The translations under genes and the position numbers were made by a program. This document shows positions 1-39,541 of a DNA stretch of 39,541 bases, in pieces. The notes beneath the pieces were generated by a model. That model was given only the letters and a program-made list of their open reading frames with translations, was not told the DNA's origin and did not search any database. The stretch covers positions 1 to 39,541 of IMG/VR virus record IMGVR_UViG_3300025853_000236; one strand, given 5' to 3'. Each line of letters begins with the position of its first letter. The stretch's first letter is position 1. This stretch comes from a virus.

Positions 1-402
1 CAATCAGAAGGCGGTATCTTGCTCAACACTAAAAATTCATCTAATATGTCCGGCTCCAGTCATATTGATGATATGCTTTCAGGCTCTGCAATCTCGGCTT
101 CTTGTGACGCCATTAGGCACAGAATCTATAATGTCCAATTCAACAACACAACTGAATTGAATTCAACTGTTTACTTCTGTCGTGCTCACCACAATGAATT
201 CAACTACTCAACTAACCCAACTTATTTAAGTTCATCCAAGTTGGTTGTAAAGAATAACGCTTCAGACACTCCAGTGTCTTATATCACTACTGTCGGGCTT
301 TATTCTGCAGACAATGAGTTGCTTGCTGTTGCAAAACTATCAGAGCCGTTAAAGAAAGATCCTTCAAACGAACTGACATTACGAGTTAGATTGGATTACT
401 AA
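1..402 (+). CDS. Virion structural protein, C-terminal part (5' end outside window)
   Basis: The reading frame is open from base 1, so the gene starts before the window and only its last 133 residues are seen. The last ~65 residues (NEFNYSTNPTYL, then YITTVGLYSADNELLAVAKL, then EPLKK and a final VRLDY) match in order the C-terminus of the 390-residue protein at 1004-2176 (NPTFL, YISKVVIYDEHMNVLGVAKV, PVKK, LKLDI). The two are therefore paralogues in this domain. A beta-rich structural role is inferred from composition (Ser/Thr/Asn-rich, few Lys clusters) and from similar proteins in T4-like phages. The catalytic or binding role is unknown. Its stop codon overlaps the next start (TAATG), so translation is probably coupled to the J-domain gene. 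Confidence 0.6.
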   Translation, partial: QSEGGILLNTKNSSNMSGSSHIDDMLSGSAISASCDAIRHRIYNVQFNNTTELNSTVYFCRAHHNEFNYSTNPTYLSSSKLVVKNNASDTPVSYITTVGLYSADNELLAVAKLSEPLKKDPSNELTLRVRLDY

Positions 403-971
403 TGTCCGTAGAGGGCTTGCGGTTTAGAAGGCTTGTCAAGGAATTATCTTTTCTCAAGTCAGATCTAGAGTATCATACAGCAGAGCATGCAGTTCGCCGT
501 GTTCTGTTTTACGAAGATCTTGAGGGGTTTTTGAAAGATTCAAAGTTTGAATTCTCAGAATCTAAGACTGAAAGTAATATGAAAGATGTATATAAGCCAA
601 GCCAAAAAAGTTTGGTTGTTGAGAAAGAGACTGATATTTCCAAGCAGAACAAAGAGATGTACCGCAAGATTGCTAAAAAGACTCATCCTGATCTACACTC
701 AGATCCAGATAAGACTGACATGTTCAAGAGGGCTGTAAAGGCAATGGAAAAGGACGATTGGTATGCCCTATATGAACTCTCAGAGGCTTTAGGCATCAAG
801 GTAGAGGAACACTCTCCGATGCATATAGAGTGGCTTAGAATGGAAATTGAGAAGACTAAGGCTATAATTAAAGGCATCACAACGACTTACGAATGGATTT
901 ATTCTGAGCCAAATACTAATAAACAAGTGGTTCTAACTAATTACTGCAAGATAACATGTAATATAAAATGA
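402..971 (+). CDS. J-domain (DnaJ-like) protein
   Basis: The 189-residue protein contains MYRKIAKKTHPDLHSDPD at about residues 84-101. This is helix II of a J domain followed by the diagnostic His-Pro-Asp at 95-97, and then a helix III-like stretch (FKRAVKAMEKDDWYALYEL). J domains stimulate the ATPase of Hsp70/DnaK, so this protein could recruit the host chaperone. The usual helix I with its YxxLG motif is not clear. The first ~75 residues are a unique N-terminal region and the last ~60 are predicted helical. It starts inside the stop of the preceding structural gene (TAATG) and sits between two structural paralogues, which fits a role in folding or assembling virion proteins; that role is inference. 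Confidence 0.7.
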   Translation: MSVEGLRFRRLVKELSFLKSDLEYHTAEHAVRRVLFYEDLEGFLKDSKFEFSESKTESNMKDVYKPSQKSLVVEKETDISKQNKEMYRKIAKKTHPDLHSDPDKTDMFKRAVKAMEKDDWYALYELSEALGIKVEEHSPMHIEWLRMEIEKTKAIIKGITTTYEWIYSEPNTNKQVVLTNYCKITCNIK

Positions 972-972
972 A

Positions 973-979
973 TATTTAT
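973..979 (+). promoter_or_regulatory. Candidate late promoter (TATTTAT)
   Basis: TATTTAT lies 24 bases before the ATG at 1004, in the short gap after the J-domain gene. It matches the element found before most virion genes in this window. It is one of the weaker examples, because AT-rich sequence surrounds it and the next ribosome-binding site is poor. Confidence 0.4.
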
Positions 980-1003
980 GTTAAGTTAACCGTATAGAAG
1001 ATT

Positions 1004-2176
1004 ATGAGTATATTTAAATTTGATGAAAAAGAGATATTTGTTAACAGTCTAAGACTGTATCCAAAATATGAGTTCACTGCATATTCAGGAACTCTCTATA
1101 TTAACAACCAGAAAGCAGATTCTGGATCGTTTAACTCTGCTAGTTTAAATGTTCCTTCAGGGTTCATCTCGCTATATGAGATTAACAATGACAAACTGTC
1201 TGGATCAAACAACTTCATCTATCCTTTTGTAACGAAAAATGGATCATTGCAATCATTTGCAACAGTAAGCACATCTCAATTTGCCCAATCATTTGCTTAT
1301 GGAGATGTGATTACTGGCTCTTATCCAATGTCTTCGTCACTCTATAGAAACTATTATTCACAGTCGGCAGATCGTCCCCACTTGGATGCTTTGAGAAATA
1401 CATTCAACCACTATAAGACTCTATCCAATCATCATGAGTTTGATGGAACTTTGGGAGATAAAGGTGAGCAAGAGGCAAATCTGATCAGTATTCCGTCTAT
1501 TTTTTACGGAAACAGAATTAAAAAAGGCACAATGGATTTGAAATTTTATATAACTGGTACTCTTGTAGGGCATTTGCAGGATATCAACAAGAACGGAGAG
1601 CTAATCCAAGTTGCCCCTGAAGGCTCAACTGGATCTGGCTCTTGTGCAGGAACAGTGCTTTATAACGAAGGTTTTGTTCTGTTAACAGGTTCTTGGAGCC
1701 TAGACGGGACTTTGATGAACTACATCAACGATGTATCTCTCAAGAAGCCTACTAAATGGGTTTATTGGGGATCTGGCATTAACGGTTTTGACAACGATCC
1801 AATGACAGGTTCGCATTCAAGCATATCCTTTCAGGGTGAAACTACTACGCCTACAATTTCTATGTACGCTCACGCCCCAAAAGGAGAGTTGAATCATTCT
1901 AATAATCCAACTTTCTTGCAAAGCGATCAAAGTTTGTATCCATCTTTGGTGGAGCAGACAGGGAATTTGTACCTTGAAAACGATAGAGCACTCATCAAAA
2001 ACACAGTATATAGCCCATACGACAACAACGAGGAAACATTCCAAAAGCATACATATATCTCTAAAGTGGTTATCTATGACGAGCACATGAATGTTCTTGG
2101 GGTTGCTAAAGTGGCAAAACCCGTAAAGAAAACTGAAGACAGAGAATTCAGTTTCAAACTAAAGTTAGACATATAG
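1004..2176 (+). CDS. Putative virion structural protein
   Basis: This 390-residue protein is rich in Ser, Thr, Asn, Gly and aromatic residues, has no membrane segment or signal peptide, and carries repeated Gly-Ser-type turns typical of beta-structured phage surface or tail proteins. Its C-terminal ~95 residues are homologous to the end of the truncated protein at 1-402, sharing the order NPTFL, YIxxVxxY, LxVAKxxxPxKK and a final LDI/LDY. A possible late promoter lies just upstream. The Shine-Dalgarno is weak (AGAAG), and ATG 1004 is the first in-frame start. The exact place in the virion (baseplate, fibre or neck) cannot be read from sequence. The next gene, a resolvase, starts 8 bases later. 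Confidence 0.55.
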   Translation: MSIFKFDEKEIFVNSLRLYPKYEFTAYSGTLYINNQKADSGSFNSASLNVPSGFISLYEINNDKLSGSNNFIYPFVTKNGSLQSFATVSTSQFAQSFAYGDVITGSYPMSSSLYRNYYSQSADRPHLDALRNTFNHYKTLSNHHEFDGTLGDKGEQEANLISIPSIFYGNRIKKGTMDLKFYITGTLVGHLQDINKNGELIQVAPEGSTGSGSCAGTVLYNEGFVLLTGSWSLDGTLMNYINDVSLKKPTKWVYWGSGINGFDNDPMTGSHSSISFQGETTTPTISMYAHAPKGELNHSNNPTFLQSDQSLYPSLVEQTGNLYLENDRALIKNTVYSPYDNNEETFQKHTYISKVVIYDEHMNVLGVAKVAKPVKKTEDREFSFKLKLDI

Positions 2177-2183
2177 GAGAAGC

Positions 2184-2744
2184 ATGGACTGCATATTAGG
2201 GCTTGATATAAGCACATCTGTCATAGGAATGGCAGTAATGGATTACAACCACAAGTTGATCCACTATCGGAACTTGAAAATGGATTCGAAAGATGATCTT
2301 GAGATCAGATGTTGGCAGTTCAAGCAAGAGTTATTAGAGGTTTTTGAAAACTATGGCTTTGACATGGTATATGTTGAGCAGCCTGCTATGATGTTTGGCG
2401 GCGGAAAGACAACAGCTCAAACAATGTCAAAACTTCAGAGATTCAATGGGATGTGTTGTTACGCCGTATATACGCAGACTTTCTTAGTCCCAGAATTAGT
2501 TCATGCAAATTCAGCAAGAAAAAAAATGAATATTTCGATACCCCGAAACGTAAAGAATAAAAAGCACCACATCATAAAAGAGGTGGAAAAGAAATATCCT
2601 AATTTCACTTACGAACTCACCAGACACGGAAATCCAAAGCCGGGTACTGATGATATAGCAGATGCTATCGTAATTGCTTACTATGGAGTTTCAAAATACA
2701 AAGAGGGGTTAAATGATATCGGAGAAGATCAAAATAGTAAGTGA
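2184..2744 (+). CDS. RuvC-like Holliday junction resolvase
   Basis: The 186-residue protein has an RNase H-fold resolvase pattern. An N-terminal ILGLDISTSVIGMAV places Asp8 on strand 1, YVEQP puts a Glu at about residue 65, and a C-terminal GTDDIADAIVIAYYG gives the acidic pair at about 155-160. RuvC-type enzymes cut four-way junctions and branched DNA using two metal ions, and phages use them to resolve recombination intermediates before packaging. Here the enzyme would take the place of T4 gp49 (endonuclease VII), which is not visible in this window. AGGAGA precedes the ATG. The gene overlaps the primase start by 32 bases, so the two are probably co-translated. Confidence 0.8.
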   Translation: MDCILGLDISTSVIGMAVMDYNHKLIHYRNLKMDSKDDLEIRCWQFKQELLEVFENYGFDMVYVEQPAMMFGGGKTTAQTMSKLQRFNGMCCYAVYTQTFLVPELVHANSARKKMNISIPRNVKNKKHHIIKEVEKKYPNFTYELTRHGNPKPGTDDIADAIVIAYYGVSKYKEGLNDIGEDQNSK

Positions 2745-3648
2745 TGTATTGGGTTATCCCAAGCGACAATCATCAGAACACTTATATACTTGTCCATACT
2801 GCAATCATCACAAGAAGAAGTTTTCTGTCAATTTCGACAGAAATGTATTCAAGTGTTGGGTGTGTGACGCAAGAGGCAGAAACATCAGACGTGTCATCCG
2901 TCGCTTTGGTTCGTTTACTCAGTTGAAAGAGTGGGATAAGCTATCTGGCATCGTAGATCACTCCAGATTAGAGTTTGACTTGTTTGCGGAAGAAGAAGAA
3001 CAACAAGAACAGATCATCTCTTTGCCTAAAGAATTTAAGACACTGACAGGAAAACCTAACGTAGTTGACAAAAGAGCCTTGTGTTATCTACAAAAAAGAC
3101 AAATAGAGCCTTGTGATTTGGCAATGTACAAGATTGGTTATTGCAGCGAAGGAGAATATGAAGGAAGAATTATCATACCGTCTTTTAATATTGATGGATA
3201 TGTTAACTACTTTATCGCTCGTTCGTTTGACGGACACTGGATGCGTTACAAGAATCCCGACGCATCTAGAGATATTATTTTCAATGAGTTGCTCATTGAT
3301 TGGGATTCAGATGTAATTTTAGTAGAAGGAGTATTCGATGCTATATTCGCAGGAAACGCTGTTGCTTTATTGGGTTCGACTCTTAGAGAAGAATCAAAAC
3401 TGTTCCAGCACATAATCAGAAATGATTCGAGTGTCTTTATTGCTTTAGATCCAGATGCGGAAGATAAGGCGATGAAGATTGCTCGAACGCTTCTTAAATA
3501 TGACGTAGAAGTTTGGAAGATTGATTTACCAAAAGGAGAAGATGTTTCTTCTATAGGTAGAGAAGCCTTTGCAGAACTCAAAAAGAGTGCTGTCTTGATG
3601 CGAGACAATCAAGACTGGATTCTCAAAAGAAAACTTATGTCTCTATAA
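2713..3648 (+). CDS. DnaG-type DNA primase
   Basis: The 311-residue protein has an N-terminal zinc-binding module (CPYC at 27-30 and CWVC at 48-51). A central part includes YKIGYCSEGEYEGRIIIP, typical of the primase core. The TOPRIM domain shows VILVEGVFDAIFAG near residue 200 and IALDPDAEDKA near 245, carrying the metal-binding Glu and the Asp-x-Asp. It makes RNA primers for lagging-strand synthesis, like T4 gp61 (342 residues), and should partner a replicative helicase lying outside this window. It overlaps the resolvase gene at its start. The end is followed by a 31-base gap with a strong AAAAAGGAGGG ribosome-binding site for the next gene. Confidence 0.85.
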   Translation: MISEKIKIVSDVLGYPKRQSSEHLYTCPYCNHHKKKFSVNFDRNVFKCWVCDARGRNIRRVIRRFGSFTQLKEWDKLSGIVDHSRLEFDLFAEEEEQQEQIISLPKEFKTLTGKPNVVDKRALCYLQKRQIEPCDLAMYKIGYCSEGEYEGRIIIPSFNIDGYVNYFIARSFDGHWMRYKNPDASRDIIFNELLIDWDSDVILVEGVFDAIFAGNAVALLGSTLREESKLFQHIIRNDSSVFIALDPDAEDKAMKIARTLLKYDVEVWKIDLPKGEDVSSIGREAFAELKKSAVLMRDNQDWILKRKLMSL

Positions 3649-3679
3649 TGATCAATATTCTAAACAAAAAGGAGGGAAA

Positions 3680-6600
3680 ATGATTAAAATAGCACACATT
3701 GCAGACACTCATATTCGTAATTTAAAGTACCACTATGAGTATAAGGTTATCTTTTCGCAAATTTACGAAACCTTACGAAATGAGAAGGTTGACTATATCG
3801 TACATTGCGGAGACATAGCACACACCAAAACACAGATTTCACCAGAGTTTGTAGAAATGGCTTCTGAGTTCTTTTACAACTTAGCAGAGATCGCACCGAC
3901 ATACATTATCTTAGGAAACCACGACGGTAATCTCAAGAACAGTTCTCGACAAGATGCGATTACTCCAATCATCAATGCACTGGATCACAACAATCTACAT
4001 CTTTTAAAGAACTCAGGTGAAACAGACATTGGAAATGATGTTGTATTGAATGTGTTGTCTGTGTTTGACGAAGACAATTGGACAGATCCTACAGACGATA
4101 GCAAGATTAACATTGCTTTGTATCATGGTGCGGTGCAATACTCCAAGACAGACGCAGGGTACTCAATGACTCACGGAGATCATGATGTATCTATCTTCGA
4201 CGAGTTCGACTATGCAATGCTCGGTGATATTCATCAACGTCAGTATCTCAACGATAAGCGCACCATCTGGTATGCAGGTTCTACAGTACAGCAGAACTTT
4301 GGAGAGACAGACGATAAAGGTATTCTCATTTGGAACATCAAGAGCAAGACAAAGCACACCATCAAGCCAATTGTGTTTAACAATCCACGCCCATTCTTAT
4401 CTTGGAATATTGAATTGGATGTGAATGGTAATCCAGATATCTCCAACTTCAATCCACCGGAAGGAGCAAGAATTCGTGTCATCGCAGATAACTCTTTATC
4501 TATCGATCAAATCAAGAAGGCAACAGAGGTTGTCAAGCATAAGTTCAATCCAGAGTCCGTTACGTTCCTCAATAGAGCGACAGGCAGAGGCTCAGTAGAA
4601 CTAGGAGAAGGAGAATCAGAAGTTCTTGATCTTCGAGACATTAAGGTTCAAGAGGAGTTGATTGAAGAATACTTAGAGCCATTCAATTTATCTCAGGATG
4701 AGTTAGAGAATGTCTATCGTCTCAACAAGAAGTATAACGATGCAGTTGCGCAAGAGGACGATATCTCTCGTAACGTGAATTGGAACTTGGAGAGTGTTAG
4801 ATGGGATAACTTGTTCAATTATGGAACAGGCAATGAAATCAATTTCCAGAACCTCAATGGGATTGTCGGCATCTTCGGTAAAAATTTCTCAGGCAAGTCT
4901 TCCATCATTGACTCTATTCTGTTCTCGATGTTCAACTCAACATCAAAGAACGAGAAGAAGAATCTCAATGTAATCAACCAAAACAAGAATAAAGCATTAG
5001 CAAAACTTGATGTTACCGTTGGGGAACAAAAATTTGTCATTGAACGAGAAGCAGAGAAGTACACAAAGAAGTTAAAAGGCGAAGAAACGCTTGAAGCCAA
5101 GACAGGAGTTACCTTTTATTCAGAGTCATTAGTAACAGGCGATATAACGCCCCTCAATGGCACTACAAGGAACGAAACAGATAAAGCTATACGAAACCAC
5201 TTTGGATCGTTAGAAGACTTCTTATTGACGTCTATGAGCTCTCAAAACGGTGCTTTGAATTTCATCTCCGAAGGTGCTTCGAAACGAAAAGAAATCTTCG
5301 CAAAATTTCTCGATCTAAACCAATTCGAACAAAAGTATCGTCTTGCAAAAGAAGACTCGGCAGAGGTTCGTGCTATGCTAAAGAAGTTGGATGGCAGAGA
5401 TTTTCATCAAGAAAAGAAAGATCAGATTATTGAATTAGCAAAAGTTACAAAGCGCTTAAACGGACACGAAGAAGATTGCAAGGTGCTATCAAAGCAAATT
5501 GAAGAATTGAATGCAGAAATAGCCTCGCTAGAGTCTACGATATCATCTGTTCCAACAGAGCTAATTGATATAGCAAAAGTTAGAAACAAAATTGTTTCGA
5601 AAAAGTCACAAGTAACAGGACTTTACGCACATATAGAAGAACTTACCGAAGAAAGAAAAGGTAAAGAAGAACGATACAAGGCATTGTGTGACTTTGAAGA
5701 GACGTTCGATATCGAAGGACTAAACTCTAAAAAAATCAAAATTGATGAATTGGTACAAACAATTGATGACGTTTCGGCAGATATCAAAGTAAAAGAGCGA
5801 GAGTATAAATCAAACGCATCTAAGAAAAAGTTGCTTGAGGGAATCCCTTGTGGATCAAGCTTTCCTAAGTGCAAGTTCATTAAAGACGCTAACATCGCAG
5901 TGGCTCACCTTCCTGCTATCCGAATGGAGATTGAATCAGCAAATGACAAAGTTGCAGCATTCGAGACAAGCCTAAGAGAACTCAATCCAGAAAAAGTATC
6001 AGAGCACTTAGCCAAGTTTCAGAAGTTGCTTGACAAGAAGGTAGAGGTATCTTCAAGAATCACAGAGATTGGATTACAACTTGATCGTGACGTCACGACA
6101 ATTAAACTTCTTTCAAAAGAGATTGAAGAATTGGAAGCAGAGCAGCAGAAGTATGAAGATAACAAAGAGGCAATTGAGAATCTTGAATCTATGTTGTCGC
6201 AGAAAGAAGAACACAAGTCAAAACTAAAGACTACTAAGCGTACTCTTGCTAAGTGTGAGAAGGATCGCCTAGACTACTACAAGCAAACAGGATCTATCGA
6301 AGAGAAGATCAAGAACCTTGAAGAGTTAGCGGAACAACTTGAGGAATACCGAATGCAATACTCAGCCTATGACTTGTATATGCAATGTATGCACTCAAAT
6401 GGTATTGCATTTGATGTTATCAAGAAGAAGTTGCCAGTAATCAACGAGGAGATATCAAAGACAATCGCCAACATTGTTGATTTCAATGTCTTTTTTGAAG
6501 TTGACGGTGGTAAGTTTGAGATTTACATCAAGCACCCTAAGCACGATCCTCGTCCTCTTGAGATGGGCTCAGGAGCAGAGAAGACAATTGCTGCTATGGC

Positions 6601-6838
6601 AATTCGTATGGCTTTGCTTACAGTATCCTCAATGCCAAAAGGAAACATTTTTATCCTCGATGAACCCGGAACAGCACTAGATGAAGAAAATATGGAAGGT
6701 TTTATTCGTATTTTGGAACTAATTAAGGTAAACTTTAAAACAGTTTTACTAATTAGTCATCTAGATTCATTGAAAGATTGTGTAGACATGCAGATCGTTA
6801 TTGACAAAAAGGATGGCTATGCTCATGTTAAACAATAG
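3680..6838 (+). CDS. Fused Mre11/SbcD nuclease and Rad50/SbcC ATPase (gp47-gp46 fusion)
   Basis: This is a single uninterrupted frame of 1052 residues. Residues 1-350 are an Mre11-type metallophosphoesterase: IADTH at 8-11, HCGDIAHT, LGNHDGN, YHGAVQYS and GDIHQ in family order. A linker leads to a Rad50-type SMC ATPase with FGKNFSGKSS (Walker A) at about 399-408 and long heptad-rich helices around 560-900. The tip carries Cys724 and Cys731 (C-x6-C, where a zinc hook normally has CxxC). GSGAEKT is the signature motif, ILDEPGTALDEEN Walker B, and ISHLDSL the His switch. In T4 the two activities are separate genes, 47 and 46, that make recombination ends and degrade host DNA. Here one polypeptide holds both. 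The strong AAGGAGGG site fixes the ATG. Confidence 0.9.
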   Translation: MIKIAHIADTHIRNLKYHYEYKVIFSQIYETLRNEKVDYIVHCGDIAHTKTQISPEFVEMASEFFYNLAEIAPTYIILGNHDGNLKNSSRQDAITPIINALDHNNLHLLKNSGETDIGNDVVLNVLSVFDEDNWTDPTDDSKINIALYHGAVQYSKTDAGYSMTHGDHDVSIFDEFDYAMLGDIHQRQYLNDKRTIWYAGSTVQQNFGETDDKGILIWNIKSKTKHTIKPIVFNNPRPFLSWNIELDVNGNPDISNFNPPEGARIRVIADNSLSIDQIKKATEVVKHKFNPESVTFLNRATGRGSVELGEGESEVLDLRDIKVQEELIEEYLEPFNLSQDELENVYRLNKKYNDAVAQEDDISRNVNWNLESVRWDNLFNYGTGNEINFQNLNGIVGIFGKNFSGKSSIIDSILFSMFNSTSKNEKKNLNVINQNKNKALAKLDVTVGEQKFVIEREAEKYTKKLKGEETLEAKTGVTFYSESLVTGDITPLNGTTRNETDKAIRNHFGSLEDFLLTSMSSQNGALNFISEGASKRKEIFAKFLDLNQFEQKYRLAKEDSAEVRAMLKKLDGRDFHQEKKDQIIELAKVTKRLNGHEEDCKVLSKQIEELNAEIASLESTISSVPTELIDIAKVRNKIVSKKSQVTGLYAHIEELTEERKGKEERYKALCDFEETFDIEGLNSKKIKIDELVQTIDDVSADIKVKEREYKSNASKKKLLEGIPCGSSFPKCKFIKDANIAVAHLPAIRMEIESANDKVAAFETSLRELNPEKVSEHLAKFQKLLDKKVEVSSRITEIGLQLDRDVTTIKLLSKEIEELEAEQQKYEDNKEAIENLESMLSQKEEHKSKLKTTKRTLAKCEKDRLDYYKQTGSIEEKIKNLEELAEQLEEYRMQYSAYDLYMQCMHSNGIAFDVIKKKLPVINEEISKTIANIVDFNVFFEVDGGKFEIYIKHPKHDPRPLEMGSGAEKTIAAMAIRMALLTVSSMPKGNIFILDEPGTALDEENMEGFIRILELIKVNFKTVLLISHLDSLKDCVDMQIVIDKKDGYAHVKQ

Positions 6839-6846
6839 GAGAACAC

Positions 6847-7056
6847 ATGACTATGGAAGAAATGAAACAAAAGCAAGAAGCAGTAGTAGATGCTTGGCTA
6901 GGCAAAGTCACAAGCCGCAAACTTATGGTTTGGACAGCATCAACTATTATGATGTGTATGGGCATGATTGAGTCTGCAGACTGGGTTATGATTTCTGCTA
7001 TTTACATCGGTGGACAATCTGTTATCGATGGTATTGCTAAAATGAAGGGAGTATGA
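6847..7056 (+). CDS. Small membrane protein, holin-like
   Basis: The 69-residue protein has a charged N-terminus (about residues 1-25). Two hydrophobic segments follow (LMVWTASTIMMCMGMI and WVMISAIYIGGQSVI), separated by a short ESAD turn, and the tail ends in KMKG. This two-helix hairpin with a conserved-looking IYIGGQSVIDG end resembles small phage holins, which form holes in the inner membrane to time lysis. No lytic enzyme is visible nearby, so a general membrane role cannot be excluded. AGGAG lies 6 bases upstream. The stop overlaps the next start (ATGA), linking it to a second membrane protein. Confidence 0.5.
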   Translation: MTMEEMKQKQEAVVDAWLGKVTSRKLMVWTASTIMMCMGMIESADWVMISAIYIGGQSVIDGIAKMKGV

Positions 7057-7427
7057 TGGTTTTAACCTACGTGCTTAAACATTGGAAGGAACTGCTTATT
7101 GCGGTTCTTTTCCTCGTTCTCTGGATGAAATCTAGGATGGATTATGCTGAATTGAAAGAACTTGAGCAACAAAGGATTGAGGCTCACGAAGAATCAATGC
7201 AGCAATTGAAAAGTAATTACGAAGTTAGAATAAAGGATCAAAAGGAAGCGTATGAAAAATATAAAGAAGAAGTTGACATTATCTTGGATCACTACGGCAA
7301 CAGGGTTGCAGAGTTGGAATTTAAGACGTCCGAAAGGAAAGAGGAGTACCAAAACATCCTCAAAGAAAAGCCAGAAACACTAATTAAAGAAATAGAACAA
7401 AAATTTGGATTTAAATATGTTGAGTAG
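7053..7427 (+). CDS. Membrane-anchored coiled-coil protein (i-spanin-like candidate)
   Basis: The 124-residue protein starts with a single transmembrane segment (about residues 10-24, LLIAVLFLVLWM). About 90 residues of charged, Glu/Lys-rich heptad sequence follow and are expected to form a coiled coil. One N-terminal anchor plus a periplasmic coiled coil is the plan of Rz-type inner-membrane spanins, which join with an outer-membrane partner to fuse the membranes at lysis. This is topology-based inference, not sequence homology. The start could be ATG 7053 or ATG 7056; both follow AAGGGAG. The end overlaps the next gene, also typical of spanin pairs. Confidence 0.45.
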   Translation: MMVLTYVLKHWKELLIAVLFLVLWMKSRMDYAELKELEQQRIEAHEESMQQLKSNYEVRIKDQKEAYEKYKEEVDIILDHYGNRVAELEFKTSERKEEYQNILKEKPETLIKEIEQKFGFKYVE

Positions 7428-7836
7428 TTTACTGGTTTTGTTTATTGGAGTAGCCCAAGCAGATAATGGTAAGTTCACTTATGTGGAACTAGAACAGCCT
7501 TGTCCGTTTAAAGGCACTCTATTAGATGATGAAGCAATGTCACATTTGTTGACTCTGCCTGAATATGAACAGGAGAGATGTGATATACAGAAGAAAAAAG
7601 AGTTAGATCTGTTACAGACACAATGTGATCTCAAGCAAGACGAGATGCAATCAGAAATTGATTTTCAAAAAAGTGAAATTGACAGGATCACCAAAGAAAA
7701 GAACGATGTTATCCAATCTCTTGAAGATGAGATAGAAGTTATAGGAAGAGGAAACAAGAAGTTTATATTCTCTTCAGGAGTAGTAGTAGGGGTTACGATT
7801 ACATATCTATTTGTAAAAGCACTCGGAGGTACATAA
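7417..7836 (+). CDS. Secreted coiled-coil protein with C-terminal membrane anchor
   Basis: From ATG 7417 the product is 139 residues: a signal-peptide-like start (MLSSLLVLFIGVAQA, then DN), a central region with cysteines (about residues 28, 51 and 66), a charged coiled coil, and a C-terminal transmembrane segment (IFSSGVVVGVTITYLFVKAL). The signal ends in an A-x-A-type site with no lipobox cysteine, so it is not a classical o-spanin lipoprotein. The plan (export signal, periplasmic rod, C-terminal anchor) nevertheless resembles single-protein spanins. An in-frame TTG lies 12 bases further upstream, but ATG 7417 is preferred because the signal peptide then begins cleanly. It overlaps the upstream gene by 11 bases. 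Confidence 0.45.
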   Translation: MLSSLLVLFIGVAQADNGKFTYVELEQPCPFKGTLLDDEAMSHLLTLPEYEQERCDIQKKKELDLLQTQCDLKQDEMQSEIDFQKSEIDRITKEKNDVIQSLEDEIEVIGRGNKKFIFSSGVVVGVTITYLFVKALGGT

Positions 7837-8222
7837 TGAAGATCAGTGATCTTAATAAGGTAGCAGCGTATGAAAAGGCTATCAAGAAGAAGTATGGCTA
7901 TAATGCTGTCAAGAATCCAAATCAAGATTGGGATGATGATAAAGAGAAAGAATATCTTGAGACAACAAAAAAATTTGAATCAAAGGTATCTCGCTACAAC
8001 GAAGACAATGATTTGGTTGAAGTTGATGGTTTTTTAATGCCGAAAAGACTACTTAATGTAGAAACTAAACGCATCTGCGATACTTGTTCTACTTATTCTT
8101 TCGATAAAGGTGACGACTTCTATATGCACAAATTTGATTGTTGTCAGAAATGCTTCATCCAATATGTCGAAGGGCGAGAAGAAAGATGGCAATCAGGATG
8201 GCGTCCAACCAAAGAGGAATAA
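7836..8222 (+). CDS. Zinc-binding hypothetical protein
   Basis: The 128-residue protein is not recognised. Its first half is charged and lysine-rich. The second half contains ICDTCSTYSF followed about 25 residues later by DCCQKCF, so four or five cysteines can form a zinc ribbon or treble-clef site. It ends in a Trp-rich WQSGWRPTKEE. A nucleic-acid or protein contact role is possible but unproven. GGAGG sits before the TAATG overlap with the upstream membrane protein, and the next gene begins 4 bases after its stop, so it belongs to the same transcription unit as the terminase gene. Confidence 0.6.
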   Translation: MKISDLNKVAAYEKAIKKKYGYNAVKNPNQDWDDDKEKEYLETTKKFESKVSRYNEDNDLVEVDGFLMPKRLLNVETKRICDTCSTYSFDKGDDFYMHKFDCCQKCFIQYVEGREERWQSGWRPTKEE

Positions 8223-8225
8223 CAA

Positions 8226-8780
8226 ATGGCTACAACATTAGAAATTGTAAAAGGAATTCATCAAGCAGCAGCAAATGCTTATGATGGAGCACATGATGAA
8301 AGATTCGCAGGCAAAGATCTTGCGAAAGAAATTGGACTTCGCAGAGAAGAAGGGTGTGCAATCAACGACTCAAGAGTTATTGACGGCTTCAATGTAAAAG
8401 TAGCCGGTAACGAATTGCATATCATTTACCATACAGAGATGACTGCTAAAGAATCTCACAATGCTCAACTGGAATCAGAGATCGAACAGTGTATCGCTGA
8501 TATTGTAAAGTTTCTCAAGAAAGAATACAGAAAAGTTGCTGAGGGATCTTTAAGTCTTTCTAACCCTTCAGAAGTTAATATTCGTATGGAGTACATCTCT
8601 AGGCAAAGAACTTCGATTATTGCTAAACAATCGTTCACTATCGGTGGGATTGATGCAGAACAAAACAACTCTCCTGAGTCTCAAGAAGATCGCCTTGACA
8701 AAGCAGTTAAGGATTTTCTCTCAATGGGAAGAGAGCAAGCTAAGAAGCCTTCAAACTACACAGCAAAAAATGAGCAATAA
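8226..8780 (+). CDS. Hypothetical protein upstream of terminase
   Basis: This 184-residue protein is not recognised. It reads as a mixed alpha/beta domain (about residues 1-140) followed by a polar, probably disordered tail rich in Gln, Ser and Lys. Its stop overlaps the terminase start (TAATG), the position the small terminase subunit (gp16) occupies next to gp17 in T4. However, no helix-turn-helix or central coiled coil of the gp16 type is obvious, so small terminase is only a positional guess. GAGGA precedes the ATG at good spacing. Confidence 0.6.
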   Translation: MATTLEIVKGIHQAAANAYDGAHDERFAGKDLAKEIGLRREEGCAINDSRVIDGFNVKVAGNELHIIYHTEMTAKESHNAQLESEIEQCIADIVKFLKKEYRKVAEGSLSLSNPSEVNIRMEYISRQRTSIIAKQSFTIGGIDAEQNNSPESQEDRLDKAVKDFLSMGREQAKKPSNYTAKNEQ

Positions 8781-10372
8781 TGTTATCGAAACAACAAGCC
8801 GTACAAGAAATCTTAAAGTGTGGCAAGTCTCAAGAGTACTTTGTCAATAACTTTTGCCGCATCCCACATGCGGTTCACGGATTGGTGCGTTTTGATACAT
8901 ATGATTTTCAAGATGAGTTGCTTGTTGATTTAGAGAAGTATCGCTTCAATGTCGTTCTCAAAGCAAGACAGATGGGTATCTCAACAATTGTTGCTGCTCA
9001 TATCTCTTGGCTAATGATGTTTCACAAGCACAAGAAGGTTCTTATTCTCTGTACAAAACTAGAAACAGCAAAGAACGTTGTTGTTAAGGTAAAAGAGATG
9101 GTGAAGAATCTCCCAGAGTGGATGCAGATTGCTAAGATCACTGTAGATAACAGAACCTCGTTTGAACTATCAAATGGCTCTTGGATCAAGGCTTCTTCTA
9201 CTTCAGGAGATGCAGGGCGTTCGGAAGCTCTTTCTCTACTTGTGTTAGACGAGGCTGCTTTCATTCCTGATATGGATGATCTGTGGACGGGTATCTACCC
9301 TACAATCTCTACAGGGGGGCGCTGTATTGCCCTCTCAACGCCTAACGGTGTTGGTAACTGGTTCCACACTACCTATGTCGATTCGGTGTCTGGAGTGAAC
9401 GCTTTTAAGCCCACAGAGCTACATTGGAGTAGGCACCCAGACAGGGACAAGAAGTGGTTCGAAAACGAAACTAAGAATATGTCTCCGAGACAAATCGCAC
9501 AGGAGTATGAATGTAACTTCAATGCTTCTGGTGAAACTGTTATTGCTCCCGATGATATTGAAAGAATTGAGAAGATGGTTTGTGAGCCAAAGCACAAAGT
9601 TGGATATGATAGAAATTATTGGATCTGGGAAGAGTGCCAAGATGGAAAGAAGTATGTATTGGTAGCAGACGTTGCAAGGGGTGACGGGGCTGACTATTCT
9701 GTATTCCACGTTGTCAATACGGATACAATGGAAATCGTTGCAGAATATAAAGGAAAGCCAAACATTGATGACTTTGCAAATATGCTTTACTCGGCAGGTA
9801 GAGAATATGGTGGATGCTTACTGGTGGTTGAGAACAATAATATCGGATATTCAGTTCTTGAGAAGCTAATCGAGATGGAATATCCAAATATTTATTTCAG
9901 TGTCAAAGGATCAGGCGAGTACATAGAGCAGGTTTCTGCGATAGGAAATCAAAGTGCCGTTCCGGGCTTTACAACATCTATGAAAACTCGTCCATTAATT
10001 ATTGCCAAATTAGAGGAGTTCGTCAGAAATAAACTAATTACTATAAAATCTTTACGTTTATTGAATGAATTAAAGACTTTTGTGTGGTATTTGGGTAAAC
10101 CTCAAGCCATGAAAGGATATAACGATGATTTGGTAATGGCATTGGCTATTGCTTGCTGGGTTAGAGACACAGCGATCATTGCTTCCAAAAGAGGAGAGGA
10201 GTTGCAAAAAGCGATGCTAAATTCTATGGTATATACCAACACAGTCCTTAACACAAATATTAGAGGACAGCAGGGATACAACAAGAATCAATCTTCTTTT
10301 GAGGTTCAACAAGGAAGTCTGGAGAAACATAAACGTAACTTAGATCAATTTGGTTGGATATTCAAAGGATAA
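8780..10372 (+). CDS. Terminase large subunit (gp17-like)
   Basis: The 530-residue protein has both halves of a packaging motor. The ATPase shows a deviant Walker A, KARQMGIST at 61-69, and Walker B LLVLDEAA at 153-160 with Asp157 and Glu158; ALSTPNG (184-190) fits the coupling motif. The nuclease shows VADVARGDGADYSVF with Asp297, VVENNN with Glu351 and YNDDLVMALA with Asp449/450, the acidic triad of RNase H-fold terminases. It cuts concatemers and pumps DNA through the portal, whose gene follows 4 bases after the stop. T4 gp17 is 610 residues; the difference lies mainly in a shorter N-terminus. Confidence 0.95.
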   Translation: MLSKQQAVQEILKCGKSQEYFVNNFCRIPHAVHGLVRFDTYDFQDELLVDLEKYRFNVVLKARQMGISTIVAAHISWLMMFHKHKKVLILCTKLETAKNVVVKVKEMVKNLPEWMQIAKITVDNRTSFELSNGSWIKASSTSGDAGRSEALSLLVLDEAAFIPDMDDLWTGIYPTISTGGRCIALSTPNGVGNWFHTTYVDSVSGVNAFKPTELHWSRHPDRDKKWFENETKNMSPRQIAQEYECNFNASGETVIAPDDIERIEKMVCEPKHKVGYDRNYWIWEECQDGKKYVLVADVARGDGADYSVFHVVNTDTMEIVAEYKGKPNIDDFANMLYSAGREYGGCLLVVENNNIGYSVLEKLIEMEYPNIYFSVKGSGEYIEQVSAIGNQSAVPGFTTSMKTRPLIIAKLEEFVRNKLITIKSLRLLNELKTFVWYLGKPQAMKGYNDDLVMALAIACWVRDTAIIASKRGEELQKAMLNSMVYTNTVLNTNIRGQQGYNKNQSSFEVQQGSLEKHKRNLDQFGWIFKG

Positions 10373-10376
10373 AATA

Positions 10377-12320
10377 ATGGCTGACAATAAAAAGAACCCT
10401 AGAAACCCACAGAGTACTCTGTATAAAAGGTTGACAAAATTACTCTCATCTCCTATCGTCAATAGACGAACGCAGATGCAAAGACGTTATAAACGAGCAG
10501 ATATGGATAAATACAATTTTAATTCTGCTATGGGATTGGACTTTAAGAAGACTTCATACAATCCATATGACAATATGACTGCGAACATCATGGCGAATCA
10601 AAATCGTTATGAAAGATATACAGACTTCGATCAGATGGAGTATACTCCAGAGATTGCTTCTGCTCTTGATATCTATGCAGATGAGATGACTACCTCTACT
10701 ATGTTGTCCCCGATGCTTAACATTAAGTGTCCAAACGATGAGATCAAAATGATTCTTAAGAATCTTTATGAAGAAATTTTAAACGTTGATCTCAATCTTT
10801 TTGGATGGAGTCGCTCGCTTTGCAAGTATGGCGACTTTATGTTGTACTTGGATATCGATGCCACAATGGGTATTCGTCACGCAATCTCTCTCCCTATTGA
10901 TGAGGTTGAAAGAATCGAAGGGGAAGACAAAACAAACCCAAATTATATTCAATATCAATGGAACTCTGGCGGATTGACTTTCGAGAACTGGCAGATTGCC
11001 CACTTCAGAATATTAGGTAATGATAAATATGCTCCATATGGAACTTCAGTCCTTGAGCCTGCAAGAAGAATCTGGAGACAATTGACTCTACTTGAAGACG
11101 CAATGATGGCATACAGAATTGTTCGTTCTCCAGAAAGACGTGTGTTCTATATTGATGTCGGTAATATTGCTGCTCAAGATGTAGAACAGTTCATGCAGCG
11201 TGTCACTACACAGATGAAAAGAAATCAATTAATCGATGCGAACACTGGGCGTGTAGATCTACGTTACAATCCGTTATCTATCGATGAGGACTATTTTATT
11301 CCTGTTAGGGGTGGTAACAGCTCTAGAGTTGAATCGTTGCCGGGTGGCTCATATACGGGTGATATCGATGATGTTAAATATCTACGTGATAAGTTGTTCT
11401 CTGCTCTCAAGATTCCAATGTCGTATCTTTCAAGAGGAGACGGACAAACAGAAGACAAAGCTACTCTTGCACAGAAAGACATTCGTTTCGCAAGAACTAT
11501 CCAAAGATTACAAAGATCAGTTATCTCTGAGTTAGAGAAGATTGGATTGGTTCATCTTTATACTCTAGGTTATCGTGGTGATGATCTTATCTCTTTCAAG
11601 TTGCTCCTAAACAATCCTTCTAAGATTGCTGAACTTCAAGAACTTGAACACTGGAAACAGAAGTTTGATATTGCTGGTGCTGCTACTGAAGGGTTCTTCT
11701 CTAAGCGTTGGATCTCTGAAAACATTCTTGGAATGTCTGATGAGGAATTCCTTAGAAACCAAAGAGAGATGTTTTATGATAAGAAGATGGCATCTATGCT
11801 TGAGAAAGCTTCTGAAGAGATTCCTGCCTCTGCACCTGATACTGGTGCCGCAGGAGGACTCGGAGGAGGAGGCGGACTTGATCTCGGTGGCGGTGGAGAC
11901 GCCGGTGGAGGACTTGATCTCGGAGGAGATGCTGGCGGTGGTGAAGCACCTGCTGGAGACGCTGGTGCAGACGCCGGTGGCGGTGGTGATGAAGGTGGAG
12001 GAGCAGAATCCTCTTTACTCGCAGCACCGGGTAACAGAAGCCGTGATAAAGATGGCAAGGTATCAAGAGGCGATGGCAAGGGCAGAAGAAAGGTTAAGCC
12101 AGTCAAAGATGCTGAAGCAGGCAGGGCTGCTAGAACTAATAGCACCAAAGCTGTCACAAATCCAATGAAAAGAATGTTCAGTGATCCTATTGCAAACATT
12201 GTTAATACCGTGTACGAGGCGGAAGAAAAACAGATTTACGATAAAGAAGAGAAGCAACTATTTAATATTAGTCACGATATGAAAGTGCTACTTGAAAGTA
12301 TGGAGCCTAAAGAAAAATGA
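10377..12320 (+). CDS. Portal vertex protein (gp20-like)
   Basis: From ATG 10377 the product is 647 residues. The T4-type portal core is clear: FDQMEYTPEIASALDIYADE near residue 85, LLEDAMMAYRIVRSPERRVF near 240, and LFSALKIPMSYLSRGDG near 345. Portals are dodecameric rings at one capsid vertex that nucleate head assembly and hold the terminase. T4 gp20 is 524 residues. The excess here is mostly a C-terminal Gly/Asp/Ala-rich stretch (about residues 490-545), followed by a basic segment and a helical end. In-frame codons upstream from TTG 10350 overlap the terminase gene and lack a ribosome site, so ATG 10377 is chosen. The stop overlaps the next start (ATGA). Confidence 0.93.
   Translation: MADNKKNPRNPQSTLYKRLTKLLSSPIVNRRTQMQRRYKRADMDKYNFNSAMGLDFKKTSYNPYDNMTANIMANQNRYERYTDFDQMEYTPEIASALDIYADEMTTSTMLSPMLNIKCPNDEIKMILKNLYEEILNVDLNLFGWSRSLCKYGDFMLYLDIDATMGIRHAISLPIDEVERIEGEDKTNPNYIQYQWNSGGLTFENWQIAHFRILGNDKYAPYGTSVLEPARRIWRQLTLLEDAMMAYRIVRSPERRVFYIDVGNIAAQDVEQFMQRVTTQMKRNQLIDANTGRVDLRYNPLSIDEDYFIPVRGGNSSRVESLPGGSYTGDIDDVKYLRDKLFSALKIPMSYLSRGDGQTEDKATLAQKDIRFARTIQRLQRSVISELEKIGLVHLYTLGYRGDDLISFKLLLNNPSKIAELQELEHWKQKFDIAGAATEGFFSKRWISENILGMSDEEFLRNQREMFYDKKMASMLEKASEEIPASAPDTGAAGGLGGGGGLDLGGGGDAGGGLDLGGDAGGGEAPAGDAGADAGGGGDEGGGAESSLLAAPGNRSRDKDGKVSRGDGKGRRKVKPVKDAEAGRAARTNSTKAVTNPMKRMFSDPIANIVNTVYEAEEKQIYDKEEKQLFNISHDMKVLLESMEPKEK
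11845..12009 (+). repeat. Gly/Asp/Ala-rich low-complexity repeat in the portal C-terminus
   Basis: About 55 codons encode short repeats of GGLDLGG, DAGGG and GADAGG. The DNA repeats GGTGGAGGACTTGATCTCGG-like units imperfectly. The same word order (GGLDLG, DAG, EAPA) occurs in the scaffold protein at 26952-27003. It probably forms a flexible linker on the portal. Confidence 0.8.
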
Positions 12321-13105
12321 AATATAACAAGAAAAGAAATACAGCGTTTCTGTATGAAACTCTAATCCTAGAAATGACTAAGGCAGCATTAGATAAAGAT
12401 GAGAAGCGAAAGAATATTGCTCTTGACATCATCAAAGAAAACTTTGCAAAGAATTCTATCCTTGATGAAGAACTTGATGCCTATCGTTCTATTATGGAAA
12501 CTAAAGGTGCCACCAAGGAGTGGGCTGATATGATCCTCCGTGAAGCTCAGAGAACTTACCTGTCTTTACATCCGGGACATGTATTCAACCAACAGACTCA
12601 TGTAATCAACAGAGTTAATAAAGAATTAGGCAAAGACACTTTCAACAACTTTACGCCAAACTATAAGTCATTGGCAACAATCGGACAACTGTTTAGTGTC
12701 AAGACTCCAGTCAAAACAAGAGTTATTCTAGAAAGCAACATTATTGCAGAAATGACAAGCCAAGAAGAAACAATGACTGTAGAGCCAGTAGACAATTTGG
12801 TACTTAAAGTATTCGTGGAAAAGTTTAATGAAAAGTATGATAGCCTATTAGAAGAACAGAAGGATCTTCTGTTCAAATACATCTTCTCGTTTGCAGACGA
12901 TGGTATGGGACTTAAAGTCGCAATCAACGAAGAAATCTCAAGAATGAAAAAGATCGTAACAGAAAACAAAAGTGTAGTGCCAGAATTAGCCGATAAGTTC
13001 GATTCATTGGGAGTTATGCTTGAATCTTTTTCCAAACAGACTATCGATGATAAAATGCTTTTAAAGGTTATGAAGACTCAAGAATTTTGTAAGGAACTTA
13101 TCTAA
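12317..13105 (+). CDS. Conserved-looking hypothetical protein after the portal
   Basis: The 262-residue protein is not recognised. It is predicted almost wholly helical: an N-terminal bundle (KRNTAFLYETLILEM onward), a middle with PNYKSLATIGQLFS, and a long charged C-terminal helix pair. There are no cysteine clusters, membrane segments or nucleotide motifs. In T4 the genes between portal and protease (67, 68) encode prohead core components, so a core or head-assembly role is plausible by position only. It overlaps the portal stop by 4 bases and its own stop overlaps the next start (TAATG), so it is translationally embedded in the head cluster. Confidence 0.6.
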   Translation: MKYNKKRNTAFLYETLILEMTKAALDKDEKRKNIALDIIKENFAKNSILDEELDAYRSIMETKGATKEWADMILREAQRTYLSLHPGHVFNQQTHVINRVNKELGKDTFNNFTPNYKSLATIGQLFSVKTPVKTRVILESNIIAEMTSQEETMTVEPVDNLVLKVFVEKFNEKYDSLLEEQKDLLFKYIFSFADDGMGLKVAINEEISRMKKIVTENKSVVPELADKFDSLGVMLESFSKQTIDDKMLLKVMKTQEFCKELI

Positions 13106-13692
13106 TGTCAATTAAAATATTTGTAGGTGAGAAATCCATCTCAAGAGATGCGAACAAACTTAGAGACTACAAGTTCTCTCTCGATATGAGACAGACACTT
13201 GGAGGCGACTATGTTGTGTACGATCATCCTGATATTGATATCGTTATTATGCCTCAGATGAAGAAGGTTGTTGCGTTCCCGAAGGACAAGATCTCAGATA
13301 TGACATATGATACAGAATCCAGATTATTTGATTTTATGTGCAAGAAAGGAGTTATCGCAAGAGACTCTGTGCAAGGTGGGAATGTGTATGCATCTCTCCA
13401 AGGGCTGTTCGAAACTCCTCCTGCCCCTAAAGCAAAAGAAGGAGAAGAAGCACAAGATCCCTTAGATCCATTGCAGCCTATTCTATTTGTAGTTGGCAAG
13501 TTCATTGAAATGGAAAAGCCAAGATATGAGTACCTACAGAAGATGGACGAGGAAGAAGAAGATTATTACACAAACCCAACAGACGCAAACTCAACAGAGT
13601 TGGGCGAAGTCCCTCACGCTAGAGAGAAGGGAACAATCCGTCCGGGAATCTACTACCAAGCATATATGCACAACAGATTCTACAGGAGATAG
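13105..13692 (+). CDS. Hypothetical head-cluster protein
   Basis: The 195-residue protein is not recognised. The N-terminal ~100 residues read as an alpha/beta domain (KIFVGEKSISRDANKL, DIDIVIMPQMKKVVAFPKD). A Pro/Glu-rich linker (PPAPKAKEGEEAQDPLDP) follows, then a helix with a run of five acidic residues (DEEEED) and a basic C-terminal tail (MHNRFYRR). It lies between two unknown genes in the portal-to-protease interval with a TAATG overlap at its start. No enzymatic motif is seen. Confidence 0.55.
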   Translation: MSIKIFVGEKSISRDANKLRDYKFSLDMRQTLGGDYVVYDHPDIDIVIMPQMKKVVAFPKDKISDMTYDTESRLFDFMCKKGVIARDSVQGGNVYASLQGLFETPPAPKAKEGEEAQDPLDPLQPILFVVGKFIEMEKPRYEYLQKMDEEEEDYYTNPTDANSTELGEVPHAREKGTIRPGIYYQAYMHNRFYRR

Positions 13693-13695
13693 ATT

Positions 13696-14517
13696 GTGAA
13701 AGAGTTACTAAAAGAATGGAAACAATATTCTGAATATCATGAATTATTTGAAAGACATGAATACATTCAGCATGCATTAGGATTTGAGCCACTTCTGAAT
13801 GAGAGTGGCGGCATATACTACACCTCAGATATGAAAGATCAGATCATAGAAGAGCACTTGTTACTTGAAGGCTTTTTCGATCAATTTAATCCAATTGAAA
13901 CGATCAAGAAGTATGGCAAAGAAGTTGGGGAACTGTTTTCTACCTTATATGGCGTTATTAAGAATCCAAAGTATATACCTGATTTTGTTTCTGCAATAAT
14001 TAAAAGAATCTTAAACAATTGGAAAGAAAAAATAAATTCTGTCGTAACTTGGCTAGAAGGAAAGAACATGCCAACGTTTGCCGCTGGATTGAAAAAGATT
14101 ATAAGTGGAATAAATTCTATTATTAATATGGAAGTTAATTGGAAGAAAGCTATTCTTATCACTGGTGTTGTTATTGGGGTTTCTTATCTTTTTGATAAAC
14201 TAAAAGACGTCGGACTAGATATTCTTGGTGGGATTGGGGACATCAAAGATCAAGTATTGGAAGCTGCTGAAAATTTCATAACTAAAGAATTTCCCAAGAT
14301 TGTGACTAAACTATATGGCAAGGCTGCACTAGCAGCGTCATCAGGGTTTCTTGGATGGGTTGTAGGCGCTATAGCAGTCATAAAGGTTGTAAATTTGGCA
14401 AAAGATGCTCTTAAACCTATGTTTGAAAGATACAAAGAACTTACACGACGAAGAGACAACAGAGAGAAGACTGCACAAGATGGCATAATTAGATTGGAAA
14501 ACAGACTTAAGGATTAG
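13696..14517 (+). CDS. Hydrophobic putative internal head or membrane protein
   Basis: The 273-residue protein starts at GTG 13696, with AGGAG 8 bases upstream. Hydrophobic stretches occur at about 155-168 (AILITGVVIGVSYLF) and 210-231 (AALAASSGFLGWVVGAIAVIKVV), separated by amphipathic helices, and the C-terminus is strongly basic (KELTRRRDNREK). Near the N-terminus LLNESGG (34-39) contains an L-x-E site of the kind T4-type prohead proteases cleave. A hydrophobic, partly amphipathic protein in the head cluster could be an internal protein ejected with DNA to act at the host membrane, or an ordinary membrane protein. It is unrecognised by sequence. Confidence 0.5.
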   Translation: MKELLKEWKQYSEYHELFERHEYIQHALGFEPLLNESGGIYYTSDMKDQIIEEHLLLEGFFDQFNPIETIKKYGKEVGELFSTLYGVIKNPKYIPDFVSAIIKRILNNWKEKINSVVTWLEGKNMPTFAAGLKKIISGINSIINMEVNWKKAILITGVVIGVSYLFDKLKDVGLDILGGIGDIKDQVLEAAENFITKEFPKIVTKLYGKAALAASSGFLGWVVGAIAVIKVVNLAKDALKPMFERYKELTRRRDNREKTAQDGIIRLENRLKD

Positions 14518-14519
14518 AT

Positions 14520-14816
14520 GTGGAATTACTTTGGTTTACACTCTCAGCTTATGGGTTAACACAGATATTAGTTTATGGTTCGATCTTTAAATCATTCAGA
14601 GACTACACCCTGAAATATACCAAACTTTTATCTTGCCCAATGTGTACAGGATTTTGGGTTGGAGTTATTTTATTTTTCCTTAATCCTTTTACAGAACTAT
14701 TTACATTTGAGTTAAATTTAGCAAATTTTTTAATTTGTGGCTGGCTATCGTCTGGGACTTCCTATATACTATGTATGCTATTTGACGACGATGGTTTAAA
14801 AATTATGAGGAAATAA
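14520..14816 (+). CDS. Small membrane protein with CPMC motif (DUF1360-like)
   Basis: The 98-residue protein starts at GTG 14520. The ATG two bases earlier is in another frame and closes after 13 codons. Three hydrophobic segments are visible, and the first cytoplasmic-side loop has LLSCPMCTGFWVGV. This matches the Cys-Pro-x-Cys-x-Gly-Phe-Trp pattern I associate with the DUF1360 family of small membrane proteins found in bacteria and phages. Function is not known for that family. It begins 2 bases after the preceding stop and probably depends on translational coupling. Confidence 0.6.
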   Translation: MELLWFTLSAYGLTQILVYGSIFKSFRDYTLKYTKLLSCPMCTGFWVGVILFFLNPFTELFTFELNLANFLICGWLSSGTSYILCMLFDDDGLKIMRK

Positions 14817-14817
14817 A

Positions 14818-14955
14818 ATGAATATCAAGATCCCCAAAAAAAGAGCAATGGAAATTATGAAAGAAGAAATCGAGAAGTTCTTGCAAGAAAACAAGAATGT
14901 CGATAGAAAACTTTTAGAGTCCTACATTTCAAAAACTACAGGAGAAAAGAAATGA
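14818..14955 (+). CDS. 45-residue lysine/glutamate-rich small protein
   Basis: A short frame runs from ATG 14818 to TGA 14955, with its stop overlapping the next ATG (ATGA). The product starts MNIKIPKKRAMEIMKEEIEK and continues FLQEN. That pattern of basic start, amphipathic helix with KEE, and an L-x-E site resembles the N-terminal leaders of the next proteins. The tight spacing (one base after the previous stop) and the overlap support it as a real gene. A weak GAGGAAA site lies upstream. Function is unknown; it could be a minimal internal head peptide. Confidence 0.55.
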   Translation: MNIKIPKKRAMEIMKEEIEKFLQENKNVDRKLLESYISKTTGEKK

Positions 14956-15338
14956 GAGTAACAAAATCTTATATTAAACAATTGGTAAAAGAAGAATTAA
15001 CTAAGGTTCTTAACGAGTCAGCCCCTACTGAAGATGTACAAAGAATTATGGATTATTTGAAAGATGTTTACGTGATGCCAAAAGACGCAGCAGAATTCGA
15101 AAGTGCTCCAGAACGATTTGGCGGACAAGGAAAGTCTTTTGAAGAATTTGCCAAAGAAGTGGAAGCAGCAACCGGTGCACCATACGCTAAAGTATATTCT
15201 GTCTTCTTGTCTCACGATGGCTCAGATCGAGAAGGGCTTGGGCAACACAAAGCCAAAAGCTCAGGACACAGTGCGAATGACAAAGCATTGGCTGCTCAGT
15301 CTAGAAGAATTAGAAAAGGTTCAATGCCTAAAATTTAA
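14952..15338 (+). CDS. Small protein with capsid-targeting-like N-terminal leader
   Basis: The 128-residue protein begins MRVTKSYIKQLVKEELTKVL, followed by NE and SAP. The first 16 residues are nearly identical to those of the 232-residue neighbour at 15351, and both then have an L/I-x-E site ending at residue 22. After that the two proteins differ completely. A shared amphipathic leader followed by a protease-type site is the plan of T4 internal proteins and their capsid-targeting sequence. The body contains GQGKSFEEFAKEVEAATG and a basic C-terminus (SRRIRKGSMPKI), which would suit contact with packaged DNA. Function is inferred. AGGAGAAA precedes the start. Confidence 0.6.
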   Translation: MRVTKSYIKQLVKEELTKVLNESAPTEDVQRIMDYLKDVYVMPKDAAEFESAPERFGGQGKSFEEFAKEVEAATGAPYAKVYSVFLSHDGSDREGLGQHKAKSSGHSANDKALAAQSRRIRKGSMPKI

Positions 15339-15350
15339 GGAAATATTATT

Positions 15351-16049
15351 ATGAAAGTTACAAAATCTTATATTAAAAGAATTATCAAAGAAGAGTTAGC
15401 TCAGGTTATCAAAGAGTTCGATCTAGATGCCTTCGATTCGGATACAGGTGCAGGAGAGTCTCAAGAAGATATTGACAAAAGAGAAAGAGAAGAAGACTTT
15501 GCTGATTACATGAAGATGCTGTTTGGTGCGTTTCATAATATCGCAACTAACGAAAAGGCTGCCGTCATTGCAGCAATGAATCTTCAGAGACAACCAGAAC
15601 TGTTTAAGTCTTTTAATATTGTTTATAAGCTATTGTCTCAAGTCGTACAAGGAAACACAAATGTTGGACTTCAAAAAGTAGATGAAGGTTCCATTAAGTG
15701 TCCAGAAGGTGATGCTTTTGAGGAGTGCGCAAGAGCAAAGATAAAAGAGTTCTATTCAGTCGATCCATTGTTCAGTAAGTTAGGTGGAGCAATAGAAAAA
15801 CTAGATTACGATTTTAGTGATAGTTTTAGAGATTCGTCCAGCGGCCCTTACTATGGTAATGGCTTTATGGCTGTTTCTAAGATTGCTCCTGATGATGGTA
15901 CAAAACAACAAAAAATTTATGAGTATTTCAACAAGAATGTAAAAAATATTTATGAATTTATGTCTAGAGATGGATTTAATCCTAGCAATTATGCAGGCGG
16001 TGACGTCAGATATATTGAGGGCGGAATGTCAAAGAGAGGTGAAATGTGA
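15351..16049 (+). CDS. Protein with capsid-targeting-like N-terminal leader
   Basis: The 232-residue protein begins MKVTKSYIKRIIKEELAQVI, then KE at 21-22. It shares its leader with the preceding gene, including an identical 18-base DNA stretch (ACAAAATCTTATATTAAA). The body is acidic after the leader and then mixed, with a Gly/Tyr/Asn-rich C-terminal third. It is unrecognised. Its place immediately before the prohead protease supports a prohead interior role like T4 IP or gp67/68-type components. AAGGAA is the ribosome site. Its stop overlaps a 16-codon micro-ORF. Confidence 0.6.
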   Translation: MKVTKSYIKRIIKEELAQVIKEFDLDAFDSDTGAGESQEDIDKREREEDFADYMKMLFGAFHNIATNEKAAVIAAMNLQRQPELFKSFNIVYKLLSQVVQGNTNVGLQKVDEGSIKCPEGDAFEECARAKIKEFYSVDPLFSKLGGAIEKLDYDFSDSFRDSSSGPYYGNGFMAVSKIAPDDGTKQQKIYEYFNKNVKNIYEFMSRDGFNPSNYAGGDVRYIEGGMSKRGEM

Positions 16050-16099
16050 TGATTAGATGGATGCTACAACCAGTAAGAAGATGCAAGAACGGGTGTTGA
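16049..16099 (+). CDS. Possible 16-residue micro-ORF
   Basis: ATG 16049 overlaps the upstream stop (ATGA) and gives MIRWMLQPVRRCKNGC before TGA 16097-16099, just 3 bases short of the protease ATG at 16103. It fills the gap between the two genes exactly. It could be a real peptide (two cysteines in CKNGC, basic RR), or a coupling device that carries ribosomes to the protease, whose own Shine-Dalgarno is weak. A chance frame cannot be excluded. Confidence 0.3.
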   Translation: MIRWMLQPVRRCKNGC

Positions 16100-16102
16100 C
16101 GT

Positions 16103-16714
16103 ATGAGTAAAGTTTTATTAAGAGAATATTATGAATTATGTGAAGGCGGTGTTTGCCAAGATATGCTTACCGAAGCAGAAAAGAAATATGTTGCTAACGG
16201 TGGGATGATCTTGACAGGTAAACTGCAAGAAGCAGAAGTTCAGAACGGAAACGGACGAGTGTATCCTAGAAAGATCCTCGAAAGAGAAATGAAGAACTAT
16301 ATGATGCTTGTGAAAGACAGAAGAGCATTGGGAGAGTTGGATCATCCAGATGATTCTGTTATCAACCTCAAGAATGCTTCACATATGGTTACAGACGCAT
16401 GGTGGGATGGAAACAATGTTATGGGAAAAGTTAAAATCCTTAACACTCCGTCTGGCAAGATTTTACAACAACTTGTCAATGACGGTGTTAAGTTGGGCAT
16501 TAGTAGTCGGGCTCTTGGCTCTGTCAATGAATCAGGGGGAAAAACGATGGTTCAAGAGGATCTTCAACTTATTTGCTTTGATTTTGTTAGTGAACCTTCT
16601 ACTCCTAACGCATTTATGGCTCTCCAAGAAGCCAAGAATATCAGAATTGAAACAGATATTTTCGACAAGAAGTACAAATTAAACAGAATGTTAAACGAAA
16701 TATTGGAGGATTAA
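16103..16714 (+). CDS. Prohead core protease (gp21-like)
   Basis: The 203-residue protein has the T4 gp21 family pattern: NGNGRVYPRKILEREM at about 48-63, ALGELDHP with His81, and LGISSRALGS with the catalytic Ser at 134 or 135. These fit the His/Ser dyad of herpesvirus-assemblin-like prohead proteases. It matures the prohead by cutting scaffold, internal and capsid proteins after L/I-x-E. It has such a site in its own N-terminus, MLTEAEKK (cut after Glu24), which could be for self-processing. The likely substrates surround it: leader proteins upstream and downstream, and gp22 and gp23 further on. In T4, gp22 follows directly; here about 10 kb intervenes. Confidence 0.92.
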   Translation: MSKVLLREYYELCEGGVCQDMLTEAEKKYVANGGMILTGKLQEAEVQNGNGRVYPRKILEREMKNYMMLVKDRRALGELDHPDDSVINLKNASHMVTDAWWDGNNVMGKVKILNTPSGKILQQLVNDGVKLGISSRALGSVNESGGKTMVQEDLQLICFDFVSEPSTPNAFMALQEAKNIRIETDIFDKKYKLNRMLNEILED

Positions 16715-16717
16715 GTA

Positions 16718-17350
16718 GTGAAAAACAAAAACAACATGAAATTGTTAATGGAAAACTTTAACAAGTTTTTGGAAGAAGAAAAGATTGAAGAGATGAAGTT
16801 TAATCCAATGGGGCTGGGGCAATTAAACCCTATGCATAGTTTTCCAGATTACATGCAGGCTGCGTATTATGCTGTATTGGTTGCCAGTAGCGAAGAACTG
16901 GGTGAACCAGAAGCGGTTAATGTCGCTAAAGAAAAATTCCTTAAACAAAATGCCGATAATCCAAATGCCGGTAAACAGTTCAGAGATTTCATGAATGCTG
17001 CCAGAGCAGCCGGAAGAAACCCAGAAACTGCTGAAAAACAACTTGCTCAAATTCCGCAAGAAATTAAAGACTATTTCGATCAAGATTTGATATATCCAAG
17101 ATCACAGGCAGTTAGGAGAAAAATCACAAGTGATAAATTCGACAAAGGCATGTCAGATGAAGAGTATGGCAAATTTAAATCAGACAAAGAAGCGAAAGCC
17201 GCTGCATATCAAAAAGAAAAGGAAGCGCAAAGAAAAGAAGTCGAAGCATGGATGGCAAAACGTAGAGCAGAAGATCCTGAATACTTTGCTTATATGGACA
17301 GTCTCAAAGAAAACCTACAAAGACTTCGCAAACAAAAGAGGATTAAATGA
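16718..17350 (+). CDS. Helical protein after the protease, possible prohead internal protein
   Basis: The 210-residue protein starts at GTG 16718, supported by GGAGGA at 16705-16710; an ATG at 16736 is the alternative. The N-terminus (MKLLMENFNKFLEEEKIEEM) is a short amphipathic helix with Leu-Glu-Glu, resembling the leader of the neighbouring proteins. The middle is helical with Ala/Asn/Gly turns, and the last 80 residues are highly charged (Lys/Glu repeats), ending QRLRKQKRIK. It is not recognised. A core or internal head protein is the best positional guess. The stop overlaps the next start (ATGA). Confidence 0.55.
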   Translation: MKNKNNMKLLMENFNKFLEEEKIEEMKFNPMGLGQLNPMHSFPDYMQAAYYAVLVASSEELGEPEAVNVAKEKFLKQNADNPNAGKQFRDFMNAARAAGRNPETAEKQLAQIPQEIKDYFDQDLIYPRSQAVRRKITSDKFDKGMSDEEYGKFKSDKEAKAAAYQKEKEAQRKEVEAWMAKRRAEDPEYFAYMDSLKENLQRLRKQKRIK

Positions 17351-17790
17351 ACAAGAAAGAATTAAAGCAATTAATCAAGCCACTTGTAAAAGAGTGCATC
17401 AGAGAAGCATTACTTGAAGAAGGAATGCTTTCAACTGTCATTAGCGAAGTTGTTAAAGGAACATCAGGACTAGTCGTAGAGCAACGAAGTCAAAGAATCC
17501 AAGAGACTACAGAGAGAGTCTTGGAAACAAATGAAGATACAATGCGCAGACTTCAAGAAAGAAAAGTACAACAACAAACTCAAAAAAGAAAACTACTTGA
17601 TGCTATTGGATCAGATGCTTATGGCGGCGTAGATCTTTTTGAAGGAACAGAGCCTTTAACAAAGGCTGGTAAAGCAGGAGACGGTGCATCTGCTCAAGGC
17701 GCATTGTCGACTTATGCCCCAGATGATTCAGGAGTAGATATTTCAGGATTGCTAAATTTAGCAGGCGGTTCTTGGAAAAAAATCAAATAA
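17347..17790 (+). CDS. Small protein with leader-like N-terminus
   Basis: The 147-residue protein starts MNKKELKQLIKPLVKECIRE and continues ALLEEGML. The basic, amphipathic start and the L-E-E site at 23-25 follow the plan of the leaders at 14952 and 15351 in a diverged form. The middle is a Gln/Arg/Glu-rich coiled coil (about 45-85). The last 60 residues are acidic and Gly/Ala/Ser-rich. No enzymatic motif is visible. It ends the head-maturation cluster; a late promoter-like element follows within 5 bases of its stop. Confidence 0.55.
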   Translation: MNKKELKQLIKPLVKECIREALLEEGMLSTVISEVVKGTSGLVVEQRSQRIQETTERVLETNEDTMRRLQERKVQQQTQKRKLLDAIGSDAYGGVDLFEGTEPLTKAGKAGDGASAQGALSTYAPDDSGVDISGLLNLAGGSWKKIK

Positions 17791-17794
17791 AAGA

Positions 17795-17802
17795 TATTTA
17801 TA
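17795..17802 (+). promoter_or_regulatory. Candidate late promoter (TATTTATA)
   Basis: TATTTATA lies 19 bases before ATG 17822, directly after the end of the head-maturation cluster. It is followed by GAGGA as ribosome site. Element and spacing match the other candidate late promoters and mark the start of the fibre cassette. Confidence 0.6.
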
Positions 17803-17821
17803 AGGAAAAGAGGAATAAATT

Positions 17822-18271
17822 ATGGCTATAACATCAGTTAACGGAGTAGACTTCCAGCATCATCAATACACAGTAGGGTTAAATAACGTAGGATCATATC
17901 AAGTATCAGGCATGCCCTTCTGCTCAGGTTCAATCAGTGCAAGAGGCAGCTCGGCAGTTATTGTTGAGTTTCCATATGTCACACAATGGATCCAAATTAC
18001 AAATCATGATACATCTTACGAATTGTCCTGTTCTTTTACGCCAGAGGGAATGTCTGGATCTAATTTTTTCAAAATACATTCTGCACCTACCAATGATAAA
18101 GCAGCAGGATACGGATTGACTTTACCAGTAAAGTGTACAAGATTGTATTTTACAGGCTCAACAAACTTCGATATTGTAGCAGGCTTGACTGGAATTCCAA
18201 TTGGTAGGATTGGTGAAGTATCTCCATCAGGAAGTGGCGTTAACTTCCGTGGATTGTATACTGGCGTATAA
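17822..18271 (+). CDS. Small virion structural protein (unrecognised)
   Basis: The 149-residue protein starts with MAITSVNGVDFQHHQY. It consists of short, alternating hydrophobic and polar stretches with many Gly, Ser and Thr residues (VGSYQVSGMPFCSGSI, RLYFTGSTNFDIVAGL) and reads as one beta-sandwich domain. It has its own candidate late promoter and precedes the bS21 gene. Single-domain beta proteins of this size in head or fibre clusters are often decoration or fibre-tip proteins, but neither is shown here. Confidence 0.5.
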   Translation: MAITSVNGVDFQHHQYTVGLNNVGSYQVSGMPFCSGSISARGSSAVIVEFPYVTQWIQITNHDTSYELSCSFTPEGMSGSNFFKIHSAPTNDKAAGYGLTLPVKCTRLYFTGSTNFDIVAGLTGIPIGRIGEVSPSGSGVNFRGLYTGV

Positions 18272-18284
18272 ATAAGGAAAACAA

Positions 18285-18503
18285 ATGAGTAAAAAAAGTA
18301 TTATGACTGTGAAGCCTCGCAGAAACGAGTCACAGGAAAGAATGATTAAACGCTTCATCAAGAAGTGCAAGAAAAAAGGTATCATCGATGAGGTAAAAGA
18401 TCGACGATACTTTAAATCCAATTCTCAAAAAAAGAACGAAAGGAATAGAAAAAGAAAAAGAGCCATCGAGAAAGCAAAAGCAAAAGAAAAAGGCAAGGGA
18501 TGA
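18285..18503 (+). CDS. rpsU: Ribosomal protein bS21 homologue
   Basis: The 72-residue protein matches bS21 in length (E. coli 71) and pattern. TVKPRRNESQERMIKRFIKK aligns with the E. coli [20 protein letters not shown] region, then a KKKGIIDEVKDRRYF segment corresponds to EKAGVLAEVRRREFY. The C-terminal half is a Lys/Arg/Asn/Glu helix like the family's. bS21 sits on the 30S platform near the anti-Shine-Dalgarno helix and is needed for initiation. Phage copies are known from some marine and large phages and are thought to replace or supplement host bS21 to favour phage mRNA. It lies between two virion genes, so it should be made late. AAGGAAA is its ribosome site. Confidence 0.85.
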   Translation: MSKKSIMTVKPRRNESQERMIKRFIKKCKKKGIIDEVKDRRYFKSNSQKKNERNRKRKRAIEKAKAKEKGKG

Positions 18504-18544
18504 ACTATTTATTTCTGAAAAACGTTTAATAGAGGAATAGTTCA
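18501..18544 (+). promoter_or_regulatory. Inverted repeat spanning promoter and start codon
   Basis: TGAACTATT at 18501-18509 and AATAGTTCA at 18536-18544 are perfect 9-base inverted repeats. The right arm ends on the A of the ATG at 18544. The loop holds the late promoter-like TATTTAT and the GAGGA ribosome site. RNA reading through from bS21 could fold and hide the start, whereas RNA begun at the internal promoter would lack the left arm. Confidence 0.6.
18506..18512 (+). promoter_or_regulatory. Candidate late promoter (TATTTAT)
   Basis: CTATTTATTT overlaps the end of the left arm of the inverted repeat at 18501-18544 and lies 31 bases before ATG 18544. Initiation about 6-8 bases downstream of the element would leave the left arm out of the RNA. 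Confidence 0.6.
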
Positions 18545-19347
18545 TGGCAAATGTGGTAAATTATGGTTGGGCTTATGTGCACCCCACAGCATCGCAAGCA
18601 CAAGCAAGAGGTGTAGATAAATCAATTCAGTTTCTCTCTGGCGCTGTTGATTCGAATGGTATTGGAGTAGGATCAGGATCTGCTGATTTTACATTTGATT
18701 ATGCGAATAGTCAGTTAGCTTTGACAGGAAATATGACGGCAAGCGGACACATCTCTGCTTCTGCTTTCTATGGAGATGGTTCGAATCTTGAAGGAGTGGA
18801 CTCTTTTCCGTATACGGGTGATGCAGTTATCACAGGATCACTCACAGTCACTCAGGCAATAACTGCTTCAAACTATATTATAGAAAATACAATCGAAATC
18901 AATAACAATGGATCTTCACAATTTGGAAACTCGAATGATGATACTCATGTCTTTACTGGATCTGTTTCGTTTGTATCCGGCACTACAACTCAAGTTGAAT
19001 ACAGCACAACCAACAATCAATTGATGGTTCCCGGATTAAGAGTGGCTTATAGATCTGAGTCGCTTACATCCTTTACTGCTTCGATAAGCGACTATATTAT
19101 AGGGATTAGCTCAAACATCACGACACCAGTAGCAGTTGAATTGCCAACCGCTGCCGCAGCAGGAGAAGGCTCAATCATTGCGATCAAAGATGAGGCATCT
19201 GGAGGATCAAGAACTTCGGGTAATGCCATTACTGTGTCAGCTAATTCTTCTGATACTGTCGATAATACTAATAGCGTACAAATTGCTGGAACAATGGCTT
19301 CTAAGACATTTTACTCTAATGGAATCGACAAGTGGTTCGTGATATAG
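18544..19347 (+). CDS. Fibre-like structural protein with shared C-terminal domain
   Basis: The 267-residue protein is rich in Ser, Thr, Asn and Gly. Near residue 70 it has TGNMTASGHISASAFYGDGS, the GDGSNL motif common in phage fibres and also present in the protein at 24193. Its last ~95 residues (SISDYIIGISSNITTPVAVE, then LP, then GSIIAIKDEA and IDKWFVI) share a pattern with the ends of the proteins at 23070 and 24193: xxIGVSS, xVxLP, G-x-x-x-IKxE, VTxS, a DG/NG turn and a hydrophobic final strand. This is probably a trimeric beta-rich tip. Receptor binding or head decoration are both possible. GAGGA is the ribosome site. Confidence 0.6.
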   Translation: MANVVNYGWAYVHPTASQAQARGVDKSIQFLSGAVDSNGIGVGSGSADFTFDYANSQLALTGNMTASGHISASAFYGDGSNLEGVDSFPYTGDAVITGSLTVTQAITASNYIIENTIEINNNGSSQFGNSNDDTHVFTGSVSFVSGTTTQVEYSTTNNQLMVPGLRVAYRSESLTSFTASISDYIIGISSNITTPVAVELPTAAAAGEGSIIAIKDEASGGSRTSGNAITVSANSSDTVDNTNSVQIAGTMASKTFYSNGIDKWFVI

Positions 19348-19356
19348 GAAGGAACT

Positions 19357-22300
19357 ATGGCTTACAACTCATTAAGTGGAACGGTAATCGGCCCAGACAA
19401 AATCGTAGCAAAACCAGATGGCACATTTACTCAAATCACTGGAACAATATCAGGATCTTATATTGATGCTGATGGAAATGCTGTTTCTTTTTCATCAATT
19501 GGAACAGAAGATGGGGGTACTATTGGCGCAGCAGAAGATGGAAACTATGATGACGGACTATTTCAAGACTTCACAACGAGTACTTTGATAGGTGTTCCTA
19601 TCGATAGGTTCAACGAATTGTTCAAATCACTTGTTCCTCCTCCTGCTCCGAATGTATCTAGAATAGATGCAACCCAAGATGGAACAGACGCTTATCTTTC
19701 ATTCGGATCCAGCAATAATATGGAATCAGACACCACTCCTTATTTTTCTGTTGGAACTCAAGCAGGCTTTTCTGCTGTTGATAAAGGTGGGCTATACGAA
19801 ACAGACACATCCGGTAATAATTTTAGACGATCCATCTTCCAACTGGACACAAATATTACCGGTTTCATTAATTTTGATGTTACTGCATCTGTATTGGGTT
19901 CAGAAACCAACTATGAAGCAGATGCCTTTGGTAACGGAGAAACTGGCTCTTTGCAATTGTTCGTCAATGACACATCGACAGCAATCCACACTTTGGAACT
20001 TTCTACTGCAACTGGTACAGGTAATCCCGGTTCTGGATTGAGTTCTTCGTTGAACAGTGATGGATCCGGATTCACAAACATTTCGATATCGGCATCTGCT
20101 ACTGATGCAAACTCAAACACCTTTGATATTTTTCAACACAGGACAGCTAAATATGTTGTTCATTCTGCTTCTCAGAGAAGAGGCTGGAACTATGCTTTTA
20201 TAAGACACACAGTTGGATCTACAAATTACGATACGAATTATATTGAATGGGTTAATGATGATGAGCCAACAAATGTGACAATCACAGGTGATACGCTAAC
20301 CAACATTACATTAAATGGATCTAGATATATTTCCGGTGTCCAATACAATACCAGTGCAACTGCTGATTATCAATTTTTAATATCCAACTTTTATAAGAAT
20401 GTTTATGACTTAGCTACAGTTACCTGTTCTGACTCTACTTCAAATGCATCGATTACGAACGCTACAATGCCTCATATTGGCTCCGATGATGAAAACAAGA
20501 CTGTTGCCCTTACTCAATCTTTAAGCACGACTGATACCATCATTTTGAACGAATCTATAGGCGCCACTTCATCAGTAACTCACATACTCAAAGGAAACGC
20601 TACTTCGAATACTAGCATGACTGGGTTTCTTATTTTCACACCAACAGTCAATAACGCTACGGAGACTGCAGAATATTTTAAAGATGAAGCAACTTGGAGA
20701 ATCGCATCTGGAACATATGAATCCCAAGCATCTGTATCAACAGGATCTTGGAATAGCGAAACTCATATGACTGGCTCAGGAAACCATGCCGACGGATTAC
20801 AGATTTATAATCAAAGATTGGTTTCCCCTCTGAATACAACAAACGGTGGAAACTTTTCTACAATCTTGAATACAGAATCAGGAAATCCGGATTATTCTAC
20901 TGTAGCAGGATTGAGAACATATTATAGAGCATTCCAAAACACAGGGGCTGCAGAGAGAGACGTGTCGATCACAATTAAAGGATCGGCTACCATTGTATCT
21001 TCTGGAGCTTCTTTGGGAGCAAATGCAAACGTTAGAGTTCTTGTCAAGACTCCGGGAAAAACAGACTGGATGAATCTTGCCGATAACTTCACTTTCAATG
21101 ATGTGTCGGAAGGTGCCGGAGCAAATGAGCTGGGATTAGATGCCACAATCGACGCATCTGGTGCGGTGAATGTCGCAACACTTGGCACAAAAGTTGTCGA
21201 CACAAATGAATATTTCCTTGTGAGAATTGAAGCGGATGCTGGTTGGACTGGTAATGTTACGGAGATATCTGTATCATTCGGAGCAGGAACTGGATCACCA
21301 ACATACGGCGTTAGTCTAGACGAGATAAATGAAAACACTTCAAATAATGGTTCGCCTGCTAAACTTTCTTTCGGGAACAGTAAGTCGATCACTGGTTATA
21401 CTAACGTTCTCTCATCCCCATTCATCAATGGAGACGTCGATATCAATGATCTTTGGGCGATCAACACATCACAGACAAATCAAAGACTTGGCATATACAA
21501 TAAAACAATTGACATCACAGCAAGGTTGAATGATTCTGGAGAATCTTATAGAATTGACTCTGGATCTGCTGGAGATTTAAAACTTTTCATTAATGGAACT
21601 GAACGTCATTCTATAGACTTTTCTTCTTTTGTGAGCGGAGACAGTTTGAACAACTCCACTGGAAGTGGATTCACTGACGTATCAGCAATTGAATATCCAA
21701 CGTATTCAAATAATGTTCGTGATTATACTCGCCCATTCAGAACTGGATCTTTAAAGGTTGACGCCGGAGATCAGAGAAATGGCTGGAACTTTGTACAAGT
21801 TAAGCACAGTGGTACTTGGGGAGAATTAGAAACAAACTATATTGAATGGATCAATGATGATGATGCTTCTTCGATATCTATCACTGGTGGTACGTTAGGA
21901 GACTTCAACAACGATGGATCGATATATTATAGTTCTGGTATTAGGCACTTCTCAACAACACCATCAGCATCATTCACCCTGACATCTTCAAACAACTATA
22001 AGAACGTATACGATGATTCAAGTTTAGCAATTGATTTTAATGATGTTTTGACAAATGTTTCTATCGCAGCAATGACAGCAAGCGGAACTGGAATCAACAC
22101 ATTGACAGATGCAAATGGAGTCTCTGCTTATCCATCCCTTTTAACCACAGCAGATTCCGAGACAGAAGACGTTAACTATGATTTAACTTTGAACTTCTCT
22201 CGAACTTTCTCACTAGTTGGTGAATTTGTGTCTGATGGGAATACGCATACAGCATCTATAGGAAGGGTAAAATTCTTAAACCCTCCGTTTAATGGAAACG

Positions 22301-23070
22301 ATGAAGTTTATTCAAAATTTACATCTTTTGCTTCTCCTTCCAAGGCTGGCTTCTTGAGAAACAATTCAGACTCTACGAATACTGATCAATACGACTCGGA
22401 AGGGTTTGGAACTGAAGATCACAGACTAGAAAACAGAAACGTTACTTATACACAGCAATCTCATGTATCTGGTGGTAGTGGATTCCCAAGTGCTTGGAAT
22501 TCAGAATATTCTGTAAACGATGAGACAAGTTATCCAAACTATTCTGATGGATTGGTTGTTTTCGGTGGCAAACTTATTGCACCTCCAATGGCAGGAATCA
22601 CTGGTAGTTTTTCCACCCTGCAAGCACCAGCAGGAAACCCAGACTACAGGATCACACAACTTTCCCAGAGTACAAGAACATATGTAAGATATTTTAAAAA
22701 TAATTTCGGCTCAACCAAAACAGGGTTTACTGTAACTTTTTACGGATCTGGAAGTTTGGATGACTTAGCAGCATCATATGCAGGAGGGGCATTTAAATTT
22801 GAATATAAGATCCCATCTTCTAATGCCTCAAACTCAACTGCTTGGCAAGATGGTGGAAAGGCTTTGTCTTTCTCTGGAGATAGAAACGTTGATGGAAATG
22901 GGGGAGCACAAGGCTCAGATTCTCAATTCCCACTAACTATATCTACAGGTGGTACTTCCTTGAATGTTTCTTTCAACGGAGGGAACTGGCTACCTAATGA
23001 ATATATGTTAATCAGAGTCAGAGCCAGCGCCAGTTGGGATGGATACTTAGACAGGATAGAGGTGAGCTAA
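19357..23070 (+). CDS. Giant repeat-containing structural protein
   Basis: The 1237-residue protein contains an internal duplication. A ~560-residue unit starting near residue 92 recurs near residue 653. NYIEWVNDDE (about 293) returns as NYIEWINDDD (about 826), FYKNVYD (about 346) as NYKNVYD (about 880), SGNPDYS (about 508) as AGNPDYR (about 1092), and FLVRIEADAGWTGN (about 620) as LIRVRASASWDGY near the end. The sequence is Ser/Thr/Asn/Gly-rich with many YxxG and NGS turns, so it should be all-beta and extended, like a long fibre or surface protein. A short unique N-terminus (about 90 residues) may attach it to the virion. Its stop overlaps the next start (TAATG). Confidence 0.65.
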   Translation: MAYNSLSGTVIGPDKIVAKPDGTFTQITGTISGSYIDADGNAVSFSSIGTEDGGTIGAAEDGNYDDGLFQDFTTSTLIGVPIDRFNELFKSLVPPPAPNVSRIDATQDGTDAYLSFGSSNNMESDTTPYFSVGTQAGFSAVDKGGLYETDTSGNNFRRSIFQLDTNITGFINFDVTASVLGSETNYEADAFGNGETGSLQLFVNDTSTAIHTLELSTATGTGNPGSGLSSSLNSDGSGFTNISISASATDANSNTFDIFQHRTAKYVVHSASQRRGWNYAFIRHTVGSTNYDTNYIEWVNDDEPTNVTITGDTLTNITLNGSRYISGVQYNTSATADYQFLISNFYKNVYDLATVTCSDSTSNASITNATMPHIGSDDENKTVALTQSLSTTDTIILNESIGATSSVTHILKGNATSNTSMTGFLIFTPTVNNATETAEYFKDEATWRIASGTYESQASVSTGSWNSETHMTGSGNHADGLQIYNQRLVSPLNTTNGGNFSTILNTESGNPDYSTVAGLRTYYRAFQNTGAAERDVSITIKGSATIVSSGASLGANANVRVLVKTPGKTDWMNLADNFTFNDVSEGAGANELGLDATIDASGAVNVATLGTKVVDTNEYFLVRIEADAGWTGNVTEISVSFGAGTGSPTYGVSLDEINENTSNNGSPAKLSFGNSKSITGYTNVLSSPFINGDVDINDLWAINTSQTNQRLGIYNKTIDITARLNDSGESYRIDSGSAGDLKLFINGTERHSIDFSSFVSGDSLNNSTGSGFTDVSAIEYPTYSNNVRDYTRPFRTGSLKVDAGDQRNGWNFVQVKHSGTWGELETNYIEWINDDDASSISITGGTLGDFNNDGSIYYSSGIRHFSTTPSASFTLTSSNNYKNVYDDSSLAIDFNDVLTNVSIAAMTASGTGINTLTDANGVSAYPSLLTTADSETEDVNYDLTLNFSRTFSLVGEFVSDGNTHTASIGRVKFLNPPFNGNDEVYSKFTSFASPSKAGFLRNNSDSTNTDQYDSEGFGTEDHRLENRNVTYTQQSHVSGGSGFPSAWNSEYSVNDETSYPNYSDGLVVFGGKLIAPPMAGITGSFSTLQAPAGNPDYRITQLSQSTRTYVRYFKNNFGSTKTGFTVTFYGSGSLDDLAASYAGGAFKFEYKIPSSNASNSTAWQDGGKALSFSGDRNVDGNGGAQGSDSQFPLTISTGGTSLNVSFNGGNWLPNEYMLIRVRASASWDGYLDRIEVS

Positions 23071-24092
23071 TGCCAATTACAGCAGGAACAGGATCGACTA
23101 ATCAAACCATGACAGTATCAGCTTTCAAGAAGCTGGTAGGTAAAACCAATACAGGTAATCAAAAAGCGTTTTACGAAGAAACGGTTGCTTCATCGATTCA
23201 GATCAATACGAAGAGAATATTTGGAGATGACATTCCTCAAAGTGTCCCAAACCCAACAGATGCAATTGCTGCTGGAGATTTATATAACACATATTCAGCC
23301 TCAGCAGGTGGAGCAGATATTGTCCAGATTGTTGAATTTGATGTTATTGGGTTTAACAGTCAATATGATGCCGATGCAGATAAAACATTTGGCGATGTTG
23401 AATATTTTGGTGGCGATGAATCTCAGGTATCTGGCGAACACGGATACTATCTGAGACTTAGTGCAGATTATAACACTAGTTCTTCTTTTGGAGGGACTGC
23501 TCCTTTTTCAAGTTCTCAGGTAGTATATGCTTCAAACGGTGCACTTCAATTAGTCCATCCTCAGTTCGGCCCAGCAACTAGTAATGGGTATTTCTTGGAA
23601 CTATACACTTCCAAAGGCGGTACAAGAATTAATGATACCGATCCGACTGATTGGGTTGTAGATTATTATAATGGAACAATCTTGGTGCAAGATTATGATG
23701 CATCCAAGATTCCAACATATGCTGTCGCTTATATCTATATTGGAAAGTATGCAGATGAAAAAATATCTGACGCCTCTGGATCTGGTGGAGGAATCTCTTA
23801 CAGCAGGACTGCAGTGACAGCAGACACAACAGCATCTGTCAATGATGTTATAATAGGTGTATCTTCTTCAGGAGATTTAGACAATATTGAAATACGTCTT
23901 CCAGATGCTTCAGATTTATCAAATGGGCAATACTTCTTAATCAAGAAAGAAGATAACTTTGCTAGCACAGTAACTATTAGCCCTTCAGGGACACAAAATA
24001 TTGATGGGCAAAATAATTCTATCGTAATTCAGTCTGGCTTTGGGGCAGTAAACCTTTACACAGATGGCTCTAGCAACTACTTTATTTATTAG
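23070..24092 (+). CDS. Fibre-like structural protein with shared C-terminal domain
   Basis: From ATG 23070, which overlaps the preceding stop, the product is 340 residues; an in-frame ATG at 23034 lies inside the upstream gene and is unlikely. The N-terminal part includes MTVSAFKKLVGKTNTGNQKA and a middle domain with DWVVDYYNGTILVQDYD, which resembles baseplate/fibre-type beta domains. After a Gly/Ser linker (ASGSGGGISYSR) the last ~90 residues (DVIIGVSSSGDLDNIEIRLP, FLIKKEDNF, QNIDGQN and a final NYFIY) are the shared tip domain. It probably works with the giant protein it is coupled to. Confidence 0.6.
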   Translation: MPITAGTGSTNQTMTVSAFKKLVGKTNTGNQKAFYEETVASSIQINTKRIFGDDIPQSVPNPTDAIAAGDLYNTYSASAGGADIVQIVEFDVIGFNSQYDADADKTFGDVEYFGGDESQVSGEHGYYLRLSADYNTSSSFGGTAPFSSSQVVYASNGALQLVHPQFGPATSNGYFLELYTSKGGTRINDTDPTDWVVDYYNGTILVQDYDASKIPTYAVAYIYIGKYADEKISDASGSGGGISYSRTAVTADTTASVNDVIIGVSSSGDLDNIEIRLPDASDLSNGQYFLIKKEDNFASTVTISPSGTQNIDGQNNSIVIQSGFGAVNLYTDGSSNYFIY

Positions 24093-24124
24093 TCTTTTAC
24101 ATCTTGAGATGACTATATAATAAT

Positions 24125-24158
24125 GACGAGTATATGGCGGAGACGTTCGCTGCTCGTT
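24125..24158 (+). other. Imperfect hairpin in the 100-base gap
   Basis: GACGAG and CTCGTT (one G-U pair), with inner GCG/CGC, could pair in the gap between two fibre genes. No U-run follows, so a terminator is not supported. TATATAAT at 24114-24121 just upstream is a poor match to the late promoter element. Confidence 0.25.
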
Positions 24159-24192
24159 TATGCTTAATTAACAAAATATGGAGGGTTTAATT

Positions 24193-25302
24193 ATGGCTTA
24201 TAAATTTCAATTAGGTTCTGCCAAACTTGGCGGTTCTGTTACATCTACAGGAGTCGTTTCTGGTTCGGCTCTTTCTGCTTCTAGTCCAGTTGCTGTCACT
24301 GAAGGTGGTACTGGTGCAGAAGATGCTACTGGTGCTCGTACAAACTTAGGTTTGGTTATCGGCACTAACGTTCAGGCTCAAGACGCTGGATTACAATATC
24401 TTGCTGACTTGTCAATCACAGATGAAGCTAGCTTCAAATCGGGAGTAAATTTGCAAATCGGTACCGATGTTCAGGCTTATGATGCTGATCTTGACACATT
24501 GTCAGGAATGCAGTCTGGTGCTCCTACTGCATTGGCTGCATTGACTTCAGCAGAGATTGAACTTCTTGATGGTGCTTCTTCTGCAAACAACGCTGGTGCT
24601 GTAAAGGCGGCTATTTTAGACGCATCTAACAACCTTACTATTGCTGGTAACTTAACTGTTAATGGAACTCAAACCATTCTTAACGTTGCAACAATGTCTG
24701 TTGATGATCATCACATTGTTATTGCAGATGGTGCTTCACAATTGGCTGATGGACAAGGTTTGTTCTTCGGATCTGATGATGGTACGTCTAGTGAATTGGC
24801 TTCTTTCGAAGTTCTTTCTGCCTCTGATGACGCTGGATTTGTATTCTCATCTTCACTTGGCTTGATGTCTGATGCAGTTTATGTAGGGGCTTCTGGAGAA
24901 GTTGTTATCAGTTCTGGTGAATTTTCTGCTTCTGTTCCAGTTTCTGGTAACTTCTACGGTGACGGCTCTAACTTGACTGGTATCAGCGCCACAAGTGTTA
25001 AATTGTCTCATGGCATTCTCGATTCTTCTGCTAATATCAGTGCATCTATCGGCACCAAGCTAACAGTAGCTGATAGTAATAGTGCTGCAATGGAATTGAC
25101 TTTACCTTCAATCAGTCCTTCTGACAAAGGTACAATGTACATTGTGAAGAGAAAAGGATCTAATAACGTTACTATTACAAGCGCTGCTTCATCTCAACTC
25201 ATTGAATTCCTTGATCAAGACATCGTTCTAGAAACTGATGGTGCTGCTGTAACACTATTGGCTTCAGAAAATGGGCTAAGTGGTTCTTGGATCATCGTTT
25301 AA
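24193..25302 (+). CDS. Fibre-type structural protein with GGTGA repeats, probably abundant
   Basis: The start is ATG 24193, 9 bases after GGAGGG; an upstream in-frame ATG at 24178 overlaps that ribosome site. The 369-residue product has VAVTEGGTGAEDATGARTNL near residue 32, a motif common in phage fibres. Two related units follow, IGTNVQAQDAGLQYLADLS and IGTDVQAYDADLDTLSGM, then GDGSNLTG and the shared C-terminal tip domain (about 285-369). Its codon choice (GGT, GCT and CTT-type ends) resembles the major capsid gene and not the neighbouring fibre genes, which suggests a high-copy protein. A terminator follows. Confidence 0.65.
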   Translation: MAYKFQLGSAKLGGSVTSTGVVSGSALSASSPVAVTEGGTGAEDATGARTNLGLVIGTNVQAQDAGLQYLADLSITDEASFKSGVNLQIGTDVQAYDADLDTLSGMQSGAPTALAALTSAEIELLDGASSANNAGAVKAAILDASNNLTIAGNLTVNGTQTILNVATMSVDDHHIVIADGASQLADGQGLFFGSDDGTSSELASFEVLSASDDAGFVFSSSLGLMSDAVYVGASGEVVISSGEFSASVPVSGNFYGDGSNLTGISATSVKLSHGILDSSANISASIGTKLTVADSNSAAMELTLPSISPSDKGTMYIVKRKGSNNVTITSAASSQLIEFLDQDIVLETDGAAVTLLASENGLSGSWIIV

Positions 25303-25334
25303 TATTGTTTCAGTATTAAAAAGATTTATTCTTG

Positions 25335-25364
25335 GAGGGTTGGGCGAAAGTCCAACCCTTTTTC
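25335..25364 (+). terminator. Intrinsic terminator
   Basis: AGGGTTGGGC (25336-25345) pairs with GTCCAACCCT (25350-25359), with one G-U, around a GAAA tetraloop. TTTTT follows. It ends the unit that includes the abundant fibre gene and abuts the next late promoter-like element. Confidence 0.85.
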
Positions 25365-25372
25365 TATTTATA
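25365..25372 (+). promoter_or_regulatory. Candidate late promoter (TATTTATA)
   Basis: TATTTATA begins one base after the terminator T-run and lies 19 bases before ATG 25392, with GGAGG between. The terminator-promoter junction argues that it is used. Confidence 0.65.
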
Positions 25373-25391
25373 TCAAAATGGAGGATTGAAT

Positions 25392-26228
25392 ATGTCTTAT
25401 AAATATTCTAAAGGTGCACAAGTTATTGGAGATCTTAAAGCAGCAGATGATGCTCAAAGAGACACACTAATTGATTTTGGTGAAGATCAGATTGAATTCC
25501 AAACAAGTGGATCAACAAGAATGAAAGTACATAATAGTGGAGTTGATTTAACTGGATCTTTGCATATCTCATCATCTTCTGAGGCAGAACTTTTAAGACT
25601 GGCAAAAACTGATGCTGATTCTAGAGAAATTGTATTTGAGATGAATGGCTCTGACAGATTCAGTATGACAGTCAATAGTTTTGAGAATCTTGGACTTATT
25701 TCATACAATACAAATGATGACATGTATTTTAGACTAAATGGACATAATGCATTGTATCTCCAAGGGTACCCCAAAGAAGTGAGAATCTGGGATACTTTTA
25801 ACTCTGCATATGATACAGTTGTTAATTCTGATCTTAGAGTTTCCGGAACAACACAATTTGATTCTGCTATTTCTTTTGAGGATACAATCATGGCTGAGTT
25901 ATCGATACCAGATGTCGATCTTCAAATCGATACAAATGCATTTACGTTCAATGTCCCATATGCTCTGACATTTGATAAAGTTGATCTTTATCTTGATCAA
26001 GAATCTTCATCTGGGAATGTCACAGTAACAGTTAAAAACGTAACAGCAGATCCACCAGAAACAATTTTTGAACCATCAATCTCGTCTGGCGTGAAATCAG
26101 GTTCAGATACGACTGCAACAAATGCCTCTGTTTCATCTGGAACAAGAATTAGAATAGCAATCACAGGTGCAGGCACAACCGCACAAGGGTTGAGGGCGAA
26201 TCTGACATTCAAAAGAGACTTATCGTAA
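25392..26228 (+). CDS. Fibre-like structural protein
   Basis: From ATG 25392 (GGAGGA upstream) the product is 278 residues. The in-frame extension to 25332 would run through the terminator and is rejected. The start MSYKYSKGAQVIGDL resembles MAYKFQLGSAKLGG of the preceding gene, a possible common attachment segment. DQIEFQTSGSTRMKVHNSG is a motif typical of phage fibre or tail appendage proteins. The C-terminal ~110 residues form a different beta domain (FNVPYALTFDKVDLYLDQE, and later SSGTRIRIAITGAGTTAQGL). It is coupled to the lectin-like gene by TAATG. Confidence 0.6.
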   Translation: MSYKYSKGAQVIGDLKAADDAQRDTLIDFGEDQIEFQTSGSTRMKVHNSGVDLTGSLHISSSSEAELLRLAKTDADSREIVFEMNGSDRFSMTVNSFENLGLISYNTNDDMYFRLNGHNALYLQGYPKEVRIWDTFNSAYDTVVNSDLRVSGTTQFDSAISFEDTIMAELSIPDVDLQIDTNAFTFNVPYALTFDKVDLYLDQESSSGNVTVTVKNVTADPPETIFEPSISSGVKSGSDTTATNASVSSGTRIRIAITGAGTTAQGLRANLTFKRDLS

Positions 26229-26746
26229 TGCCAATCGTATTAAGAAAAGAAAGATTAAGGAATGGATTGTTTGGAAGATATTTCAACAACTATTTCAGCG
26301 ATGACATGAGTAACCTAACTGGCGATTCAAATTCTACCGTTCAAGAGAATATCAACTCATACTCAATCGGAACTACTGATACTTGGATGTTTCGAGGCTA
26401 TTTTCTTGCTAACACAACAGCGTCTAATTGGAAGTTTCGTACAAACTCTGATGATGCCTCTTTTCTGTGGATTGGTTCAGATTCATCTGCGATCGACACC
26501 AGCCTAAACACTTCAAACGCTGTTGTTGACAACGGAGGACTCCACAGCGCTCAAACAAGAACAAGTTCGAATCTTTCTTTGACTGAAGGTGTTTTTTATC
26601 CAATTGCTATAGTGGCTGGTAACAATAGTGGGCCGGGAACCTTGACAGTTGAGTTCTCAAACAATGGAGGAACGAATTGGCAATCAGACGGAGCAGGATT
26701 CTATTTTCATAATCCTTATGCGCCCAACGGCTATAATATTGAATAA
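26228..26746 (+). CDS. GLEYA/PA14-like adhesin-domain protein
   Basis: The 172-residue protein is essentially one domain. GLFGRYFNNYFSDD near the start, WMFRGYFLANTTASNWKFRT (about 55-75), SDDASFLWIGSDSS, VDNGGLHS, EGVFYPIAIVAGNNSGPGTL and GAGFYFHNP follow the order of PA14/GLEYA sugar-binding domains: a ground strand, the paired Asp-Asp before a WIG or LWIDG strand, Asn-Gly-Gly-x-His, and Y-x-I-x-I-x-x-x-N. The consecutive DD and the NNSG loop would be calcium and sugar contacts by analogy. A receptor-binding or surface-glycan role is inferred. It is coupled to the upstream fibre gene. Confidence 0.55.
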   Translation: MPIVLRKERLRNGLFGRYFNNYFSDDMSNLTGDSNSTVQENINSYSIGTTDTWMFRGYFLANTTASNWKFRTNSDDASFLWIGSDSSAIDTSLNTSNAVVDNGGLHSAQTRTSSNLSLTEGVFYPIAIVAGNNSGPGTLTVEFSNNGGTNWQSDGAGFYFHNPYAPNGYNIE

Positions 26747-26771
26747 ACATTCTTTTTATTAACATTACTAC

Positions 26772-26779
26772 TATTTAAT
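26772..26779 (+). promoter_or_regulatory. Candidate late promoter (TATTTAAT)
   Basis: CTATTTAAT lies 32 bases before the scaffold gene ATG at 26812. AACATT (26761-26766) and AATGTT (26777-26782) form a small inverted repeat around it. A TAGGAG ribosome site lies downstream. Confidence 0.55.
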
Positions 26780-26811
26780 GTTGATAAACTATTATAATAG
26801 GAGTTTTATAT

Positions 26812-27921
26812 ATGTCTTTGTTGAAACAAGCAATAGTTGATGCTGCCAACTTGAAAGAAGCAGCCCTTAAGAATGCTGAGCAGATGATTCTTGAGAAGTA
26901 CTCAAATGAAATTAAATCTGCTGTTGACACTTTGCTTGAGCAAGAAGAAGAAGGTGGACTAGATCTTGGAGCAGACGCAGGAGCGGAAGCACCTGCAGAA
27001 GAAGTAGCCGAGCCTACCACTTTTGAAGACGAAAACCTTATCCCTCCTTCTTATATGGAAGGTGAGCAAATCACTTCAAAAGACGGAGAAATGGAATTCT
27101 CCACTCCAGACGAAGGAGAAACAATTGATATCAATATCAGCCCAGAAGAACTAGCACAGTTCCTCAGAGACGCCGAACAGAATGATGTCGGACAATATGT
27201 CGATCCAAAGTTGGACGACTTCCAGAATCAAATGGACGATGAGCAAGTAGAAGTAGATCTTTCTCAACTTGCTGATCTTTCAGATGCTGAAGAATTGGGC
27301 TTTGATGATGATGAAGAAATCGAATTACCAGATGATCTTGAAGGTATTGAAAGAATGGTAGCGGAAGCACTTGAAGTGGATCATAAGCCACAACCTCATG
27401 GTGCTATGGGACAGTTAGGTGGTGGACTTAACTCTCTTGAACTAGAAAACGCTATCGATATGGCATTAGCAAAAGCAATGTCAGATGATATGCAAGAAGA
27501 AAACGAAGAATTGAAGAGTACTCTTGCAGAACTTGAAGAACAAGTTGAACACCTACAAGAACAAAATAAAAAGTTTAAATCCGTAACAATGCAATTGAAA
27601 GATAAACTGGAAGAATCAGTTATCACCAATGCTAAATTGTTATACTCAAATCGTGTACTTATTAGTGCCTCCCTGAATGAGCGACAAAAATCTAAAATTG
27701 TCGAAGCTTTAAATAATGCACACACCGTAGATGAAGCAAAGACTATCTATGAAACACTTCAAAGCACAGTGAGAGAGAATACCAATTCTCCACAAACACT
27801 GAGCGAAGCTATTAATAGAAACGCTGGGCGTTCTTCTACTTTACCGAGACGTACTTCTGAAAAGGAGTCTCTCAATGAAAATGCCACTACAAGATGGAAA
27901 ACTCTTGCTGGCATTAAATAA
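26812..27921 (+). CDS. Prohead scaffold / core protein (gp22-like)
   Basis: The 369-residue protein directly precedes the major capsid gene, as gp22 does in T4. It has the expected character: an N-terminal helix (KQAIVDAANLKEAALKNAEQ), a strongly acidic low-complexity middle (about 45-190), and a long Glu/Gln/Leu coiled coil (about 225-265). The last ~50 residues are polar, ending SLNENATTRWKTLAGIK. Several L-x-E sites (such as TLSEAI and SLNEN) would let the prohead protease clear it. T4 gp22 is 269 residues. GGLDLGADAGAEAPAEE at about 48-64 resembles the portal's C-terminal linker. Confidence 0.8.
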   Translation: MSLLKQAIVDAANLKEAALKNAEQMILEKYSNEIKSAVDTLLEQEEEGGLDLGADAGAEAPAEEVAEPTTFEDENLIPPSYMEGEQITSKDGEMEFSTPDEGETIDINISPEELAQFLRDAEQNDVGQYVDPKLDDFQNQMDDEQVEVDLSQLADLSDAEELGFDDDEEIELPDDLEGIERMVAEALEVDHKPQPHGAMGQLGGGLNSLELENAIDMALAKAMSDDMQEENEELKSTLAELEEQVEHLQEQNKKFKSVTMQLKDKLEESVITNAKLLYSNRVLISASLNERQKSKIVEALNNAHTVDEAKTIYETLQSTVRENTNSPQTLSEAINRNAGRSSTLPRRTSEKESLNENATTRWKTLAGIK

Positions 27922-27924
27922 GAC

Positions 27925-27957
27925 AATATTTATTATTAAACATGGAGGAAAAATATT
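27925..27957 (+). promoter_or_regulatory. Inverted repeat around capsid-gene promoter and ribosome site
   Basis: AATATTT (27925-27931) and AAATATT (27951-27957) are a perfect 7-base inverted repeat; the right arm abuts ATG 27958. Late promoter-like TATTTATT and the GGAGG site lie between. Being AT-only, the stem is weak, but the layout repeats that at 18501-18544. Confidence 0.45.
27927..27934 (+). promoter_or_regulatory. Candidate late promoter for the major capsid gene (TATTTATT)
   Basis: TATTTATT lies 23 bases before ATG 27958, followed by GGAGG at 27944-27948. Capsid genes have among the strongest late promoters in T4-like phages, which supports the assignment. Confidence 0.65.
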
Positions 27958-29754
27958 ATGTCTATCGTTGAAAAATTAACTGAAGGTATTGTCAGACGTG
28001 ATCTTGCTAAAGAAGGTGCTGCTCTGTTGAACAAATGGGAGCGCACTGGTTTGTTGGAAGGTTTGAATTCTGATTATGCTAAAAATAACATGGCTTCTCT
28101 TCTTGAGAACCAAGCTAAGGAACTGCTTCGTGAGGCTTCTTTGATGTCATCTGGTGATGTTGAAGGTTTTGCTGCTGTTGCTTTCCCTATCGTTCGTCGT
28201 GTATTCGGCTCACTTATCGCTAACGATCTTGTTAGTGTACAGCCAATGTCTTTGCCATCTGGTTTGATCTTCTTCTTGGATTTCAAATTTGCTGAAGATG
28301 CAAAAGGACTTGGTAATCACCGTACAGATTCTCTTGATTATGATCAAGGCGATTCTATCTACGGACAAGGTATCATCGGTTCACAATTGACTGGTGGTGT
28401 ATCTATTAATGAAGATAAGCAACCATACGGTTTCCAAACTGGTTTCTCTTCTGCAACTGGTTCTGCTACTTTCTCTGCTTCTGCTAATACCACAACTCAC
28501 GTTTCTGGTGGTGCAGTTCTCGCAGGACAGCGTGGCGATGGCTCTACAATGGATAAGCTGCTTCGTTTCGATCCAGATATCGCTTCTGCTTCTTATGTTG
28601 CTGTTTATAAAGCATCTGCTGGAGGTTTGACTTCGAAGCAAGCAGACATCACTGAAGCTGGATTAGCAAACCTTGTTTTCTCTTCTAGTGCTGGTGGTTT
28701 AAACCAAATTAACGGTAACGGATCTACTATCGGTATTGGAGATAATCATGTTTCTGGAACCCTTGTACGTCGTTTGGTTCAATATTCTGGATCTTCAAGA
28801 GATAATATTCTTTTGCCATTCGTTTGTTCAGCCGATCCCGGTACTCTTGCTGATGCTGATTTGACAGCAGTTGTTGGCTCAAGTCTAGAATTCATCATTG
28901 CTGATAACTTTGTAACTGGTGGTGCTCTTGGTTCTGTTGCTGGTGACGACACTTGGGGACTTGAAGCTTCTTCTGATATCCCGGAGATCGAAATCAAAGT
29001 AGACTCAATCAGCGTAACAGCACGTACCAAAAAGTTGAAAGCAAAGTGGAGTCCTGAACTTGGACAAGACTTGAACGCTTACCACAACTTGGATGCTGAA
29101 GTCGAATTGACTTCTATCTTGTCTGAGCAAATTGCTTTGGAAATTGATCGTGAGATCTTGGCTGACTTGATTAAAGGTGCTAAAGCTGCTACTTACTACT
29201 GGAGTCGTTCTCCCGGATTGTTCGTGAACAAAGTTACTGGCTCTCCTACTGTAGATTCTTCTGCAATTGCTCCTGACTTCACTGGAAACGTTTCTGAATG
29301 GTATGAGACTCTGATCGAAACCATCAATGACGTATCTGCTCAAATCCACAGAAAGACACTTCGTGGTGGTGCTAACTTCTTGGTTTGCGGCCCTGAAGTT
29401 GCAAACATCCTTGAGTTCACCTCTGGTTTCCGTGCTAACGTTTCTCACGCTGATGAGAAAGGTACTGTTGGTGCTGTAAACGTAGGTTCTATCTCTAAGA
29501 AGTTTGATGTTATGGTTGATCCATACTTCCCACGTAACGTAGTTCTTGTTGGACGTAAAGGTAACTCTTTCCTTGAAAGCGGTTACGTATATGCTCCTTA
29601 CGTGCCTCTTCAGGTAACTCCTACTATCTTCGGAACTGAGGACTTTGTTCCTCGTAAAGGTGTAATGACTCGTTACGCTAAGAAGATGGTTCGTCCTGAT
29701 ATGTACGGTTTGGTTATCGTTCGTGGACTTTTGGGTGACGATCAAGTAACCTAA
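27958..29754 (+). CDS. Major capsid protein (gp23-like)
   Basis: The 598-residue protein has T4 gp23 landmarks: AAVAFPIVRRVFGSLIANDL followed by VSVQPM near residues 73-98, and LVCGPEVANILEF near 476. The KKFDVMVDPYFPRN and TRYAKKMVRPDMYGLVIVRGL segments are the C-terminal P-domain landmarks. It should be made with a removable N-terminal delta domain; KELLREASLM offers an L-R-E site that would be cut after Glu59, comparable to Glu65 in T4. It is Gly/Ser/Ala-rich in the middle insertion (about 140-330). Arginine is mostly CGT, unlike most neighbours, a sign of high expression. A terminator follows. Confidence 0.95.
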   Translation: MSIVEKLTEGIVRRDLAKEGAALLNKWERTGLLEGLNSDYAKNNMASLLENQAKELLREASLMSSGDVEGFAAVAFPIVRRVFGSLIANDLVSVQPMSLPSGLIFFLDFKFAEDAKGLGNHRTDSLDYDQGDSIYGQGIIGSQLTGGVSINEDKQPYGFQTGFSSATGSATFSASANTTTHVSGGAVLAGQRGDGSTMDKLLRFDPDIASASYVAVYKASAGGLTSKQADITEAGLANLVFSSSAGGLNQINGNGSTIGIGDNHVSGTLVRRLVQYSGSSRDNILLPFVCSADPGTLADADLTAVVGSSLEFIIADNFVTGGALGSVAGDDTWGLEASSDIPEIEIKVDSISVTARTKKLKAKWSPELGQDLNAYHNLDAEVELTSILSEQIALEIDREILADLIKGAKAATYYWSRSPGLFVNKVTGSPTVDSSAIAPDFTGNVSEWYETLIETINDVSAQIHRKTLRGGANFLVCGPEVANILEFTSGFRANVSHADEKGTVGAVNVGSISKKFDVMVDPYFPRNVVLVGRKGNSFLESGYVYAPYVPLQVTPTIFGTEDFVPRKGVMTRYAKKMVRPDMYGLVIVRGLLGDDQVT

Positions 29755-29781
29755 TCTTAGATTACTTAACTTATCCACATC

Positions 29782-29817
29782 AAGCCTCCTTCTCTTTGAG
29801 TTGGGGGCTTTTTTGTT
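29782..29817 (+). terminator. Intrinsic terminator after the major capsid gene
   Basis: AAGCCTCC (29782-29789) pairs with GGGGGCTT (29803-29810), with one U-G, around a 13-base loop, followed by TTTTTGT. The position 27 bases after the capsid stop fits insulation of a highly expressed gene. Confidence 0.85.
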
Positions 29818-29826
29818 ATATTCTAC

Positions 29827-29834
29827 TATTTATT
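29827..29834 (+). promoter_or_regulatory. Candidate late promoter (TATTTATT)
   Basis: ACTATTTATTGATGAT lies 10 bases after the terminator and 31 bases before ATG 29866, with GAGGAG between. Confidence 0.65.
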
Positions 29835-29865
29835 GATGATAATTTCATTTTGAGGAGAACTAACA

Positions 29866-30069
29866 ATGAAACGTAAAAAGAAACTAAGACTTCGTAAACT
29901 ATCTGAAGAAAGAATGATGGCTGCCGAAAAAGCGAAACAAGAAGCGATTGCTGCAGAAGCAGCAAAAAAGGCTGCTGAAGAAAAGGCTAGAAAAGATGCT
30001 GCAGAAGCAAAAAAGAAAGCCGCCGCTAAGAAGAAGGCATCTACAAAGAAGGCTGCAGATAAAGAATAA
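29866..30069 (+). CDS. Small Lys/Ala-rich basic protein
   Basis: The 67-residue protein is about one-third lysine and one-third alanine. Its basic N-terminus is MKRKKKLRLRKLSEER, and EAAKKAAEEKARKDAAEAKK repeats continue to a KKKASTKKAADKE end. It should form one long helix with a basic C-terminus, like bacterial histone H1-type (AAKK) proteins. DNA binding or packaging inside the head is a reasonable guess; an RNA-binding or linker role is equally open. It has its own terminator-promoter junction upstream and GAGGAG ribosome site, so it is expressed independently of the capsid gene. Confidence 0.6.
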   Translation: MKRKKKLRLRKLSEERMMAAEKAKQEAIAAEAAKKAAEEKARKDAAEAKKKAAAKKKASTKKAADKE

Positions 30070-30089
30070 TCTTTTCTCCTCAGACTAAC

Positions 30090-30097
30090 TATTTATA
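30090..30097 (+). promoter_or_regulatory. Candidate late promoter (TATTTATA)
   Basis: AACTATTTATAGTGAA lies 19 bases before ATG 30117 with GGAGGG between; it would drive the neck genes. Confidence 0.65.
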
Positions 30098-30116
30098 GTG
30101 AATGGAGGGACGCTAA

Positions 30117-31406
30117 ATGTCAAAGCCTACGCTTACACCTAAGCAGCAAACATCTGTAATTGTATTACCATCTGTTGGAGATACAACGGCTGTTGCTGCT
30201 GCTTTACCTTTGGGCATATATGCCGCAGAGGATGATTTTCTATCAGGAGCCGCAGATCAAGTGGCTTACACCTACAAGAAGCTAGGTGGAGATGTTTTGG
30301 ACATTGAGATCACAGAAGGGAATGTTTATGCCAACTATGAGGAAGCAGTATTAGAATATTCTTATATTGTCAATTCTCATCAAGCAAAGAATGTCTTATC
30401 GGATCTATTAGGGACAACTACAGGATCATTCGATTCAGATGGTATGCTTAAAGATGGAGATCTTAAAACTTCTTTATCTGGAACTGGAGTTCAGAACAGG
30501 TTCCCTCGCTTTGAATTCGCTTATGCACGTCGCATCGCCGATGGTGTTGGTGTTGATGCAGGTGTAGGTGGTAACGTAACCACATACTCTGCTTCTTTTA
30601 GTGTTGTCCCAAGTCAGCAAGACTATGATCTTCAGGCTATCCTTGAAGCAGCATCTACAGCAGGATTAGACGACGGAACAGGAAACGCAGTAGATTGGGC
30701 TGGATTGATTGGAAACAAGAAGGTGGAGGTAAGAAAAGTATATTACAGAACTCCAAACTCTATGTGGAGATTCTATGGATACTATGGTGGATTAAATACC
30801 GTAGGAAACCTCTCAAATTACGGACAGTGGAGTGATGACTCTACTTTTGAGGTAATACCTGCTTGGCAAAACAAAATGCAAGCAATGGCGTTTGAGGACG
30901 CTATATACACACGTAATTCTCACTTCTCATATGAACTAAGAAACAACAAGCTAAGATTATTCCCAACTCCAAACACTGTGACAGCAGATACTTATTGGAT
31001 TGAGTTCACTATCCCCACAGAGCCTTATCTTGGAAACGATCCAGATATTGGAATCTTGGGCGTAAATAATATGAATACACTTCCATTTGAAAACATTCCT
31101 TTTGTGAACATCAATGCGATCGGAAAACAATGGATCAGAAGATATGCTCTGGCTTTATCCAAAGAAACTCTAGGACAAGTTAGATCTAAATTTGGAAATG
31201 CTATTCCAATTCCGGGAGAGTCCGTAAACCTTAACGGTGGAGAGCTTCTTTCCCAAGCAAAAGATGAGCAGAACTCTTTAAGAGAAGAACTTATCAAACT
31301 CCTCGATGAATTGACTTATACCAAGTTGGCAGAGGACGATAAAAACTTTATGGAAAATGCATCTGGGCTTCAGAAGGCAATTCCTTTGACGATATTTGTG
31401 GGGTAA
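30117..31406 (+). CDS. Neck protein (gp13-like)
   Basis: The 429-residue protein has near residue 55 YKKLGGDVLDIEITEGNVYA, then NYEEAVLEYSY. This matches the T4 gp13 pattern of a beta strand followed by the first helices (GAPIINVELT..., then the ECIVRAFELY helix). A later region, YYRTPNSMWRFYGYYGG, leads into RLFPTPNTVTADTYWIEFTI. T4 gp13 is 309 residues; this is longer. gp13 and gp14 seal the portal after packaging and connect head to tail. The two following genes look like gp14 and gp15, which supports the call, though sequence similarity to T4 gp13 alone is modest. Confidence 0.6.
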   Translation: MSKPTLTPKQQTSVIVLPSVGDTTAVAAALPLGIYAAEDDFLSGAADQVAYTYKKLGGDVLDIEITEGNVYANYEEAVLEYSYIVNSHQAKNVLSDLLGTTTGSFDSDGMLKDGDLKTSLSGTGVQNRFPRFEFAYARRIADGVGVDAGVGGNVTTYSASFSVVPSQQDYDLQAILEAASTAGLDDGTGNAVDWAGLIGNKKVEVRKVYYRTPNSMWRFYGYYGGLNTVGNLSNYGQWSDDSTFEVIPAWQNKMQAMAFEDAIYTRNSHFSYELRNNKLRLFPTPNTVTADTYWIEFTIPTEPYLGNDPDIGILGVNNMNTLPFENIPFVNINAIGKQWIRRYALALSKETLGQVRSKFGNAIPIPGESVNLNGGELLSQAKDEQNSLREELIKLLDELTYTKLAEDDKNFMENASGLQKAIPLTIFVG

Positions 31407-31410
31407 TTGA

Positions 31411-31908
31411 ATGAGCAAAAAGGATAATAAATGGACGCAACCAACAGCACCTCCTCCTCCCCTATTCACAGGGAAGAAAGAGCGTGATCTAGTAAAGCAA
31501 GTTAATGACGAAATCATCGAAAGAGTCATTGGGCAAACCATTGCGTACTATCCTATTGATTATAACACGACAGACTTCCACCCAATCTATGGAGAAGCAA
31601 TTGAGAAGAACTTTCTTCCTCCTATCAGAGTGCAAGCACTTATTGAATGGGAAGGGATTCAATCAGCATACACAGAGAAGATTGGAATCGACAAGCAGTC
31701 AAGCATTGTAATTCATTTCCATAAGAGAAGATTGACAGAAGATCAAGATCTTTATGTAAGGGAAGGAGACTTTGTTCTTTACGGCGATTTGCTTTACCAG
31801 ATTGTAACTCTTATGGAACCAAAAAGACTATATGGACAGATTGAGCATAGATTAGAGATCAGTGCTAAGTGTGTCAGAGCAAGACAAGGAGTATTCAATG
31901 GCGAATAG
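31411..31908 (+). CDS. Neck protein (gp14-like)
   Basis: The 165-residue protein contains NDEIIERVIGQTIAYYPIDY, then GEAIEKNFLPPIRVQALIEW. A strand motif, EGDFVLYGDLLYQIVTLMEP, follows. These parallel T4 gp14 (ADELVAESIQMRGVECYYVP, GEDLKNKF, EGDLIYFP and FEITWVEP) in the same order. T4 gp14 is 256 residues; this one is shorter at the C-terminus. gp14 forms the neck ring with gp13. The Pro-rich N-terminus (APPPPLFTGKK) is extra. The end overlaps the next start by 11 bases. Confidence 0.75.
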   Translation: MSKKDNKWTQPTAPPPPLFTGKKERDLVKQVNDEIIERVIGQTIAYYPIDYNTTDFHPIYGEAIEKNFLPPIRVQALIEWEGIQSAYTEKIGIDKQSSIVIHFHKRRLTEDQDLYVREGDFVLYGDLLYQIVTLMEPKRLYGQIEHRLEISAKCVRARQGVFNGE

Positions 31909-32821
31909 ATATACCAAAGGGCTTGATTTTCAGCCTTCGACAATCGAAACTATTGACATGGCAATGTATAATTATCTAACAGGGCTAAATCTGCACAGTA
32001 GTACAAACAAAGGGTTTGTTCCGACTCCAATCATATGGGTTGGGGCAGAAAGAACATTTCAATTAAAAAATGATCTTACTCTAAGAGATAGCGAAGGGCT
32101 ACTGAACATCCCAGTCATAACAATCGAAAGAAAAGAAATGACAAGAGATCCAGCCAAGTCTCCATTACCAGCCAACATTCCCGACTACGGAATGGGAGGC
32201 TACATTCCAGTAAGAAGAAGGATTGTACAAGACAAGACGTCTAACTTCAAAGAAGCGCAGAACATAGAGAAGTTTGGAGGAAATGACGACGTAGGCATTT
32301 CAGAAGCCTTCTTAGCCAAAGGAAGAAAGTTCCCCAACAACATTAATCCTATGTTCGATACTCGTCCGGTTAATGCTAGAGAGAAAGTTGTATACGAGAC
32401 TGTCTATATTCCCGTACCTGTTTATATTAATGTAAAATACGAGATCCATATCAGAACAGAATATATGCAACAAATGAATCAATTGATTACGCCTTTTATA
32501 TCAGCAAACTCTAGATTAGGAAGAAATAGTAAATATTTTACTCTTGGGCATGACAATCATTTCTTTGAAGGATTTATTGATAACTCCTTCTCAAACGATA
32601 ACAATGCAGCCAAACTTGATGAAGAAGAAAGAATTTTCAATTCTACCATCAACGTAGATGTGCTCGGATATTTGGTAGGTGGCGGAGATAACGAGAATAG
32701 CAATATCTCTAAATCATATGAAAGCATTGTTGATGTTAAAGTCTCTAGAGAAAGAGTTGCACTATCAGACAAGCACGACAGAATAAACAAAACAGGGACT
32801 GATCCTTTTTATAAAGAATAA
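31898..32821 (+). CDS. Tail sheath stabiliser / tail terminator (gp15-like)
   Basis: The start is ATG 31898 (307 residues); an in-frame TTG extension to 31862 lies inside the gp14-like gene. Landmarks include IPVITIERKEMTRDP, VPVYINVKYEIHIRTEYMQQ, then MNQLITPFI, and NSTINVDVLGYLVGGG. These parallel the T4 gp15 segments (RINLHLVD, MIYELSIFTRYEDDM, VEQILPYF and EWSLTFEVNGWMYP) in order. gp15 caps the tail tube and sheath and joins the tail to the neck. T4 gp15 is 272 residues. AAGGAG precedes the start. Sheath and tube genes follow. Confidence 0.75.
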   Translation: MANRYTKGLDFQPSTIETIDMAMYNYLTGLNLHSSTNKGFVPTPIIWVGAERTFQLKNDLTLRDSEGLLNIPVITIERKEMTRDPAKSPLPANIPDYGMGGYIPVRRRIVQDKTSNFKEAQNIEKFGGNDDVGISEAFLAKGRKFPNNINPMFDTRPVNAREKVVYETVYIPVPVYINVKYEIHIRTEYMQQMNQLITPFISANSRLGRNSKYFTLGHDNHFFEGFIDNSFSNDNNAAKLDEEERIFNSTINVDVLGYLVGGGDNENSNISKSYESIVDVKVSRERVALSDKHDRINKTGTDPFYKE

Positions 32822-32860
32822 AACAATTTTTTCTTAAATTCCTTTGAGCAAAACAGTAAC

Positions 32861-32868
32861 TATTTACT
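32861..32868 (+). promoter_or_regulatory. Candidate late promoter (TATTTACT)
   Basis: AACTATTTACTATGAAA lies 52 bases before ATG 32921, sharing CTATTTACTATGAAA with the element before the tube gene. AACAGT (32852-32857) and ACTGTT (32897-32902) flank it, and AGTTTT/AAAACT (32874-32879/32888-32893) could fold in the leader RNA. Confidence 0.65.
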
Positions 32869-32920
32869 ATGAAAGTTTTTATATTATAAAACTAAGACTG
32901 TTAACAAAGGAGAAAATGAC

Positions 32921-35803
32921 ATGTCAATTGATAAATTTAGATTTGTATCTCCCGGTGTTCAGGTTGCTGAAATTGATCAATCTCGCAGAACTCGTCCCTC
33001 TGCTGAACCCGGCCCATTAATTATCGGACGATTTCAACGAGGCCCGACAATGCGCCCCGTTAAGGTAGACTCTCTGCAAGAATTATCAGAGATCTTTGGT
33101 GATCCAATCACAGGTAGAGAATCAGGTGACGTGTCTCGTAACGGAAACTTCTCTGCTCCTTCTTATGCCGCTTTTGCTGCCAATGCTTGGTTAGCTAATC
33201 AAGGTGGTGCAACTATTATGCGTCTAGTTGGAAAAGAATCAGAAAACGCCACAGAAGGCTCAGGTGAAGCTGGGTGGAATACTACCACTTCTGCTTCTGG
33301 GCAAGGTGGTGCTTGGGGACTTTGGATTGTTCCTTCTGGTACTTCTAAAGAAATGACTGGAACTCTTGGAGCTATTTTTTATTGTAAACAAAATGTAGGT
33401 GTCATTCTTTCTGGTACACTTGGAACTTCTAATAATGCTGGACAAGCATCTACAACTTATATCAAGTCCACAGATGGAAACTTTAAAGCAATTATTATGA
33501 GTGGATCTGATGCTTCTTCTTCGGCTCAAACTGCTAAAGAAACAAAATCATTTAATTTTGATCCTCAATCAAGACAATTTATTCGTAAAGTATTTAACAC
33601 TACTCCACATTTAACTAACGCTAATGTAACGCCTACTGCTGATCTTGAATCATATTGGCTTGGTGAGACGTTTGAAGATAATGTGATTCAGCTAGCTGCC
33701 GATCAATTATCTGGAACAGATTACTTTGCATTCACTGCACCTCTTATATCTGCTTCTGCTCACTACTCAGATCACACTATCGAAGCACAGCCTGCAAAGT
33801 CTGGCTGGGTTATTGCTCAAGATACTTCAACAGATTACGCTGCTTATAATCCTGCTAATATGCAAAAGTTGTTCCGATTTGTTTCTCTTGAAGAAGCAGA
33901 GTGGACTCAAAGAAACCTTAAGATCTCTATCAGAAACGTTCGCTTACCAAATGAAAACTCTGATGCAAATAAGTACGGCTCTTTCGACGTACAGATCCGT
34001 AAGATTGGAGACTCTGATGCTGCAGTTGAGCCTGTAGAATCATTCACTGGCTTGAACTTGAATCCTGCATCTCCAAATTATATTGCTGCTCGTATTGGTG
34101 ATCAATATGCAGAGTGGAGTGATACAGAAAAACGATATCGTTATTTTGGCGCACATCCTAATCTTTCTAAATATTTCCGTGTTGAAATGGCTTCTGCAGT
34201 TGACGAAGGTTCAATCACAGAAGAGCTTGTGCCATTTGGATTCTTTGGACTTCCAAAGCCTGCTTCTGTATCTGTTGAAGGTGATGGAACTGCTGGAGAC
34301 GGAGACAAGGCATTTATTTTAGAGCAGAGCTCGTCAGCATTTGTTGTTGATGGTGTTAATTTGGGTGCAAGAGGCACTGGAGCACTAAAGACTTCAGGGA
34401 CAATGTCTAACATCACTGCTTCATTTGAATGGCCGGCTCCTAAGTTGGTTGGTTCTTCATCTGCTGGATACCTTTCAGATCCTACTGATCGTTACTTTGG
34501 AATTGATCTTTCAAGACAAGGCAACAATCAATTCGATCAATCACTTCACGATCTCTTTAAAGCAAGAGGGGGTGGATTATCAACTGAAAACTGGGACACT
34601 ACTGGAGATATGGAATATTCTCAACACTTCTCATTGGATGACGTTTCTGGCGCTCTTAATCCTAGCATCCCTGAGACTGGATTTATTTATAAAGCAGGTT
34701 CTCGTGCTGATGGGAAATCTTGGACTAAGATTTCAGGTGCTGCAGAACTTATCTCCGCTGGTTATGATAAATTCACAATGCCTGTTTATGGTGGTTTCGA
34801 CGGAATGGATATCCAAGAAATGGAACCATTGGTTAATAACACACTTGTATCTGGCAAGACTAAAGAAAACTCATACGAAAAGAATACCCTTATGAGAGCA
34901 ATTGACACAGTTGCAGATCCTGAGTTGGTAGATATGAATCTTCTTGTTATGCCGGGTATCTGGGAGCGTGGAATCACAGATCACATGATCAACACTTGTG
35001 AAAGACGTAGAGATGCTATGGCAATCATTGACATCGAACATGCTTATACTCCACGTCACGAAAGTGCAGAGCCTTCAGAATCTGGCAGAAACGGTGTTTC
35101 TAGTGGAAATAAAGTATCTACTGCAGTTAATAAAGTTCGCCAACAAGGTTACAACTCTTCTTACGCTGCTTGTTATTACCCTTGGGTTCAGGTTCGTGCT
35201 CCAATCTCTGGTATGCCTACTTGGGCGCCTCCTTCAGTCGTGGCTCTTGGTGCTATGTCTTACGGACAAGCAACTCAAGCAGTTTGGTTTGCTCCTGCAG
35301 GCTTTACTAGAGGTGGTTTGTCAGAAGGACGTGGTGGATTGCCAGTAGTTGGCGTTTCTCAGCGATTGTCTTCTAAAGAACGTGATTCTTTGTATGAAAA
35401 CAACATCAACCCAATTGCTCAATTCCCAGCAGAAGGTATCGTAATCTTTGGACAAAAGACATTACAAGCAACTCCTTCGGCATTGGATCGTATCAATGTT
35501 CGTCGCTTGATGATCTACATCAAGAAGAGAATCTCTAGAATTGCTGCTACCTTGTTGTTCGAGCCAAATGTATCTGCTACTTGGGCTAGATTCACTTCTC
35601 AGGTTGCTCCTTTCTTGGATTCTATCAAGACTGGATTTGGTTTGGAAGATTTCAAAGTTGTTTTGGATTCATCTACTACAACTGCAGATCTTATTGATCG
35701 CAATACAATGTACGCTAAAATCTATGTTAAGCCAACTAAAGCAGTTGAGTTTATCGCCATTGACTTTATCGTAACTAACCAAGGCGCATCTTTTGATGAC
35801 TAA
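32921..35803 (+). CDS. Tail sheath protein (gp18-like)
   Basis: The 960-residue protein begins with the sheath hallmark FVSPGVQVAEIDQSRRTRPS, then GPLIIGRFQRGP and AFAANAWLANQGGATIMRLV. The C-terminal assembly domain is clear from about residue 700: MPGIWERGITDHMI, WAPPSVVALGAMSYG, INVRRLMIYIKKRISRIAAT, and a final segment with WARFTSQVAPFLDSI. Subunits form the contractile cylinder around the tube. T4 gp18 is 659 residues, so about 300 residues are inserted in the middle (about 100-600), probably surface domains. AGGAG is the ribosome site. Confidence 0.95.
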   Translation: MSIDKFRFVSPGVQVAEIDQSRRTRPSAEPGPLIIGRFQRGPTMRPVKVDSLQELSEIFGDPITGRESGDVSRNGNFSAPSYAAFAANAWLANQGGATIMRLVGKESENATEGSGEAGWNTTTSASGQGGAWGLWIVPSGTSKEMTGTLGAIFYCKQNVGVILSGTLGTSNNAGQASTTYIKSTDGNFKAIIMSGSDASSSAQTAKETKSFNFDPQSRQFIRKVFNTTPHLTNANVTPTADLESYWLGETFEDNVIQLAADQLSGTDYFAFTAPLISASAHYSDHTIEAQPAKSGWVIAQDTSTDYAAYNPANMQKLFRFVSLEEAEWTQRNLKISIRNVRLPNENSDANKYGSFDVQIRKIGDSDAAVEPVESFTGLNLNPASPNYIAARIGDQYAEWSDTEKRYRYFGAHPNLSKYFRVEMASAVDEGSITEELVPFGFFGLPKPASVSVEGDGTAGDGDKAFILEQSSSAFVVDGVNLGARGTGALKTSGTMSNITASFEWPAPKLVGSSSAGYLSDPTDRYFGIDLSRQGNNQFDQSLHDLFKARGGGLSTENWDTTGDMEYSQHFSLDDVSGALNPSIPETGFIYKAGSRADGKSWTKISGAAELISAGYDKFTMPVYGGFDGMDIQEMEPLVNNTLVSGKTKENSYEKNTLMRAIDTVADPELVDMNLLVMPGIWERGITDHMINTCERRRDAMAIIDIEHAYTPRHESAEPSESGRNGVSSGNKVSTAVNKVRQQGYNSSYAACYYPWVQVRAPISGMPTWAPPSVVALGAMSYGQATQAVWFAPAGFTRGGLSEGRGGLPVVGVSQRLSSKERDSLYENNINPIAQFPAEGIVIFGQKTLQATPSALDRINVRRLMIYIKKRISRIAATLLFEPNVSATWARFTSQVAPFLDSIKTGFGLEDFKVVLDSSTTTADLIDRNTMYAKIYVKPTKAVEFIAIDFIVTNQGASFDD

Positions 35804-35812
35804 AAAATAATT

Positions 35813-35851
35813 ATGGTGGGAGTATCAGTCGTTTACTTTTACTCCCACTAT
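35813..35851 (+). terminator. Hairpin after the sheath gene, possible terminator
   Basis: ATGGTGGGAGTA (35813-35824) pairs with TACTCCCACTAT (35840-35851) along 12 positions with one G-U. No strong U-run follows, so it may be an imperfect terminator or an RNA 3' end stabiliser. Its right arm overlaps the next late promoter-like element. Confidence 0.55.
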
Positions 35852-35856
35852 TTACT
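35849..35856 (+). promoter_or_regulatory. Candidate late promoter (TATTTACT)
   Basis: CACTATTTACTATGAAAC lies 30 bases before ATG 35887 and overlaps the right arm of the hairpin. CGGAGGA is the ribosome site. Confidence 0.65.
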
Positions 35857-35886
35857 ATGAAACTAATTTATTCGGAGGAATTATAA

Positions 35887-36588
35887 ATGGCTTTTTGGAA
35901 TGACAAAATCGTAGAACCTAAACGTAAGTTTAGATGGTTACTGAGTATTAATGGTATCCCTTCTTGGACTATTAAGAAAGTAAATCGCCCAACATATGAG
36001 ATCGCAGAGGCGGAGCATAAGTTTATTAATCACACTTTCTATTTTCCGGGACGTGTAACTTATAATACTGTGTCTTTTACCATTGTCGATACTTCTTCAC
36101 CTGATGCCGCTGAAACACTTAAGCAAATGCTTTATGCTGGTGGCTACGCTCTTCCTAAAGATGAGTTGGCTGCAACCCAGACTTTAACCAAGAATGGTGC
36201 TGTATCTGCTCTTGGAACAGTTAACATCGAATTGCTTGGCGGTGGTGGTGCTGACTCTCAGCCTAACACAAGAACTGCTGGTTTCGGTGCTGGTACCGGT
36301 AGAGTTGCTAACAGTGGAAACAATGGTTACAATGATGAAGGAACTGTATTGGAAAAGTGGACTCTTCACAATGCTTGGATCAAGAAAATTGAATTCAGTG
36401 AACTTGATTATGAAGGTGATGATCTCACAGAGGTAACTGTTGAACTTCGTTATGACTACGCAGAATTGAATGACACTAAAGTTGGTGCTATTTTCGGAAC
36501 TCTTGATACTTCTGCAGATCGTGAGCCAAGCGGCTTGAACGGACAGTATGAAGTACCATTCGGTAATGTACCTGAGCGTCAAGACTAA
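35887..36588 (+). CDS. Tail tube protein (gp19-like)
   Basis: The 233-residue protein has tube-family features: a start with RKFRWLLSINGIPSWTIKKV, then RPTYEIAEAEHKFINHTFYF, PGRVTYNTVSFTIVD, and near the end DLTEVTVELRYDYAEL. Hexamers stack to form the inner tube through which DNA passes. T4 gp19 is 163 residues; the extra part lies in the middle as a Gly/Asn-rich loop (about 110-150). It directly follows the sheath gene, as in T4, and uses a separate late promoter, as expected for a protein needed in high copy number. Confidence 0.9.
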   Translation: MAFWNDKIVEPKRKFRWLLSINGIPSWTIKKVNRPTYEIAEAEHKFINHTFYFPGRVTYNTVSFTIVDTSSPDAAETLKQMLYAGGYALPKDELAATQTLTKNGAVSALGTVNIELLGGGGADSQPNTRTAGFGAGTGRVANSGNNGYNDEGTVLEKWTLHNAWIKKIEFSELDYEGDDLTEVTVELRYDYAELNDTKVGAIFGTLDTSADREPSGLNGQYEVPFGNVPERQD

Positions 36589-36612
36589 TAACTTATTCTC
36601 TTTGGAGGTTTA

Positions 36613-37488
36613 ATGAGAAATAACGATGAGAGAACTGGGGCTGTTGAACAACCTAACAGCCCTGCCCCTTCTCTACCACAACCGGGGCAAATGGGACTTA
36701 ACTTTGTATCACCAACAGAGTTTGTTGAGATCCCATCTAAAGGTAAATTCTATCCGTCTGGACATCCTCTTCATGGTGTAGAAGCAGTTGAAATCAGACA
36801 CATGACAGCAAAAGAAGAAGATATCTTATCTTCAAAGACTCTGCTTAAGCAGGGCGTTGCTATTGATAGGTTCTTGGAATCTGTTTTGGTTGATAAGCGA
36901 ATCACTACAGATCAGTTGCTTGTAGGGGACAAGAATGCCCTTATTATCGCTGCAAGGATCTCTGGCTATGGTAATGACTACCAAGCAGCAGTTGGATGCC
37001 CTAATTGCGGTTCTCAGAACAAATGCGAGGTTGATTTGCTTGAAGCCAGAAACACTTATGCTGGTGCATTTGATGAATCTCATGAAGGCATTGCCCCTGA
37101 AGGAATCAAAGGCCCAAATGCTTCTGGATTCTATGAGATCACACTTCCGGCTACTAAGGCTGTCTTTGAAGTTAGAATGATGTCTGGTAGAGAAGAGAAA
37201 GCATTTGCCAAGCGTTTAGAACAAAGAAAGAAAAGAAAACAATCAGAAGCTATGCTTACAGATCAATTCAAGACTTTCACAGTTTCTATCAATGGCGTAG
37301 GTGACTTAAAACAAGTATTCAGATTTATTGATAATCTACCTGTTCGAGATTCAAGATTTTTGAGACAAGCATATGCTAAAATCTCCCCAGCACTTAACTT
37401 AAAACACGATTTCCAGTGTACAGAGTGTGGGCATGAACAGGAGGTTGAAGTGCCTATTACGGCACAGTTTTTTTGGCCTGACGCCTGA
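36613..37488 (+). CDS. Baseplate/tail assembly protein (T4 gp26-type)
   Basis: The 291-residue protein matches my memory of the T4-type baseplate family of gp26: FVEIPSKGKFYPSGHPLHG at 37-55, EIRHMTAKEEDILSSKTLLK at about 60-79, and GVAIDRFLESVLVDKRI at 81-97. Two cysteine pairs (CPNC at 129-132 with Cys138, and CTEC at about 269-272) should bind zinc. It ends AQFFWPDA. It sits between the tube and tape-measure genes, the usual place of tail assembly chaperones in many tailed phages. A run of seven T (37468-37474) near its end could allow a shift into the next frame. GGAGG is the ribosome site. Confidence 0.7.
   Translation: MRNNDERTGAVEQPNSPAPSLPQPGQMGLNFVSPTEFVEIPSKGKFYPSGHPLHGVEAVEIRHMTAKEEDILSSKTLLKQGVAIDRFLESVLVDKRITTDQLLVGDKNALIIAARISGYGNDYQAAVGCPNCGSQNKCEVDLLEARNTYAGAFDESHEGIAPEGIKGPNASGFYEITLPATKAVFEVRMMSGREEKAFAKRLEQRKKRKQSEAMLTDQFKTFTVSINGVGDLKQVFRFIDNLPVRDSRFLRQAYAKISPALNLKHDFQCTECGHEQEVEVPITAQFFWPDA
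37468..37474 (+). other. T7 run, candidate frameshift site
   Basis: CAG TTT TTT TGG lies 12 bases before the stop of the gp26-type gene. A +1 or -2 shift here would continue as FFGLTPEFMEQV into the 58-residue frame at 37493. It could also be a sequencing or replication-prone homopolymer. Confidence 0.4.
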
Positions 37489-37492
37489 GTTT

Positions 37493-37669
37493 ATGGAACA
37501 AGTTTATGAACAGTTCTTCTTGATGAAATATTATGGAGGATGGAGTTTCATAGAGGCGTATAATTTACCTGTTGCTCTTAGGACTTGGTTTATTGAGAGG
37601 TTATCGAAACAGATCAAGGACGAAGCAGAGGCAAACAAAAAGGCTATGCAAAAAGCCAAAAGGAAGTAA
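37493..37669 (+). CDS. Small helical protein, possible tape-measure chaperone extension
   Basis: From ATG 37493 the product is 58 residues (MEQVYEQFFLMKYYGGWSFI, then EAYNLPVALRTWFIERL and a Lys/Ala-rich end). The frame is open further upstream through the end of the gp26-type gene, starting at ATG 37427. ATG 37493 lies 4 bases after the upstream stop and has no Shine-Dalgarno, so it is made by stop-start coupling or by frameshift fusion. Its place between tube and tape-measure genes matches the T-type part of G/GT tail chaperones. The pattern of bulky aromatic residues, LP and WFIERL also occurs in small proteins of that position in other phages, as far as I recall. Confidence 0.6.
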   Translation: MEQVYEQFFLMKYYGGWSFIEAYNLPVALRTWFIERLSKQIKDEAEANKKAMQKAKRK

Positions 37670-37699
37670 AGCGGAGATGAAAGTCTCTGCTTTCTTTGT
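37668..37699 (+). terminator. Intrinsic terminator
   Basis: AGCGGAGA (37670-37677) pairs with TCTCTGCT (37684-37691), with one G-U, around TGAAAG, followed by the T-rich TTCTTTG. It overlaps the stop of the 58-residue gene and is followed by a late promoter-like element. Confidence 0.65.
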
Positions 37700-37707
37700 A
37701 TATACAC

Positions 37708-37715
37708 TATTTATG
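37708..37715 (+). promoter_or_regulatory. Candidate late promoter (TATTTATG)
   Basis: CACTATTTATGATAAGG lies 17 bases before ATG 37733, right after a terminator. It would drive the tape-measure unit. Confidence 0.6.
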
Positions 37716-37732
37716 ATAAGGAATTTTGGGCT

Positions 37733-38041
37733 ATGGATAAATTTGAATTTGACTTCTCTAAGAAACTAAACGAAGGTTTTATTGGAACATTTGGTATTAC
37801 TCTTAAGCAACTTATGAAAAAGATGTTTGGAGGAGAGCAAGTACCAATTATTGTTAAAGGATCTCCCAGAGAGATCAGGGCATTTGCCAAAGCAATGGTT
37901 AGAGAAAAAGATTACTACAAGACATATAAGAAGTATGGACTTGACAACCCAAAGACATATCGTTCAAAGTATCGCCTTAAGCGAGCAATACACGATTTTG
38001 AAAGAAAGACGGGCATGAAGTGGCCGCTTAAGTTTAGATAA
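37733..38041 (+). CDS. Hypothetical basic protein before tape measure
   Basis: The 102-residue protein is not recognised. It has an N-terminal segment with FDFSKKLNEGFIGTFGITLK (containing an L-N-E site at 12-14), a short alpha/beta part (VPIIVKGSPREIRAFAKAMV), and a strongly basic C-terminal half (KTYRSKYRLKRAIHDFERKT) ending PLKFR. Net charge is high and positive. It is the first gene of a new transcript and precedes the tape-measure gene by 14 bases, so a role in tail assembly or as a minor tail protein is plausible by position only. AAGGAA precedes the start at long spacing. Confidence 0.55.
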   Translation: MDKFEFDFSKKLNEGFIGTFGITLKQLMKKMFGGEQVPIIVKGSPREIRAFAKAMVREKDYYKTYKKYGLDNPKTYRSKYRLKRAIHDFERKTGMKWPLKFR

Positions 38042-38055
38042 GGGGATATTCTAGA

Positions 38056-39541
38056 ATGCTACAACAACTACAGGCACATTTAAAAACTCTACAAGATACT
38101 GGAGCTCCTGATGAGCAAATAAAGCAAGTCAAAGACTTGATCAAAGCTGAGAAGGAAAGGCAAAAACAAGTCGGCAGTATTGCGGATGCTGAAATGGAAC
38201 AGCTCCGAACCGAGCAATTGTCTGGCATCAATAGGCATCTCAAAGAATTAGAAAACATCCAACAAGGATTCAATTTAGCAGAAAAAGCGATACTAGAGAA
38301 AAGAAACGCTCAAAAGACTGCCGCTGGAAGAGAATATTACAACCAGCAATTGATCGAACTCGAAAGAGAGAAAAAAGTATATGATCTTAGAGTGCAGAGC
38401 GCTAAAGATGTCAATGAGTGGTTCAAGAACAAAGGATTTGTGACTGATTTTACTGCCTCTAAGACTGGAAGATTTTTGTCAGATATGGAAGGAGCTTTCA
38501 CTGCTATAGGGGCAACAATGGCTTCTGCCTTGAAACCAGCAAACCTTTTTGCCGCCGGAATGGATCAGATGATTGCTGCTACAAAACAACTATTCACCGA
38601 CTTTGATTCTGCTCAAGCATCTCTCTCTAGAGTAACAGCTACAACTGGTGAATACAATGATATGCTGTACGATCTTCAAGAATCTAATAAAACATTTGGT
38701 GTTGATTCAAAGATCGCAGGGGAAGCAATTGGTAACCTTCATAATGAATTGTCGACATTTAATCAAATGTCTTCTGCAACTCAGGGAATGCTGTCAGAAA
38801 CAACAGCAAGGATGAACGTATTAGGTGTTTCTACGAGCGTAGGAGCCAAGCAGTTCGATAATATGATTCAAGGTATGGGTATGACTGCTACAATGGCTAA
38901 CGATGCTTCTATGGAGCTTGTAGCGCTTGGAGATGCTATTGGAATGGCAGCATCTCAAATATCAGATGGATTCAACGCAGCAGCCTCAGAATTGGCTAAA
39001 TACGGCTCTGATGCTATTGATGTATTCAAGGGACTGGCAAGTGCTGCAAAAGCGACAGGAATTGAAATGTCGTCTCTTATGAGTATCACAAAGCAGTATG
39101 ACACATTTGAAGGAGCAGCACAGGGAGCAGGAAAGTTAAATGCTATCTTGGGCGGCGGTGTTGTTAATTCAATGGATTTGCTGAACGCTACTGAAGAAGA
39201 GCGAATAAGGCTCTTGATCCAGTCAATGCAATTATCAGGCAAGAACTTTGAATCATTAAATAGATTTGAGAAGCAAGCCATTGCGTCCGCTGCTGGAATC
39301 TCTGATATGACAGAAGCGAATAAGTTATTCAGTATGTCACTGTCTGCTTATGATGAAATGCAAACTAAAGGATCAGAGGCTAATGCTGAAGCAGCCCTTA
39401 TGGAAGAAAGAGCACAGGCAGTACAGACACTATCTGAAAAATTAAAAATGATTGGACAGTCATTTGCAATTGCATTTATGCCTGTGTTGGAGTTTATGCA
39501 CGGATTTGCCAACATGATCTTGATGATCAATGATATGACAG
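38056..39541 (+). CDS. Tape measure protein, N-terminal part (3' end outside window)
   Basis: From ATG 38056 (AGGGGAT upstream) the frame stays open to the last base, giving 495 residues so far. It starts MLQQLQAHLKTLQDTGAPDE and is helical: a coiled-coil N-terminus (about 1-115), then Ala/Ser/Met-rich amphipathic helices such as LSRVTATTGEYNDMLYDLQE, AGEAIGNLHNELSTF and AVQTLSEKLKMIGQSFAIAF. FMPVLEFMHGFANMILMIND is the hydrophobic segment typical of tape measures just before the window edge. Such proteins set tail length and are ejected into the host. T4 gp29 is 590 residues; this one could be similar or longer. Position after tube and chaperone genes supports the call. Confidence 0.8.
   Translation, partial: MLQQLQAHLKTLQDTGAPDEQIKQVKDLIKAEKERQKQVGSIADAEMEQLRTEQLSGINRHLKELENIQQGFNLAEKAILEKRNAQKTAAGREYYNQQLIELEREKKVYDLRVQSAKDVNEWFKNKGFVTDFTASKTGRFLSDMEGAFTAIGATMASALKPANLFAAGMDQMIAATKQLFTDFDSAQASLSRVTATTGEYNDMLYDLQESNKTFGVDSKIAGEAIGNLHNELSTFNQMSSATQGMLSETTARMNVLGVSTSVGAKQFDNMIQGMGMTATMANDASMELVALGDAIGMAASQISDGFNAAASELAKYGSDAIDVFKGLASAAKATGIEMSSLMSITKQYDTFEGAAQGAGKLNAILGGGVVNSMDLLNATEEERIRLLIQSMQLSGKNFESLNRFEKQAIASAAGISDMTEANKLFSMSLSAYDEMQTKGSEANAEAALMEERAQAVQTLSEKLKMIGQSFAIAFMPVLEFMHGFANMILMINDMT

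Follow-up and report, generated by a model that had tools for sequence, protein, structure and literature searches.

Exchangeable N-terminal leaders on unrelated proteins of T4-like marine phages as probable capsid-targeting peptides

Leader genes around the prohead protease

The window analyzed here is the whole 39,541-nt (39.5-kb) stretch of the IMG/VR virus record IMGVR_UViG_3300025853_000236. Its head region is T4-like, with a terminase at 8780, a gp20-like portal protein as context (10350..12320, + strand; Portal_T4 E 8.2e-77), a gp21-like prohead protease that is the presumed processing enzyme (16103..16714, +; Peptidase_S77 E 2.5e-32, phrog_207 E 2e-53) and a gp23-like major capsid protein (27958..29754, +; phrog_138 E 1.4e-71), 3' of which lie the sheath and tube genes. 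The protease has no match above 60% identity in the phage collection. The major capsid protein carries a propeptide site, LLRE/A, after residue 59 (codon end 28134), and LL[RK]E at the end of the propeptide is kept in all nine major capsid proteins of these phages that span the stretch. Gene order differs from that of T4, in that a block of repetitive fibre-like structural genes (17822-26746) separates the protease from the capsid gene; a scaffold candidate is encoded at 26812. The head region also encodes a bS21 ribosomal protein (18285-18503; Ribosomal_S21 E 9e-9), and the annotated S21 gene of Microcystis phage Mel-JY01 likewise lies 3' of its protease. A search of the window for the late-promoter sequence TATAAATA returned six sites and was uninformative.

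Two genes upstream of the protease begin with the same kind of leader, termed class 1. The first (14952..15338, +, 128 aa) has the leader MRVTKSYIKQLVKEELTKVLNE at 14952-15017, followed by Ser and an ORFan body, and the second (15351..16049, +, 232 aa) has MKVTKSYIKRIIKEELAQVIKE at 15351-15416, followed by Phe and an unrelated ORFan body. In a within-genome comparison the two are 64% identical over residues 1-22 only (E 4.5e-4), which bears out the original prediction of a common 22-residue leader on unrelated bodies; the gp21-like protease was also correctly placed amid these genes. The 14952 product has 14 IMG/VR relatives, most of which match in the leader only and carry another body. The body of the 15351 product found no relative in a viral-contig scan, but the window's near relative, the 63-kb contig G001, does hold one. 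Single-sequence AlphaFold models place one helix at residues 5-22 in both proteins; at pLDDT 50 (14952) and 41 (15351), they lack the quality that a fold search needs.

Four further proteins had been proposed as diverged versions of this leader, and each proved to be a different case. Checking the FLEE motif of the protein at 16718 brought a second class of leader to light: the leader is real, but belongs to a separate class, and the probable start of the gene is ATG 16736 rather than GTG 16718 (16736..17350, +; leader MKLLMENFNKFLEE at 16736-16777, class-2 HMM). Its body has no relative in the viral-contig scan. Judged from its sequence, the layout of class 2 is closer to that of T4 than class 1 is. 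The protein at 13696..14517 (+) is a leader relative too, of class 2 rather than class 1: W8 and Y11 are kept, and a conserved stretch, PLLNE/S, ends at residue 36 (13803). Its homolog in contig G011 (L053:5932) starts with MKLIMENWRDF and retains the PLxNE/S stretch as PLNES. The 45-aa protein at 14818..14955 (+; IPKKRAMEIMKEEIEKFLQE) shows only a weak class-1 likeness, with relatives at an E of about 0.75 against the leader HMM (L007 and L008, 0.75-0.85; L013, 0.0046). The protein at 17347..17790 (+) has a loosely leader-like N-terminus (MNKKELKQLIKPLVKECIREALLEE) and is a conserved small head-region protein, present at 41-93% identity in every relative contig examined. The window thus holds two class-1 genes, one class-2 gene and one diverged class-2 gene.

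Leader classes and their exchange between proteins

Leaders of this kind recur in related phages. Among 80 viral contigs picked by the protease alone and searched in six frames with the leader model, 61 of 63 leader-HMM matches at E<0.01 coincide exactly with an ORF start, ahead of many different bodies. The final models, applied to 3.7 Mb of related phage DNA, gave 653 class-1 and 116 class-2 matches, 757 of these 769 at an N-terminus, and none in reversed or shuffled frames; chance similarity was rejected on account of this placement and these empty controls. Together the two classes stand at the head of 619 distinct proteins, whose bodies form 403 clusters.

Loci were also collected with a degenerate DNA pattern for M-K-I-T-K-x-x-L-K-x-I-I-K-E-E, which occurs in at least 120 stretches in IMG/VR and in only six in 257 Gb of prokaryote genomes, in four marine-type MAGs, two of them with an S77 protease. 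Because the pattern fixes residues 1-5, 8, 9 and 11-15, conservation at those residues is partly imposed in the pattern-picked loci; the protease-picked loci, class 2 and class 3 (below) are free of this bias. The bare 22-residue leader found no tblastn match in the phage collection, as expected for such a short query, and in four cultured T4-like phages class 2 had no match and class 1 weak ones at best.

The number of leader genes per phage varies widely: five class-1 genes in G001, five or six leader genes in G010 and G014, 27 in the 289-kb contig G023 and about 28 in a 306-kb contig binned as a Methylococcaceae MAG. Some phages have 20-30 leader genes in tandem arrays, and locus L349 of the 306-kb contig is almost a pure tandem array. 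The contig NHDW01000006.1 (L328, L349, L350), binned as Methylococcaceae, holds long leader-gene arrays and is probably a mis-binned jumbo phage, because an S77 protease is also present. Long arrays are likewise found on PBIO01000025.1 (L330, L352), binned as a Halobacteriovorax MAG.

Across 266 unrelated bodies the class-1 consensus is MKITKSQLKQIIKEELEKVLEE, and conservation drops abruptly to background past residue 22: in terms of information content, most of residues 1-15 carry about 3 bits, residues 16-22 carry 0.5-1.9 and those from 23 on about 0.1. Class 2 reads MKLLMENWRKFLNE, and a search with its model gave 104 of 105 matches at an N-terminus, in 59 body clusters. A third class, MKxLRxYIRxILLE, occurs in jumbo contigs (L293 and L294 in G023; L328 in G045) on about 21 proteins with different bodies, P-loop kinase-like and isochorismatase-like ones among them by eye. 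The three classes share an ending, hydrophobic-x-x-hydrophobic-[ILV]-x-E, that places Glu at residue 14, the key residues being L8/I11/I12/E14 in class 1, W8/F11/L12/E14 in class 2 and I8/I11/L12/E14 in class 3. Several leaders in the jumbo contig G023 are longer and still end in G-[LF]-[IL]-R-E followed by Ser or Thr.

A class-1-like helix, for example SLEELIKEELLRVLNEEE, is also found at the extreme C-terminus of seven proteins, encoded in L042 (233-aa ORF), L046 (458 aa), L060 (277 aa), L079 (217 aa), L181, L232 and L258; the L079 protein has it at both ends. These copies suggest a docking role that is independent of N-terminal position, and they are compatible with docking and at odds with N-terminal cutting.

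The leaders are exchangeable modules, since homologous bodies from different phages can differ in which of the two classes they bear. Nine body clusters in the final survey hold both classes. Bodies of L248 (class 1) and L230 (class 2) are 62.6% identical over 115 aa (E 7e-51), those of L030 (class 1, in a gene adjoining the protease) and an L123 homolog (class 2) are 38% identical over 185 aa (E 1e-37), and those of L178 (class 1) and L213 (class 2), both GNAT acetyltransferases by Pfam, are 38% identical over 168 aa (E 6e-28). In all three pairs homology begins past the leader, and these swaps are the strongest argument that the two classes do the same job.

Leaders of one contig are more alike than leaders of different contigs (0.566 vs. 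0.488; p 5e-4 by permutation), as a shared receptor would predict; in G001, for example, MKVTKSYIKQLVKEEL and close variants stand ahead of five different bodies. Gene copying could also be the source of this likeness, given a synonymous codon mismatch of 0.35 against 0.54 at saturation. Very recent duplication was rejected as the sole cause of leader similarity; synonymous codons differ at 35% of identical leader residues.

Taken together, the sequence comparisons show that the leader is a discrete N-terminal module that can be exchanged and that precedes hundreds of unrelated bodies in T4-like phages with an S77 protease. The idea put forward at the outset, a modular capsid-targeting leader on diverse cargo beside a gp21-like protease, thereby has strong support at the sequence level, from the number of unrelated bodies, the exchange of classes, the intact domains behind the leader and the protease in most large leader-bearing contigs.

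Predicted cut site, cargo and proposed function

Peptidase_S77 is present in 16 of 21 large leader-bearing contigs. The other five look incomplete: four have no T4-type portal either, and on the fifth the portal is reduced to a fragment at the contig edge. Since some leader genes are far from head genes, for example 30 kb from the major capsid gene in G001, synteny does not prove a head function.

The position of the predicted cut can be narrowed by comparison with T4, in which residues 4 and 7 serve targeting and residues 8 and 10 processing (PMC9026906). T4 IPII and IPIII start with MKTYQEFIAE/A, and their Y4/F7/I8/E10 have the same layout as the leaders when counted back from Glu. The match makes Glu14 the better candidate for a common cut. 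At the motif level, 98% of class-1 leaders have Glu14 within [LIV]-x-E, 81% of class-2 clusters have Glu14, and class 3 ends in [ILV]-x-E. A cut after Glu22 had been suggested for the 14952 and 15351 products, and Glu22 is indeed present in both, but it is less well conserved than Glu14: residue 22 of class 1 is Glu in 45% and part of [LI]-x-E in 32%. The second site is still over-represented: 53% of class-1 proteins have [LI]-x-E within residues 19-30, where 12% would be expected. For cargo with a DnaJ domain a cut at residue 22 is disfavored, because the domain starts at residue 18 and would be clipped. Two points count against the capsid-targeting reading: in class 1, Glu14 is followed by Glu15, as against Ala after the T4 site, and the terminal L-x-E is present in only about half of class-1 leaders. 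A common cut after residue 14 is predicted as more probable than one after residue 22.

Most bodies have no family match. Pfam matches among the class-1 representatives (140 + 122) are few, and none is to a replication or a head or tail structural family. The domains found behind class 1 are DnaJ, L,D-transpeptidase, pentapeptide repeats, GNAT, leucine-rich repeats and a ParB-like nuclease; those behind class 2 are Nudix, AAA_33, a Zeta-toxin-like kinase, a protein-kinase-like domain, DUF192 and a nucleotidyltransferase. In several proteins the domain begins immediately past the leader, at residue 18 for DnaJ, 23 for DUF192, 24 for NUDIX and 25 for AAA_33. A leader-bearing L,D-transpeptidase (YkuD; L235:6258-7055, - strand) with an SGGCIRL motif is an unusual cargo for a phage head. 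Judging by these domains, enzyme-type cargo appears to suit accessory effectors better than scaffold.

From these features it is likely that the leaders are capsid-targeting peptides that are cut by the gp21-like protease and load accessory, probably injected, proteins into the head; we infer the virion location, the cutting and the injection. Late in infection, the leader would form a short amphipathic helix that docks its protein on the assembling prohead core. The S77 protease would then cut past [ILV]-x-E, which by the position of the motif would be at residue 14 in all three classes, and in roughly half of class 1 another L-x-E, near residue 22, may mark a further cut. The freed bodies would remain in the head and probably be ejected into the host with the DNA, where, by T4 precedent and by their domains, they may act as accessory or counter-defence effectors. 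A broader and more tentative reading, nearly as likely as not, is a general system of protein delivery in which three or more interchangeable head-targeting codes, possibly addressing different core receptors or layers, load tens of array-encoded effectors per virion in uncultivated T4-like and jumbo marine phages for delivery at the earliest stage of infection.

An alternative possibility is that the leader does dock on the prohead core and that its proteins are core or scaffold components of the gp67/gp68 kind, degraded during maturation rather than injected. Several leader genes occupy the gp67/gp68 position adjoining the protease, the same helix is found C-terminally, and many bodies are small ORFans devoid of known domains. 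Nevertheless, such a role is unlikely, as it does not account for bodies whose catalytic or chaperone domains are intact (Nudix, GNAT, YkuD, DnaJ, AAA_33), and the total of over 400 unrelated bodies, with as many as about 28 genes in one phage, exceeds the need for scaffold. It is quite improbable that the leader stays uncut and sends proteins to another part of the virion or a host site, such as the tail, a membrane or an intracellular compartment; leader genes are scattered, some of them distant from head genes, and the terminal L-x-E is missing from many class-1 leaders, yet all three classes end in the cut motif of T4 gp21 in the T4 register and most large leader-bearing contigs have the S77 protease. 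That the conserved start is a nucleotide-level element for translation or recombination is very improbable: near-universal placement close to the start and synonymous sites below saturation would fit it, but synonymous codons do differ, conservation of the hydrophobic and Glu residues extends to position 22, and homologous bodies can carry a second, unrelated leader in place of the first.

If the leaders are indeed capsid-targeting peptides, the sequence of a tag of 14-22 residues would by itself be enough to pick out, from the 'hypothetical' genes of ocean phages, hundreds of proteins that virions deliver, and would lead directly to factors of first-response counter-defence and host takeover. 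The T4 capsid-targeting sequence (CTS) would then be a single instance of a far wider packaging code, for which natural leaders and cargo are available for testing.

Comparison with T4 and other known systems

In T-even phages one CTS is carried by unrelated internal proteins (IPs), of which about ten have been reported (PMC12373910, PMC3012670, PMC9026906, PMC9391042), and IPI-III of T4 inhibit distinct GmrSD restriction enzymes (PMC12373910, PMC3012670). The leaders described here share with the T4 CTS (IPI, IPII, IPIII and the Alt propeptide) a short N-terminal Met-Lys leader with a hydrophobic-[ILV]-x-E end, unrelated bodies under one leader, an S77 prohead protease in the phage and, at -6 and -3 relative to Glu, a hydrophobic or aromatic residue. 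In a register aligned by eye, the counterparts of T4 Tyr4 and Phe7 are W in 91% and F/Y in 89% of class 2, and L and I in class 1. Class 2 has no match in T4, and the best for class 1 has an E of 0.029 and covers profile residues 1-9 only; because profile searches showed no significant similarity, the leaders are classed as working like the T4 CTS and not as its proven homolog. They also differ in having 14 residues instead of 10, class 1 being conserved over 22, and in forming at least three sequence classes on hundreds of body families, a single phage having as many as about 28 such genes, in arrays.

For ejection proteins of the phiKZ/SPN3US type, we know of no short, common, exchangeable leader. 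The likeness there lies in many head proteins that are processed after Glu by a gp21-like prohead protease (PMC9026906). The IP loci of T-even phages, whose products are injected anti-defence proteins, are similar in pairing a conserved leader with hypervariable accessory cargo (PMC12373910, PMC3012670), whereas the putative cargo here is far more diverse and includes enzyme and chaperone domains. A literature search for the leader strings, of partial coverage, found no description of them. T4 is known to deliver only a few proteins, while the present leaders begin dozens of otherwise unrelated small proteins in many uncultivated T4-like marine phages. Within the literature searched, a system of this kind is known from T4, and the present scale and leader sequences are undescribed.
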